Origin: Zygnema cylindricum
Lineage: Eukaryota > Streptophyta > Zygnematophyceae > Zygnematales > Zygnemataceae
Length of the DNA: 64,000 nucleotides
Reading direction: 5' to 3'
NCBI GenBank assembly: GCA_037447655.1
Contig: JBBHKE010003074.1
Span: 1-64,000 of the forward strand
This document shows, piece by piece, positions 1 through 64,000 of the stretch (position 1 is the first letter of the stretch; each line of letters starts with the position of its first letter). Under the pieces are notes generated by a model. That model saw only the letters and a program-made list of their open reading frames with translations. It searched no databases and was not told where the DNA came from. A program made the position numbers and the translations under genes.

Positions 1-741
1 AATCACACTTCTCATGCTGTCTTTGCCTGTTGAGTACAAACCAATACTCACGTGGCTTGATGGATCGAACCCCACGACTTCGAAGTGGACGAGGTTGTAG
101 ATGCCCTCTTTAAAGACGAGTTCAACGCTTAGATCATGTCCAATCGTGAGCTCAATTGAGAGAGCTCCGCGTTCGCATCTGGAAAGGGGAGATTTCCCCA
201 CAAGGAGAAAGACAAACGAGGGATTCAAAATCGAGACAAGGACAAGAAGTGCTTCTACTGTGAGAAGCATGGACACTTCATCTCTGTTTGCCGCAAATAC
301 AACTACGACAAGCAACACGACAAGGTTGACAAATCAAAGCTAAAAATAGGGAAAGGAAAAGGAAAGGAGATCGTTCAGTCGAGAACCATGATGGCGTCCA
401 CCTTCTCAACCAATAACAACGATTGGATGTTGGACACTGGAGCGTCTGAACACATGTGCTATCGCCGAGAGAGGTTTTCAAATTTCAAATAAACTACTCC
501 CTCCGGCATATACATGGGAGACGGTCATACGTCACTCTGCACAAGAAAAAGAGACATAGAGATCAAGGTGTTAGAAGATGGCAGATTGGACTCTCTCACA
601 ATCAAGAATGTGCTCTACGTTCCCATCTTTAAACGTAATCTCTACTCAATTCTCCAAGTTGAAGATAGCAGAATCATCCCAAGCTGGCACAAAAAAAGAA
701 AGATAAAGTTGGTGAGAAACGGCCTTACCGTAGCAAAATGA
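1..741 (+). pseudogene. Cop1: Ty1/copia gag and protease fragment
   Basis: The window opens inside a copia Gag. The first ~75 bases read in frame 2 (LLMLSLPVEYKPILTWLD), a typical Gag helix that enumerates 'SLP'. A frameshift then moves the reading to frame 1, where a CCHC zinc knuckle is seen at 250-291 (CFYCEKHGHFISVC), followed by a basic linker and the retropepsin active site DTGA at 433-444 (DWMLDTGASEHMC). The frame is broken by stops in the first 170 bases and by one TAA at about 490, after which it stays open to 741 through the protease flap (VLYVPIFKRNLYS). Gag would package the RNA and the protease would process the polyprotein. Integrase, RT and RNase H are absent: only about 110 bases separate the protease from the 3' LTR at 855, so the copy has a large internal deletion. 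Family assignment is secure; the element is clearly dead. Confidence 0.85.
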
Positions 742-854
742 GAGAGAATGGTTGATCGCACATATCGGCTGAAGTGAAGCCCGAAGCCACGATCTCAAGC
801 TCTCGAAGTTCAAGTTGTACTTCCATCAGACAGAGAGAACACCAAAAAGGAAAA

Positions 855-1398
855 TGTAGAAATTAATGGTTTTTGTTTAGTATTTTCTAAGTCTAAATAA
901 TGTAAAATAAAAACAGTAAAGAAGCAAAGGCAGACTGCCTCTTACTCCGCTCTCAAGTCCCCTCACTTGTCGCAGTCACTAAAGACTGGAGAGGGAGTTA
1001 GAGCCATGGCTGCTTAAGCTTCTCTATAAGAGAAGAAGCAGATCAAACCAGATTTATCAAAAAGGCTGCCTGAACTAGGATTTGATCCTGGAACATCCTG
1101 GAACATCAGTCAGAGATAGCTGGTAGCCATTAGCTTTATCTTATAGTTTAGGACCAGTGCTAAGATATATAACGTATGATAAGTATTTAAACACTTACAC
1201 GTAACGAAATTCAATTCACGAGTTACAGCTCGGAAAAAACATAGAACTACCGTAGACGCACTCAAAAAAACCAAGACGCACATAATGAAACGGAATATTC
1301 AACTTAAACTGATGGAATTAAATGTTGTTGTCAATCGGACGACTCATAATGGAGCCGAAGTACCAGAGTGGTCATTTGGCGGTTTATGTAGGAGACGT
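855..1398 (+). repeat. Cop1 3' LTR, truncated by the Cop2 insertion
   Basis: Starts TGTAGAAATTAATGG directly after a purine-rich tract, and aligns over its length with the Cop4 LTR at 23893. It has the family blocks GAGGCAG-like (about 930), GCCATGGCTGC, and the antisense tRNA-like B box (GGATTTGATCC, about 1078). It stops in the middle of the LTR at the CGGACG..TTTGGCGGTTTATG block, exactly where the - strand LTR of Cop2 begins. I did not find its distal half on the far side of Cop2, so that part has been lost. Confidence 0.75.
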
Positions 1399-2441
1399 TG
1401 CAATTTTTTGTCCTCCATTGGACTACAATATTCAAGAAGCATCTAGGTAGTTATTAGCTAACGCAATTTCAATTGAACCACTGCTACCTAAGCAAAGAAG
1501 CAGACAATCTGATTGCACCTTTTTGCAGCATGGACTCCTTTAGGTTTGTAGGGAAAAAAAATCTATGAAAACGCCCAACCAGGCGATAAGTTATGAGGCA
1601 GTAAAAATGCCAATTTGTACAAATTCTCAAAGAGAGAGGTGATTGCCTACCAAATTTTCCTAAGTCCTAGTTCCCTCTCACAACCCCTATCTATTGACTG
1701 TACGAACCAATCATATCATTGTATTGTACTCAAAAGTACTACTACCGATGTACTTTCTATACGGCCTTTGTACGACAAGGCCATTAAGCGAGCGCTTGTC
1801 CATTTTTCACTCGTCCGTACGTTCCTTGTAATTCCCACAACCAAATGTTATTTCTCCACGTGGCACCAAGTCATGCCACGTCAGAAAACGCCAAAGTGAC
1901 CATTCCGGGATCTCAGCTATGATGTGCGCCGTTGGATGAAAAAACCACATTTAATTTTGACCGTCGAAACAAATGTCCGATTCATTTGTTTCGTGCAGTA
2001 TTATATTCGCACTGTATATAATTGTTTCTATGTCTTTTCGTTTGTATTAGCGTTAATCGGTTTATAGATTGTAACATAGTTTAAGTACAAATCATACCCT
2101 ATATACTTCAACGAACTTCTACGACAGACCGGTTAAAGCTGACGGCTACTCCTCGCTCTGCCGGTCGGGGGTTCGAGTCCTACTGGACTCAACCTTTTGT
2201 TGAGAGTGACATAAGTCACTCTTCCGTCTTGCTTATAAGGCTGAGGCATCTATGGCTATCCATCTCTTTCTCTCTCTCTCTTTCAGTGACTACAACAAGT
2301 ATGGGAGATAGAGAGGAAAGGTGAGAGCAAGCTGCCTACTTTTCTTTTTATTTCTAGACCCATAAAATATCCTTTAAATCTAATGATTTTTAGCACTACT
2401 AGTATTTTCTAGTCTAATTTTAATTTTTCTTTTATTCCACA
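1399..2441 (-). repeat. Cop2 3' LTR (complete, 1043 bp)
   Basis: On the - strand it begins TGTGGAATAAAAG at 2441 and ends ATTGCA at 1399. It carries the TTGTTGTAGTCACTGAA block, a tRNA-like module on the opposite (+) strand with a perfect B box GGTTCGAGTCC at 2170-2180, a G-box CCACGTGGCACC near 1858, and a (TC)n tract at about 2262-2285. The last ATG before the LTR end (ATGGAGGACAAA on the - strand, about 1420) sits where the gag start lies in related LTRs. Confidence 0.8.
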
Positions 2442-3031
2442 TTTTTCTCTTCAGGTTTCGTCATCATATCATCCACCATTTCTTCATCAGATTTATAAAC
2501 AAGATTTACAATTTTATATTCAACTTTCTCCTTCACAAAGCTGATTCTTATGTCCATATGTTTAGCTTTGAAATGATGTTTTAAATTCGCTGCAATTGCA
2601 ATGGGAGTGTGATTATCACAAAAAACTTCATGCACTCCCTCTTTCATATACCCCAGTTCTTGCAACAAGGACTTGACCCACATTAATTCTTTCACAGCAG
2701 AACAAGAGGCCATATAATCAGCCTCCATAATAGATTGAGCAACCTTCTTTCGTTGATTACTGCTCCAAAAGCAAGCACCTTCCCCCACATACAATACATA
2801 TCCAGAAGTGCATCTTCTCATAGGTGCATCCCCATAAATGGCATCACTCCAAGTAGTGATATCAGTGTGCTCCCCTCCCAAATGCAAGCATAACTCGCTG
2901 GTTCCCACCAAATATCTCATGACTCTCTTGGCTGCCTCCCAATCTCTCTTCTTAGGATCGTTAAGACTCCTACTGAGGACTCCTACTGCTGCCAATATGT
3001 CCAGCCTTGTACATGTCATAAAGTAGATCAA
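2442..3031 (-). pseudogene. Cop2 RNase H domain
   Basis: A 199-codon open frame (its last codons lie in the LTR). It shows the copia RNase H signature: the RT-RNase H connection (YFMTCTRLDI, DWEAAKRVMRYL), catalytic Asp in TTWSDA (residue 63), SIMEADYMA with the catalytic Glu, FCDNHTPIAIA, and the C-terminal HFKAKHMDIR and DDMMTKP blocks. The enzyme degrades the RNA strand of the RNA:DNA hybrid during minus-strand synthesis. The frame is the last part of pol and ends at the LTR (NVE, stop), so pol and LTR overlap by a few codons. It is open throughout, but upstream pol is interrupted. Confidence 0.88.
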
Positions 3032-3043
3032 ACTTCCTACTAC

Positions 3044-3961
3044 CTATCTATAAGGTATAGACTTCATAAACTCTCTCTTCTCTGGACTCATTTGATCATC
3101 TAAGATTATCACTCCACCTTCTTCACTCCCATCACTTAATTTCTTCAAGTCCATGGGAGTGGTACAACTGTTTGTTTTCTCCATCTGAAATTTCTCAAGC
3201 ATATTTCCAATTGCTTCTTTCTGGGTGAGTCCAATGGTCCTTTTCCCTCTATCTCTTTCCATTTGAATTCCCAAAATATATCTTGCCTCACCTAAATCCT
3301 TCATGTCAAATGTGTTTCTAAGATCTTTTTTCAACTTATTGATCTTTTCCAAAGACTTACTTAACACCTGCAGATCATCCACATAAATTGCTATAAAAAT
3401 CACACCATCCTCCTCTTCAAACATATAGATAGAATGGTTAGAGTTTATCCGGATATATCCCAGACCGGTAAAAAACTCATCTTGTTTCTTATTCCACTGT
3501 CAGCGAGCCTGCTTAAGTCCGTATAATGACTTTATGAGCCTGTAGACTTTGCTCTCTTCCCCATTCTCCACAAACCTTTCCGGTTACCGCATGAAGATTT
3601 CTTCCTCTAACTCACTGTTGAGGAAGGCGGTCTTAATGTCCATCTGATGTATTTCCATGACTTCCGCTGCTACCACACTAAAGAGAATCCTTACGGATAG
3701 GAACCGAACAATTGGAGCAAACGTCTCCTCATAATTAATCCCCTCCTTTTGGGTGAACCCTTTTGCTACCAAACAAGCCTTATATCTTTCAATGATATTA
3801 TCTGGGTTCGGTTTTAGTTTAAATACCCATTTAAACCCAATAGGTTTTCTATCTAGAGGACAATTTGCTAGCTCGCAAGTATTTGCTTCCATGATGGAAG
3901 CCATCTCATCATTTATGGCTCTAATCCATTTTTCTTTTTTTGGGTTGTTCACTACCTCCAA
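3044..3961 (-). pseudogene. Cop2 reverse transcriptase domain
   Basis: Two collinear open pieces. 3961-3584 holds the N-terminal RT (KWIRAINDEMASI, GFKWVFKLK, ACLVAKGFTQKEGINYEETFAPIVR, MDIKTAFLN) and 3424-3044 holds the palm with catalytic YVDD (IAIYVDDLQVLSK) and the thumb (LGEARYILGIQMER). The interval between them still reads SLYGLKQAR in frame but contains stops. The sequence is the Ty1/copia RVT_2 type. At least three nonsense codons make it inactive. The linker CTTPMDLKK..SEEGGVIILDD, between RT and RNase H, is the segment preserved in patched form in CopN1. Confidence 0.88.
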
Positions 3962-4012
3962 GTATGACTAAGGCTCACCAAAATGAGATAGCTTAGTTAC
4001 CTTACGAGGAAC

Positions 4013-4262
4013 TTATTTCTCTTGTATCCTTTTGCTGCTCCTTCTTCCTCCCTCAAACTCTGAAGCTAGAATAGAGGGAAGTCTTGGGTTTCTACTTACT
4101 GTCTCATCGTCACCCCTATCTAAAGAAGTCAGGTTTGATTCCTCCACTTCTGTCTCCTCAAAGTCCATAACAATATGTGAGGTATCCGGCAGCTTTCCTA
4201 TATCTTGGATCTCCCATGAATTTGCAATCACCGTCTCAAACATGTACTCCACACCCGAGGGT
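4013..4262 (-). pseudogene. Cop2 integrase C-terminal / pol linker remnant
   Basis: An acidic, Ser-rich stretch (EETEVEESNLTSLDRGDDE, then RRSSKRIQEK) lies just upstream of the RT, which is where copia pol has its variable integrase C-terminal tail. No integrase catalytic motif is left. The right end of this frame runs into sequence that on the + strand is homologous to Gyp1, so the first residues of the open frame probably do not belong to Cop2. Confidence 0.5.
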
Positions 4263-4446
4263 TTCTCCAGTGGGGGGGAGAGGCGGCTCACAAGGGGACA
4301 ACTTAGCGGAAATTGTCACCAGTAGTGTCCTAGCCGCAAGGGGAAAAGCAAACCCACAGGTAGGATTAGAATTCTACATCACTCGCTGGGACAAACCACA
4401 AGAAGCATGGGTGGCAGTTGAGTATGGAAAATGGATTCGACTTTGA
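4235..4446 (+). pseudogene. Gyp1 pre-RT linker segment
   Basis: The translated stretch THPRVSPVGG..GDNLAEIVTSSVL..VGLEFYITRWDKPQ aligns with TQDPRVSVMGG..EDSLAEVVNNSVL..VGLEFDISGWGDP in Gyp2 (57750 downward). It therefore defines a conserved unit between the methyltransferase position and RT in this gypsy family. I do not recognise it as a named domain. It ends in a stop 20 codons before the RT frame begins. Confidence 0.6.
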
Positions 4447-4462
4447 GAGAATAGTTAGATCC

Positions 4463-5370
4463 TCAGCAGAAGGCCGAGCTATCAGAACTATTGGCAAAAA
4501 ACAAGCAGGTGTTCTCTTCGTCACAAACAGATGTTGGCGTCTACAAAGGAACTCCTTTCTGAATTGATTTGATGGACGAGATGATAACTGTTTTGCATCT
4601 GCACTATCCTCTCAGCTTCAAGGAAAAGGAGTTCATCACAGCCAAAGTCCAAACCTTGGTGGAATCCAGATTGGTTCAGGAGAGCACTGGACTCCATGGG
4701 TTTGCTTCTCCAACAATTCTCCCTCCCAAAAAAGATGCGTCCGAAAAAACAGTAGATTTCTGGACGTGTGGGGACTGTCGCATGCTGAACACTAATACCA
4801 TTTTTCGACAGGTATCTAATGCCAACACCAAAAGAGATTTTGACTCTCTTGCTTGGGCAAACATATACTCCACTCTTGACATCAAAAAAGGGTTTCACCA
4901 AATTGTCATAGAACCGAAGCACTTAGAGAGAACAACATTTTGAGTCGGTTTTGAACTGTATAAGTGGATTTACATGCCTTTCGGACTGAAAAATGCACCA
5001 GCCAAATTCCAACCGGCTATGGACGAAGCTCTTTGAGGAATTGATTGCGCCTGGTGCAACATTGATGATGTAATCATCTTCTCCAAGACCTTTGAGGAAC
5101 ACTTGGAGCATGTCCAGATTGTCCTCCGGGCCCTCTAAGCAGCGGGTTTGAAATGTCATCAGGGGAAAGGCATATTCAGTGTGCAAAAAATCATTTACCT
5201 TAGACATGAATTAACCCGCGGGACAGTGGGCCCCCATATGGTCAAAGTGGCACCCGTTGACGCTCTTCCTCCACCTCAAGAAATATTAAGACTTCGCACA
5301 TTTCTTGGCCTTGCTAACTACTATTAGAGATTTATTCCCAAGTTTAGCAGCCACTCCCAACCTCTAAATT
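4463..5370 (+). pseudogene. Gyp1 reverse transcriptase (gypsy type)
   Basis: The RT begins around KNKQVFSSSQTDVGVYKGTPF, the gypsy 'E-F-D' entry region. It continues through LHLHYPLSFKEKEFI, LVQESTGLHGFASPTILPPKK, CGDCRMLN, STLDIKKGFHQI (catalytic Asp in DIKKG), YKWIYMPFGLKNAPAKFQ, and NIDDVIIFSK, the Y-x-D-D palm motif with the two Asp retained. FLGLANYY and RFIPKFS mark the thumb. Stops interrupt it at about 4567, 4941, 5035 and 5137, with one or more small shifts. RVT_1 of Ty3/gypsy type is certain; activity is lost. Confidence 0.88.
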
Positions 5371-5990
5371 AGTAACTGCGGAAGGACCAAGAATAGCCGT
5401 GGACCAAAGTGCAGCAGATCGCCTTCAAGTTTTTGAAGAATGCGCTGAAACAGCACCCCGTGCTCCATATGCCTCATCACCAAAAACCTTTCCTCCTTTA
5501 CACTAACTAGAGCAGGTTTGGAATTGGGGCAGTTTTGGCTCAAATAGATGACGTTGGGGCTGAGTATGTGGTGGCTATAGTCGGCCAGAGCAATAACCGA
5601 GCGGAGGGGAATTACAGCAATTACGAGGAAGAGCTCCTTACAACTATTAGGGCAATTTAGCATTTCCGGCCCTATTTATACGAGATCCTTTTAACTCTCA
5701 TTATGCACCATCAACCTCTCAAATAGATCATGGAAAATAGTAAGTTAACCAGCAAACTCGTCAAATGGGTTCTGATCTTGCAAGAATACAATTTCTGTAT
5801 AATCCACCGGGTAGGGGAAATCCACGGGAATGTTGGCGGGCTTAGCCAAAATCGAGATTCCTCAACTCTAGATTCTACCGAGGCTCGCCACGATGAAGAT
5901 TCATAGATCAAAGTAGGATATATTCGAGCCTTCTCCGCTTTAATCTAACTTCCCATATCAGGAGAGGAACTGTCCACTTTCGAAACAGAT
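5371..5990 (+). pseudogene. Gyp1 RNase H and connector
   Basis: Directly follows the RT. Recognisable pieces are AFKFLKNAL, HQKPFLLYTN (normally L-x-T-D-A-S; the catalytic Asp is replaced by Asn and followed by a stop), GIGAVLAQ, NYSNYEEELLT (the E of the catalytic set) and IIHRVGEIHGNVGGLS, which corresponds to the usual H-x-x-G-x-x-N-x-x-A-D-x-L-S end of gypsy RNase H. Several stops are present. The loss of the first catalytic Asp argues against RNase H function even apart from the stops. Confidence 0.75.
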
Positions 5991-6089
5991 GTGGAGGGGC
6001 AGGCACCAATAGGAGCCGACAGAAGGATATCTGGAATGACCCCGATTCTCAACAATCCATCCAGCAGGGATCCCCTCTTTCCCACTTAG

Positions 6090-7258
6090 TTGGCGCGTAA
6101 TTGTCTCATGTGCAGATCCAGATGGCAGCGTATCACTTGGACCGAGGCATTCTCCTCTGAAAATGGGCAGAAAAAACGAGGAAAGTGGTTCCTCGCTCGT
6201 AGAACGAGAAACTTTGATCACCTGTCTCCATCACGAATGCAGACATTTCAGACAGAAACAGACCACTTCTTTGGTCACAGGATCTTCATGGTGGCACGGG
6301 TTGCGGACCCAATCCAACCGAGTTGTACAAAGTTGCTCTTCTTGGAATCGAGTAAAAGCAGCTTTAGATAAAAAGGGCGGATCTGAGCTTCATTCTCTCC
6401 CCATTCGCGGAATAATTTATCGGTGGTCTGTGGATCTTTTAGGGCCAATTTTAACAAACTGAAAAGGGAATCGCTTCGTGCCGGTCATGATCAAACATTT
6501 TTCACAATAGATAGAATTGGTGGTATTACCCTAGAAGGAGTCCAAGTCAATTGCAAATGCCTTTTTGCAGAGGGTGTTGTCACAATTTGGAGTGTCACTA
6601 GAGGTTTTGACCGACCAAGGCTCCGATTTTGCCAGAGAATTTTCCAACCTTTTGGAGAAATGCCACATTGACCATCGGTTGACCAGTCGTGACCACCCAC
6701 TAGCCGACGGTTTCGCCAAAAGGTGCATACAAACAGTGAAACAGTCACTTCGAAAATATGCAATCGATGAAGATTTAGGGGAGTGAGACAAAAAGGTGCC
6801 TTGATTGTTGAGTTATACAAGTTCAGCCGACAAGCTTCCCTTAACTCTTTTAGCCCATACTTCACTTTATTTGGACAACATCCCATCATCCCCGAAGCTG
6901 CCTCGGCCGAAGCTATGGTCCTCCTAAAAATAAGTGACCAAGGGACACTCGAAAAACTAATCGCCAACAGAGCTAAGGTGTTAAACCAAGAGATGCCTCT
7001 CGCCATAGGGAATTTACAGGCGGCTCAACACCAGGATCAGCTATGGTATTCTCAACGCCGGATGGGAAATTATGTTCCACAACAACAACGATTTATGCTC
7101 GAGGACTTTGTATATAGGATGTAACTGAAGAAGGACACGCAAGATATTTCTGCCGCACAAGTAATCTTGAAAGTGGTAATAGTTTCTAACAAAGGAGTTC
7201 TTACCTTCGAGGGGAAAGATGGCCGAAAAATTAAAGAGAATTAAATCAATGTGGCCCC
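6090..7258 (+). pseudogene. Gyp1 integrase, first part
   Basis: The core is visible as IYRWSVDLLGPI (first catalytic Asp), VLTDQGSDFAREF (second Asp) and HPLADGFAKRCIQTVKQSL. In the last of these the family's G-x-A-E-R is F-A-K-R, so the catalytic Glu is Lys. The C-terminal part (QASLNSFSPYFTLFGQHPIIPEA, then LWYSQRRMG) is the gypsy 'SP-F-L-Y-G-P' region and the basic tail. The frame is disrupted near 6460 and 6784. It is cut at 7258 by CopN1; about 250 bp more of the element lies at 12514-12770. Confidence 0.82.
7254..7258 (+). repeat. Target-site duplication of CopN1, left copy (GCCCC)
   Basis: GCCCC immediately precedes the TG of the left LTR and recurs at 12509-12513 immediately after the right LTR. 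It shows that CopN1 integrated into Gyp1. Confidence 0.9.
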
Positions 7259-9430
7259 TGTTGATGTTTGTGTATTTTCAAGGTCAATATTAAAATAGAA
7301 AAATATCAGAGGCAATCTGCCTCTAACTCCCTTCTCGAAGGCCCCACACTTGTTATAGTCACTGAAGGCTTGATAGGGAACTAGAGTCATGGCTGCCAAG
7401 GGCCTCTAGAAAGACAAGCAGTAGAATTGGTAGATTTTACCAAAATAATATGTGGCAGACCTAAGAATTAATCCTGGTACCTGTAGTCTGTCAGGACACC
7501 AATAGCCGTTAGCTTTTTTTGTTAAGTCTAGGATCAGTGCTCTGTTATTCATAGCCATTTTCAGCCATGAATGTACCCTCTGAAGCACCACAGACTACCC
7601 CAAAACAGCCTCCTTTGATTCCACTCAGAATTCTACAGAATAACCAAAAAAGGCTGAAACTTCTCAACCAAAGATATCCTAGGACACTGAGTATTCCCAC
7701 CAATTTTCATATAAAAATATCAAACCGAATAAACACAACACTCAGTCAAAGTTGCAGAAAAACAACCTGCCAGAACTTTGATAAATATGACCAACTTCAC
7801 AATGAATCCCCAAGAAAATCAGACACACAATAGGTCTGCAAATTTGTCACGATATTGCCAACACAAGGAGGATCACACATGCAGAATTTCAGATAATTCT
7901 GCCAATTAAAATGAGAAAAATTCTCAGATGAAAATCCCAAAAAGGAGCAGAAACAGTTTCTGTCCAAAAAGTTCCTAAGTCTCAAAAATGACCAAGTCCT
8001 ACAAATATACACTACAGCTTACTACTCACTGTACGGAGGCATACCAGCCGTACGTAATCAATCAGTTACCTCTATTAATGTGAGTGTACCAACAGTCTAC
8101 ACTAATAATGAAAACACAGGACCCAACTTTGTTACATATTTATAAGTCTCACGAATTCTGTCAAATGAATCTGGACCGTCCAAATTAAGTATCATGTGAT
8201 GGACGCGATTTCGCGTCCCTCACCAAAATGTCCAAACTGATGCCGCCACCGTCCGTAGTTCCGGTGGCATCTAATTCACCAAATATCGGCCACCGCATTA
8301 TATTTCGTACGACCAATTAATATTTCGAACATTAATCATCGGATCGCTTCGCGATCCACCGCACATTTCTTCATGTCACTTGAAGTCCAATTCCGTACGT
8401 TCCAATAGTCTTAGTACTTAGTACGCAAGTTGCTATGACTTCGATGTGACCAGCGCAGCATGGCAGCACAATATCTTTTCCATACATGCTGCTATGGTTG
8501 CGGTGTGACCAGCGCAGCATGGCAGCATAGTAATGTGATATAGAGAGGACTAAAGGTTTCCAAAAACCAACATGCTCAAATTTATAAAGTTTAATAGGTA
8601 TTTAAACACATACGTAGGACATTTTATTTAACTAATGAAACTTATCGTAGAACATATAACCTTTTATGTACTATAGTACCGCACAAAATAAATGTTGCGA
8701 ACATTTGTTTCGACGGTCTAGATAAAAAGCTGATTTGAATCGACAACCGTGGTGCGAGCCGGTATATTAGAATGGCATTTTTGGCGTTTTGGGGCGCCGC
8801 CACTCCTAATTACACGTGGCGATTTCCTAGTGGATTGTGGGATCTCCGGCACGCAAGATGACAAGTCTAAATGTGACAAATGTCACATTATAGCTATGTC
8901 GTACAATGACTGTACATAAAGTACTCCCGCACCTGTACTTGCGTTTACCGTACACTCATATGATTTGTTCGGACCTCATACTAGGGGGCTTAGAGAGGGG
9001 TTTTAAGACCTAGAATATTTTGGTAGGTAGCGACATCTCTCCCAAAGAACATCTGTAAAAATCGGCAAACTTTGCCATTGAATATCATCTCATTCAGTTC
9101 ACCATTTTCAATGATTCTATTTGCTGGCACTCAAGGGAGTCTAAGCTACACACGGGTGTAGCTGCCGAGAGTCTTTGCCTACCACAATGCCAATATTTCT
9201 AAGGGAAAGTCAAAGTGGGGAATGTTATCCACAACTCATATTCTAACTTTGCATTCTGTGGAGGAACAGAGCATATATAAAGTCTTCTTTCACAAAGGAA
9301 AAGTTGTATTGGGGTTTTGACTGTCAAGGTGTTAGTCATTTGGGTTTGTATCAACTTGAAGTCGCCACTACCTAGATAAGCTTCTTTGGATGTGCGAATT
9401 CTATGGGGGAAAAGACCCTATAGAATTACA
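7259..9430 (+). repeat. CopN1 5' LTR, interrupted by SoloA
   Basis: Begins TGTTGATGTTTGTGTATTTTC and ends ATAGAATTACA. Blocks in order: GAGGCAATCTGCC (about 7309), the antisense tRNA-like module (about 7440-7540), then after SoloA a GACGGTC block, a G-box-like ACACGTGGCG (about 8812), a GTAC-rich stretch (about 8895-8960) and a CAAGGGAGTC block near the end. The 3' LTR matches it block for block. Confidence 0.9.
7543..8572 (+). mobile_element. SoloA: solo LTR nested in the CopN1 5' LTR (1030 bp)
   Basis: Flanked by perfect TGCTC duplications (7538-7542 and 8573-8577). It starts TGTTATTC and ends CCAACA, so it has TG..CA ends with TGTT/AACA inverted termini. The host LTR (compare 11640-11660) is contiguous when it is removed. 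It contains a perfect 18-bp palindrome at 8201-8218 (GGACGCGA-TT-TCGCGTCC), a second at 8341-8357 (GGATCGC-TTC-GCGATCC), and a 37-bp direct repeat (8432-8468 and 8491-8527). No coding region; the parent family's internal sequence is not seen in this window. A related LTR (SoloB) lies in Gyp2. Confidence 0.9.
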
Positions 9431-9445
9431 GGCTATGGACCCACC
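9431..9445 (+). other. CopN1 primer-binding site (decayed)
   Basis: GGCTATGGACCCACC directly after the LTR end. The intact version in CopN2 and Cop7 is GGTTATGGGCCCACC, complementary to the anticodon arm of eukaryotic initiator tRNA-Met. Two transitions have decayed this copy. Confidence 0.7.
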
Positions 9446-10440
9446 ATCTAGGGTGCCTATGTTTGATGGAACAGACTTCACTTATTAGGAATTTACGATG
9501 GATGGATTACTTTTCGAAAAGCATTTATGGGGAATTGTTTCGGAACAAGTGAGGTGTCCGTCGTAGGGCTTTGGTGGAACTCACTACAGAGACACATCTG
9601 GGGCTTTGCAAAAAACCAACCCGAGTTCAGATACAACGAAAGGTGAAGGAAAAATCATTGCCATAAAAGAGGGAAAAGGGGAGAAGGGAAAAGGAACACC
9701 TATAGTGAGGGGAGCTAAGCTCTCGGCTTACGGTTCCACTTATTGGTGTTATAACTAAAATTGAAGAAAATGACAGTAAAATTTGGGAGTATAAAAACAC
9801 TATAGCAAAACATCTCATACTTAGATACGGGTCTAATTCCATAACTATCACTCTTTTAAACCTAATCAAGTCTTCAAAAGTCTAGGAAACACTGATTCAG
9901 ATTTTTAAGAGTGAAATAAAATAGAGGCCTATGCTTATAAAGGCGGTAGCATGATAGAGTTTTGCAATGATATTTGCTGCATTATATGTTAAGTTTGCTA
10001 GTGGAGGATATGTTGAATTTGAGGAGAGAAAGATTAACACACTAATGATGAAACTCCCAGATGAGTACAAAAACATTATTTACCGTATGCAGGAAAAAGA
10101 TGGCTCCTCATGGACTTGGAGCATTACCATGGGGATAATCCTTGTGAGGGAAATCATTTTAGAGCTTGGTAGGGAAAGTATCAGGGTGAATGCATTAAGA
10201 TGAGGTGGTGATTTGCGGAAGCATGATGAGAGGAATGGTGGTGACGGGCAGAACCGTGATGAGAGGTATGATGGTGACTCGTAGAAGCGTGATGGGAGGA
10301 AAGAAGTCAAAGATAAACCTTATCGGAACTTTGGTGGAAAGAGAGGGAGAAGAAAAGAGAGGGGAGCTTTGAAAGGAGGGGTTTGCTTCTTTTGTAGGGA
10401 ACCGGGTCACTATATGGCAAAATGTCTTTGTTTGGAAGAA
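9446..10440 (+). pseudogene. CopN1 gag
   Basis: Reads P-P-S-R-V-P-M-F-D-G-T-D-F, a short gap, then LLFEKHLWGIVS, the copia Gag N-terminus. After many stops it resumes at 9967-10203 (INTLMMKLPDEYKNIIYRM, the Gag 'L-x-x-L-P-x-x-Y' helix) and ends with a CCHC zinc knuckle at 10384-10425 (CFFCREPGHYMAKC). Compared with CopN2 the same landmarks occur at the same spacing, so no large deletion is needed, only point decay. Confidence 0.8.
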
Positions 10441-11166
10441 ATTAGAAGTTCGAATGTGAAGAGGAGGAAAAAAATGAAGAGGAGAAACAGGATGAAGATA
10501 TTTTGGAGCTTCTCCACATCGATATTATAGGGAAGAGAGAAAAGCACACAAAAATTCCACAAAAACAACAGTGTGATTTTGGAGGTATAAAGGAGGTAAT
10601 GAGAAAGGAGTTACTTGAAGAAGTTAAAAATAATGAGGATATTTTCATAGATATTTTGGAGACAAAAAACTGGTCGAAAGAGAAGACTTCAACGGATTCC
10701 ATGGAAAGGTGAGAAGTGAATCTAGATGGGGCTCCAAAGGATAGGGTGAAGAGGAATATTTGATGAAAGGTTTAAGGGAGGAGAAATATTTTTTGGGAAT
10801 AAAAATAGAAAGTGATAGTGAAAAGAATTCCATGAGAGGGAGTGAGGAAAGTTCAAAAAATATGGTAATTATCATGGATAAAAATATGAGTTCAGAAGAT
10901 GTAGAATTTATGAGGAACTTAGTGGGGACTCTTGATTTAAGGAAAAATATAGGTGGTAATGGTTTTGATATCACTAATGAGAGTGATGCCATCTATAAAT
11001 GTGTGCTTGTAAATGGGTTAGCATCAGGTCAATGTTGCAAATTAGGGGATGTGTTGCAGATTAGGGATGGGGCTGGCTGTTTGAACTGTAAGACGGAATT
11101 TGTATTTTGCTCGGATGAAAAAGGGATGAGGTGGATAAAGTCCTTGCTCCAAGAGCTCTGATTTAT
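10441..11166 (+). pseudogene. CopN1 patched pol remnant
   Basis: After the zinc knuckle an acidic region includes KIPQKQQCDFGG, matching the segment just before the protease in Cop9. The stretch from about 10760 to 11161 is then collinear with scattered pieces of copia RT/RNase H: EEKYFLGIKIESD (RT thumb), VIIMDKNMSSEDVEFM (the RT-RNase H linker), GGNGFDITNESDAIY (RNase H first strand with Asp), VLQIRDGAGC, and MRWIKSLLQEL. The intervening catalytic parts (YVDD, the DTG protease site, integrase, RNase H Glu) are gone. CopN2 keeps the same mosaic in one long open frame. Confidence 0.75.
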
Positions 11167-11374
11167 GAAAAGCAGCATGCAAAATAAAATGTGTGATCAA
11201 CAAGATGCAATGTGTGATTTGGCTCATCTAATACACTTCTTTAAACTCAGGGGTATTCACTTAAAGTTTTATAAGAGAAAAAGAAAGAAAAAATAATAAT
11301 AATAATAATATTGTTTTGCTTTTGTTTATTTTTGTGTGTGAGCTGAGAGAAAAAAGACTAGAAAATAAGAAGAG

Positions 11375-12508
11375 TGTTGATATTTGTGTCTTTTCTAGGT
11401 CACTATTAGGATAGAAAAAGAGCAGAGGCAGTCTGCCTCTAACTCCCTTCTCCAAGGCCCCACACTTGTTGTAGTCACTGAAGGCTCGATAGGGAACTAG
11501 AGTCATGGCTGCCAAGGCCCTCTAGAATGATAGGGAGTAGATTTGGCTTATTTACCAAAATAATATCTGGCGGACTTAGTAATTAATCCTGGTACCTATA
11601 GTCCGACAGGACACCGCCGTTAGCTTTGTCTGTTAAGTCTAGGACAAGTGCTGAAATCTATAAATATTGTTAGGTATTTTAACACATGCACGTAGGACAT
11701 TTTATTTAACTAATGAAGCGTATCGTAGAACATAGAACCTCTTATGTACTATAGAACCGCACGAAATAAATGCTGCAAACATTTATTTCGACGGTCCGGA
11801 TAAAAAACCGATTTAAATCGACATCCTTGGTGCGAGCCGGTATTTTGGAATGGCCGCTTTGGCGTTTTGGGGCGTCGCCAGTCTGGATGACACATGGCAA
11901 TATCTTGGAGTATTGAGGGATCTCCGAAACGCAAGATGACAAGTCTAGATGTGACAAATGTCATATTATGGCGATGCCGTACAATGACCGTACATAAAGT
12001 ACTCCTACACCTGTACTTGTGTTTAGGTACACTCATATGATTGGCTCGTACCTCAATACTAGGGGGCTTAGAGACGGGTTTTAAGACTTAGAATATTTTG
12101 GTAGGTAGCCGCCTCTCTCCCATAAAACATTTGTAAAAATCAGCAAACTTTGCCATTGAATATCATCTCATTCAGTTGACCATTTTCATTGATTTTTTTT
12201 GCTCCAGACTCAAGGGAAACCACGTTTTAAAAGGGTGTAGTTGGATAGAGTCTTTGCCTCCGAGGGTGGCATTATTTCTATGAGAAAGTCAAAGTGGGGA
12301 ATGTTATCCAAAATTTATATTCTAGCTTTGCATTCTGTGGGGGAACTGAGCACACACAAAGTCTTCTTTTACAGTGGTGAAGCTCTATTGGGGTCTGAAT
12401 GTCAAGGTGTAACTCATTTGGGTTTGTATCAACTTGGAGTCGGCACTTTGAAAATAAGCTTCTTTGGATTTGCAAATTCTATGGAGGAATGGACCCTATA
12501 GGATTAGA
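11375..12508 (+). repeat. CopN1 3' LTR (1134 bp)
   Basis: Starts TGTTGATATTTGTGTC after the purine tract GAAAATAAGAAGAG and ends ATAGGATTAGA, where the expected terminal CA is mutated to GA. GCCCC follows at 12509-12513. It carries the GAGGCAG block, tRNA-like module (about 11565-11640), GACGGTC, a mutated G-box (ACACATGGC) and GTAC cores, as in the left LTR. Confidence 0.92.
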
Positions 12509-12513
12509 GCCCC

Positions 12514-12776
12514 TTGCCATCTCCGAGGATTGGAGGACGAAGCAACTTTCCACTTAACTTACTTTGCCGTCCCTCCTTCCTGTTCATCGGCTTGTATTTT
12601 GTCATCCAAGATTAGGAGCGTCTTTGTTTGCGATTATTGCCGCCAATGTTGGGATCAATCATGTCTTTCGCCTTTTGGGAGCCAGGCCCTCAACCCTCAA
12701 TCACCTGGTTTTGTGGGAGCTGCAAATTGGGCGGGTAATGATTTCATGTCTTAGTCAAGATTGACTTAAAGGGGGG
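12514..12776 (+). pseudogene. Gyp1 3' coding tail and polypurine tract
   Basis: Continuation of Gyp1 beyond the CopN1 target duplication. A 66-codon open piece at 12564-12764 ends just before TTGACTTAAAGGGGGGGAA, the polypurine tract that would prime plus-strand synthesis. I recognise no chromodomain or other named domain in it. Confidence 0.55.
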
Positions 12777-14180
12777 GAATTTGGGATCTCTGCCCGATTA
12801 CCAAAACAAACCCCCTTTTTCCGGCCAGATGGGAAAGGAAAGTGGAGGGGGTATCTTTTTCACCTTCCCGTTCATTCCTTTCCATTTCCTGTCTAATTAT
12901 CTCCTATGCTTTGCACGCATGTTTGAGAGAGGGATGGGGAAGCAAAAATGGGCATCATCACCATCACGGGAAGCATCTGAATTTGGGATTATTTGCAAGA
13001 CTCTGGTGTAGACTATTTCTGGCTGTGGGCCTTTATCAAGTGTTTTTTCTTGGCACGCTCGATAGTTGTCAAGCTCGTGTGCGTTTGCGGCACACCTTAA
13101 TTTCCCTAAGGTTTTTCGGGCCTCTTTCTACCCCGTACGGTCATCAGAGTACGGAAGAGGGTGTGCACCAAACCGGAGAAGACTCTTGTATTTCCTAAAT
13201 TGAGCAGAAAGCACTTTATTTTGCACGTAACGGAGGTCCAACGACTAGGTTTTTTTGCTTCAAATATTACAATTTTGTTACATGCAACCAGTTGTCATTA
13301 GCCCCAGTGGGAGGTAGATGGTGGAACGCAAGGTAACTTTTCAGATTGTCCTCTAATTTTTGCTATTAGATGTCTGTAGAAATTCAGTTATGGTCCAACT
13401 GACGAACGGTACATTATTTACATCAAGTCAAAGTTTGGCGTTTTCGCGTCATTTTCAATACTTTGTTTTATAATAGTGGAACGAATTTTGACTATCAGCC
13501 GCAGAACTAGCCAAAGTCAGAAGTATGACTTTTTGCCCTAAATGTAGTACGACTTACTTTGTCTTATGTCAGTTCGATAGCATTTGCTTTCCGCTCATTG
13601 GCTCTTGGGATTGCTTTGGCTTTTGGAACAGAAACTAGACAAATTTGGTTATATAAGGCACTTGGGGCAGAAGGAGACAGGTAAACCTCAGTGTTTTTGA
13701 CTTTATTGCCATCTTGGATTTGAATCTGTCTTTTGTGGAGATCATAGTTTGGGCGTGTAGTTGGCACTATCCATCTTTTGGGTGATTTTTGACTTTTTGC
13801 TGTTTAAAACTGAGAAGAGGCTTGTCAGTCTTGAGTTGCGGACACCGAGTGGTGAAAGAGGATCCTACCAATGTTCCGTACCATCGAAGAGGTTTGTCCT
13901 TCTCTTTCTATCATCGTTTATCGCGGAGTATGTTGACCTTGCTTCGTTATTTTCCTTAAGTTTATCTTTTATTCTCTTTTATGGGGCAAGGTGAAATTGT
14001 TAAATTTAAAACGGCCAATTCTATTTCTTTTCTATATTTTTACGTGGGAGTTCATTTGTGTCTTTTTAGTAGTTTTTTTTTTGGTTTCGGCCGATTTTGG
14101 CTAGAATAAGCTGGTAGAATCCCGTTGATTATGACGTTTTGAGGGAGCATTTGTTAAGACTTCCCATGGTAAAGTAAAAA
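12777..14180 (+). repeat. Gyp1 3' LTR-type sequence
   Basis: Follows the polypurine tract and matches copies at 53100-55785 and 59873-60405. Two modules are visible: a proximal part (TTGGGATCTCTGCCCG .. GGCACGCTCG, 12777 to about 13055) and a distal part starting at TTGTCAAGCTCGTGTG (about 13056). The distal part has a TATA-type motif TTATATAAGGCAC at 13649-13661, also present in the copies at 53681 and 55211, which is the likely promoter. GTTGGCACTATCC follows the promoter by about 100 bp in all three copies. I could not fix TG..CA ends. Confidence 0.65.
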
Positions 14181-14185
14181 ATTGG

Positions 14186-14467
14186 GATCTCAGCCCGAAT
14201 GCCAAAACCAACCCTTTTTTTCCCGCCAGATGGGAAAGGAAAGGGGAGGGGGTATCTTTTTCACCTTCCCATGCATTCATTTCTATTTCCTCTCCGATTA
14301 TCTTCTATGTTTTGCACGCATGTCTGCGAGAGGGATGGGGAAGCAGATATAGGCATTATAACCATCACGAGAAGCATTCGCATTTGGGGTTATTTGAAGG
14401 ACTCCGGTGTATACTATTTTTGGATGCGGGCCTCTATCTGATGTTTCCGAAGCACACTCGACAAGGC
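14186..14467 (+). repeat. Gypsy LTR fragment (proximal module only)
   Basis: TTGGGATCTCAGCCCGAATGCC and the following approximately 280 bases repeat the proximal module at 12777, ending at GCACACTCGAC, where Cop3 begins. The tandem layout (proximal-distal-proximal) suggests recombination between gypsy LTRs. Confidence 0.7.
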
Positions 14468-14479
14468 AACTTTTTGCAT

Positions 14480-14886
14480 GACCAGGAGATAAGGGTGTTT
14501 CCCAAGAATTTGCAAGAGCCAGTTGAAATCTCATCTTGTGCCCAATCTAAATATACAAAACATGTGAGAGCGCTAGAGCTAGAGGAGGGGTATTAAGGCA
14601 AAGAGATTTAGTGCCTTATAAAAAACGAAAGACACGTTAGGCTGCAGCAAGATGATCAAAGGAAGGACGTTAGGGGCATTTTCTAATTTTAGGGACAACA
14701 AACATGTTTGGCAGCTAGAGGATGAAGGGAAGGAAGTTGGGGGGATTCACAAAGTTTAGGGACAACTGTGGCAATGTCGGGCAGCTTGCATGGCGTACAT
14801 AAAGGCCCCGACCATTGAGCAGTAAGTAACATGAAAGGAGGGGGAGAGAAGAGAGTCACTGGCATGAAGGAGAGGGGCATTGGCAT
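14480..14886 (-). pseudogene. Cop3 RNase H remnant
   Basis: Fragments in changing frames: AQWSGPLCTPCKLPDIATVVPKLC corresponds to the copia 'Y-R-S-L-V-G-A-L-x-Y..T-R-P-D-I-A' connection, then LHPLAAKHV, and nearer the left end DWAQDEISTGS..FLGKH, the 'SDADWAGD..RKSTSGY..FLG' region with the catalytic Asp. Order and spacing fit RNase H; the sequence is far from functional. Confidence 0.6.
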
Positions 14887-15049
14887 CTAAAGGAGTGGAA
14901 AGGGAGGAGTAATCCACCATGCCAAAGCGTTCTAAAAGGCCAAAAATAATGGTCTCTTGAGAAAAAGTAAGGGTTCGAGTTGAGCGATTACGAGAAAATT
15001 AAATGTCCAAATTATAGGTGAGTTCATCTAGATCGGCCATGTCAAAATG

Positions 15050-15760
15050 GTTTTAAATGAGGGTTTCGACAATAGAGATTTCAGAGAGGGAAGGACCAAT
15101 GAGAAAGAGATCATCAACAAAGATGGCAACAATGATCAAGTAGGCGCCAAAGACAGAAAAGTAAATGCTAAAATCGGTAGCTATTCGGGTAATTTTTTTT
15201 TCCTTATAATGGCATTTATAGTATGGTTAAGTACACGTGGGGATTACTTCAAGCCATTAATAGTTTTAATAAGATGGCATACGAGATGTTCAGATCCAGG
15301 GGAAATATAGGCATCAGGTTGAAGCAAAAATGTCCTCGGATAAAATCCCATTGAAGAAAGCATTCTTAACATTCATTTGTTGTGCATCAAAATCATGTTC
15401 AACAACTAAAGCAAGTAAAAAATGTAAAGATGTCAATTGTGCAAGTCGAGCAAAAATTTGAGTGAAACTCATGCCTTTAATTTGGGAAAAGCCCTTCGCC
15501 ACTAAGCGAGATTTGTACTTTTCCACCGATCTATCCGCCTATTATTTTACACGGAAGACCCATTTGGAGCCAACTACCTTACATCCAAAAGGAAGGGGAA
15601 CAAGCTTCCATATTTTGTTGGAAATAAGGGCATTGAATTTGGCATCGGCAACAATTTTCCAAAGGGAGGCATCAAGACGTTTTAGGGCGACTTTGAGAGA
15701 GAGGGGTTGAAACAAGAGAGGTAGAGGCCCCAGTTGAGTTAACATAAGCAAGAGTGGCAT
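15050..15760 (-). pseudogene. Cop3 reverse transcriptase
   Basis: 15760-15542 gives the N-terminal part (ALISNKIWKLVPLPFG, VVGSKWVFRVK). 15526-15314 gives YKSRLVAKGFSQIKGMSFTQIFARLA and MNVKNAFFNGILSEDIF. At about 15060-15130 the palm motif reads VAIFVDDLFLIG, with both catalytic Asp retained. Frame changes separate the pieces. Confidence 0.78.
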
Positions 15761-16142
15761 GGAAGGGTCAAAAATAGGGGAAGGCTCAAAAAGAGTTGTT
15801 TGGGAAGATAGGGGGGGGGAAAGATTGTCAAAAAAATGATTATCTTCAAAAATAGTGAGAAATGAAGTATGATCTTCGGAATTTGTGACAGGATGGAAAG
15901 GAAGGGCGGTTGATTGGCTGGCACAAGTGGTGAGAGCAACCGGTAAAGTAAGGGGGAAAGGAGAAGGTGGAAGAAGAGGAGGAATTGAAGAGGGTGAGGG
16001 GAAAAAGAGGGGAGGATTAAGAATAGTCGGCTAACTAAAGGTAGAGGGGTTGGATAGTGTAAGGTAGGAGAAGTCAGATGGTTGAAGAGATTGGGAGGGA
16101 AAGTTTAAGGGAAGAGGAGAGTGGAAGGTGAGGGAAGGAAAA

Positions 16143-17026
16143 TTAGATAATGAGGGAAGAGGGGAAGAGAGGGACGTGCGAGACAAGGTTTAGAGAAGTG
16201 GCGTTTTGTTGAAAGTCACTTCTTTGGTGGTGATGACGAAACGTTGAGAAGGACTCTAGATACTGTGCGTTTTGGAGTATCGAGCGTACCCAACGAATAT
16301 GCCACAAAATGCGCGAGCGCCCCATTTGTCGTCCGATTGGAGTACATCTTTGTACAACGCTTCACATCCAACGATTCGAAGGTGGCGTATATCTAGTTTA
16401 ACAGAGGACTACACTTCCATTGGAGTAGATTTGGGTAATAGTGGGATAAATATTGTCTAAGTAATTTGTGCAAACAACAGCCTCTACCCAAAATTCATAC
16501 AGCAAATTTGAAAAGTACATCATGGAGCGTGCCATTTCATTTAATCTGCGATTGTACCTTTCTACGAAGCTATTTTGGTGGGGCATGTGAGACAGCGTTA
16601 AGTGGCACGCGATTCTATGATGCGTGAGAAAATTAGAGAATTGATTGGCAAAAATTCGCCACCATTGTCGCTTTGAAAATCCTTGATTCGTTTACTATAA
16701 AAAAAAAATTCCAACACCTTAAATTCCTGAAATCGTGCATACACGTTAGATTTAAGACAGATTGGAAACACGTGTGAAAACCGAGTGGCGTGGTCAATGA
16801 ATGTGAAAAAATAAAGTGATCTAGTGAAGTTGCGCGTGCGCATAAGACCACACTTGTCACCATGTAAAAGTGCAAGTGGTTTAGTGATTAGTGTAGTGCT
16901 AGTGGGAAATGAGTGACAAGGCATTTTGCCTTGTACGCAACTATGACAAAAATCCAAAGATTTGTTAGAAAACGAATTTAGTCCGGTTACAATATTCGGT
17001 AAGGTACACAAACTGTCGCTATTCAA
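16143..17026 (-). pseudogene. Cop3 integrase
   Basis: 17026-16598 carries the end of the HHCC zinc-binding region (LDFCHSCVQGKMPCHSF), LALLHGDKCGLM (first catalytic Asp region), YFFTFIDHATRFSHVFPI and FQSDNGGEFLPI (second Asp). 16586-16398 continues with MPHQNSFVERYNRRLNEMARSM, which keeps the catalytic Glu (VERYNR). 16325-16143 holds the C-terminal copia motif region (ARAFCGIFVGYARYSK in a neighbouring frame). The integrase core is thus recognisable with D, D and E present despite broken frames. Confidence 0.78.
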
Positions 17027-17049
17027 ATGACCATATGTAAAATGCCATA

Positions 17050-17880
17050 TTGGAAAATTTTCGACGCTAGCATTTAAAACAAATATCTTTGGCGTACAAT
17101 AAGATTTTAAAATTTACATAGAATCTTGTGTTACGCCAAAACCAACAGTAATAATGTCTTTTCTAAAACGTTACTCTATCATTATTACATTCAGCTTTTA
17201 AGCCGTCAAAAGTGGCGACTTTGACAAAAAAATAAATTCTAGCTAGACCTAATGCAAAAAAAACGTTTCGAATGCGAACAAACGCATTAGGGACGTGTAT
17301 GTCACTTGAATGAGTGGGCAATAAAATGCACTCATCTCCTTAGCAAATTTGCATGGGAAATGATAAAGGACAAAGGTGAGTAAACCAGTCGGATCTTGGT
17401 GAAAGGTGATGACTAGCACCACTGCCGATTAGCCGGTCGTAAGGGGTTTGAGATAAAAAAACGTACCCTTATGTAAATCGAGTGTCCAGCGTGACAGGAT
17501 TTGCAATATGATGAGCAACATTGCCATATCTGAATTTTGGTGATTGGAGAAGTACATATGGGGTAGCTACTACAGTGGGAGAATTATAGGGAAATTGTGA
17601 GGAGGAAGCCACCGACCAAGGGAGGTTAACGGATTTTGAGGAGGCATAGTGCACTGCGACAACAAAAGATTGTGGGAGGTATGGAGAAGGGGAATAATGG
17701 TAAGGATAAGGAATATTTGGAAGGAAAAAAGGGTATGGAGGGAGTGGGGGGGTGGGAAGAACCAATGGAGTGGCATAGGCAACTTTGGCATCCCCTCCAT
17801 TTTTAGGGGGATTTGAAGCCTCGGTTACCTTGCGCCTAGCCAATTTTTGACATTTTCAATGGCATGTTCTTTTGTTTTGT
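17050..17880 (-). pseudogene. Cop3 Gag C-terminus and protease remnant
   Basis: 17843-17469 is a Pro/Tyr-rich linker (LPTPPLPPYPFFLP, then YSPSPYLPQSF). Just upstream, at about 17885-17840, a zinc knuckle is legible with its cysteines mutated (YYKTKEHAIEN). Around 17444-17412 the protease motif reads RLIGSGASHHLS, where LIDSGASHH is expected, so the catalytic Asp is Gly. The protease continues as HVPN..RNVFFALGLARIYF, the usual 'VPN..NVLYVPGLS-N-L' segment. Confidence 0.6.
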
Positions 17881-17887
17881 AGTATAC

Positions 17888-18600
17888 TCAAGACACACGA
17901 TACACCCCCCCCATGAGTTTAGATCTTTTATTTTCAGCAAGAAAAGCATTTGAATGTGAGGAATTTGTAGCAAAAAAAGAGAGAATTTTGGTCTCTTCAT
18001 GCAAAAGATTTATACAAAGGGACTGAAAAGGAATAGATTGGTCTAAATTGTCAAACGAGGAAATAAAAGGGGAAAAGGTTTCAAAGAGTCCTCCCAAAAG
18101 GGTAGAGGAGTGGTCCTCGTCAAAAAGGTGCACCCCTATCATGGTGCACTCTCCGACCGACAATTACACCGTGCTTATCCAGTATTGCATGCAGTCCATA
18201 TGTTTTTTCATGGAATTGACAAAACGCTCATTTTTGAATTCGGCGGGCGGCCCATCCAGTTTGAATGTCACCCGCTTGGAGACGATTACAAGCCTCGGCA
18301 AAAGAGGAGGTGCCGCAGATAAGACGAGTGTGCTCTGTAGTACATAGGCGAGCGTGCGCATCCTCATCCTTTTGTTTCATGTAGCTATTTCCGACTCTTT
18401 TTTAGCTTTTTCTGTAGGCATATCAGTAGAAGCAATCATATGAGGTTTTGAAATGCCTATAAAGTGGTCCTCAATCTTCTCGTGCTTGAAAAAATGCATG
18501 GTGGAAAAAGACCAATCACATAAGTTTTGGCCATCAAACTTTTAGATGCTATTAGTTGTGGCACGGTTGAGTCCACAACCTATTGGAGGTGGATTGGCGA
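17888..18600 (-). pseudogene. Cop3 Gag
   Basis: 18163-17888 contains TLLGGLFETFSPFISSFDNLD and PFQSLCINLLHEETKI, the copia Gag (UBN2/retrotrans_gag) 'L-x-G-L-P-x-x-Y-x-x-F..L..L-L-x-H-E' pattern. Upstream pieces up to about 18560 read LDGQNLCDWSFSTMHFF-like and IGISKPHMIAS in mixed frames, the N-terminal Gag region. The start is not determinable. Confidence 0.65.
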
Positions 18601-18619
18601 ACGCTATGAAATTATACAT

Positions 18620-19121
18620 AAGAGAAAGATCAATGCATTAAAAAGAGAAATTGAATTGAAATTGGGATGATTTAATTAAGTGAGAAACTCACTTATATAC
18701 TATTAACACAGTGTTAATACTATGGAGTCTAAGCGCTCTTTGGTGCGCTGTAAAAAAAAGGATCCAAGTCTAGATTCTAATAAATGTATTCGAGATTCTA
18801 AGAGATTGACGTTAAGACTAGATTGTCATATACGCAGTCTAGATTCTAAGGGATTGACTTTAGGGCGACAATGTACAATGTAATTAAGACCTTAAGTAAT
18901 GATGTAGAGTTAAGCGACAAGAAAAAGTACGACAACACAAGCAATAATATGAAAGAGAATCAAGACAAGGAGAAATAAACGGTCGTAAGTCCAAAAGAGA
19001 CCGTCGCTTAAAGGAATTTTACGGACGAAGTCAGAGAGAGGATCGATGTATTAATGACAAGTACACCCTAGAAAAAAAGGATAAAAGGAGACGGACGCTA
19101 TATGACCCTTAACTACTATAA
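18620..19121. other. Unassigned, A-rich stretch
   Basis: No recognisable coding sequence. TCTAGATTCTAA occurs at about 18771 and 18837 inside a weak repeat (CTAGATTCTAA.. GATTGAC). It may include remains of the Cop3 5' LTR, but I found no matching 3' copy. Confidence 0.3.
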
Positions 19122-19770
19122 CCAACATTGTTAGTGGCGAGAAAATGGACAAACTGCCACACATTGTGTGTACCGCAATAACCTGAGATGTTTGGAAACA
19201 ATGTTAGTTAATAAATTAGGTTGGGCAACACTATTAGTTGGGAGGAGGTCAAAAAAAAGCATGCAAAATTTTCATCGACTACAAGGTATTTCCGATCAAA
19301 TGGGATACGAAGTAGTGAAAACAATAATATTAATGCCAATAGAGAAAACGAGCATTCCAAGAAATGTTGTTACAAGAGTGCTATATATTGGCTTGGGTCA
19401 CTTCTTTCATCTTAGACGACCTAGGTCTTAAAAGATGTCCATACCTACTCTTGTTTTAAGTTTGTTGCAAGGAAAACCTCATTTACATCGCACACTTCAA
19501 TCTTTTCCTTCAAACTTTCCACAATTTGTTATATTGACGGAGCACATTCAGAGTCACCATGGCATGCTCTTGAGAAATGCTGACGACGAAGATGTACGGC
19601 CATGTACTTTTTGTATTTTCACCTCAAACCACATCCTTCACAATTATCTTCTCAAAGTCTAAAATTGTGTGATCGAATAGAACTGTAACATTTCAAAGGC
19701 ACTTATCGGACCGCTTTAACCGGGAGGATGTCAATGTTTTCCTTCCCAAAAAAATTATAAAAGAGCTCTA
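19122..19770 (+). repeat. Direct repeat copy 1 (about 0.64 kb)
   Basis: Begins near GTTAGTGGCGAGAAAATGG and is highly similar over its length to 22246-22883: shared blocks include ACACATTGTG, TTGGGCAACACTA, GGGATACGAAGTA, TCACTTCTTTCATCTTAGACG, and GACGACGAAGATGTACGGCC. Both copies read G-L-G-H-F-F-H-L-R-R-P on the + strand, but the frame is interrupted and I recognise no protein. They could be LTRs or copies of a dispersed repeat. Confidence 0.7.
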
Positions 19771-20846
19771 CCATAAACAAAGGAGTCCTTGGAGATTTTC
19801 CAACTTCTATCTTTAGTTTGTAATCCTTTGTTGGTCTCCAACAAATTGGTATTTCAAAATTTCATGCTGATTTTGAAATTTTGGCAGTTGCCCAGTTGAA
19901 AACCCTACCCACAAATGCAAACATTGGTTTTAACCCTTTTTGTCCCTTACGCTATCGCTCATTTTCTAAAATATAATCACTTCCCTTTCACTCAGAAATT
20001 TAACTTGTTTATGTCTACTGTCACTAAAATTATTCTTACGTTACACAACAATGATTTGCAATAAATGGAACACACTCTACTTTTTGATGATGAAAGAAAC
20101 ACAACAAGGACGAAAACTCAAAATATCATCCACTTTCCAAATGAAAACTTTAGTGGAGTGGACATTAACGTTCAATGTGGAGCTTCACACAAATATCTTG
20201 AGGATTTGTTGTTTGAAATGCATATCTCAACCTTTCTACATCTCCAGTATATGTGGAAAATATGGAACCGACAAAAACAGGAGCGAGCATACAAATTATT
20301 TTGTCCAGTTCGGCTTCCGAAAGACTTCGAACATGGCGGTCCATAGTTGAAGATGGTAATCTCACGATCTTTTTCTTAAGTTCAGTCTCCAGACGGACGA
20401 CGTGTATGCATTTATTATTATTATCCCAAAGATTATTCATCAAATAATCCACCCGAGGAAGAAAAAACCCAAACAAACGTACAAAAAAAGCAAAAAACCC
20501 AATTGTGTTACCATGTTGGTTCTCAACTTTCAAAACTATAGTTTCAACTAGAGTTTGTAGTTTAAGCTGAAATGAACTAATATCGGGGTTTTTCAATAGG
20601 CCGCAAAAAATTAAAAAGTTGTCCATATTAAAAAGAGGAGCTCAATGTTCAAATAAGAATGTCGTTTAACTTTTCTGCGATAATAAGGTATTTCTTATCA
20701 CAAACAAACATAGCACTACATTCAACATTAACATTGCCAGAAAAATAACGAGCTTTCCAAACAATAATGTTGTTGCTTGGCTTGACCACACCTTTCATCA
20801 CAGCATACCACATTCTTACTTGTAACACAGTGCAGGTTTTTTAATG
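19771..20846. other. Unassigned segment between the direct repeats
   Basis: AT-rich. A 153-codon frame on the - strand (20626-20165: LRLETELKKKIV-like, SEAELDKIICMLAPVF) and a + strand frame at 20065-20346 overlap each other. Neither resembles a family I know, and codon patterns do not favour one. Probably internal sequence of an unknown repeat. Confidence 0.3.
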
Positions 20847-20850
20847 GTAC

Positions 20851-21697
20851 TGACAACGCAGCTGCGACGCACATGGAACAAGCGCAGCTGCGGTTATTTT
20901 TGACAACGAAGTTGCTACCTAACAAGACAAACGCAGCTGCAACGGTTTTTGGTAGGGGATAGCGTAGCTCCTACAAAGGTGCAGATATTTGAATGTGATC
21001 AAGAATCAGACTGCGTTGCTACGGTTGATATGAATCAAGTCAACGGACGAGATTCATAACAGAATAATTAAGTGACTCAACAGCCGGATGGACGTACCCA
21101 GACAATTGTCACTAAGCCAGGCGAAAAAAGTATTTGAAGAAATCACCTGTATAGGATTCTCTGTAATATTAATTGTATAGTGATTGATTAGTTTTAGCGT
21201 GATTAGGAGCACTTAGACCTTAGTGGCAGTTTAGTTCTTTTGGACGTATCTTTTAGGAACACTTGTATCGGCGATACAGCGCTATGTAGTAGGACAACTG
21301 AGTGAAGAGTATAAGACTTAGGACGTAGAACATTTTATGTATCCAGACTTCCAGACTGTGTAATCTGCAGACTGTTTTTGGGAAACTTCTGAGTTTCATA
21401 TCTTGTTGTATGTTGGATCAATTGAGCTAAAACTTTGGAGTTGTCATTCTTTGTAATATTCTATACTGTAGTATAGTTTGAGTAGTTTGGTTGATTGTAT
21501 CAGATTTGGTTTGCTGTAGAAAACAGCTATTTGATAGGATTCTTGAAAAGCTTTGTGAGTGAGATTATGTCTACTTCCACTACTACTGCTTATGCTCCAC
21601 CTGCTCCACCTACTGCTGATGATCCACTTGCTCCACCTGCGCTCCACCTGCTTTAGTGGTCGTAGAACAACAGTGCTTTAGTGGTCGTAGAACAACA
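20851..21697 (+). mobile_element. SoloM: solo LTR of the Cop8-type copia family
   Basis: From about 21520 to 21697 it matches the Cop8 LTR end and Gag start (CTATTTGATAGGATTCTTG, then ATGTCTACTTCCACTAC). It ends GTCGTAGAACAACA, exactly where the Cop8 primer site would begin. The GTAC tetramer flanks both sides (20847-20850 and 21698-21701) and the right flank continues in a Cop5-type LTR, into which it has inserted. Its last 24 bp are duplicated. Its 5' part has three CGCAGCTGC-type palindromes (see findings). No internal region remains. Confidence 0.7.
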
Positions 21698-22052
21698 GTA
21701 CTGTACAAGTGACGTGGAAATTATTTGTTCGTTTTGGTTCACGTAAAGTGTAGTTGTACCGTGTAGTTCAAGTCGGTTCACGGTTGACCTTTTTTAGTCT
21801 TACCGTGTTGTTCAAACTGGTTCACAGTTTTCGGTTGTATGTTTCGGTGCGTTGAATCTTACACGTTTTAATTTTGTACATATATATACTTGTTGGGACT
21901 TAGTGGTTTTTCTATCTTTTGGAGGCGTAGCCTGTTAAGGAGGCGTAGAAGGGTCAGAAGTAAAAGAAAGGAAGAAAAGGAGTTGTATTTGCATTGAATG
22001 CTTTTGGAGGAACACCATTGTGTGTGTATTTTATTTGGTTTGTAAACTTTCA
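21698..22052 (+). repeat. Cop5-type LTR fragment (3' part)
   Basis: Matches the last ~355 bp of the Cop5 LTRs (27805-28364 and 37619-38192): AAGTGACGTGGAAATT, the TATATATACTTGTTGGGACTT promoter region, GGAGGCGTAG, and the terminal TTGTAAACTTTCA. Short upstream sequence (about 20831-20850) resembles the LTR just before the SoloM insertion. Confidence 0.82.
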
Positions 22053-22245
22053 AACATAACATTCGGGTATAGAAAATTTCAAATAAGAATTGGACGAAGA
22101 AAAAAAAAGGAGGAAGAGGAGGAGAATATTTTCATTTCATAATATCATGTGGCGCTTCACAAGCAAAAACTCACGAATACTAGAATCATAACTAGTGTGG
22201 ATAACGAGTACACACGTGCTAAATCGCCCAATGAAATATTTCTAT

Positions 22246-22883
22246 GGCTAATACTAGTAGTGACGAGAATAGGGACAAACTGTCACACATTGTGGGTATC
22301 ACGATAAAATGGGATGTTTTGGAGACAATGTAAGTAAATAAATTAGGATGGGCAACACTATAAACTGGGAGGATGTCAAAATAACCATGCAAACTTTTCA
22401 TCAACGACAAGGCATTTGCGATCACATGGGATACGAAGTAATAACATTAATGTCAAGAGAGAAAACGATCATTCCAGGAAATTTCGTTACAAGAGTGTTA
22501 ATTCTTGGCTTGGGTCACTTCTTTCATCTTAGACGACCTAAGTCTTCAAAAATGTCCATACACCTATTCAGGTTTTAAGTTTGTTGCAAGGAAAACCTCA
22601 TCAATCATTCCGTACAATTTACACTTCAATCCTTTCCTTCAAACATTCCACAATTTGTTAAATTGACAGAGCACATTCAGAGTCACCATGGCACGCTCTC
22701 GAGAAATGCCGACGACGAAGATGTACGGCCATGTACTTTTTGTACTTTCACCTCGAACCACATCCTACACAAATATCTTCTCAAATTCTTAAATCGTGTG
22801 ATCCAATAAAATTGTAACATTTCAAAGGCAGTTATCGGGTCGCTTTACTGGGAGGATGTATATGTTTTCCTTACCAAAAAAAT
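22246..22883 (+). repeat. Direct repeat copy 2
   Basis: Second copy of the 19122-19770 repeat, ending at the assembly gap. The right boundary is therefore unknown. Confidence 0.7.
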
Positions 22884-22893
22884 NNNNNNNNNN
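22884..22893. other. Assembly gap (10 N)
   Basis: Ten unresolved bases. The sequence changes character across it: a non-coding repeat on the left, an AT-rich open frame on the right. Gap length is probably a placeholder. Confidence 0.98.
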
Positions 22894-22895
22894 GG

Positions 22896-23096
22896 GTAAG
22901 ACACGACCAAAGACCATTAAGTTTAATTTTAAAAGATTTAGCTATCAAATTAGATTCTGACAAAACTGAATATGCTTTAATTAATATGGTTTTTGAATTA
23001 CCAGAAACCAGCACAGAATGGGAGCGCCCTTTAGTAATATTTGATTATTCACAGGAAGTAGGTTTTACTGGCTCTAAAACTGATCGTGATCAATGG
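22896..23096 (+). CDS. Unidentified AT-rich open frame joined to Cop4 pol
   Basis: Open from the gap edge, reading ILKDLAIKLDSDKTEYALIN, VFELPETSTEWERPLVIFDY and VGFTGSKTDRDQWFTKY. It is low in GC, uses A/T-ending codons and has no stops, unlike neighbouring retrotransposon relics. I do not recognise the family. It continues in the same frame into the copia RT-RNase H linker (YTSIELKKESEGSVEEGV, compare CTTPMDLKK in Cop2), so the join lies at about 23090-23105. It could be a genuine fusion, a captured gene fragment, or a misassembly at the gap. Confidence 0.4.
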
Positions 23097-23879
23097 TTTA
23101 CTAAATATACTTCCATAGAACTAAAGAAAGAAAGTGAGGGGAGTGTGGAAGAGGGGGTTATAATCCGGGATGATGAGGTAGGCCCAGAAGAAAAAAGATT
23201 TATGCAGACCATTCCTTATAGACAAGTAGTGGGCAGCCTAATATATTTCATGAATTGTACCCGTCCGGACATAGCCGCAGCTGAATGAGTACTAAGTAGG
23301 AGTCTGAATGCTCCCACTAAGAAAGATTTGGAGGCAGCTAAGAGAGTCCTTAGATATCTCATAGGGACGAGAGATCTATGGTTGCATTTGGGTGGGAACA
23401 ATACAGTCATCACCACTTGGAGTGATGCCAGCTATGGGGATGCTCTTATAAAAATATGCACGTCTGGGTATGTATTGTATGTGGGTGAGGGGGCTTGTTG
23501 CTGGAGCAGCAAGCAGCAAAAGGCCATTGCTCAGTCCACTATGGAGGCTGAGTACATGGCCTCTTGTTTTGCAATAAAAGAATTAATGTGGGTCAAGTCC
23601 TTGCTTGGTGAACTTGGTCATCTTAAGAGTGGTGTTCAGAAAGTGTTTTGTGACAATCATGCAACTATTGTCATTTCTGCCAATCCTAAACACCATTTTA
23701 AAGCAAAACATATGGACATTAGACTTAGCTTCGTTAGGGAAAAGGTAGAAGACAGAATAATCAGTTTAGAATATAATCCAAATAGTGAAATGGTAGCAGA
23801 TATGATGACCAAACCTGTGCCTTCCGATAAGCTAATTTTCTGTAGGGAGAAGTGTGGTCTAAAATTAAAAGGTGACTAG
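23097..23879 (+). pseudogene. Cop4 RT C-terminus and RNase H
   Basis: Single reading frame with one internal TGA (23286-23288). After the linker and the connection IPYRQVVGSLIYFMNCTRPDIAAAE, the RNase H domain is complete: TTWSDASYGD, STMEAEYMA, FCDNHATIVI, HHFKAKHMDIRLSFV and EMVADMMTKP, with all catalytic acidic residues present. It ends about 13 bp before the LTR. This is the best-preserved RNase H of the long-LTR copia group and is very close to Cop2. RT catalytic parts lie beyond the gap or are lost. Confidence 0.88.
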
Positions 23880-23892
23880 AAAATAAGAGGAG

Positions 23893-24937
23893 TGTAGAAT
23901 TTAATGGTTCTTTTTAGTATTTTCTAGGTCTAAATTATTTGCATAAAAGAAGCCGAGGCAGTCAGCCTCTAACTCCTCTCTTCAACTCCCACACTTGTCG
24001 CAGTCAGTGAAGGTTGAAGAGGGAGATAGAGCCATGGTTGCCTATGCTATCCAGAGGGAGACAAACATTAGATTGGTAGTTTTACCAAAATGGTGCTTGA
24101 CGGAACTAGGATTTGAACCTAGTACCTGTTGTCAGTTAAAGCCGCCGATAGCTGGTAGCTTTATCGAATTATTCTAAACCAAGGTTAAGTGATATAGGGT
24201 TTGACAGATATTTAAATTGTGATGCGTGAACAAATTCATTTGACTGAAACTATAGACGTGGCGCGTGGATACAGTTTTGTAAAGTACGAAGTACGGTACC
24301 ACTACGAAACGGATACCGCGCATTTTGTTTCGACAGCGAAACAAATATCGCGCAACGATTTATGACGGCTACGGTTAAAATCCGGTTTTGATCGAACGGC
24401 CACGAAGGATGCCGAGATCGCGGAATAACACTTTGGCGGTTTTCAGTCACCGCCACATTGATTGACACGTGGCACAACAACATTGGATTACGACATCTCT
24501 GCGGATTACAGGAACGAATCCAGATATGACATGTGTCGACTAGTTGGCCATGTCGTACAATGGCCGTATAAAAAGTACACCGGCACCTATACCTTTCAGT
24601 ACGATACAATATTTTGATTGGTGCCGTACTTCAGTAGATAAAGTTTTAGAGAGAGATAGGACTTAGTAAAATTTGATAGATATGACCCTCTCTTCAGAGA
24701 GCATTTGTACAAAAGGTCAACTTTGACCCTCCATAACTTACTACTCAGGGGAGCAAATTCAGAGATTTTGTTTGTTATCGACTCAAGGGAGTCTTCGCTT
24801 CACAAGGGTGGAGATGGTCAGAGTTTTTGTCTGCCAAGGTGGCAGTTATTTTTCCTGAAACACAAAGGGGTCAAGGTTATCCTAGAGGCTTCGTGTGAGC
24901 TGCTTACTCTGAGGGCCATGGAGGTCTCAAAGTTTCA
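23893..24937 (+). repeat. Cop4 3' LTR (1045 bp)
   Basis: Starts TGTAGAATTTAATGG after the purine tract TAGAAAATAAGAGGAG and ends CTCAAAGTTTCA. It contains GAGGCAGTCAGCCTC (23956), the antisense tRNA-like module with a consensus B box on the - strand (complement of GGATTTGAACC, 24109-24119), a G-box GACACGTGGC (about 24464) and a GTAC cluster (about 24550-24605). The following sequence is the non-LTR element, which the LTR abuts without a recognisable duplication. Confidence 0.85.
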
Positions 24938-25446
24938 ACGGGGGTGTCCCCAGCCAAGAAACGGGAAACAAGAGTAGAGGCAATAAGACACCAACTTTCT
25001 AAATAGACAGCGAGAGCAACAGGAGCAGTCGATAATAGACCCAACCCCCCACTCGAGACAGGGAGGGATGCATGAATGCGCGCTGATGGCCCAGACTCGC
25101 GATCAAATGCCCCACGACCTAATAGAGTGTGGAGGACGTCCATGAGGGGATTGTCAAAATCCGAGAGAGAGGAGACAAACGTAGAGGTGGGAGGGGAAGT
25201 ATGAGTAAGGTAAGAAAGGCGGTGGGGAAAGTACCTGGTTAACATAGCAAAAGTCACTTGGGGATCGGGAAGGTGAGAAAGGTCGTCCACTTGGGCGAGA
25301 TTTGTCTGTAAAGCATCATGAAGGAATTGGGTCACAAAAGTATTTGAACCAAGGGGGCAACCAAGCACACGAATGCCATCGGATGGAGAAGGGGTTTGAA
25401 AACGAGGAGGGGGAGTAAAGGAAAGTGGAATATCGTGAGGAGACAA
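24938..25446 (-). pseudogene. LINE1 C-terminal region
   Basis: Continues the RT frame after a stop: DGIRVLGCPLGSNTFV (the segment after the palm in many non-LTR RTs), a long helical region, then SARIHASLPVSSGGLGLLS and AVYLESW, the conserved 'L-P-x-x-x-G-G-L-G-L' end. The last ten residues of the open frame are translated LTR sequence. Confidence 0.7.
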
Positions 25447-25464
25447 AATAACACACTTTGAAGG

Positions 25465-26199
25465 CTAAACTGAAAGGTTGAGTTTGAACAAACGTTCCTT
25501 GAAAAAATTATATGCCAACACGACTTGTTCTGTGGGCCCAAGAATGTGCGTATCATCTGCAACCGAAGGGAAAAGGCAAGAAGGGAAGGCGGCTGCGGAA
25601 GCACGAAGGGCCCGGTAATGGGCGAGGGCAAACAAAGGTCCGCCGAGAGGGTCGCCTTCGCAAGTGCCAGTCGCAGAGGAGAGAGGAATGAGATCACCAT
25701 TGGCCGAGAAGGATAGGCTATTTGTCAAAGAATAGAAAGCCCTCACAAAGGGGAGTAATTCCACAATTGGAGATGGAGCCGCCATAAGCTCTGAAAAAAT
25801 CACGTTCCAATCCACCGTATTAAAGGCATTGGAAACGTTGATTTGAAGGACCAACCAATCCGGATGTACATCCAACAAAGCCCGAATCCCGTGGAACACG
25901 ACCTCAGAACCTCCTCTCGTGGCCACTCCAAACTGATAAGGAGAGAAATAACCATGAAAAGCTGGTTGGAGCTGGAGACATATCGTACGAGCCACCAATC
26001 TATATAAAACCTCTCCCACGACAATAGGGCGGATCCCACTATTAGGTTTGGCGACTGCCACAAGCCGGGACGCTGTGAGAAGATCACAAATCCGAGGGGG
26101 AACATCCCCACTAGCAATAAGAAAACATATTCGAAAAAACACATCGAACTCATGGGCACCCGATTTAGGGGGCAAAACATCGCGAAACAACCCATACAC
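25465..26199 (-). pseudogene. LINE1 reverse transcriptase
   Basis: A 244-codon uninterrupted frame. Motifs in order: TASRLVAVAKPNSGIRPIVV (fingers), LYRLVARTIC, QFGVATRGGSEVVFHGIRAL, LVLQINVSNAFNTVDW (motif A; the usual first catalytic Asp position reads INVSNAF, expected V-D-x-x-N-A-F, so it is substituted), TGTCEGDPLGGPLFALAHY (motif B, normally QGDPLG), and FPSVADDTHILG (motif C with both Asp kept). It would synthesise cDNA at a nicked target. The Asp substitution and flanking stops argue it is inactive. Confidence 0.85.
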
Positions 26200-26628
26200 T
26201 GTGTTCGAGGGGCCCCTCGTTGAAAGGTGAGGAGAAGAGATAATAGCCTTTATGAAAACCTCCCGATCTAAAGTAAAACTCTCAGAAGGCTCAAAGGCGT
26301 GGATGGAAGGGGGTAAAGGGGAAGGTGTAGGGGGGTGGAGAGCTCGAAGGACCTCAATAGTGGAAGAAAATCCGGGGGCAGGGGTGAATGGCTGTAGGGC
26401 TCAAACCGGTCAAGAAATCTCACCAACACTACCTAAGTGAATTGCTCGACGATAAGAGGCCGGGGCATATGATGGCCTAGGTGGGCAACGTGGTATGAAA
26501 GTGGTGCTCGATACCCGATCCTCATGCTAGGCATGGAGGGCCTTCCAGTCACCACAAAGGAATCGGCGACAACGCGCCATAGTTTCTCTAGCCCCACTGC
26601 CCCTTCCACGACTTGGAAGGACTAGGAC

Positions 26629-26979
26629 CTAGAGATAGAATATAAGAAGAAGGTGCCAAAGAAGAATGTCCGCCGAGTTTGACGAAATGTGCAAAAAAGG
26701 GAGGTGGAGGGCATCTTGTACTATTGTCCTCACGGCCATAAGAATACGAGTGTACAATCGCGGGCGGGGGGCTCCCAAATCATAAGCCCCCAAAACATCT
26801 AACTCACGGACGAAATTCCAGTCCTCATCTGTGGGGCCAAACGGGAGTGTGGTCGATGACGATTGAAGAGAGGTGATAGACGAAGGACCACCCAGGGCTA
26901 TACAATGTCGACAACTCCGTGTATGAAGGGAAATACCGGCCCCAGCGGCAGAAAGGTTGTGACACCCAGGACATTCCAA
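26629..26979 (-). pseudogene. LINE1 N-terminal zinc-finger region
   Basis: Begins with ATG and ECPGCHNLSAAGAGISLHTRSC, a C-x2-C-x12-H-x4-C finger of the type found at the N-terminus of R2-like non-LTR proteins, followed by a Ser/Thr-rich stretch and DEDWNFVRELDVLGAYDLGA. 26200-26628 links it to RT in broken frames. Assignment to the same element rests on orientation and spacing. Confidence 0.5.
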
Positions 26980-27804
26980 ACGTCTAGAGGTTAGTTCAAG
27001 TTTAAGGAGGTGGAAGGAGAAGGGAATAAAAGGGCTTCCGGACCGTTAATAATCGCTCCATCAATGGGAAAGAGGAAAAAAATGGGAGAAAAAAGAATCC
27101 TGGGATAGATGGGGAAAAGAGGGAAATATCCAAATTTGATCTAAAGGAGAAAATGTCAGTTCGGTTTCGCAAAGGGGTCGGGGAAAGAGAGGTAAAGAAA
27201 TGGTGTTGTTATTTTCTACGAATTAAAATCAGGTGTTGCGCGTGGCTTTGGGGATAGAATCTTGATTCGTTGGGGGGATAGTAACGACATAGGATCGTAT
27301 GGTTTTGCCAATGTACGTGCGGTTGGTAGTGGCCGCAGGCAAGATCCATAGGTTCATGGTAATGAGGAGTGGGTGTTGTCGCGTAGTGGAGGAGGAAAAG
27401 ACGAGAGAGTGTAAAATCCTTAAGGGTTTTTTAGGGTTTTTAGGATGATGGGTAGGTAGGAGGCATTTGGGTCGTGGATGTGACCGCGCATCATTAACAC
27501 ATTTTATTGTGAGGATAACATGCAGCGAGGGATATTGTATTACAAAAAAATGGGCTATAACAAGTTTGCCGCGGGTACCCTTTGACCTTAGAGAAGCCTT
27601 GTAAGAACGTAGTGCAATTTATCACGACAAGTAAATAACGGCCCGTTACACGTGCATGTACCCTGTCCACTTTATCATGCCCGTTTTTCATGCCCTTTTT
27701 CAATGCCTTTTTTTCATGCCCGCTACAAAAAACAAACATGAGTACCTTTTCCTTGGATGGTCCCGTACCTTTTCCTGTAGTCGTTTGTAGAGTTAGTTGA
27801 CGGC
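26980..27804. other. Non-coding stretch upstream of LINE1
   Basis: Probably the LINE1 5' untranslated region at first (G/A-rich on +, about 27000-27420). It then holds unassigned sequence with three or four short TTTTTCATGCCC-like repeats (27680-27722). No gene is supported. Confidence 0.35.
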
Positions 27805-28364
27805 TGTTAGGATAATGTACATAACAATTATTAAGCGACGAGATACACTCGTGGCTAAAGTAGCGACGACTAGCGACGAAAGTAGTCTCGTCACTAGATA
27901 TTTGAAGTGACTTAGAAGTTAGCGATGAAGTAGTTTTGTCGCTGGATATTTGAAGTGACGTAGAAAATTTTTGTTCCTTTCGTTTCACGCAAGTTCTAAT
28001 CGTACCGTACAAGTGAGGTGGAAATTATTTGTTCTTTTTGGTTCACGTAAAGTCTAGTCATACCGTGTAGTTCAAGTCGGTTCACGGTTGACCTTTTCGA
28101 GTCTTACCGTGTTGTTCAAACCGGTTCACAGTTTTCGGTCGTATGTTTTGGCGCGTTGACTCTTACACGTTTTAGCTGTCTATATATACTTGTTGGGACT
28201 TCGTGGTAATCTATCTTTTGGAGGCGTAGCTTATTAAGGAGGCGTAGAAAGGTCAGAAGTACAAGGAAGAAAAGGAGTTGTATTTGCATTGTGCTTAATA
28301 TATTGAATACTTTTCGAGGAACACCATTGTTGTGTGTGAATTTTATTTGATTTGTAATCTTTCA
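27805..28364 (+). repeat. Cop5 5' LTR (560 bp)
   Basis: TGTTAGGATAATG..TTTGTAATCTTTCA. The 5' third is full of AGCGACGA/TCGTCGCT repeats and AAGTGACGTAGAA boxes. The putative promoter is TATATATACTTG at about 28182, with the family start region TTGTTGGGACTTCGTGG following. Confidence 0.92.
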
Positions 28365-28366
28365 TT

Positions 28367-28378
28367 TCGTATAGGAGC
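28367..28378 (+). other. Cop5 primer-binding site
   Basis: TCGTATAGGAGC, two bases after the LTR end, matches the plant initiator tRNA-Met 3'-end site TGGTATCAGAGC at 9 of 12 positions, and the Cop6 site TGGTATCGGAGC at 10 of 12, with the same two-base spacing. Confidence 0.55.
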
Positions 28379-28402
28379 GGGTTACTGGCAACACTTGCTG
28401 GT

Positions 28403-29312
28403 ATGGCGAAGAAAGGGAAATCCTCGGCGGAACCTAGTGGAGGAGCTAGTGGGGGAGTTAGTGGAGGAGGAGTTACAAGGACACAATATGATGAGTATGA
28501 CGAATGGGGGGAGAAAAATGTGAAGATGGACGAAGGAACGTTTGAACGCTTTCAAGAGTTTCTCAAAACACAAGAAGATAATGGAGGTGGAGGAGTAAGT
28601 GGAGACTCACTCAATTCAAAGAAAAAAAAAAACAAAAAGGGGAAATCTAAACTTTATGAGGAAGAGGAGGAGAGCGACGATGATGATCTTAAGGTGTTTA
28701 ATAAGACCATTGTTTTCACGGGTGCTAACTATGCAATTTGGAAGAGATACATTCGAGGAGCATTCACACCGAAAAAACTTTGGGACATCGTCATCGGGGA
28801 GACTGGATCCTTCCGAGGATATGGCCAGAGCAAAGAAGTGGGACAAGAAAGATATGGCAGCCTCCACCGCACTAGTACAAAGTTGTGCTAGTTTTATGCA
28901 TGAACATCTTCTAACTCATGATACGGCTTATGATTGTTGGAGCCGCTTTGCAAAATGCGTTTGAAAAAGGATTTGAGGCAAATGAAAATTATCTCTTTGA
29001 GGAGTATATTGGGTTTAGAATGAAGGAGAATGAGTATATTGATGATGGAGTAAAAAGGTTTAACGTTATCATAGAACAACTTAACTCACACAATAACTTC
29101 CCAACAGAAAAAGAAAGGTTGTTTGTTTTGATGAGGAGTCTTCCAAGCAAGTTTGTGGTAGCAAAAGAGGTCATCAAGGGGCGAGAGAAACCAACAATGA
29201 CATACACTATCAATCACTTGAAGAGTACGGAAAAGGAGAAAGCAACACCGAAAGAGGAAAACAAGGGGTCATCTTACCAAAGTTATCAAGAGGAGGATGA
29301 CGGAGGAGCTTA
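28403..29312 (+). pseudogene. Cop5 Gag, N-terminal part
   Basis: Starts at the first ATG after the primer site: a Gly/Ser-rich leader, an acidic/Lys region, then FTGANYAIWKRYIRGAFTP, the copia Gag 'F-x-G-x-N-Y-x-x-W' entry. After two frameshifts (about 28810 and 28915) it continues as FEANENYLFEEY, FNVIIEQLNSHNNFPTEKE and VLMRSLPSKFVVAKEVI. It is cut at 29312 by CopN2; the C-terminal part with two zinc knuckles resumes at 33817. The encoded layout is the same as Cop6 Gag. Confidence 0.85.
29308..29312 (+). repeat. Target-site duplication of CopN2, left copy (GCTTA)
   Basis: GCTTA precedes the CopN2 left LTR and recurs at 33812-33816. Removing the insertion restores the Gag frame G-G-A-Y-S-F-R-G-S. 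Confidence 0.92.
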
Positions 29313-30616
29313 TGTTGAAATTTGGGTATTTTCTATGGTCTTTATTAGATAAAAAGAGTAGAGGCAGTCTGCCTCTGACTCCCTTCTCCAAGCCCCCACA
29401 CTTGTTGTAGTCACTGAAGGCTGGAGAGGGAGCCAGAGCCATGGCTGCCTAAGCTCTCCAGAGAGACAGGAATAGATAATAGGTATGTTTACCAAAAAGG
29501 TATATGCGGACCCAGGAATTGATCCTGGTTCCTGCCGTTCGTCAAACATCCCGTAGCCGTTAGCTTTGTCCCTTTAGCCTAGGACTAGTGCTAGTACGTA
29601 TAGGGTTTGATAAATATTTAAATAATTATAAGTTTGATTTTCCATTTAACTAGGTTACGTATATAGGGCATAGAAACAGTTGTAATTTTAGTACCGGACG
29701 AAATAAATAGTACGGACATTTATTTCGACGGTCAGTTTTAATTACGATGTAAATCGGACGGCCGTGGTTAGCGCCAACATCGCGGAAAGGAAAATTTGGC
29801 AGTTTGCAGACGCCGCCACTTCAGATGACACGTGGCAACATCGTACGGGATTACGGAATTTCCAGAACGGCAGAAAACAAATCCAAGAGTGACAAATGTC
29901 GCACTATGGCGACATCGTACAATGTACGTACAGAAAGTACTCCGGCACTTGTACTTTCTTGTACGGTACCATTTTTATGATGCGGCATGACCTGGCGCCA
30001 CGTGGCGGATAAGATTTGGAAGCAAGAATTCCGAAGATTATAAGAGCGAATCCGGTTAGGACATTTGTTGATTTTTAAGCCATGTTGTACGATGACCGTA
30101 CAAAAAGTACACCGGCATCTGTACCTTTAGGTACTATACAGTAATGTGATTGGTCCGTACCTCAGTACTAGAGGGTTTAGAGAGGGGTTTAGGACTTAGA
30201 ATATTTCGGGTAGATAGCTGACTCTCCCACAAAGCACCTTGTATATATGGCAAACTTTGGCCAGCCATAACTATCAATTCAGTTCACCAAATTTAGTGAT
30301 TCATGTTGCTGCGCACTCAAGGGAGTCCAATCTACACATGGGTGTAGTCGGTCAGAGTTTTTCCCTGCCTGGGTGGCTGCATTTCCAAGGGAAATTCAAA
30401 GTGGGGAATGTTATCCTTAGCTCATATTCTAACTTTGCATTCTGTAGTGAAACTGAGCACACAGAAAGCCTTATTTCACAGGGGTGAAGCTATAATGGGG
30501 TTTTGATTGTCAAGGGGTCAATCAATTGGGTTTATATTAACTTGGAGTCGGCACTATCTAGATTAACTTCCTTTGGACCTACCAATTCTGTGTGGCAATG
30601 GAGCCATAGAATTTCA
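29313..30616 (+). repeat. CopN2 5' LTR (1304 bp)
   Basis: TGTTGAAATTTGGG..ATAGAATTTCA. Contains GAGGCAGTCTGCCTC (29360), the tRNA-like module (about 29490-29585), two copies of the G-box CACGTGGC at 29829 and 29999 marking a 170-bp tandem duplication, GTAC clusters in each copy, and a TATATATGGC motif at about 30243. The final ATG (ATGGAGCC.., about 30599) is the conserved gag start position, here followed by a one-base deletion. Confidence 0.92.
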
Positions 30617-30631
30617 GGTTATGGGCCCACC
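30617..30631 (+). other. CopN2 primer-binding site (initiator tRNA-Met anticodon arm)
   Basis: GGTTATGGGCCCACC starts at the first base after the LTR. Its complement contains GGGCCCATAACC, the invariant anticodon stem-loop of eukaryotic initiator tRNA-Met. Drosophila copia starts its internal region with the near-identical GGTTATGGGCCCAG and is primed by a tRNA half-molecule. Confidence 0.85.
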
Positions 30632-31603
30632 ATCTAGGGTGCCTATGTTCGATGGAACAGACTTCACTTATTGGGAGTTCACAATGGAGGGATTGCTTTT
30701 TGAGAAGCACTTATGGGGAATTGTTTCGGGACAAGTGAGATGTCCGCCACCTGGCTTTGGAGGAGCTTACTATGGAGAATCATCTGAGGCTGCCCAGAAT
30801 ATCAACCGGAGTTCAGATGCAACGGAAGGTGAAGGGAAAACCTTGCCGTGAATGGGGAATTAGGGGAGAAGGATAAAGGGACACCTATGGTGAGGGGGGC
30901 TAAGCTCTCAGCTATAGTACCACTCGTAAGGATTAAAACTGAAGAAAATGACACAAAAATATGGGAATATAAAAACACTATAGCAAAACATCTCATACTT
31001 AGATATGTGTCTAAGTCCATAGCTATCACTCTTTTAAGTCTATCCAAGTCTTCGGAAATCTGGGAAACACTAATTCAGATTTATAAGAGTGAGACTATAC
31101 AGAGGCAGTAATTAGTAAAACAGGAAATAGAGGCCTATGTTTATAAAGGCGGTAGCATGATAGAGTTTTGCGATGATATTGTTGCGTTATATGTTGAGCT
31201 TGCTAGTGCAGGATATGTAGAATCTGAGGAGACAAAGATTAATACACTAATCATGAAACTCCCAGATGAGTACGAAGACATCATTTACCGTATGCAGGAA
31301 ATCGATGTCTCCTCATGGACTTGGAGCATTACCATGGGGATAATTCTTGTGAGGGAAAGCACTTAGGAGCTTCGTCGGGGAAGTGACAGGGAGACTATAT
31401 TTACAGCTGGTGGTGACTGGCAGAAGCATGATGTGAGGAACGGCGATGACGATCGGAAACGTAATGAGAGGAAGAAAGACAAAGGTAAACCTTATCGGAA
31501 CTTTGGTGGAAAGAGAGGGAGGGGAAAAGAAAGGGGGGGTTTTTAAAAAGGGGTTTGCTTCGCTTGTAGGAAACCGGGTCACTATATAGAGGAGTGTCCT
31601 TGT
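30620..31603 (+). pseudogene. CopN2 gag
   Basis: Reads V-M-G-P-P-S-R-V-P-M-F-D-G-T-D-F, then YWEFTMEGLLFEKHLWGIVS and, after a stop at 30849, KIWEYKNTIAKHLILRYVS, SSEIWETLIQIYKSE, INTLIMKLPDEYEDIIYRM, a Gly/Arg/Lys-rich region, and a CCHC knuckle CFACRKPGHYIEEC at 31556-31597. Only about four stops interrupt it, so this is the best record of this family's Gag. The N-terminal residues EFQVMGPP are encoded across the LTR and primer site. Confidence 0.85.
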
Positions 31604-32482
31604 TTGGAAGAACTTAGAAGTTGGTATTTGAATGAGGAGGAAGAAGGGGAAGAGGAAAAAGAGGATGAAGAAATCTTGGAGCTTCTTCACATCGGTAGAA
31701 TGGAGAAGAGAGAAAAGTACACAGAAATTCCACGAAGACAACAATGTGCTTTTGGAGGTATAAGAGAAGTAAAGGGAAAGGAGGTACTTGAGGGAGTTAG
31801 ACATGATGTTGATGTCAAGGAGTGTAAAAAGTTTGACTTAGAAATGAGTAAGTCGGATCTAGGATCAATTATTGAAAAAGGGAAAAATAAAAATAATGAG
31901 GATAATTTTATAGGTATTTTGGAATTAAAAAACTGGTCGGAAATGGAGACTTCAACGGATTCCGAGGAAAGGGGAGAAGTGAAACAAGAAGGGGTTTTAA
32001 AGGATATTGGAGAAGAGGAATATCTAATGAAAGGTCTAGGGGAGGAGAAATATTTATTGGGAATAAATTTAGAAAGTGAGAGTGGAAAGAAATCCATGGG
32101 AGAGTGTGAGGAAAGTTTATTTTTTTGGGGTAATGGGTTTGACATCACTACAGGAAGTGATGGTATTCATGGAGGTGTGCCTGTAAAAGGGTTAGCATCT
32201 GGGTGTATGTTGCAGATTGGAGATGGGGCTGGCTGTTTGGATCGCAAGAGGGAAATCGGTTTGTGTGTGGATGGAAAAGTGATGAGGTGGATAAAATCTT
32301 TGCTCAGATTTATGATAAGTGGGATGCTAAATAAAATGTGTGATGTAATTATTATTTCATTTCATCTAATTCATTATTTTAAATACGAGAGCATTTTTCT
32401 TAAGTTATATAAAAGGAAAAAAAAAGAAAAAGGAAAAAGGGGAGGGAGTGTTTTTTTGTTTGTAATAGTTAAAAGGAAGTAG
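31604..32482 (+). CDS. CopN2 patched pol-derived ORF (292 codons)
   Basis: Open from just after the zinc knuckle. Order: a Glu/Lys-rich acidic segment, TEIPRRQQCAFGGIREV (compare EIPRRQKCALGAIRKA before the protease in Cop9), a charged spacer, GLGEEKYLLGINLESES (RT thumb; compare LGEARYILGIQMERD in Cop2), GFDITTGSDGIHGG (RNase H strand 1), GLASGCMLQIGDGAGC (compare CTSGYVLYVGEGACFW), VMRWIKSLLRF (compare LMWVKSLLQEL), then a short hydrophobic tail. Protease DTG, integrase, YVDD and RNase H Glu are all excised. It remains open although gag beside it is broken. Function unknown; it may be only a deletion scar or may have been kept for the non-autonomous life cycle. Confidence 0.65.
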   Translation: MEELRSWYLNEEEEGEEEKEDEEILELLHIGRMEKREKYTEIPRRQQCAFGGIREVKGKEVLEGVRHDVDVKECKKFDLEMSKSDLGSIIEKGKNKNNEDNFIGILELKNWSEMETSTDSEERGEVKQEGVLKDIGEEEYLMKGLGEEKYLLGINLESESGKKSMGECEESLFFWGNGFDITTGSDGIHGGVPVKGLASGCMLQIGDGAGCLDRKREIGLCVDGKVMRWIKSLLRFMISGMLNKMCDVIIISFHLIHYFKYESIFLKLYKRKKKEKGKRGGSVFLFVIVKRK

Positions 32483-32500
32483 ACTAGAAAATAAGGGGAG

Positions 32501-33811
32501 TGTTGATATTTGGGTATTTTCTAGGTCTTTATTAGATAGAAAAGAGTAGAGGCAGTCTGCCCCTGACTCCCTTCTCCAAGCCCCCACACTTGTCGTAGTC
32601 ACTAAAGGCTGGAGAGGGGAGCTAGAGCCATGGCTGCCTAAGCTCTCCAGAGAGACAAGAATAGATAATATAGGTATGTTTACCAAAATGGTATTTGACA
32701 GACCCAAGAATTGATCCTGGAACCTACCGTCGGTAAACCCGTCCCCGTAGTCGTTAGCTTTGTCCATTTAGTCTAGGGCTAGTGCTAGTACATATAGGGT
32801 TTGAAAGATATTTATATAGTTACAGGTAGGGAATTCCATTTAACTGATTACGGTATTCAGGGCATAGAAACAGTTGTTCTTGTAGCACCGGACGAAATAA
32901 ATAGTACAGACATTTATTTCGACGGTCCGTTTTAGTTACGATGTAAATCGGACGGCCGTGGTAAGCGCCGACATCGCTGAAAGGAAAATTTGGAAGTTTG
33001 CAGACGCCGCCACTCCGGATGACACATGGCAACATCGTACGGGATTACAGAATTTCCGAAACGACAGAAAACAAATCCGGGAGTGACAAATGTCGCACTA
33101 TGGCGACATCGTACAATGTACGTACAGAAATTACTCCGGCACTTGTACTTTCTTGTACGGTACCGTTTTCTAACGCGGCATGACCTGGCGCCACGTGGAG
33201 AGATAAGATTTGGAGGCAGGAATTCCAGAGAATATAAGAGAAAATCCGGATAGGACATTTGTTGACTTTTTAGCCATGTCGTACGATGACCGTACAAAAA
33301 GTACACCGGCATCTGTACCTTTATGTACTATACAGTAATGTGATTGGTCCGTACCTCAGTACTAGAGGGTTTAGAGAGGGGTATAGGACTTAGAATATTT
33401 CGGGTAGGTAGCTGACTCTCCCAGAGAGCACCTTGTATAAATGGCAAACTTTGGCCACCCATAACTATCAATTCAGTTGACCAAATTCATTGATTCTTGT
33501 TGATGCGGACTCAGGGGAGTCCAGGCTACACAGGAGTGTAGTCGGTCAGATTCTTTGCCTGCCAGGGTGGCTGCATTTCTAAGGGAAAGTCAAAGTGGGG
33601 GAATGTGTCCAAATCTCATATTCTAACTTTGCATTCTATGGTGGAACTGAGCACACAGAAAGTTTTATTTCACAAGGGTGAAGCTTTCATGGGGTTCTGA
33701 TTGACAAAGGGTCAATCATTTGGTTTTATATAAACTTGGAGTCGGCACTATCTAGATTAGCTTCCTTTGGACCTGCGAATTCTGTGTGGCAATGGAGCCC
33801 ATAGAATTTCA
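32501..33811 (+). repeat. CopN2 3' LTR (1311 bp)
   Basis: Starts TGTTGATATTTGGG after the purine tract GAAAATAAGGGGAG and ends ATAGAATTTCA, followed by GCTTA. Same 170-bp internal duplication (G-box-like CACATGGC at 33023 and CACGTGGA at 33192). Seven GTAC cores lie in 33281-33362. TATAAATGGC at about 33436 is the likely promoter. Confidence 0.93.
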
Positions 33812-33816
33812 GCTTA

Positions 33817-34209
33817 CAGCTTTAGGGGATCTAGGGGGAGAGGAGGTAGACATCGTGGACAAGGAGGCAGGTCACAGGGCCCAGGAGAGGCTCATATCAA
33901 CGTGATACCTCTCAGATGACCTGTTACAATTGTAACGCGATTGGGCATGGCTCTTTTGAATGCCCAGACAAAAGCAAGCAGTGTAACGTTTGTCATAGAT
34001 GGGGACACACTGGTCGCGGTTGTTATCAAAACAAGGGAGACAATCCCAGAGGGGGACAATTTAGAGGCGGAGGAAGTGGAGGAAGTGGAAGTAGCCTATC
34101 AGGTAGAGGGGATTTTGTTGGGGATGGGCCAATTGGACAGGATCAAGAATTTTTCGTTTCACTTATCGAGGAATCACAGGAAAAGGAAGATATTCTATTT
34201 CACACATGA
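33817..34209 (+). pseudogene. Cop5 Gag, C-terminal part with two zinc knuckles
   Basis: Resumes Gag after CopN2: an Arg/Gly-rich region (33817-33900), one frameshift, then two adjacent CCHC knuckles, CYNCNAIGHGSFEC and CNVCHRWGHTGRGC (33925-34020), and a second Gly-rich linker leading toward the protease. Two knuckles with a Gly-rich spacer also occur in Cop6, supporting a close relationship. Confidence 0.85.
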
Positions 34210-34480
34210 GGCAAGGAGAGTAAGGGAAAATTAAACAGTTGGATCATAGATTCAGGTGCCACACATCTCATGTGTTCAGATCCAGGACTATTCAGTGACA
34301 TTAGAAAACTCAGTATACCAAAATCCATCATAGTGGCTAATGGTTCAATGATGGTCATCGATACACTGGGAACAGTACGGTTGGATCTACCAACACAAGA
34401 TAGGGAAGGGAAAACTATAATCAATAGAGTACGCTTTAACAATGTGCTCAATAATCCAGGGGGTGCATTAATCTCTTAAG
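34210..34480 (+). pseudogene. Cop5 protease
   Basis: WIIDSGATHLMC with catalytic DSGA at 34249-34260, followed by DIRKLSIPKSIIVANGSMMV, GTVRLDLPTQD and FNNVLNNPGGALIS. The aspartic protease core is complete but is separated from Gag by a stop (about 34207) and ends in a stop at 34480. Confidence 0.85.
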
Positions 34481-34520
34481 TGTCGCACTGCTTCAAAAGA
34501 AAGGAGGAAGAGCCACATGC

Positions 34521-35798
34521 TTGGAAGGAGGAAGAATCATTTTCACTAGTAAAAAAGGGCCATTTGCAGAAGGCATTGTGACTGAAAATATGCAAAGTAG
34601 GTTGATTTGGAGAAAACCAGAAAATAGGACGGCAGATGAAAAAGGTCATCTCCATTCGGCAGAAGTCAACAAGGAGGACCTCACGTTGAGGCACCATCGT
34701 ATGTGTCACACTTCAGAGAGTAACATTAAGGAGATGATTCGTCATGGGGCGGTTCGAGGGCTAGATGTGGCAACAGGAGAGAAGGTCATTGTATGTGTTG
34801 GATGCACAAAAGGGAAACATAAAAGGAAGCCTCATCCGGTGAAAGATCTTCAATTCAAAGCGAATGCCCCTCTAGATCTAGTCCATGTAGATCTTTGTGG
34901 GGACACACATCTAGAAACCATTGGAAAAAACAAGTACATTATTCTGATAGTTGATGTTTTCAGCAGAAAGACATGGGTATATCTTTTAAAAGCTAAGTCA
35001 AACGCTCTTGAAACATTTAAAGACTTTGTGGTCATGGCTGAGAGGGAAAGCGGGAGGCAGGTAAAGGCGGTACGCTCAGACCGAGGAGGTGAATTTCTTG
35101 CTTTCGCCGATTACTGTAAAGAGACGGGGATTAAACAGCAGTTCACGGCTCCTTATTTCCCACAATCAAATGGAATTGCAAAGAGGAAGAATCGGACATT
35201 ACAAGAGATGGTACAAGCCATGCTCCATATGACGAAACTCACGCATCGTCTTTGGGGAGAAGCAATCAGGGCAGCTAACCATATAACGAACAGGAGAATA
35301 AACTCCGCTTTTGGCAACAAAACATCGGAGGAACTTTGGAGTGGACAAACACCTACGGTTAAATACTTAAGGATTTGGGGATATGAGGCTATGGGATACA
35401 TAGAGGAAAGAAATCGGGAGGGAAAGTTTGTTGCGCGGTCATGGGAAGGATATTTTGTGGGATATAGTGAGAACTCAATGCAATATAGAATTTACAACCC
35501 AGTCACTAGAAGGGTTAAAGAGTCTAAAAATGTGGAATTTAATGAGAACTTGGAATGGATGGTGAAGGGAGCTAATGAGTCCAATCGAGCTCAAGATTAT
35601 GAGGAGGAAAGTCATTATGAGAAGTTCACTGGAGAGGAGGAGGAAGATGACGAAGTTTTGTCAGACGTAGGGACGAAGAAAAAGGTGCGATTTGTAGAGA
35701 AACCTTTAAAGAGAGTTTCGACACCTAAGCTTAGCGGCAGTGAATCACAAAGACACAAGGTCATCAGAGAATCACCCAGAATCACCCAGTGGCACTGA
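34521..35798 (+). pseudogene. Cop5 integrase (425-codon open frame, catalytic Glu replaced)
   Basis: Uninterrupted. GAG-pre-integrase and HHCC zinc-binding domain: LRHHRMCHTSESN..VCVGCTKGKHK (residues about 55-105). Catalytic core: LVHVDLCGDTHLE (first Asp), AVRSDRGGEFLAF (second Asp) and FPQSNGIAKRKNRTLQEM, where the family has G-V-A-E-R-K-N-R, so the third catalytic residue is Lys. The C-terminal domain shows YLRIWGYEAMGYI, KFVARSWEGYFVGYS and an acidic tail. The integrase joins cDNA ends to target DNA; this copy should be catalytically dead although its frame is intact. Cop6 retains the Glu. Confidence 0.9.
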
Positions 35799-35799
35799 C

Positions 35800-36854
35800 A
35801 ACATGACATCAGAAGAGACACCCCTAGAGAAGGATGATGATGAAAAAATTGAGAACAGTGATTCGGACAAGGAATTTGCAAAAGACGTACGGAGAAGTAA
35901 GAGATCCAAAAAAGGTAAGGCACCGGAACGATTCTCACCTGGACAGTTTTATAAAAAACAAACCAGCTACCAAAGGGCAATTTCCGAAATTAGAGAAAGA
36001 AGGGCGAAATCTTTTCTCTTATGAAAGGCAATTACACAAAATCGTCTGGCGAATCCTCAATCATATCAAGAGGCTAGAGACTCGGACGAATGGGAAGAGA
36101 AGTGGACACCGGCGTTTATCAAAGGATTTAATTATGTAAAATCAAATGGGTGTTTTGAAGAGGTAGTTTTACCGGTTGGTAAGAAGGCGATAGACTGAAA
36201 GTGGGTTTTTACAAGACAAATACGAGAGCTTCGGCAGAAATTCTTAAGTATAAGGCACGGTTAGTATGTAAGGGCTTCCAGCAAAAGGAAGGTATTGATT
36301 ATTCGGAGACATTTGCTCTTGTAGTTAAGTTTGATTCATTGCGCGCAATTATTGCAATGGCGGCGGCGGGAGGAATGCACATCCAACAGATGGATGTAGA
36401 GACGACCTTTTAAAATGGTGAATTGGAGGAGGAGGTGTATATGAAAATTCCAGCAGGAGTTCCTAGAAAGAATGGTAAGGTATGGAGGTTGTGGAAGGCT
36501 TTGTATGGTTTGAAGCAGGCACCGAGAACATGGAACCATAAGCTTCACAAGGTTTTACTAAATTTGGGATTTAAGAGACTTACAGCAGATTGTGGATTGT
36601 ATATTCGGGGAGAAGGTTGGGACATGATAACATTTAGTGTATTCGTCGATGACTTCATTTCCATCTCTCACAACTTGGAGTTACTTGGGGAATTAAAGAT
36701 TGAATTTCGAAAGCACTTTAGAATTACAGATTTAGGGGATACACAATACATTGTGGGAATTCAGATTCAAAGGAGGAGGAACGGAGACATTAAGTTGAGC
36801 CTAGAGCAAATATGCAAAAGAGGTACTAGAAAGATTTCGGTTCTTAGATTGTAA
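35800..36854 (+). pseudogene. Cop5 reverse transcriptase
   Basis: An acidic/basic linker (to about 36000) precedes RT pieces in three frames: FYKTNTRASAEILKYKARLVCKGFQQKEGIDYSETFA and IQQMDVETTF (36201-36413), then a stop, then 36423-36854 with ELEEEVYMKIPAG, VWRLWKALYGLKQAPRTW, FSVFVDDFISISH (catalytic F-V-D-D) and DLGDTQYIVGIQI. Motifs A and C are both kept. RVT_2 type. Confidence 0.88.
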
Positions 36855-37583
36855 GCCACTTGGAACTCCCTTTGATCCTCAAGACAAGCCTTCTAACTTT
36901 GTTAAAAGTCCCGAGGTTGATGCCCCGTATAGGGAGGCGGTCAGAAGCTTAATGTATTTGAGTGTCGGTACTAGGCCAGATATTAGTGCCGCAGTGAGCA
37001 TGGTTAGTCGGTATTGTAGCAATCCGAAAAAAATACATTGGGAGGCAGTGAAGAGAATCCTTAGATATTTGGCTGGGAACACTTGGTCTTGGAATTGTTT
37101 ATAAGAAAGGTGAGAGCTTGAGTTGTTATGGATATTGTGATGCCGACTATGGAGGGGACCATGATACAAGAAGGTCTACGTCTGGATATGTGTTTTTACT
37201 TGCTGGAGGAGCTATCTCGTGGAATTCCCGTTTGCAACCTACTTTGGCACTTTAATCAACGGAGGCGGAATATATGGCTGCATGTCGTGCTGCGAAGAAT
37301 GCTATGTGGATTAAAGAATTCCTATCGGAGGTTGGAGTGGAAAAAGAATGCATGCAAATACTAAGTGATAATATGTCTTCCATTGCACTTAGTAAAAATC
37401 CTATTTTGCTTAAGCGCACTAAACACATTAAAATTCAGTGGCATTTTGTTCGAGATTTGGTTGCAAAAAAAAGAAGTTGAATTTTCGTTTGTTCCTACAG
37501 AAGAACAAGCTGCTGATATGTTAACCAAAGCAGCATTGAAGGAAGTCTATGAAATGGGAAAGACGTTAGTGGGCATGGAGTAA
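36855..37583 (+). pseudogene. Cop5 RNase H
   Basis: APYREAVRSLMYLSVGTRPDISAA and [14 protein letters not shown] (36920-37085) lead into RNase H, then two frameshifts. MAACRAAKNAMWIKEFL, MQILSDNMSSIALSKNP and RTKHIKIQWHFVRDLV (37274-37480) and FSFVPTEEQAADMLTKA (37480-37545) complete the domain. The first catalytic Asp region is scrambled by frameshifts. Confidence 0.85.
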
Positions 37584-37618
37584 GAGGGGGCTTTGAGTGT
37601 CTCAGTAAGAGGGGGAAT

Positions 37619-38192
37619 GTTAGGATATTGTACTGAGCACTCACTTAGCGACGAGATAATCTCGTAGCTAAAGTAGCGACGACTAGCAGTGAAAGTAGTC
37701 TCGTCGCTAAATATTTGAAGTGACGTAGAAGTTAGCGACGAAGTAGTTTCGTCGCTGGGTATTTGAAGTGACGTAGAAATTAAGTGTTTGTTTCGTTTTC
37801 ACGTATGTTTGAATAGTACTATAGAAGTGACGTGGAAATTGCTTGGTAGTTTCGGTTCACGTAAGTTTAAGTCATACTGTGTGGTTCAAGTTGGTTCGCG
37901 GTTGACTTTCCTAGTTGTACCGTGTTGTTCAAGTCGGTTCAACTTATTGGTCATGCATTTCACCACGTTGGTTCCTACGCGTTTCTAGTCGTGTACCTAT
38001 ATATATATTTGTTGAGACTTCGTGGTAGTATCATCTTTCGGAGGCATAGCTTGTGAAGAAGGCGTAGAAAGGTCAGAAGTAAAGGGAAGGAAGATATGGA
38101 GTTGTATTTGCATTGTGCTCAATATAAATATTGAATGTTTTTGGAGGAACACTATTGTTGTGTGCGTATTTTATTTGGTTTGTAATCTTTCA
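37619..38192 (+). repeat. Cop5 3' LTR (574 bp)
   Basis: TGTTAGGATATTG..TTTGTAATCTTTCA. It contains three GAAGTGACGTRGAA boxes (37717, 37765, 37824), overlapping inverted AGCGACGA/TCGTCGCT repeats, and the TATATATATATTTG promoter region at about 38002. Confidence 0.92.
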
Positions 38193-38554
38193 AGGGAGGG
38201 TGGATAAAAAGGTGAGGGAGAAGGAGAGGCAAAAGTGGAAGGTGCAAGGATAGTGGGTGGGAGAAGAGCTAGGGGATAGGGAGAGGGGACTGTGAGAGAA
38301 ATAAAGAAGAGAAAAGGATTGAGATATTAAAGAAGAGAAGGCGGGAGAGGGGGCAAGGGAGAGGGAGTCTTAGAGGGAGAGGATCAAAGATAAGGTAACG
38401 GGGAAATTCAGAGAGGTAGCCGGAGAGGGAAGGGGAAATTAAAGTGGAGAGTAATAGGGAGAAGAAGCAAGAGAGAGATATGGAGAGAGAAAGAGATAGA
38501 AAGAGTGATTGAGAGATAGTGAGAGGAAAAGGGTGTGTGAGACGAAGTGGAAGA
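38193..38554 (+). repeat. GA-rich low-complexity tract
   Basis: About 360 bp almost wholly purine on the + strand (repeated GGAGAGGGA, AAGAGAG, GAGATAG units) between the Cop5 and Cop6 ends. No coding signal. The - strand open frame over it is a composition artefact. Confidence 0.85.
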
Positions 38555-39040
38555 TGATTAGATCTTAAAAATTGAGCGGAAGCATCGATAAAAATATTTA
38601 CACACGAGAGAGGACAGTCGATAAAAGTCAATATATTTCATGAACATTTTTCCCCAATAATCAGTGTATCTTTTCCCTCCCACTACTCAGTATTTAGTAT
38701 ACATCAGGCATCACGTCACTACTTCAAACTATAAACCAAGACAAAATTAGAGTGCGCACTAAATAAAACAAAATAAACAAATCAACACAAAACTAGGTAG
38801 TACTAATGTACTACCGAAAAGTACACAGAAGACCAAATAGCGACAAAACCTAACACACCAAACAGTATCTGTACCTCATCGTCGCCAAACCGAATCTACG
38901 CGAGACCGGGAATCTTCAAAACAACCTACGAAACATAATAAGACAAAAGACAAGACCACACGCTTGACAACAAAAGATAAACTAAAACTATTCGATCGCG
39001 CGCCAGGCCGCAACAACCGAATACCATTTTGATGCTAACA
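38555..39040 (-). repeat. Cop6 3' LTR (486 bp)
   Basis: Matches the 5' LTR (46239-46739) throughout, with a short deletion near its end. On the - strand it starts TGTTAGCATCAAAATGG after the polypurine tract TTTGAGAGGGAGAT. Confidence 0.92.
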
Positions 39041-39059
39041 ATCTCCCTCTCAAAATAGT

Positions 39060-39701
39060 AATCATTACACCAAGCCTAATTTAGGTCTTCCTCTCAAGAT
39101 TACTGCATGAGCCGCAGCTTTCATCAGCATATTCGCGGATTCCTCCAATGTCGACACGTATAAAAATTCAATCTCTTTCGCAGCGACCAAATTGTGTACG
39201 AATTGCCACTGAATCCTAATACGCTTTGTCGTTTTGTGAAATACATGATTCTTGACCAACGCCATTGAGCTCATACTATCAGAAAAGATATTCATACATC
39301 CAATAAAAATCTTTAATTCTCCAAGTAACTCCTTGATCCAAATTGACGCCTAAGAAGTATGACCCGCGGCCATATATTCTGCTTCAATTGAACTCAGTGC
39401 GACAGTCGGCTAAAGTCATGAGCTCCAAGAAATTGTCGCGCCGCGAAAGCCAAATGCATAACCGGACGTTGACTTTCCTGTATCAAAGTCGCCGCCCCAG
39501 TCCACATCACAATATCCCACCCAACCAAAGATGTCCGTCCAAATCGAAATAATAAACTTATCTTGACCGTACCTGCAAGGTAACAAAATATCCTCTTCAT
39601 GGCCTGCGAATGAATCTTTTTTGGAGCCTGACAAAATCGGCTCACGACTAAGACTGTCGCTTAAATATCTGGTCGTGTGGCCACACTAAAATACATTAAA
39701 C
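39060..39701 (-). pseudogene. Cop6 RNase H
   Basis: From right to left: SLMYFSVATRPDI (at the Cop7 insertion point), SRFCQAPKKIHSQAMKRIFCYLAGT, VGYCDVDWGGDFDTGKSTSGYAFG (catalytic Asp in VDWGGD), ATISWSS, then after a frameshift MNIFSDSMSSMALVKNHVFH, RTRIQWQFVHNLVAAKEIEF (as IRIQWQFVHN) and MLMKAAAHA. The domain is complete in layout with at least one frameshift. Confidence 0.85.
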
Positions 39702-40665
39702 TGCTGAAAAGAGGTAATGAATAGTTCACTTCTCTAATTTATTTCCACTTTAAAGAGAGAGAAGGAGGATCAAATGCACGCCATGGCTGCCCCGTATATA
39801 TAGAAAGTGGCTGATTTAGCAGTAGAGTTGAGAGAGAGTGAGGATCAAATGCACGCCATGGCTGCCGCGATATTTAGAAAGTGGCAAATTTAGGAGTAAA
39901 GGATATTTTACCATAATCATGCCTAGGTCCAAATTTGAACCTGGGCTTGCGGACAACTATGTAGTCCTACGATTTATCCACTAATGCGTTATCAAAACGA
40001 TACACGTAACGGGTTTCAAAGATATATACACATTAACGCGAGAACTAATTAACACCTGACTAACAAAGAAGAACAGTTCATGCATGTACGCGAATCTGAA
40101 CCGTGTAAAATATATTTTGATTGGACAACCGACATTATAGCCGCCACCAAAGTAAGCTTTTGGCGGCATACGGAGATAGCGTCACGCGGTGCCACGTGGC
40201 ACCACATTATTTGATACCAGAGATGATGGGTGGAGGAATCATGGCTCCCGATTTGATAGGTGTCACCTTTTAGACCTTGTCGTACAATGGTCGTACAATA
40301 AGTACATCGCCCATTGTACCTTCTTCTGCTATATAGTGTTCCTATTAGACTACGGTTTAGTAGTAGGTAGTCATGAGTAGGCAGACCAAGACTTAGTGAT
40401 ATTTAGGGACCTCTCTCTATAAGAGAGCTTGTAACTATAAAGGTCATCTTTGACCAACCATAACTTACTACTTAGGGGAGCAAATTCAGTGATTCTTTTT
40501 GCGTTTGACTCTAAGGAATCTTCTCCTCACAGGGGTTAGGGTGGTCAAAATATTTTTGTGCCTGGGTGGCGCTTATTCAGTGGGAAAGTGGAAGGGGGAA
40601 ATATTATCCTAGAGGCTTTACATAGGTTGCTCATTCTATGGGTCAATGGAGACCACCGATTTTTA
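39702..40665 (+). repeat. Cop7 5' LTR (964 bp)
   Basis: Starts TGCTGAAAAGAGGTAATG, like SoloC at 61327. A GGATCAAATGCACGCCATGGCTGCC block is present twice (about 39768 and 39842). tRNA-like module on the - strand at about 39910-40000 (B box complement of AAATTTGAACC, 39931-39941; A-box-like GCATTAGTGGATAA). G-box CCACGTGGCACC at about 40192, GTAC cluster 40280-40320. Confidence 0.9.
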
Positions 40666-40680
40666 GGTTATGGGCCCACC
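40666..40680 (+). other. Cop7 primer-binding site
   Basis: GGTTATGGGCCCACC immediately after the LTR end, identical to the CopN2 site and complementary to the initiator tRNA-Met anticodon arm. Confidence 0.85.
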
Positions 40681-41724
40681 CTCTAAGGTGCCCATATTTG
40701 ATGGATCAGGTTTTTTGTATTAGGAAATGATGATGGAGCGAGAACTATTTTAGAAGCATTTATGGGGCATAGTGTCTGGACAAATTTGATGCTCACCTCC
40801 ACCTAGGTTTGGAAAGACACGTTTTTTTGGCACCTACGTCACAACAGTAGCCGGAATAGCTGCCACCATCACCGAGGATGAAGACAAGGAAGGAGAGGAA
40901 GTTGTTATGGAAGGAGAAAATGGAAGAGTTGCAACTCAAGTGACACCATTGTTGAAGGCGTTACTGGCAGCAGCACCACCAGCAACGTTGACAAGGGTTC
41001 AGACCCACAGATCTGAGTATGAAAAGTGGAATTACAAAAACAAGGTTGCTAAGCCCTTAATTCTTAAAAGTGTAGCAAAGGGCATTGCCATTCCCCTTAT
41101 GCATGTCAAATCTTCATCTCAGATTTGGATACCACTAGTTAACAAATATAAGAGTGGATCATTGCAGCAGCAACTGTTGGCAGAAAAATAAGATTGCAGC
41201 TTATACTTATAAGGGAGGAAGCATGATAATTATTGCAATGATTTTGGAGCATTTTTTGGAGAGCTATAAAGTCAGGTAACTCATGGTCTCAGAGACAAAG
41301 AGTGAATACATTAATTATGAAACTACATGAAGAGTATGAGAATATCATTAGCTGATTGCAAGACATAGTAGATAGCAATTAGAATTGGGATGACATAGTG
41401 GGAATGATTTTAGTGAAAGAAAGCACCATAGAGCTTAAGAGAGGGATCCAAGTGTTAAAGCATTGTGTGCAAGAGCTGATTGGCAGAAGCGTGATGAGGA
41501 GAGAGGGAAGATCCATATTGAAACTTTGGTGAAAGAGGACAAGGAGGTGGCAGATTTGATAGACACGGGAGAGGGGATTCTCGAGGAGGATTATGTCACT
41601 TCTGGAAGAAACCGGGACACTATATGGCAGATTGTGTCAAACTTGCAAATCTTCGACTGAAAAATGGACAAGGAACCTCAAAGGATGGAGGAAAGAAAAA
41701 GGCTATCTTGACTCAAGTTTATGA
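40669..41724 (+). pseudogene. Cop7 gag
   Basis: VMGPPSKVPIFDGSGFLY, KHLWGIVSGQI, then 40907-41191 EYEKWNYKNKVAKPLILKSVA, HVKSSSQIWIPLVNKYKSGS. Later pieces are in changing frames, ending in a knuckle CHFWKKPGHYMADC (41594-41635), in which the second Cys is Trp. The Gag family is that of CopN1/CopN2 and Cop8. Dead by stops. Confidence 0.8.
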
Positions 41725-41962
41725 TGAGGAGAGCTTGTAACTATAAATGTCATCATTGACCAACCATAACTTACTGCTCAGGGGAGCAAATTCAGTGATT
41801 CTTTTTACGTTTGACTCAAGAGTGTCTTGTCCTCACAGGTGAGGGAGTTTAATATTTTAGTGCCCTCGGGTATTTTATTCTGGGAAAGTGGAAAGGAAAA
41901 TATTATCCTATGGCTTTACATAGGTTGCTCATTCGGTGGTTAATGGAGACCACAAAATTTCA
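41725..41962 (+). repeat. Cop7 3' LTR remnant
   Basis: GAGAGCTTGTAACTATAAA to ACAAAATTTCA matches the last ~240 bp of the Cop7 5' LTR; TAAAC follows. The upstream part of this LTR was deleted together with pol. Confidence 0.88.
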
Positions 41963-42859
41963 TAAACTTCCAAAGCCTCACAATAGGCACGTGGACGCTT
42001 CCTCCTCAAATTTGGATATTGTAGTTTGATTCTAGTGTGTCAAACCGCTTAGAATCCAATGAAATTTTGTCGTGATTTCTTACAATATGCATTGCGGATA
42101 ATTTAATATCCCCATTATCGTACCTTAAAACTTCCCACTCCAAAAATATATCGACTTCCCCAAATCTCTCGACTTTAAAATGTAGTCGCCTGCTTCAATT
42201 CCGGATTCACATCAACTTGTCACATATCATCAAAATCTTTCATACACAAAAAAAATATGATTTGATCCTCCCTCACCTTTCCATGTGAAACTCCAGGTCT
42301 AAAACAGATTTACGAATCCAAATTCGGTAAAGACCTTGTGTTATCGTAAATATCAAGTCCTTGGTGCTTGCTTTAGTCTGTATAAAGACTTTCACAGCCG
42401 CCATACCTTCCACTCTTTCGACACTACTCCTTCCGGAACCTTCAAATAAACCTCCTCCTCTAAGTCACCTCACAAGAACGTCGTCTCTACATCCATTTGG
42501 TGAATGTGCTTCTTACCAGCAGCGGCAATAGCAATAATCATCCTCAATGAATCAAACTTCATGACCGGTGCATATGTCTCCGTATAATTTATCCCCTCCC
42601 TTTGTTGAAAGCCCTTACGTACTAGCCGAGCTTTATGTTTTACTATTTCCCCCGATGCACCTGTTTTTGTTTTGAAAATCCACTTCGCATCAATAGCCTT
42701 TTTACTCTCCGGTAAACTTACCTCCTCAAATGTTTCGTTCTCGATAATAGATTGAAGTTCTCTTTCCCACGCCGATTTTCAATGCGTCTCACAATCGCAT
42801 GATTTACGTGCTTTCATGTACGATTGCGGATCGCATGGCATATTATCGCATAATGATTG
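41963..42859 (-). pseudogene. Cop6 reverse transcriptase
   Basis: Reading leftward from about 42750: DAKWIFKTKTGASGEIVKHK, ARLVRKGFQQREGINYTETY, MIIAIAAAGKKHIHQMDVET, DLEEEVYLKVPEG, a KVWRL.KSLYRLKQAPRT region with stops, then strongly decayed palm sequence and FLEWEVLRYDNGDIKLSAMHI up to the Cop7 insertion. YVDD is not legible. It continues across Cop7 into SLMYFSVATRPDI, which confirms the nesting. Confidence 0.8.
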
Positions 42860-44245
42860 CTATAAGAGGAAATCTTCCTCCTTAGCCGCTGAAATATAAT
42901 AATAGGAATTTTCAACATTTCCCTTACCGTCAAAAGAAAGACGAGCCGGTTTCTTCCCCCTATTTTCTCGCATACTCCTCCTCAGCTCAAATTTTTTCTC
43001 CTCCTTTGTCAGGTCCTCCTCAAAGATATTCGGGCCGCTCGATTTAGAAGACGAAGATTTCCTCGTGTCCGAGGACATTCGGGAATTTTCGATTCGTGAA
43101 TCCCCACCAATGTTATCAAAATATTTATTTTCCACAAATTTACCTTTCCCCCTCTTAACATTGGAGGTGGAATCTGGATCAATTTCCGAATCCGAACCCT
43201 CAATGTCATTAAGGTCACCAATATCAAATTCCCCATGAAAATCAAGATTAGAGTGTCGCTTAGCCGATCGAGAGATTGTGGATAATAAATCCTCGTGGAA
43301 ATCCACATTTCTCAATTCCTCAACGATATGTCGAATTGGATCATAAACTCGATAAAGGCTTTCTTTCTCGCTATATCCAATGAAATAACCACTCCAACTC
43401 CTCGATGCAAACTTACCCTTTCTCTTTTGCGATTTAATATAAATCGACGCAGGACATCCCCAAATCCGAATGTGGTGAAGAGTGGGTTTTCGACCATGCC
43501 ATAATTCGTATGGAGTTTTATCACCCGAAACGGATGTAATCCCCCGATTGCAAATATAATTCGCCGTCAAAATCGCATCACCCCATAAATGAATACTCCT
43601 CCCGGATCCGTGTACCATGGATCGTATCATTTCTTTAAGCGTACGATTCTTCCTCTCGGCAACGCCATTAGATTCCGGTGAGTAAGATGCAGTATATTGA
43701 TGAGAAATTCCCCACTCTTTACAATAAGGATCAAAAGCAAGAAATTCCCCTCCATTATCCGATCTAATAGATTTTAACTTTCTCTCACATTGCCTTTCGG
43801 CCATCACATGCCACTCTTGAAAGCGTAAAAATGCTTCGGATTTGTGTTTAAGTAATATTACCCATGTGAAGCGAGTGAAGTCGTCGACCACCACCATAAT
43901 ATAATTGTTTCCACCAATCGTATCCGGTTTCACATCCCCACATAAATCAATGTGGACAAGATCAAGCAGATGCTTAGATCGATGCAAAGGATCCTTAGCC
44001 GAATGTGGCTTTCGGATTTGTCTTCCCTTACTACATCCATCGCACCTGTTAATTTTCTCTCCCGACGCCAAGTCTAATCCCCTTCCGCTCCCATTTTTGA
44101 TCATTCGTCGTAAACTCGCCTCGGATGTGTGACACATCCCGTGGTGCCACGTTGTCAAATCGCCTTTTAAATCAGATATTTGCGAAATAATACCAGCGGA
44201 ATTTGAGGAGAATTTAGGCCGACGCCAAATCAACCGGTTGTGCAT
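42860..44245 (-). CDS. Cop6 integrase (461 codons, catalytic residues intact)
   Basis: GAG-pre-integrase and zinc-binding HHCC: TTWHHGMCHTSEAS..NRCDGCSKGRQ (residues about 30-75). Core: LVHIDLCGDVKPD (first Asp), IMVVVDDFTRFTWVILLK, SIRSDNGGEFLAFD (second Asp), SPESNGVAERKNRTLKEM (catalytic Glu). C-terminal domain: IRIWGCPASIYIKSQKR, KFASRSWSGYFIGYSEK, then a Ser/Asp-rich tail and RRSMRENRGKKPARLSF. The open frame ends near the RT start. A normal Ty1/copia integrase in length and motifs; the only complete D-D-E set in an open frame in the window. It starts by overlapping the protease frame. Confidence 0.93.
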   Translation of the reverse strand: MHNRLIWRRPKFSSNSAGIISQISDLKGDLTTWHHGMCHTSEASLRRMIKNGSGRGLDLASGEKINRCDGCSKGRQIRKPHSAKDPLHRSKHLLDLVHIDLCGDVKPDTIGGNNYIMVVVDDFTRFTWVILLKHKSEAFLRFQEWHVMAERQCERKLKSIRSDNGGEFLAFDPYCKEWGISHQYTASYSPESNGVAERKNRTLKEMIRSMVHGSGRSIHLWGDAILTANYICNRGITSVSGDKTPYELWHGRKPTLHHIRIWGCPASIYIKSQKRKGKFASRSWSGYFIGYSEKESLYRVYDPIRHIVEELRNVDFHEDLLSTISRSAKRHSNLDFHGEFDIGDLNDIEGSDSEIDPDSTSNVKRGKGKFVENKYFDNIGGDSRIENSRMSSDTRKSSSSKSSGPNIFEEDLTKEEKKFELRRSMRENRGKKPARLSFDGKGNVENSYYYISAAKEEDFLL

Positions 44246-44928
44246 GAATTGTGTGATTCCCTTTCACCAATTTGTACACCATCCGGTCGTACAATTTTTA
44301 TTGTTGAATCACCGTACGAGAGTACCTCGCAACCTGTTCGTTGAATTTGAGGTACGCTGAGAAGGTTTACCAAACTTTCAAGTAAATATAATACATTCGT
44401 CAGTTCGACCTGCGTCAGTTTTTCCACGTCGCTTGAGTCTAAAATAGGTAAATCTAACTGTACAGTACCCACTGTACCGATTGAAATTATTTGTCCACTT
44501 GTGACACTAATTTTCTTCGGTATCGTGAGTTGCCGTAGGTCATAGAAAAGTGACCCGTCTGTACATACGTGATGCGACGCTCCTGAATCGATTATCCAGA
44601 TCTTTTCTTGTCCAGTAGTACCTTCCAACAAATCGCGCGATAGGTTAAGGACCGAAAATATTTGCGGTCTTTCTCCTTCCCCTTCAAAATGCTCGTCACC
44701 AAAAAAATGTCCCCCCCCCCTTCCATGGCGGCCTCCACGACCACCGCGGCCGCCAAGACGACCGCCGCCGCGACCACTGTATCGGCCGCCGACGTCTCCT
44801 CTACCGCCGTCGCCGCCTCTACCGCCGGCGCTTCCATTTTTAGGCTTCGAATAACATTGGGGGCTTATATGACCCCATTTCCCGCAAAAATGGCATTGCC
44901 GCTCCTTGTCCGAGCAAGAAGCCGCCAT
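44230..44928 (-). CDS. Cop6 Gag zinc-knuckle region and protease
   Basis: 233 codons. It opens in the first zinc knuckle (CFQCGKLGYMAASC, whose His is Tyr, read from about 44960) and goes on to a normal second one, CHFCGKWGHISPQC. A long Gly/Arg-rich segment follows (GRGGGRLGGRGGRGGRHGRG), then the protease: IWIIDSGASHHVCTDGSLFY with catalytic DSGA, KKISVTSGQIISI, GTVQLDLPILD, LTNVLYLLESLVNLLSVPQI. Similar to Cop5 domain by domain. The frame overlaps the integrase frame by 16 bp, a frameshift in the original pol. Confidence 0.88.
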   Translation of the reverse strand: MAASCSDKERQCHFCGKWGHISPQCYSKPKNGSAGGRGGDGGRGDVGGRYSGRGGGRLGGRGGRGGRHGRGGGHFFGDEHFEGEGERPQIFSVLNLSRDLLEGTTGQEKIWIIDSGASHHVCTDGSLFYDLRQLTIPKKISVTSGQIISIGTVGTVQLDLPILDSSDVEKLTQVELTNVLYLLESLVNLLSVPQIQRTGCEVLSYGDSTIKIVRPDGVQIGERESHNSCTTG

Positions 44929-44966
44929 ATAACCAAGTTTGCCGCACTGAAAGCAGGCAATATTGG

Positions 44967-45191
44967 TCAGATTTGAATATTCGGGCTAGGAGGGAAATCT
45001 CCCGGCCCTTTCCTGACCTCTTCCACCTCTTCCTCTCGGATTTCCTCCTCTCCTACCTCCTCTCCTCGAAAATAATTTAGATCGGGCGTTTCAGGTGTCG
45101 TCGCATTGAGGGAACTGGTCGGTTGAGTTCCCCTCGATGAGCTAGGACGATTCGCCTCGGTAGATTTGAGGAATGTAATAATTGAATCCAA
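44967..45191 (-). pseudogene. Cop6 Gag linker
   Basis: Frameshifted continuation of Gag: ITFLKSTEANRPSSSRGTQP, then a Glu-rich repeat (EEEIREEEVEEVRKG). It links the Gag helical domain to the zinc knuckles; one-base shifts separate it from both neighbours. Confidence 0.7.
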
Positions 45192-46179
45192 GGTTTTTTG
45201 AATCCCTTGATAAGAGAATATCCCTCAAATGTATCATTTTCTTCGGTAGGGCATGGGTGAAGACCGATGCCTTATCATTCTCCTCAATAAAATTTCCCAT
45301 ATTTGCGAGTTGCTCAATAATAATGTTAAATCTATTTGCGGCCTCATTGATAGATTCGTTTGCTTTCACCTTGAAGGATGTATAGTTGGTATAAATGTGT
45401 TGCCCTTTATTTTGAAGACTCTTCTCAAAATGATTTTCAAGGGCTACCCAACAATCATGGGCGAATCTCCGGGTAAGAAATAAATCGTGAATCGAAGTGC
45501 TACATGATTGAAATAAACCACCGACGGCGGAAAGATTTTTCTTCGTCCATACGCGATAAGCTCTCCGATCCGAGGTAGGCATTTTGTCCACCCTTTTTAC
45601 AACCTTCCAAAGCCGTTTTAATTTAAATTGACCTTTGATATATTTCTTCCACGATTGATAATTCGTCCCATTGAAGATGACGATCTTTCCGGACATAGAT
45701 TCAACTTGTTCGTCTCCTTCACTCCAATCATCAAGGTCGAAATCATCATCGATGGGAAGTTTCCCCTTTTGAATCAATTCCCTCCTCTCCTCTTCATGTA
45801 CTTCATCTCCTTCCGTATCAACGACGCTTTGTGTCAGAATGGGACCTCCGAAAAATGGAGGTCTGGTAATACGGTTTGCATCGGAGATCCGTTGATCAAC
45901 ATATCGGAAAATACCATCCATCACTTTTTGAAGACGATCTTCCATCGCGTCATCTTCCTCCTTCTTTTTCCCCTCATTCTCCTTTTTTTGTCCAAACGTA
46001 TCGACCGGAAGCGCTTCCTCAAAAGTTTTGCCAGTGAAAGCAAATGGAGTTTTAACTTCTGGATCCGATGAAGATTCGGATTTGGCTATATCCAGAGGAT
46101 CCGGATCTGGAGGAGGAGGAATTATCGTAGAAGAAGAAGGCATCATAGGAGAAGGGGTATTTTTCTTCTTTCTACCCAT
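45142..46179 (-). CDS. Cop6 Gag (345 codons from the first ATG)
   Basis: I start it at ATG 46179 (MGRKKKNTPSP), 46 bases after the primer site, since the longer open frame lacks an upstream ATG. A Pro/Ser- and acidic N-terminal region (to about residue 165) is followed by the helical Gag core: VIFNGTNYQSWKKYIKGQFK, FAHDCWVALENHFEKSL, ASFNIIIEQLANMGNF-like helices (FNIIIEQLANMGNFIEEND) and FTHALPKKMIHLRDILLS. Gag forms the cytoplasmic virus-like particle. The frame is uninterrupted but shifts out at about 45190. Confidence 0.88.
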   Translation of the reverse strand: MGRKKKNTPSPMMPSSSTIIPPPPDPDPLDIAKSESSSDPEVKTPFAFTGKTFEEALPVDTFGQKKENEGKKKEEDDAMEDRLQKVMDGIFRYVDQRISDANRITRPPFFGGPILTQSVVDTEGDEVHEEERRELIQKGKLPIDDDFDLDDWSEGDEQVESMSGKIVIFNGTNYQSWKKYIKGQFKLKRLWKVVKRVDKMPTSDRRAYRVWTKKNLSAVGGLFQSCSTSIHDLFLTRRFAHDCWVALENHFEKSLQNKGQHIYTNYTSFKVKANESINEAANRFNIIIEQLANMGNFIEENDKASVFTHALPKKMIHLRDILLSRDSKNLGFNYYIPQIYRGESS

Positions 46180-46224
46180 GGCGGCCAAACTAGCCACCCT
46201 TCTACACCTCAATGGAGCACACAA

Positions 46225-46236
46225 GCTCCGATACCA
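46225..46236 (-). other. Cop6 primer-binding site (TGGTATCGGAGC)
   Basis: On the - strand, TGGTATCGGAGC lies two bases inside the LTR end; 11 of 12 match the common plant site for the 3' end of initiator tRNA-Met (TGGTATCAGAGC). Confidence 0.85.
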
Positions 46237-46238
46237 CT

Positions 46239-46739
46239 TGAAAGGATCTTAACAAATAAAAGTGCAAAACAGCAGCGGAAGCACAAGAAAATATTTTTCA
46301 CACAAGAGAGGACAGTCCATAAAGTCAATATATTTCATGAACGTTTTTCCCCATAATCAGTATATATTTTCCCTCCCACTACTCTGCAGTAAATAGTATA
46401 CATCAGGCGTCACGTCACTACTTCAAACTATAAACTAAAACAAAATTATAATGCGCACGAAATAAAACCAAACAAACAAATCAACACAAAACTACGTAGT
46501 ACTAATGTACTACCGAAAAGTACACACGAAACCAAATAGCGACAAACCTAACAAACCAAACAATATATGTACTTGGTCGTCGCGAAACCGAATCTACGCG
46601 AGACCGGGAATCTTCAAAACAACCTACGAAACATAATAGGACAAAAGACAAGACCACACGCTTGACAACAAAAGACAAACTGAAAACTATTCGGTCGCGC
46701 GACAGGCCGCGACGACCGATTACCATTTTGACGCTAACA
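46239..46739 (-). repeat. Cop6 5' LTR (501 bp)
   Basis: On the - strand TGTTAGCGTCAAAATGG..AAGATCCTTTCA. Very similar to the 3' LTR at 38555-39040, so Cop6 is comparatively recent. Confidence 0.92.
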
Positions 46740-47159
46740 AACCATGGCGGTGAAAAATAAGAGGCTCTGATGAAAAGATGCTGTGTGCTTCCGAGGATAA
46801 ACTCCCATTCTGTTCATCTAATGTGTTAATTTAGGTATATATTATGCAAAATGAATTGTTATTAAGGGTAGTAAAGAGGGTATTAAAGAGGTAGTAATTA
46901 TTATGATGGACAGGGTTTTAGTGGGAATCGGGGACACATAATAAGTGTTCTGTTTTTATTTTGGAGGATGTTACTTCCATTTTTATGTCTACTGTAAAGA
47001 TTTCTTTTTTATATATTTTTTTATTATAGTGGAAACTACGTGCCAACTTCAAAGCCATGACTTTAAATAAAAGACAAAGATTGAGGGTCCATGACTTGAC
47101 CGAGAAGGGCAAAATGGTATTTCTTTTTAAGATTGGAAATTGTTGTGGTATCTAGAAAA
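46740..47159. other. Unassigned, AT-rich
   Basis: No coding signal, LTR or RNA gene recognised; the sequence flanks the Cop6 insertion and may be older host or repeat DNA. Confidence 0.4.
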
Positions 47160-47163
47160 AATT

Positions 47164-47268
47164 CGCTCCCCCTCTCCCTCTCCCTCCCCCTCTTCCTCTC
47201 CCTCTCCCTCTCCCTTTCCCTCTCCCTCTCCCTCTCCCTCTCCCTCTTCCTCTCCCTCTCCCTCTCAA
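47164..47268 (+). repeat. (CCCTCT)n microsatellite
   Basis: About 105 bp of CTCCCT units with a few TTCCTC variants. The complementary strand is (AGAGGG)n. The - strand open frame with a long Gly-Arg run is merely its translation. Confidence 0.95.
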
Positions 47269-47999
47269 AAAAAAATTGGCTGATCGGGAGGAAATTCCAG
47301 TAATGAAAAAAAAAAAAAGAATGTGTGTGACTTGAGGTTCAGCAACTAAAAATATCTGCTTAAGGCGACCAATGTCTATCAAATTTCTTCAATTGGGATA
47401 AAACTTGATGTGCTAACGAGCTCTAAAAAACTCTAAAAACACTCTTTTAACCCTAAAAAACAAAAGAAACCATGGCGGATTGCATTCATCAATAATTTTG
47501 GCCAATTTAGCTCCTACATGTGAAAAAAAAGAAAATCCCTTCGTATCTAGGTCGAAGGTCATTCTAAGTGGGAACATGATCGAGAATGTAGGCGAGGTGA
47601 GAGAAAAACTCTAAAAATTGGAAAATATGTAGTAAAAAAAAAAAAAAAAATTAACGGCCCTTGCTGGTTGGAGATATACTTGTCATTTCCAACCTGTGAA
47701 AAGGAGATCAATGGGCTCGATAGCTTGCAAAAGACGCTCATCGTGGCGCCACGTGTCTTGCGGGTATATTAAATTCATGGTTAGTATTATAGAAAGGAAG
47801 AGAAGAGAAGAGAAGAAAAGAGAAAAGAATAATCCGACGGTCATCACAGAGCTAAACGCTTTTGACCGCCCGAAAAATGTTTAAGTCTAATAACGATGGG
47901 CGGTGTAGCTGTTACCCAAAAAAATGTACACGTGTGACAACTATGCAATCTGTACAATACAGGTAAGGTTCATTAGTTTTCTCGCCCGTGGTGTGCAGG

Positions 48000-48190
48000 G
48001 TGTGCAGGTCTCCTACACGAGGCGAAATGCGCCGAGACCTGCACACTTGCAAAATACCGCCGGGGTACCGCGGATTTTTAGGGTCATAGGGTTATTGGTT
48101 CGGGTTTTTTTTCATAAAAAAAAACACGAATGAGAAAAAAACCCTAAAAATATTTATACTTGCGACGCACCGCGCGGCGCGAGGCGTCGT
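48000..48190 (+). repeat. Cluster of three consecutive inverted repeats
   Basis: (1) GTGTGCAGGTCTC at 48000-48012 pairs perfectly with GAGACCTGCACAC at 48034-48046, and the loop holds GGCG..CGCC. (2) ATTTTTAGGGT at 48074-48084 pairs with ACCCTAAAAAT at 48141-48151, enclosing a second stem (48099-48112 with 48116-48130). (3) CGACGC at 48163-48168 pairs with GCGTCG at 48184-48189. No gene overlaps. Confidence 0.75.
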
Positions 48191-48951
48191 AAAGCGAAAT
48201 TGGAGTGAAAGGAGTGCAGGGCGACGTGGACCCCCTCACACGCGACCTTCACACCTAAAAACGCTCGATTCAGTACAATAGCTTCCTAAAATCTACCACT
48301 CTGCAAGATTTTTTCATCTGTACTTTTCAGCGTTTTTCTTGTAAAACAGAATGTCAATAGGCCAATCGGAGGAGTACCTTTCAACCAATCTAATGTATGG
48401 CAGTAACCAATTCAGCAATTGGGTGTCTTTAACAATTCAGAATATTGTCAATTCATACTTTCAACATTAAAAATTACTTTGTCATATCAACATCATCTAG
48501 ATCGTCTTGTCGCAATGCCGATAAATATCTTATTTATAATTTTTGAGAGATCTAATCAGCCGGCATCGCAATCTATCGTTCTGGGTTTTGAATAATAAGC
48601 AACACTATCTAAGTTGTCAAAGAATTGTTTAAAACTCCCACCAATCTCCCCCCCTTCTCCCCCTTCCCCACTATATATCTATTGATTTTAGGTGCTCACC
48701 CTAGCCCTTGGCCGAGGGTTGAGGTAGATAAACCTAAAATATACACTAGGAAAGGGTGTTGCTATGTGCCCCACAAAGGTTTAGAGGTGGGAGAAGAAAT
48801 AGATGTAGACAATAGATGAGGCAGGTTTAAGCAGCTTTGAATGGAATTATAAAGTAGGAATTCCAATTGTCACGATGGACATTTCTCTAATAAAGCTGGA
48901 TTTCTCCTCCTATGACTATTTGTCTAATCTCTATAATCTGTGTGATCTGTG
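48191..48951. other. Unassigned stretch
   Basis: No open frame of note and no match to the LTR families in this window; I see nothing annotatable. Confidence 0.35.
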
Positions 48952-49057
48952 ACCTCTCTGTACAATGTGTTTGCTAAGTAATTTGAAACACCATTGCCTA
49001 AACAACCTCTCTGTACAATGTGTTTGCTAAGTAATTTGAAACACCATTGCCTAAACA
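48952..49057 (+). repeat. Perfect 53-bp tandem duplication
   Basis: Unit ACCTCTCTGTACAATGTGTT.. ..CATTGCCTAAACA at 48952-49004 is repeated exactly at 49005-49057. The identity of the copies indicates a recent event. Confidence 0.97.
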
Positions 49058-50095
49058 AATTGTTATTGTGTGATGTCTGAGAGAGATAGCTCCCTTGCTA
49101 TGCTATGCTCTCTATTTGTGTTTGTGCACTCCTATCAAAAGATGAATGAGTGCACTATGTGGTCCAATGCATGGACACCAAAATATACAATGTCAGCCGT
49201 CGGTGGCCGCGCCCAAATAATGCGTCAATTTCGCAATAAAGTGTGTGTCGTGGAATCGTCCCTCGATTCCTTGCGATTCGATCTGTCCGTCCGTACAACA
49301 TCGGCGCTCCAATATCCGTACATAATATCGGTCGAAATCGTCCAAAATCAGCAATATCAACAATAAAAATTTGTTAGTCTAGGGTCAATATATTGAGGAC
49401 CCTTGCGATAGGAAATTTACCGATATACAACACAACAAATTTGACATCAAATATGGTATATGAGATTTGCATCATGATTTAAAAATATGAATATTTTAAG
49501 CCCATTAGTAAATTATGATGCCTTCGATTTTATGGTTATGTTGATTGAAACAACGCAATTTGAAACCTAGCAATGCCTTAACGAAATATATCTCCGGAAA
49601 TTGAAAAAACTCCCAAAACCGAAATGTTTCTCTAATGACACTATTAACAGTAAAGGTGGTTTTTCTGTCACACTAAATTTCAGTCAATAGTTATAATGTG
49701 CGAAATAATAAGCCTATACTTTATGCATATAATATGTTTTGTGATAGAATATTCAAAAACCCATTCTGTATTGGCTGTAATAATTTTAGGTTAGAATTTA
49801 CCGTTAAGTTACATGTCTATGACAGCGAACTGAATGGGCATTAAAATGGCCGGAAACTTTTGGGAAAAAGGAATTTATCTAAGGGATATAAAGGGGGTCA
49901 AAATTGTCTTAGCTTTGGACCGCTCGATTTTACAAATCCAACGGCCGAAAGTTAGATAAACCTAAACGAAAAGATTCAGTTGAAACCCAACATTGTGACT
50001 AGGTCAAAATGCTGACGTAAAAAGTGGCCACATCGTAGGGAAATGTGAGGTGTGCACACACACACTATGCATAAAATAAGGGCACAATGTGAATT
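49058..50095. other. Unassigned stretch
   Basis: A 98-codon + frame (49070-49366) has no recognisable motif and is probably chance. The rest is AT-rich without matches to other parts of the window. Confidence 0.3.
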
Positions 50096-50415
50096 TGTAT
50101 TGTACGCATCATAATTCAAAAGTAGGCGTTTTTATGTTAGGCCTTTGGTCGGCGCCTTTTTCGTAAGTTGTGTTATGGACTTTTCATGTGATCTTCTTAG
50201 ATCGCTACTTTGATCAACGAGCGTCCAATCGTCCGCATCTGACGGTGAAAATAATTTTTTTTGGTCCAAATGTTTTAATTAGTTCAATTTTGGTCCGAAT
50301 GTTTTAATTGGTCCGAATACAATATGGGTCTTAAGGTCATATTGTATGTTTTGCATACAATAGGCATATTGTATGGGCCTACTTTCACCTACTTTTGAAC
50401 TATGGTACGCAATAA
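50096..50415. mobile_element. MITE-like element with about 30-bp terminal inverted repeats
   Basis: Left end TATTGTACGCATCATAATTC followed by AAAAGTAGGCG; the right end, complemented, is TATTGCGTACCATAGTTC then AAAAGTAGGTG. The approximately 320-bp element is non-coding. Target duplication not resolved, so the superfamily is unknown. A further GTAGGCGTTTTAT/ATAAAACGCCTAC pairing extends just beyond the right end. Confidence 0.55.
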
Positions 50416-51084
50416 ACACGGATATTATAAAACGCCTACATGTAGAACTATATTCTAGCTGCCCGTTTTGGGTGATTTGAAAGCAAACTTGTCAAAAAAA
50501 CAGACCGTACATAAGCAGACTGGTCGCAGGTCAAAGCAGTTGAATTTAGATGGCGAGGGTCTCCTGGTTCGTTTCTTAGGCCACAAACTTAACTTCTGTC
50601 GTTGACCTTCAAACCGAAAAAGTCAATTTTGATTTAGCGCGTTACAATAACCATGTCATACTGCGACAGTGACAGCGACAGAAATCTTAAAGTCTTAATG
50701 TGGCAAGGCTATAAAATGTTTTCTTTTCTTTCTGAAGCTTTAATTTCTCTCCCCTCCCAGCCTTTTCTCCCTTCCCCTCACTCTCTCTCAACCTCTCTCC
50801 ACTTTCTTACAGTTTTTTTTTCTTGATTCTGTGTACGTCTTTCCAAATAGGTGTCCATGGAGGATTTGATAATAGACGCCATGATGGAATTGGGTGTTAA
50901 AGTAGTCTTTAAAAACGATTAATAGTATTGCAAGAGGGATATATATTATGGTGACAGAATCTATGGAAAGAGTCTCATGGTTCATTGAAGTGAAACACAA
51001 AAAAAGAAACGACGAGCGAAAAATTATTTTCCAGATGCAATGAATAATATATTGTCTATTCACAAGCTTCCAAGCCAACAATCT
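50416..51084. other. Unassigned stretch
   Basis: No supported feature. A pyrimidine-rich segment (about 50745-50805) precedes a - strand frame of 97 codons that has no recognisable motif. Confidence 0.3.
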
Positions 51085-51725
51085 TTGCTTTCTAAATCTA
51101 TGTCATCGAAAAGCAACTGGAAGTGATAAAGAAATTTAGCTTCTCTCCAATATTGTGAAAGTGAAAGCTCGGTTTTTATGGATCAAATGAAGAGGGAGGG
51201 CTTGGTAGAGGGAAATGTAGCTCACACGTGTGCTGTCATGAGTCTCAAGGATGTGATTGGTCTGATGGCCTGCTCTCTGCCCTTCTTTTGGGAAGGTCTG
51301 GTAGCTAAAAAAGATTTCGATGACAGTAGATCCCTCATGGAGATATAATGCCGTTATTATTCGCTTGAAAATGTGTATGATGGGGAAGTGACGATGAGGT
51401 ATGTCAGCAATGCTGACAAGTTTATGAGATTACGTGTCAATGTGGTGTGTTGTCAGGTTGAGGAAAGTTATGGCATAGATGCTAGCTTGCAAGAGGAGAA
51501 ATCTGAGGTTCAAAAGGGAGATGGGGGACCAAGCTCGGAGGCTTCGTATATCAGAGCCTAGGATGAGGGAGAAGAAGAGTCAATGGAGTTGTTGCTAGAT
51601 TTGCTAGATATGTTATAGCCATCCGAGGAATCAGGCAAAGAGGGTATTGAAAAGAAAGATTCATGTGAAAGTTCAAAAGTGCAAGTATTCGACTTCGAGG
51701 AAGACAACAAACCGTTTTTTTGAGT
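51085..51725 (+). pseudogene. Unidentified decayed coding sequence
   Basis: One reading frame can be followed for about 210 codons with only a handful of stops: MDQMKREGLVEGNVAHTCAV from 51178, SLKDVIGLMACSLPFFWEGL, a stop, MRYVSNADKFMRLRVNVVCC (51406-51465), EEKSEVQKGDGG, then an acidic, Ser-rich tail (EEESMELLLDLLDML, FDFEEDNKPFF). The long single-frame continuity suggests a former gene or element protein. I recognise no domain. Neighbouring sequence gives no context. Confidence 0.4.
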
Positions 51726-52594
51726 GAGCTAAAAGGATTTTTTTTGGCTCATATGTGAAAATGGAAAACTTCAACTTTATTATGTCGAAATAGAGGCAAT
51801 CCATGGTTCATTGTCATTATTGTACAGAGTTTTAACCGATCAATTTTGCCGAATTGGTGGAAACTCATTAGTAACAGGTGAGGTAAATACGAAATAAGTA
51901 GTTATCCGCATTGGAGGGCTCATTAATATTTTGATATTTTCATTGACAAACACTTGCTCATGTTTGGCGGCTGACTTGAGTGAAGACGGAAGTAGTTTCA
52001 TGATATTGAAATGCAACAAAAGATTGTAAAACAAATTGGAGGTTTTTCCAAATGAGAATGTTATACTTAAAGAACTTGCATAAAATAAATAAGGTTGCGT
52101 CCGATCAAAGTTGTGAATCGGAGGTCCGCAGAATCGGCATTTTATCGGTTCGGCTGGTATTTTGGATCCACGTTGGTGATTGGCGATTTTTGTTCGCAGC
52201 GCAACTGTACACCGAGTACCGCTAATAGTGTTAATATCTTTTTCACCACTTTAAACATATTATCTCCGTACACAACTGACGGATTGTTAATTTGACGGTT
52301 GCGATTAAAAGGTAAGAATCTCAACTTCCAATTGGCAGTCTCAAATTGAAAATTGGACAAGTGTCTACGGATAAAAAATGTTTTAGTGGCGAAAAAATTA
52401 GGGAATTGCTAATCATAGATACGATTTTTGTTGCGCGCAGGTAGTTGTCAGAAATTGTACATTTGAAGTATAGTTTCGTACAAGCTACATACCTTTAAGT
52501 TTAGATTTGACGGTCAATCAGTCGAACAACTTTGACTGGCGAAATATTGTAACGGGGGTTAAAAAACTGTCGCGCTTGCGAACGTCGACCATAC
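51726..52594. other. Unassigned stretch
   Basis: No supported feature; short open frames on both strands lack motifs. Confidence 0.3.
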
Positions 52595-53054
52595 TGTAAC
52601 AAAACTAAGGCAGCCACCTATAAATAAAATGGCTGCGCGTAGGTAGTTACTCACTTCATGTAAGCTCCAATGTGAAAACACACACCGACAATGTGAATCA
52701 ATGCACACACCGACAATGTCAATCAATGTGAAGTACTAATTCAATGTAAGAATGTTGATTTGTAAACAGTGTGGTTTCATTTGGTCGCGACGCTCATTTT
52801 AGTTTCATTATTATTTATACGGCGGTACGCTTTTTTATTTTGTACGAAGTTTTTTTCGTTTCGTGCGAGTTTATACATGTTGTACGTCGTCCTTTAATTC
52901 GTGTCCAAGTTCAGCGTAACAGTTTGCGATTAGATTCCATTTTTGTGGGTAAGTCAAATGTCGATGTGTGCTTTCACAGTGGAGCTCACGTGAAGTGAGT
53001 AACTACCTACGCGCAACCATTTTATTTATATGTGGCTGCCTTGGTTTTGTTACA
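52595..53054. mobile_element. Foldback element, 460 bp with 83-bp terminal inverted repeats
   Basis: Left arm 52595-52677 (TGTAACAAAACTAAGGCAGC..) and right arm 52972-53054 (complement begins TGTAACAAAACCAAGGCAGC..) pair almost completely. The centre has a 24-bp direct repeat (CACACCGACAATGTSAATCA type, about 52678-52728) and no coding capacity. It is a MITE or foldback transposon; a flanking duplication is not obvious (ATAC left, ATAA right). Confidence 0.85.
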
Positions 53055-53099
53055 ATAAACCTGCGCCGGCCGTGTGAATTGTTTTTTTTTCATGACGGT

Positions 53100-54225
53100 C
53101 TCTCAAGCCCGTGTGCGTTTCTGGCACACCTTTATATTGCAAAGGATTTCCGAGCCCTTTTGAACCGGTACGGTCCTCAAAGTATGGAGGAGTGAGTGCA
53201 CCCGGCCGGACAAAAACTTTTTATTTACCAAACTGAGCGGAACACACTTTATTTTGCGCCTAACGGTGGTCGGACGACAGAGTTATTTCGCTTCAAATAT
53301 TTCCATTATGTTACATGTGACCCGTTCCAACCTTTCCCTCTGGGCGGTACATTGTGGAACACCACGTAACTTTTGGGATAGACGTGTAGATTTTGTTGTT
53401 GGGTGTCATTAGGATGTTAGTTCAGGTCCACCAAACGGGCAGAACATTTATTACTCTGGGTCAAAGTTAGGCGTTTCACGTCAATTCAATACTTTGTGGC
53501 TTATGAGTGTATCATATGAGGACATTTGGCTTCCAATACATCCGGAACTAGCCGCCTAACTTTTTGCCCTAAGTGTAGTATAGCCTGTTTTGACTTATGT
53601 CCGTACAATAACAATCTCAGGCCGTTGATTGGCTTCTGGTATTGCTTTGACTGTGGCACTTGCGGTAGGACAAACTTTGCTGGTATAAGGCACTTGGGGC
53701 CGAAGGAGACATGTTACTTTTTCAGTACTGTCTCTTGAGAAAACCCCCCGAGAATTCAATCAATCTTTCTGTTGGAGAACTGTTGCATTGTGTTGTGGAC
53801 TCTATTGCCATCTTTGTTTTGGATTGTCTTTTGTGGAAATCGTAGCTCAGGTGGGTGGTTGGCACTATCCTCTCTTTGGGCGGTTTGGAATTTCGCTATT
53901 TTAAACTTAGAAGAGTATGGTTGGATCCGTACGGCGGAACCGAGGGTTGAGGGAGAATCATATCATTCTTCGGGGCAATTTGGAGAGGTTTCTTCTTCTA
54001 AGTTTTGTCTTCGTTGTACTCCGGGGTATGTGAGCTTGCTTCAACATTTTCATTGATTTCTATCTTATTTCTATTTTTTGGGGCAAGGTGATATTGTTAA
54101 TCTGAAAGAGCCGATATTTATTGTTTCTATATTTCTGCGTGGGAGTTATTTGCGCACTGTTTTAATAGTCTTTGGTTTCTGTCCGGAGTTTTTTGGGCCG
54201 GATCGGACGGCTAACATTCCCTTTC
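53100..54225 (+). repeat. Gypsy LTR copy A (distal module)
   Basis: Begins CTCAAGCCCGTGTGCG and follows the Gyp1 LTR from about 13070 to its end, including GGTATAAGGCACTTGGGGC (promoter, 53683) and GTTGGCACTATCC (53861). The proximal module is missing on the left. Confidence 0.8.
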
Positions 54226-55785
54226 CATCCTTTGGATAGTATCCAGGAGTTTAGCATTTATTGGGCTTCCGGCGGATAAGCACGAATTTGGGTGGGTACG
54301 GGGAACTTTTTCCTCTTTTCACTCGCTCCCTCACTATTACCCATGCATATCCACGGGGAAAGGAGAGACAGAGAAGGGCGTGGTCATGCATGCGAAACCG
54401 CATTAGCATTTGGGGTGGATTGCAGGTCTTCTGTGCACACCTTCTCGAACTTGCCCCCCCTAAACCTCTCGGTTTCCAGGACCCCAATGCACTCTATTTC
54501 TGGCGGTGGGCCTTCTCTTATGTTTCCCAGGCACGCTCGACAGCAACCAGGGTTTTTACCTTCGTTGTGATAAATTCCTTTTCCTTGAAGCTTAGTGGGT
54601 AGTGCTTCTGCCAAACAGTCGCTGTCTCATGTCAAGCTCGTGTGCTTTACCGGCACTTCTTTATCTCACCAAGGATTTGCGGGCCCTTTCTTCCCTGTAT
54701 GGTCATCAGAGCACGGAGGAAGGAGAGTACCTAGCCGGACAAGACTCCTCTATTTTCTAAACTGAGTGGAACGCACTTTATTTCGCGCCTAACGTAGGCT
54801 GGATGACAAAGTTATTCCGTCTCACAGATGGCGATTCCGTTACACGGGACCAGTTTACATCGGCCCTCGTGGGGGGTACATGGTGGATGGCCACGTAACT
54901 TTTCGGATTGTCATTTAGATTTTGCTGTTTGTTGTCAGTAGAACTTCAGTTCAGGTTCAGCTGACTTTTTTGTCCATTAATTACCCTAGGTCAAAGTCTG
55001 GTGTTCCCACACCAGTTCAGGAATTTTGGGAGTTTATTGGTTCCAATTGGGACTCTCTGTTCCGGATTTAGCCGGAGTTTGAAGTAAAACTTTTTTCCTT
55101 GAGTGTGGTACGGCCTTATTTGTCCTATGTCTGTTTGATAGCAATTGCTCCCCGCTCATTGGCTCCTTCCATTGCGTTGACCTTTTGGATCTGAAACTGG
55201 ACAAACTATGTTGTATAAGGCACATGGGGCCGAAGGAGACAGGTTGCTGTTTCAGTACTTTCTCCTGAGAAAAAAACCCTAGAAATTCCAACAAACTTTC
55301 TTTTGGAGAACTTTTGTTTTATGTGTGATTGTGACCCTATTGCCATCTTAATTTGCATTCGTCCTTTGTGAAAGTCGTAGTCCAGTTGGGTAGTTGGCAC
55401 TATCTATCTTGTTTGGGCAATTTGGGACTGGTGTTTGTTGGAAATCAGGAAGGGTCTTGCCGGTTTCGGGTTGCGCAAACCGAGGAGTTAAGGAGGCTTT
55501 ACTTGTTTCGGTGTCTTCGGGAGAGGTTTTGTCTCCTCTTGTTGTCAGCGTGACGTTTTGGGGGTATGTTGAGCTCCCTTGCTATCATTCCAAATATACC
55601 TTTATTCTCTATTTTCTAGGTCAAGGTGATATTGTTAATTCTAAGACAGCATATATTTATTTTATCATTTCATTATTCTGAGTGGAAGTATCTTTGTTCT
55701 CTCTTTCGTATTCCTTTTTGGGGCTTCGGTTGGTTTTCCTCCGGGGTCGATTACTAGAATCTTTTGTACCAGAATAGTGGATTTT
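54226..55785 (+). repeat. Gypsy LTR copy B (both modules)
   Basis: Proximal module (about 54270-54550) ending GGCACGCTCGAC, then about 85 bp not present in the Gyp1 LTR, then the distal module from ATGTCAAGCTCGTGTG (54638) with TGTATAAGGCACA (55212) and GTTGGCACTATC (55396). It is in tandem with copy A. Confidence 0.75.
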
Positions 55786-55789
55786 GTTA

Positions 55790-56072
55790 GAATCTTTGTC
55801 AGACTTTCAACAGAGAGTGACTAATCAGGACACCGGCTCAATGACCAAGGACCCAACCCCTTTCTTCGGCCAGGTGGGGAAAGGAAAGGGGAGGAGATAT
55901 CTTTTCGCCCTCCCCATGCACTCATCCCTATTTTGCATGCATGTCCATAGGAGGAATGCGGGCAACAGTGGGTATAATCATTATTATGGGAAGCATTCGC
56001 ATTTTGGGGGTTATTTGCAGGACTCCTATCGCGACAACTCCGGGGAGTGGGCGCTCCACCCATGTTTCTCAG
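55790..56072 (+). repeat. Gypsy LTR copy C (proximal module)
   Basis: GACCAAGGACCCAACCCC.. to GTTTCTCAGACACGCTC matches the proximal module. The sequence then switches to - strand Gyp2 RT. The matching distal module (copy D) lies on the other side of Gyp2. Confidence 0.7.
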
Positions 56073-56250
56073 ACACGCTCCACACTCATCTATCAAATCT
56101 ATCCGAAAAGGGGTCCCTTTGTATAGGCCAACTTCAGTATCCGACCATGAGAACACCTGCTTGTTCTCCTCTAACAATTTGGAGAGTCAAGCCTTTTATT
56201 GAGGATCCAGCTGCTCCTTTTGTTGTTCTTTGGTCTAAAATGGACCGTAG
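56073..56250 (-). pseudogene. Gyp2 RT N-terminus
   Basis: LEENKQVFSWSDTEVGLYKG, then TPFRIDLIDE, ending at the junction with LTR copy C. It aligns with KNKQVFSSSQTDVGVYKGTPF in Gyp1 and shows Gyp1 and Gyp2 to be one family. RT catalytic motifs lie beyond the truncation. Confidence 0.8.
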
Positions 56251-56261
56251 AAGCCACCCAA

Positions 56262-57586
56262 ACTATCATGCAAAAATTTAAGCAAAGCTAGGCCAATGAA
56301 CAATCATTTGAAATGCATCCTCCATTTAACATACATGCATACACAGAGGCAATCATTCATCCGCACAAGGCAGAGCAATCATCCGTACACAGAAGGAGCA
56401 AGCATGCCTACATATATGCATGAATAACAACTAGGGATACATGAAAATCACAAAAAACCCTAAGACAAATGCATAAATAATGCATAACAAACAAAACAAA
56501 TACATGTGCAATGCATGATAAACAAACATAAAATTATTACATATAAATAATAATAAATGAATGCATCACACATAAACAAAAGTATAATCAAATAATAAAT
56601 GTATCATTTAAATGCATGACCTAATCGACAACCCTAAATTACTACATCTTTGGTCCCTACTTTACTAACCACCATTGAAGATTAATTCCTAACAAAGCTC
56701 ATTCATATATATACACTTGTGAGCTGTCAACGAATCACTAAGTGTCAAAAATAACCAACATAAATTACGTTACTGTCATTAAGTTATATTTGACCATAAT
56801 AGCCTATTACTAAGAAATACATTAATCGTAACCGCACACCTGAAAGTCAAGCAATCGTAAGCGTACACTTGTCTGCAAATACGACACATGAAGACACACA
56901 AATTAAACTTTCGACACCCTCATTGATCACGTAAAATATACCTATTTTAATCAACACTAAATCATTAAATCTAATAAGACAAAACATTGATGTTTCAAAT
57001 ATTTACACCGATGCATCCACAAATCCGCGTCACAAGTGACAACTTGCTTAGTCACTTGTTGATAAGTCCACGCAGCAAGCCGATATCACATACGTACGGC
57101 CCACTTGATCATACATCCTCAAAATAGTGTGATCCATCAAAAAGCGGCGGACGCCGCCCGCCTTCGAAGTACAACACAATCCACTCATTGAAATAATACG
57201 GTACCATCAAAATCTTGTCCGTATCCAAAACCGCGTACTTCGTCATAAATGCCGCATGTCAAAATTGAAATATACTTATCCAAAAAGATTCTTTTGTACC
57301 ATCCCGTACTTTCCATAATTGTCGCCCGTCACATTAGGTTTTGTACGGCCGACGTACAATTTAAATATTTCAAACATTTCATTATCGGATCGTTTCGCGA
57401 TCCGCGTCTATTTCCCAGAGCATTCCACACCACTCAATTTGTTCCCCACGTCACTTTAATTTCACTCGTACACTTACTCCCCCAAACCGCAAATCTGTTC
57501 AAGCCTCCACAGTAATTCCAATAATTACGTGCGCACACAAATACGCACACGCATGTACGAAACTGAATCTTCCTAAAAACAACACC
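56262..57586 (+). mobile_element. SoloB: solo LTR nested in Gyp2
   Basis: About 1.3 kb of non-coding AT-rich sequence that splits the Gyp2 linker from RT. It ends CCTAAAAACAACA (57584), like the SoloA end, and shares the palindrome GGATCGTTTCGCGATCC (57387-57403) with SoloA and the neighbouring AATATTTC.AACATT block. CCCAA occurs at both edges (56257-56261 and 57587-57591) with two extra C on the right. The left terminus is decayed. Confidence 0.6.
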
Positions 57587-57589
57587 CCC

Positions 57590-58098
57590 AAGGTCCAATC
57601 CATCTTCCTGGATTCCACCGCTGGATCGCCCCAGCCAGAGATGTCAAATTCCAACCCTACCGGTGGATCTACTTCTCCCCCTCCTATTAGGACGCTGTTG
57701 TTAACAACTTCCGCTAAGCTATCCTCTTCGGAGCATTTGCTCCCCCCCATTACGGAAACCCTCGGATCTTGTGTGATGCTAGAAGGTGAAATTTTTGAGT
57801 TATTCCTCTACGCCTCTCTCCCCTCCTCAAGTTGCAATGTGGCCTGCATCGCAAACATTTTTGGAGCTTGAAGGTGCCTAGTCCTAGCCTCTGAGGACTG
57901 AAGAGTGGAAAATGCAAGAGGGGATATGGAGTTCAGATCCATACTCTGTCATATTAAGCTGCACCTCTAGAGGTCTGAAATACATGGTGCGGCCGTTGTT
58001 GCAGGTTGGAATTCCATAACTTGTTCTCTTTCTTCAATGTTTTGCGTTGTCCAGGCTTTAGCTGCGCTATCCTATATCATTCCTGGGGCTTCTTTCCT
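57590..58098 (-). pseudogene. Gyp2 linker between methyltransferase and RT
   Basis: Homologous to 4235-4446 of Gyp1: TQDPRVSVMGGSKCSEEDSLAEVVNNSVL and VGLEFDISGWGDPAVES. The part nearer the methyltransferase (58098-57800) is broken by stops. Not a domain I can name. Confidence 0.6.
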
Positions 58099-58883
58099 CT
58101 AAGCTTGGCTGTGTGGGAAAGAGACTAAGGTTGGAAGCGCTTGTCTTGGGGCTCCTGGTGTATTGCAACGAAAGAACGGGGACCATTCAGCTGTGGTCAC
58201 CGGAGTGGCCATTTGCCCCTTCCCGAGAATATGTTGGACTGTAATTTTGGGATCTCGAACCTGTTTGGCCAATAGTTGCTTGAGAATTGAGAGTGGGACC
58301 AGGTTGGTCCAATAAGCTCTTAATCTATGTGCCTTTGATCCCATTTGAGCTGTATCAAAAACTAGTGGTGCCCCCAAAATCTGCGTGATCTGATTCCAGC
58401 TATCGGCAACATGTTTTCTTTTGTCATGTGTTGGGTGGACATTTTCGAATACGTACCCCATTGGCGTCTCCTGGTTCTGCTGAATATCTAAGATCAACGG
58501 AATCATTTGGAAGAAAGTTCTACTCCGACTATCTTGGTGTCCCTTTCCCTGTCCTGCTAAGAAGTATCCTTGACAAGGCCAGCCAGCCATTACGAGATCC
58601 ACCCTCCCCAGACTTTCTAAATGAGACGTCATAATGTTGTCCACATTTTGGGGAGCTTCCAGTGAGAGTTGGAAATGGAGGATACGGGTAATTGTTGCAA
58701 ATACAGCTGGTGGAGCTGTTGCAAAGGGTGCTCACTGACATCCCGAGCTTCTGGTGCTATTTCTACTGTTGCATAGTCCTCCACCTGGTATCCTGCTTTT
58801 AGAACTGCTTTCTGATCGAAACTGATTCCATGAAATAGAGATAAAATTCGGAGTCCGGATTTGGGAATCATCAATGACACCAC
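58099..58883 (-). pseudogene. Gyp2 C5 cytosine DNA methyltransferase domain
   Basis: Motif I: LRILSLFHGISFDQKAVLKA, with VEIAPEARDVS (motif II-like acidic residue in EI) in 58883-58740. Then a frameshift, and 58644-58099 carries VDLVMAGWPCQGYFLAGQGK (motif IV with the catalytic Cys of P-C-Q), DSRSRTFFQMIPLILDI, GYVFENVHP (motif VI, E-N-V) and MGSKAHRLRAYWTNL (motif VIII, R-x-R, followed by Y-W-T-N). The order and the LF-G-I/YW-NL features fit the DNMT3/DRM-like group, which methylates cytosine C5 using S-adenosylmethionine. Motifs IX-X are less clear. Catalytic residues are retained; one frameshift inactivates it as it stands. Position: after the retropepsin, before RT, same strand. Confidence 0.85.
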
Positions 58884-59763
58884 ATGTCGGTTGAATCTCT
58901 TACCGTCGGTGGGGACATCCGAAGGTTCTGACCGAAGGTACGTTGTGCCTTCGGGTATAATCGCTGCAAATTTTTTTTACCTCCCGCCAAAGTTTTGCTA
59001 CCTGTAATAATCTTTCTTAGTATTCCTTTTCCCACCGCTTGGAAATTGGGAATTGCTAGATTGCCTCGGCTATATCTGCTGAGCTGGCAAAGAGATCTGC
59101 AGGAGTTGTTGTGGAATATACAAGGTAGCACCCAGACACCGGAACAACCGTCCTTCCCCTATTCCATAATGCAAAGGGAACCACCACCTTGGTCCCTTCA
59201 GGATATTCAAGTTCTCGAACAGTATACTTTTCCTTCCAAATGCTCAGCCCAATATTTAGCCGGGTCCACGTAGTTGTCCCCAACAGGGTTTCAAATTGCT
59301 TACCTTCCACCACCAAGAAGAGGAGTTGAATCCAGACTTGTTGGCCCACGTTATCAGAGAACTCGATTGTCATGGCTTTAATAATCCTGTGGACTGGTTG
59401 GCTTCTGATGCTAACCGTGCTCAAGCAAATGTCGCTTGGGCAAATATCCGACCAAAGTCCCTCGGGCATCTGTTACATAGCCGAAGTGGTTATCAGGTTA
59501 AGGAGTGCCCCTCTATCGACCACGGCGTCTTGATATCCTCCGTATCTGTTGAGTTTTCAGTATTTGGTTCCATTGAGGATGAGTGCCACTGTTAAAGCCT
59601 TGTTATACCTATCTACAATAAGGGTGTTTACTTTCGAGGACATAAAGACTGTCTCGGACAGGTGTGCCAGAGCAACTTTCTCTCTTTCCATATGCATCTC
59701 TTCCCCCAAGGCCTGAATGAGGATGTCTTCTGGCAGATTATGGGAGGAAGCAAGGGTTTTCAT
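58884..59763 (-). pseudogene. Gyp2 Gag C-terminus and retropepsin
   Basis: 59763-59557 reads EDILIQALGEEMHMEREKVA and DRYNKALTVALILNGTKY, the entry of a gypsy aspartic protease. After a stop it continues GGYQDAVVDRGALLNLITTS, where D-S-G-A is expected, so the active-site Ser is Arg (codons at 59506-59517). 59469-59056 follows with VWIQLLFLVVEGKQFETLLG and RLNIGLSIWKEKYTV, the flap and 'L-L-G' region, then RELEYPEGTKVVVPFALWNR. The frame ends in a linker (LRKIITGSKTLAGGKKN) leading to the methyltransferase. Confidence 0.7.
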
Positions 59764-59872
59764 ATGATGAGAGCGTATGGCATAAGATGTCGTACCAACA
59801 TCACGGCTGACTTAGAGGATGGGGGTGGAGTTCAGGCGGTGAAATTGGTATTTCCAGTTTTTCTTGCTCCTC

Positions 59873-60405
59873 CCCTGTCAAGCTCGTGTGCTTTACAAAC
59901 ACACCTTTATATCACCAAGGAATTCTTGACCCTTTCTCCCCTGTACTTTCATCAGAGTACGGAGGAAGGATTGTACCCAGCCGAATGTCATTCTTCTATT
60001 TTTATAAACTAAGCGGAACGCACTTTATTTCGCACCTAACGGAGGCCGAACGACCAAGTTATTCCGTCTTATAGATTACAATTCTGTAACATGGGACCAG
60101 TTTACACCAGTGGATTGCCACGTAAACTTTGGGATTGTTGTCTAGATTATGTTGTTAGCTGTCAATAGGAATTCAGTTCAGGTTCAGCTGACTTTTGGTC
60201 CATTAATTACCTCAGGTCAAAGTCTGGCACTTTTGTGTCGTTCTTAAGACTTTGTCTTATAGTAGTGGAACAAATAATAACTTCCGGCCGCGGATCTAGT
60301 CGCAGTCTGGTGCATAACCTTTGCCCTAAGCATAATACGGATTAATTTGTCCTCGGTCAGTTCGATTACACTTGCTTGCAGCTCATTGGGTTTGGGTTTG
60401 GGCAT
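59873..60405 (+). repeat. Gypsy LTR copy D (part of the distal module)
   Basis: CTGTCAAGCTCGTGTGC onward matches the distal module up to just before the promoter motif (GCTCATTGGGTTTGGG, about 60383). Together with copy C it looks like one LTR split by Gyp2. Confidence 0.72.
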
Positions 60406-60476
60406 TTGTGTCAACTTTATTGAGATGTAGAAAGCAGCTATTTGGTAGGATTCTTGGTAAGCTTTTGAGGTGAATT

Positions 60477-61326
60477 ATGTCTACTTCTATTACTACAGCT
60501 GCTGCTCCACCAGCTCCAGTGGTCGTAGAACAACAAGTTATGGGCCTGTCATCAAGAATTCCTATCTTCTCGGGGAAAAAATACGCTTATTGGGCGGATA
60601 TGGTGGAGACACACTTCAAAAATGTTAACCTTTTAGATATTTGGATGGTTCACTGGCAGAAATGGATCCCTCTTGGTCAAAGAAAAATTCGCAAGCTCGG
60701 TCCCTTTTGAAATTATGTATTTAAAAAGAATTGGCTATGTCACGGATAAAAATGAAAAAGGCGATCTATATCTGGAAATCTCTCAATGATGATTTTGAAA
60801 AGGCTAATGTTCATGAAGAACTATTTTTGGCTGGACGAATTTGGGAATACAAATACACGAGTGGCACAATGGCAGAATATTGTAACAAATTTCGAATACA
60901 AATAGATTCTCATGCTTGTGCAGATGGATCTTTTCCTCAGTTTCAGCAGACTGCTTTGCTAACGAGGTCTTCCTACTACTATGAAAGCAGTGTCTTATAG
61001 ACTGAAACAAAAAGATAAAGCTAGCTGGACACTACTGTTAGCTATTAATTTGATATTCGAAGAGGAAGCAGATTCTAAAATTCTTAATGGTGAAAAATAA
61101 GTAGAGGCATTTAGCACAAAATTTGACAAAAAATCTCAGTTTAATCAGCAGAGAAATCAGTTTAATCAGAATTATAATCATTTTAAACAATTTAATTAAA
61201 GAGGAAATAGGCAATTTTTTTAATGCTTGTTTTTATTGTAATGAAAAAGGTCATGGATATAAATTATGTCCTAAGCTTAAGAAAGCTAATGAAACAGGTA
61301 TGTACAAGCCTGGATGGCAACAGAGC
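60477..61326 (+). pseudogene. Cop8 Gag
   Basis: ATG at 60477, inside the LTR. MSTSITTAAAPPAPVVVEQQ, then VMGLSSRIPIFSGKKYAYWA runs through the primer site (AGTTATGGGCCTG, 60536-60548). 60731-61000 continues KKAIYIWKSLNDDFEKANVH and GTMAEYCNKFRIQIDSHAC. The zinc knuckle CFYCNEKGHGYKLC is near 61230-61270. Two or three frame breaks. The Gag N-terminus (V-M-G-x-x-S-R-x-P) is shared with CopN1, CopN2 and Cop7. Confidence 0.82.
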
Positions 61327-62261
61327 TGTTGAAAAGAAGTAATTAATATTCACTTTTTAATTTAGACTGTAGAGTGAAGAGAGAGAGAGAGAGAGAGAGT
61401 TACCATGGCTGTCGCCATAGTTAGAAAGAAACAGGCAGACAGGCATAGTTAGAAAGAAACAGGCAGACAGGCAGACAGATTAATAGATTGCCAAAATGTT
61501 ACCCTAAACCAGATTTCGACCTAGGTCTACGAAACACGATATAGACGTATGCCTTAACCATTATGGCGTGTACAACGAAATACGTATTTATTTCGTTATG
61601 TATATAAAGTGTTACGCAAAACGTCACTTTCATTAAAACATACCAAAATTGGCGAAACAACATCTATAGTCAAACGACGCTCGTGGACGCGAATCTAGCC
61701 GTGTAAAATACATGATCGGACAGACGTCGTCGCCCCCACCAAACTCGAATGAATATTTTGCGGCTTTCAAACATAACGGTGCGCTATTCCACATGGCGCA
61801 ACATCATTGGACACCGTAAAGGATGGGAGGAAGAACGATGACTCCGATTTTGACAAGTGTCAACCAGAAGGCCATGTTGTATAATGGCCGTACAAGAAGT
61901 ACAATCAGCCACTGTACCTTTTTGTACTATACACTCTCTTGATTGGCCGAAAGTAGAGTAGTAAGTAGTTGTGAGTAGGAGTTAAGGGACTTAGTGTGTA
62001 TGAGGCGTCTCTCTCCAGGTGACCTTTTGTATTTATATGCCATCTTTGGCTAGCCATAACTTACTGCTCAGGGGAGCAAATTCAGTGATTCTTTTTGCGT
62101 TTGGCTCAAGGGAGTCTTGTCCTCACAAGGGTTACGATGGTCTGAATATTTGTGTGCTTGGGCGGCACTTATTCAATGGGAAACTGAAAGGGTCAAATAT
62201 TATCCTAGAGGCTTTACATAGGCTGTTCATTCAGTGGGTTAATGGAGACCACAGAATTTCA
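61327..62261 (+). mobile_element. SoloC: solo LTR of the long-LTR copia group (935 bp)
   Basis: TGTTGAAAAGAAGTAATT..AGACCACAGAATTTCA, closest to the Cop7 LTR. (GA)n tract at about 61378-61400. tRNA-like module on the - strand at about 61498-61570 with A-box-like GCCATAATGGTTAAGGC and B-box-like GGTCGAAATC. GTAC cluster 61890-61930. Sits between Gag and protease of Cop8; flanking pentamers AGAGC and CAATA do not match, so the target duplication has decayed or there was a deletion. Confidence 0.82.
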
Positions 62262-63104
62262 CAATATCATGAAGGCTTCACGGGATCTTTACAACGAGGA
62301 AATGCACTCTTCTTGTCGTCTTCATCTCATCAAGACGAGTCTCTTTCACTCTCTGACAAGTAGAATGATGATCTATTTGCTATGGCGGCAGCAATGGAGG
62401 GTGCGAAAACAATGGAAGACAATGGATAGATAATGGACACGGGAGCGTCGGCCCACATGTGCTGGAATAAGGCAGTTTTCAAAAATTTGAAATCAACACC
62501 GGAGAAAAAAATCTACTATGCATGTGGAATGAGTGTGCCAACACGGGCTGTAGGTGATGTCTCCTTAATAGTTGATGTAGAAGGCAAGGCAATTGAGAGA
62601 ACTCTCCCTAATGTTATCTATGTACCACACTTTAAGAAAATTTTGTTTTCAACTTCGTTGGTAGAAAGTAAAGGGTTTGAGGTTAATTTGAAACATAGCA
62701 TGCAGGTTGTTAACAAAAATGGAAAAATCGAAGTTACGGGAACTATAGATGCCAGCAAAATGTATCGAATGGATATGTCGGATAATAAAGAAAATGATGT
62801 CTTGTATTCTGGTGCATTATCCTTAGATGAGCTATGGCATAAAAGATTTGGCCATGTGAACTATGACAGTATGAAAAAGATGGTCAATGCTGGTAAAATA
62901 GAAGGAGTCACTTTGTCAAATCAGTCACCTTAAACGTATGATGGTTGTGCATTAGGAAAAATACACAAATTACTGTTTCCTCAAGAGTCTAAACATAAAT
63001 CTACTAAACTTTTGCAACTCATTTATTCTGCTGTTTTCGGCCGTGCAAAGGTACCATGTGCCAGGGGGATGAAATATATGGTTACGATTACAGATGATTT
63101 TTTG
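62262..63104 (+). pseudogene. Cop8 protease and integrase start
   Basis: 62433-62933: MDTGASAHMCWNKAVFKNLK (catalytic DTGA), KKIYYACGMSVPTRAVGDVS, LPNVIYVPHFKKILFSTSLV, then the GAG-pre-integrase LDELWHKRFGHVNYDSMKKM. After one stop the integrase zinc region and core start as YDGCALGKIHKLLF and GMKYMVTITDDF, ending at the Cop9 junction. The 166-codon open frame is well preserved. Confidence 0.85.
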
Positions 63105-63389
63105 AGATTTAGAATCATCCATCATTTCATTATCCCCAAACTGAATGCCTTCTACTACCCCAAGCTTTTTCATTTCCCTCAACCTATCAAAATGCACATG
63201 CCCCAACCGCTTATGCCAAATCATCAACTTAGGAACACCAACATAGTAAGCATTCTTCTTTTCATTACTCAGGTTAAGCCTTAACATTCCTTGGCTACCC
63301 TTATCTGCCGTGAAGTAAACTTCATCCCCATACTTAGTTGTAAAGACTCCCTTACGATTGAAGGTATCAAACTCTTTGTCATCTAACAC
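63105..63389 (-). pseudogene. Cop9 GAG-pre-integrase
   Basis: FNRKGVFTTKYGDEVYFTAD, MLRLNLSNEKKNAYYVGVPK, LMIWHKRLGHVHFDRLREMK and LGVVEGIQFGDNEMMDDSKS: the pre-integrase domain with its W-H-x-R-L-G-H-x-x-x-x-x-L motif. The frame ends at the junction with Cop8; the residues after about 63105 in the open frame are antisense Cop8. Confidence 0.8.
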
Positions 63390-63416
63390 ATACGTAGAGA
63401 CAAAAAATTTACTCAG

Positions 63417-64000
63417 CTAAGGAATGTAGAGTACTTCAGAGAATGTAAGTATAGAAGTCTTACCCTCCACAAAGACTTTGAGATCTACTGATCCCACTAG
63501 ATCTATAGTAACTATTCTCCCATCCCCATACTCTATCTCTACAGTAGGGATTTTCCTTAGCTTAGTGAAGAGTTCTTTATCACGACACATATGCATGGAT
63601 GCACCTGTGTCGATAATCCATCCTTCCTGTAGAGCTTTCCGAATTGCTCCAAGGGCACACTTTTGTCTCCGAGGGATCTCCTTCTCCTCCAGACTCTCGT
63701 CAAGAAGAAGCTCCCCATCCTCCTCAGAGGACTCATCCTCGGTTTCTCTTGTCACTTTTGTAACCAAAGTGCCTTTTTCTTCCCTCCGCAAGAACCCCCT
63801 CCACGGTTCTCTTGGAGCCTCAGCTCCGAGAGTTTGACACAATGTGGGATGAAGTGTCCTGGCTTTTTGCAAAAATGACAAAGACCCTTTGGTGGCCTCG
63901 GTCCTCCAAGATGATCTCTTTCCCCTTTGTACGATTTCTTCCGATCCTTCCCCCATCGGTCCCCTCCTGCTGGTAGAGCTTGAATGCTCTTTCCTCCTCT
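63417..64000 (-). pseudogene. Cop9 Gag C-terminus and protease
   Basis: 63956-63417 is a single open frame in which WIIDTGASMHMCRDKELFTK (catalytic DTGA), VEIEYGDGRIVTIDLVGSVD and LTFSEVLYIP are clear. Upstream it has EIPRRQKCALGAIRKALQEG, the segment also kept in CopN1 and CopN2. A CCHC knuckle (CHFCKKPGHFIPHC) is legible in another frame at about 63840-63881, so Gag and protease differ by a frameshift here. Confidence 0.85.

Follow-up and report, generated by a model that had tools for sequence, protein, structure and literature searches.

A degenerate Ty3/gypsy retrotransposon copy whose pol region probably carried a DNMT3-like cytosine-5 methyltransferase

Cytosine-5 methyltransferases (C5-MTases) carried by retrotransposons have been described before. 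The passages of PMC5890265 drawn on here report Dnmt3-type methyltransferases (MTases) in the Pol ORF of an LTR Gypsy element of Klebsormidium nitens (Ka/Ks < 0.2) and, in Symbiodinium, MTases that were captured independently. According to the same passages, de novo CG methylation was obtained in yeast with two DNMT domains of SymbioDIRS. No methylation was obtained with the K. nitens retro-DNMT3 in this yeast test, an outcome which the authors call inconclusive, and methylation of new copies upon retrotranscription was proposed for the Symbiodinium DIRS elements. PMC12344493, in the part used here, places some DNMT3 within retrotransposons of streptophytes and dinoflagellates and names LTR Copia and DIRS. 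The original prediction for the locus described below had mentioned retrotransposon-captured MTases reported from charophytes and dinoflagellates. In a literature search that lay mostly outside subscription journals and left out preprints, PMC5890265 was the only primary report of a gypsy-borne MTase found. The arrangement considered here is rare and already known in kind from the green alga Klebsormidium.

The window, the whole stretch of 64,000 nucleotides that was analysed, has a GC content of 41.5%. Its minus strand probably holds a degenerate, truncated Ty3/gypsy LTR retrotransposon copy whose pol carried a DNMT3-like C5-MTase between protease and reverse transcriptase (RT). Compared by description only, the locus resembles KnitGypsy-Dnmt3 in having a DNMT3-like, non-rearranged C5-MTase that probably lay inside a gypsy Pol (PMC5890265, in the passages used). 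The one open frame which runs through the protease-like segment, the MTase body and the linker, together with the linker homology, may point to an element of KnitGypsy type; motif I now lies in another frame, and the protease and DNMT3 assignments are themselves tentative. In contrast to this copy, which is broken, the KnitGypsy MTases keep their key residues and are under purifying selection, and their repeats are DIRS-like (Fig. 4 legend), whereas the window copy has no assignable terminal repeats. The SymbioDIRS-Dnmt3 and SymbioLINE-Dnmt elements of Symbiodinium likewise bear a C5-MTase, but belong to other retrotransposon classes and are independent captures (same passages). The host DNMT3 of mosses and other non-flowering streptophytes, as described in the cited part of PMC6453930, is also DNMT3-type and non-rearranged; it is a host gene with a C-terminal DUF3444, where the window has a gypsy linker instead. 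An orchid Ty3/gypsy element (PMC9289625, in the part cited) is another plant gypsy with an extra nucleic-acid-modifying enzyme, but its enzyme is an m6A RNA demethylase (AlkB) in an additional ORF and not a MTase. The features of the locus, and of a second gypsy fragment in the window (Gyp1), are as follows.

59491 to 59526, minus strand: retropepsin-like active-site strand AVVDRGALLNLI (translation and post hoc pattern scan)
59056 to 59472, minus strand: open piece of 138 aa with a retropepsin-like C-terminal half, FETLLGTTTW at 59295-59266 (translation)
58821 to 58853, minus strand: MTase motif I, LRILSLFHGIS, in the ORF 58629-58976 of another, overlapping frame (translation)
58099 to 58731, minus strand: MTase body, DNMT3-like, with motifs IV, VI, VIII and a IX-like motif (Pfam, PDB, Foldseek)
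58587 to 58567, minus strand: motif IV, AGWPCQG (translation)
58452 to 58438, minus strand: motif VI, VFENV (translation)
58332 to 58300, minus strand: motif VIII, AHRLRAYWTNL (translation)
58149 to 58126, minus strand: motif IX-like, PRQALPTL (translation)
57925 to 58098, minus strand: putative MTase remainder with in-frame stops, same frame as the body (by eye)
57578 to 57789, minus strand: linker homologous to the Gyp1 pre-RT linker (alignment, blastn, tblastn)
56221 to 57584, minus strand: LTR-like insert of 1,364 bp with TGTTG...CAACA ends (by eye), absent from Gyp1 (alignment)
56085 to 56212, minus strand: pre-RT peptide (...NKQVFSWSDTEVGLYKGTPFRIDLIDE), cut at 56085 (alignment with Gyp1)
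4228 to 7124, plus strand: Gyp1, with linker, RT, RNase H region and integrase (alignment, eye, Pfam)

The motif names and numbers in this list are those in use for C5-MTases. The minus-strand ORF 58099-58731, 210 aa from stop to stop, was confirmed as a C5-MTase. It matched Pfam DNA_methylase (PF00145) with an E value of 1.7e-8 (34.7 bits, cut-off 22; best stretch residues 36-116 of 210) and TIGR00675 dcm with 7.9e-11, but in the latter case 42.2 bits stayed below the cut-off of 100.65. A phmmer search against PDB placed DNMT3A chains best (E 1.3e-8), followed by DNMT3C/3B and M.HhaI, and none of the 44 PDB sequences with an E value of up to 10 was a chain of DNMT1, CMT, DRM or DNMT2. Motifs I, IV, VI and VIII lie in canonical order on one strand with PC, ENV and R.R retained, so the predicted C5-MTase with these four motifs holds. 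A loose IV-VI-VIII pattern occurred at one place in the window and gave two matches in 200 triplet-shuffled windows. The 210 codons are the longest stop-free run in 57500-59811, a length reached by one of 300 dinucleotide shuffles. For the motif I piece, a small local comparison gave 42.5% over 40 aa with a phage C5-MTase (E 1.4e-6) and an E value of 0.002 with DNMT3A; the Pfam search of its ORF, 58629-58976, returned no match.

The domain had been predicted to end at 58099, which proved to be the end of a stop codon, and the frame of the body continues to 57925. Two peptides in this continuation, EREQVMEFQPATT (58032-57994) and QSMDLNSI (57948-57925), resemble by eye motif X and the stretch leading into it. 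The motifs IX-X for which a search had been suggested are thus represented by the IX-like peptide and by X-like peptides after stops, the latter with no statistical score of their own in the Pfam search and the local comparison. Because of this, the extension is put no higher than probable: as read from the sequence, the MTase probably continues beyond 58099, to about 57925. A second MTase copy was not found within the window (tblastn, E 0.01, pieces of at least 35 aa).

Downstream of the MTase, the predicted linker in common with Gyp1 was recovered in two parts. The interval 57789-57578 corresponds to Gyp1 4228-4456 (blastn 72.9% over 144 bp; tblastn 51% over 57 aa, E 7e-12), and 56212-56085 corresponds to Gyp1 4453-4580 (tblastn 73.5% over 34 aa, E 4e-13). 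The two parts are separated by the 1,364-bp insert, which we read as a nested LTR-like insert; an exact target duplication was not seen at its flanks. The linker is homologous to that of Gyp1, as had been predicted, but is split by this insert. In Gyp1 the linker and the pre-RT peptide adjoin and are followed by RT and RNase H, both recognized by eye, and by integrase, which is the gypsy order. Pfam matches of Gyp1 to RVT_1 (E 0.064) and rve (E 2.8e-5) were both below cut-off, and the RNase H region had no Pfam match. In the MTase-bearing copy, gypsy homology stops at 56085 with IDLIDE, within an LTR-like repeat unit. The RT which had been placed downstream in this element was thus rejected: the copy reaches the pre-RT peptide, and an RT body was seen only in Gyp1. 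The MTase-bearing copy showed no gag, RT or integrase and no LTRs that could be assigned to it. Gyp1 was also rejected as a test of whether the MTase is standard in the family. Alignment to it begins only at 4228, immediately past the position that a MTase would occupy, which makes Gyp1 uninformative on a built-in MTase.

Other repeats were observed around these fragments. A unit of about 1,529 bp starting with TGTCAAGC lies head to tail at 53096 and 54625, again at 59871 beside the gypsy piece, and near 13 kb; the spans are 53096-56085, 59871-60426 and 12812-14405, with LTR-like ends and about 66-79% likeness in aligned parts. The unit may represent either LTRs in an old tandem array or a satellite. 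The units at 53096, 54625 and 59871 were not assigned as LTRs of the MTase element, the intervening sequence being without gag or RT and the gypsy homology starting inside a unit (56085). A dispersed repeat, perhaps the LTR of a copia family, occurs at six places (61684-62259, 40085-40663, 41744-41965, 24527-24891, 30079-30417 and 33273-33595) which are 67-80% alike over about 230-590 bp. A copia element on the minus strand at 42860-46248 has long open gag, Pol_BBD and integrase ORFs, one of which, at 467 aa, is longer than any other in the window, and a copia-like ORF at 22818-23288 contains the 10 N of the window, an assembly gap. On the minus strand at 24904-26400, in a GC-richer stretch, there is a non-LTR-like reverse transcriptase (Pfam RVT_1, E 1.4e-9, in 25465-26400); the adjoining ORF has no Pfam match. 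An inverted repeat at 52592-53057, with 99-nt arms 91% complementary and 268 nt apart, is a possible fold-back element. A search of the window for Rfam families (gathering threshold) and for tRNAs had no matches.

Upstream of the MTase, a gypsy retropepsin had been predicted. The segment 59526-59266, from VVDRGALLNLI (59526-59491) to TLLGTTTW, is a decayed retropepsin-like segment recognized at the level of pattern only, and the spacing of VVDRGALLNLI to FETLLGTTTW resembles that of retropepsins. The pattern, which was written after seeing the sequence, occurred at one place in the window and in none of 60 triplet-shuffled windows. Pfam, PDB-sequence and fold searches found no retropepsin in the protease-like pieces; the assignment by fold was rejected, the model having a mean pLDDT of 43.8 and none of 424 matches an E value of 0.001 or better. 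The predicted protease thus stands as a pattern and not as a database match. The open piece upstream starts 60 bp from the LTR-like unit at 59871.

The reading frame was compared over 57400-59900. Stops number 16 in the minus frame with the protease-like segment, the MTase body and the linker, but 39 and 40 in the two remaining minus frames, a difference which fits a single ancestral pol polyprotein; the plus frames have 25, 28 and 34. The frame of motif I is open over 58976-58632 and the third minus frame over 59158-58874, after which the first frame resumes, and we read these frame switches around motif I as decay. GC by codon position appeared uneven in the protease-like piece (0.49, 0.43 and 0.52), the MTase (0.56, 0.43 and 0.43) and the linker (0.51, 0.45 and 0.54), and flat in the 1,364-bp insert (0.37 each). 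Because of its stops and frame changes, the MTase-bearing copy is, on the evidence of its sequence, dead, and a protein product would not be expected from it.

The kind of MTase was then considered, including capture from a bacterium or virus with a DNMT3 likeness by resemblance only, a source which is compatible with a MTase in pol and which we regard as unlikely. In local BLASTP the MTase body scored 53 bits with DNMT3A, 40 with M.HhaI, 28 with DNMT2, 24 with DRM2 and 23 with DNMT1, where DRM2 was represented by motifs I-V only and DNMT1 by an N-terminal piece of the catalytic domain. Four phage C5-MTases scored 61, 57, 56 and 57 bits in the same comparison, and phmmer gave 36.7-45.1 for phages and 38.0 for DNMT3A, so by score alone the phage enzymes are as near as DNMT3A. 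The phage search matched 88 records, with E values down to 9e-10 among the ten best of 88. With the single-sequence query, no close relatives turned up in collections of viral, bacterial and plasmid sequences, and an alignment query returned generic C5-MTases in at least 561 of the 600 stretches listed; the phage matches were likewise generic C5-MTases. Capture from a virus is also favoured by motif IV, since GWPCQG of the window is nearer to viral GSPCQG (74 of 74) than to GSPCND of DNMT3A, the S being not independent because the viral set was fetched partly by a motif-IV pattern ending G[SW]PC. On the other hand, FENV, as in DNMT3A, was found in one of the 73 viral sequences having motif VI, and AH preceding R.R, also as in DNMT3A, in none of 74. 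The window MTase pairs with DNMT3A, with an ultrafast bootstrap of 95, in a tree that has 79 sequences, of which 74 are viral. This tree used 101 columns of motifs IV-VIII and drew its viral ORFs from a set of 84 loci, ten of which had no usable ORF; DRM2 was dropped for too few columns and no plant or K. nitens DNMT3 was included. The two branches of the pair are long (2.06 and 1.78), and their attraction is possible. The pairing was better by 8.4 to 8.5 log-likelihood units, not significantly so, as the topologies that lack it were not rejected (p-AU 0.171 and 0.145) in a test that used 12 of the 74 viral sequences and 1000 replicates, a number below the program's recommendation. A structure model from the window piece and 27 of 54 usable viral relatives was of modest quality (pLDDT 60.7); in Foldseek its ranks 1-24 were all DNMT3 and M.HaeIII was rank 25, with a loose fit for those first 24 matches (TM 0.36-0.42 by query length). 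The equally high viral scores, the topologies not rejected, the long branches and the loose fold match count against a DNMT3-like reading. As to the kind of METHYLTRANSFERASE, "DNMT3-like" nevertheless seems a fair name, and derivation of the MTase from a host DNMT3 appears likely, not proven. From the DNMT3/DRM-like motif set of the original prediction, the DNMT3 part is retained through motif order, FENV, AHR and the top PDB and fold matches. DRM origin or membership is rejected because the motif order is canonical (I, IV, VI, VIII), not the rearranged one with VI-X before I-V.

A host DNMT3 retrocopy or pseudogene that landed by chance beside gypsy fragments, and was never encoded by the element, would also place these sequences together. 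A single copy was seen, the region is a heap of nested, truncated repeats, and the support for the retropepsin is weak, with no database match; these points favour such a chance neighbour, and they count against a MTase in pol together with the absence of the element's own LTRs, gag and RT. However, the MTase is on the same strand as both flanks and its body is in frame with both sides (two agreeing frames alone have a chance of about 1/9), the gap from the last motif-X-like peptide to the gypsy pol linker is no more than about 140 bp, and a family with an arrangement the same in kind, DNMT3 in a gypsy Pol ORF, has been published (PMC5890265, in the passages used). A chance neighbour is thus judged distinctly improbable. 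The MTase looks built into pol, because it shares the strand, its body is in frame with both sides, and the linker precedes RT in Gyp1. To this extent the predicted built-in domain is supported, and it may be a stable part of the family.

If the MTase was part of pol, it would have been translated as part of it, released by the element protease or kept with the protease products, and packaged together with RT. It could then methylate de novo the new cDNA of the element, or DNA near the insertion. Methylation would occur before or at integration, as the passages of PMC5890265 propose for DIRS elements and as we carry over to this gypsy copy. A methylated copy could pass as host chromatin or have altered silencing, and the mark might serve as camouflage, protection or self-limitation. 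We hold this self-methylation mechanism tentatively, with somewhat less than even confidence, on the basis of analogy. The domain might instead act on RNA, or only bind nucleic acid within pol, and so not methylate element DNA. The KnitGypsy and SymbioLINE domains without DNA methylation in yeast agree with this, and RNA methylation was raised for LINEs by the authors (both in the passages of PMC5890265 used here), whereas PC, ENV and R.R are retained in the window MTase and two SymbioDIRS domains do methylate CG (same passages), so that a role confined to RNA or binding seems improbable.

If the host were a land plant, this would run against what has been stated in print (PMC6338049). It is less likely than not, although conceivable, that the host is a land plant in which a gypsy lineage, inherited vertically or acquired independently, had a DNMT3-type MTase fixed between protease and RT; self-methylating LTR elements would then extend beyond charophyte algae and dinoflagellates. 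DNA methylation usually targets retrotransposons. Elements with their own DNMT3-like enzyme would invert the usual roles, raising the question of whether such elements mark their own copies. As a second gypsy case, the order protease-MTase-linker-RT read from this sequence may serve as a probe for intact copies and for dating the capture.
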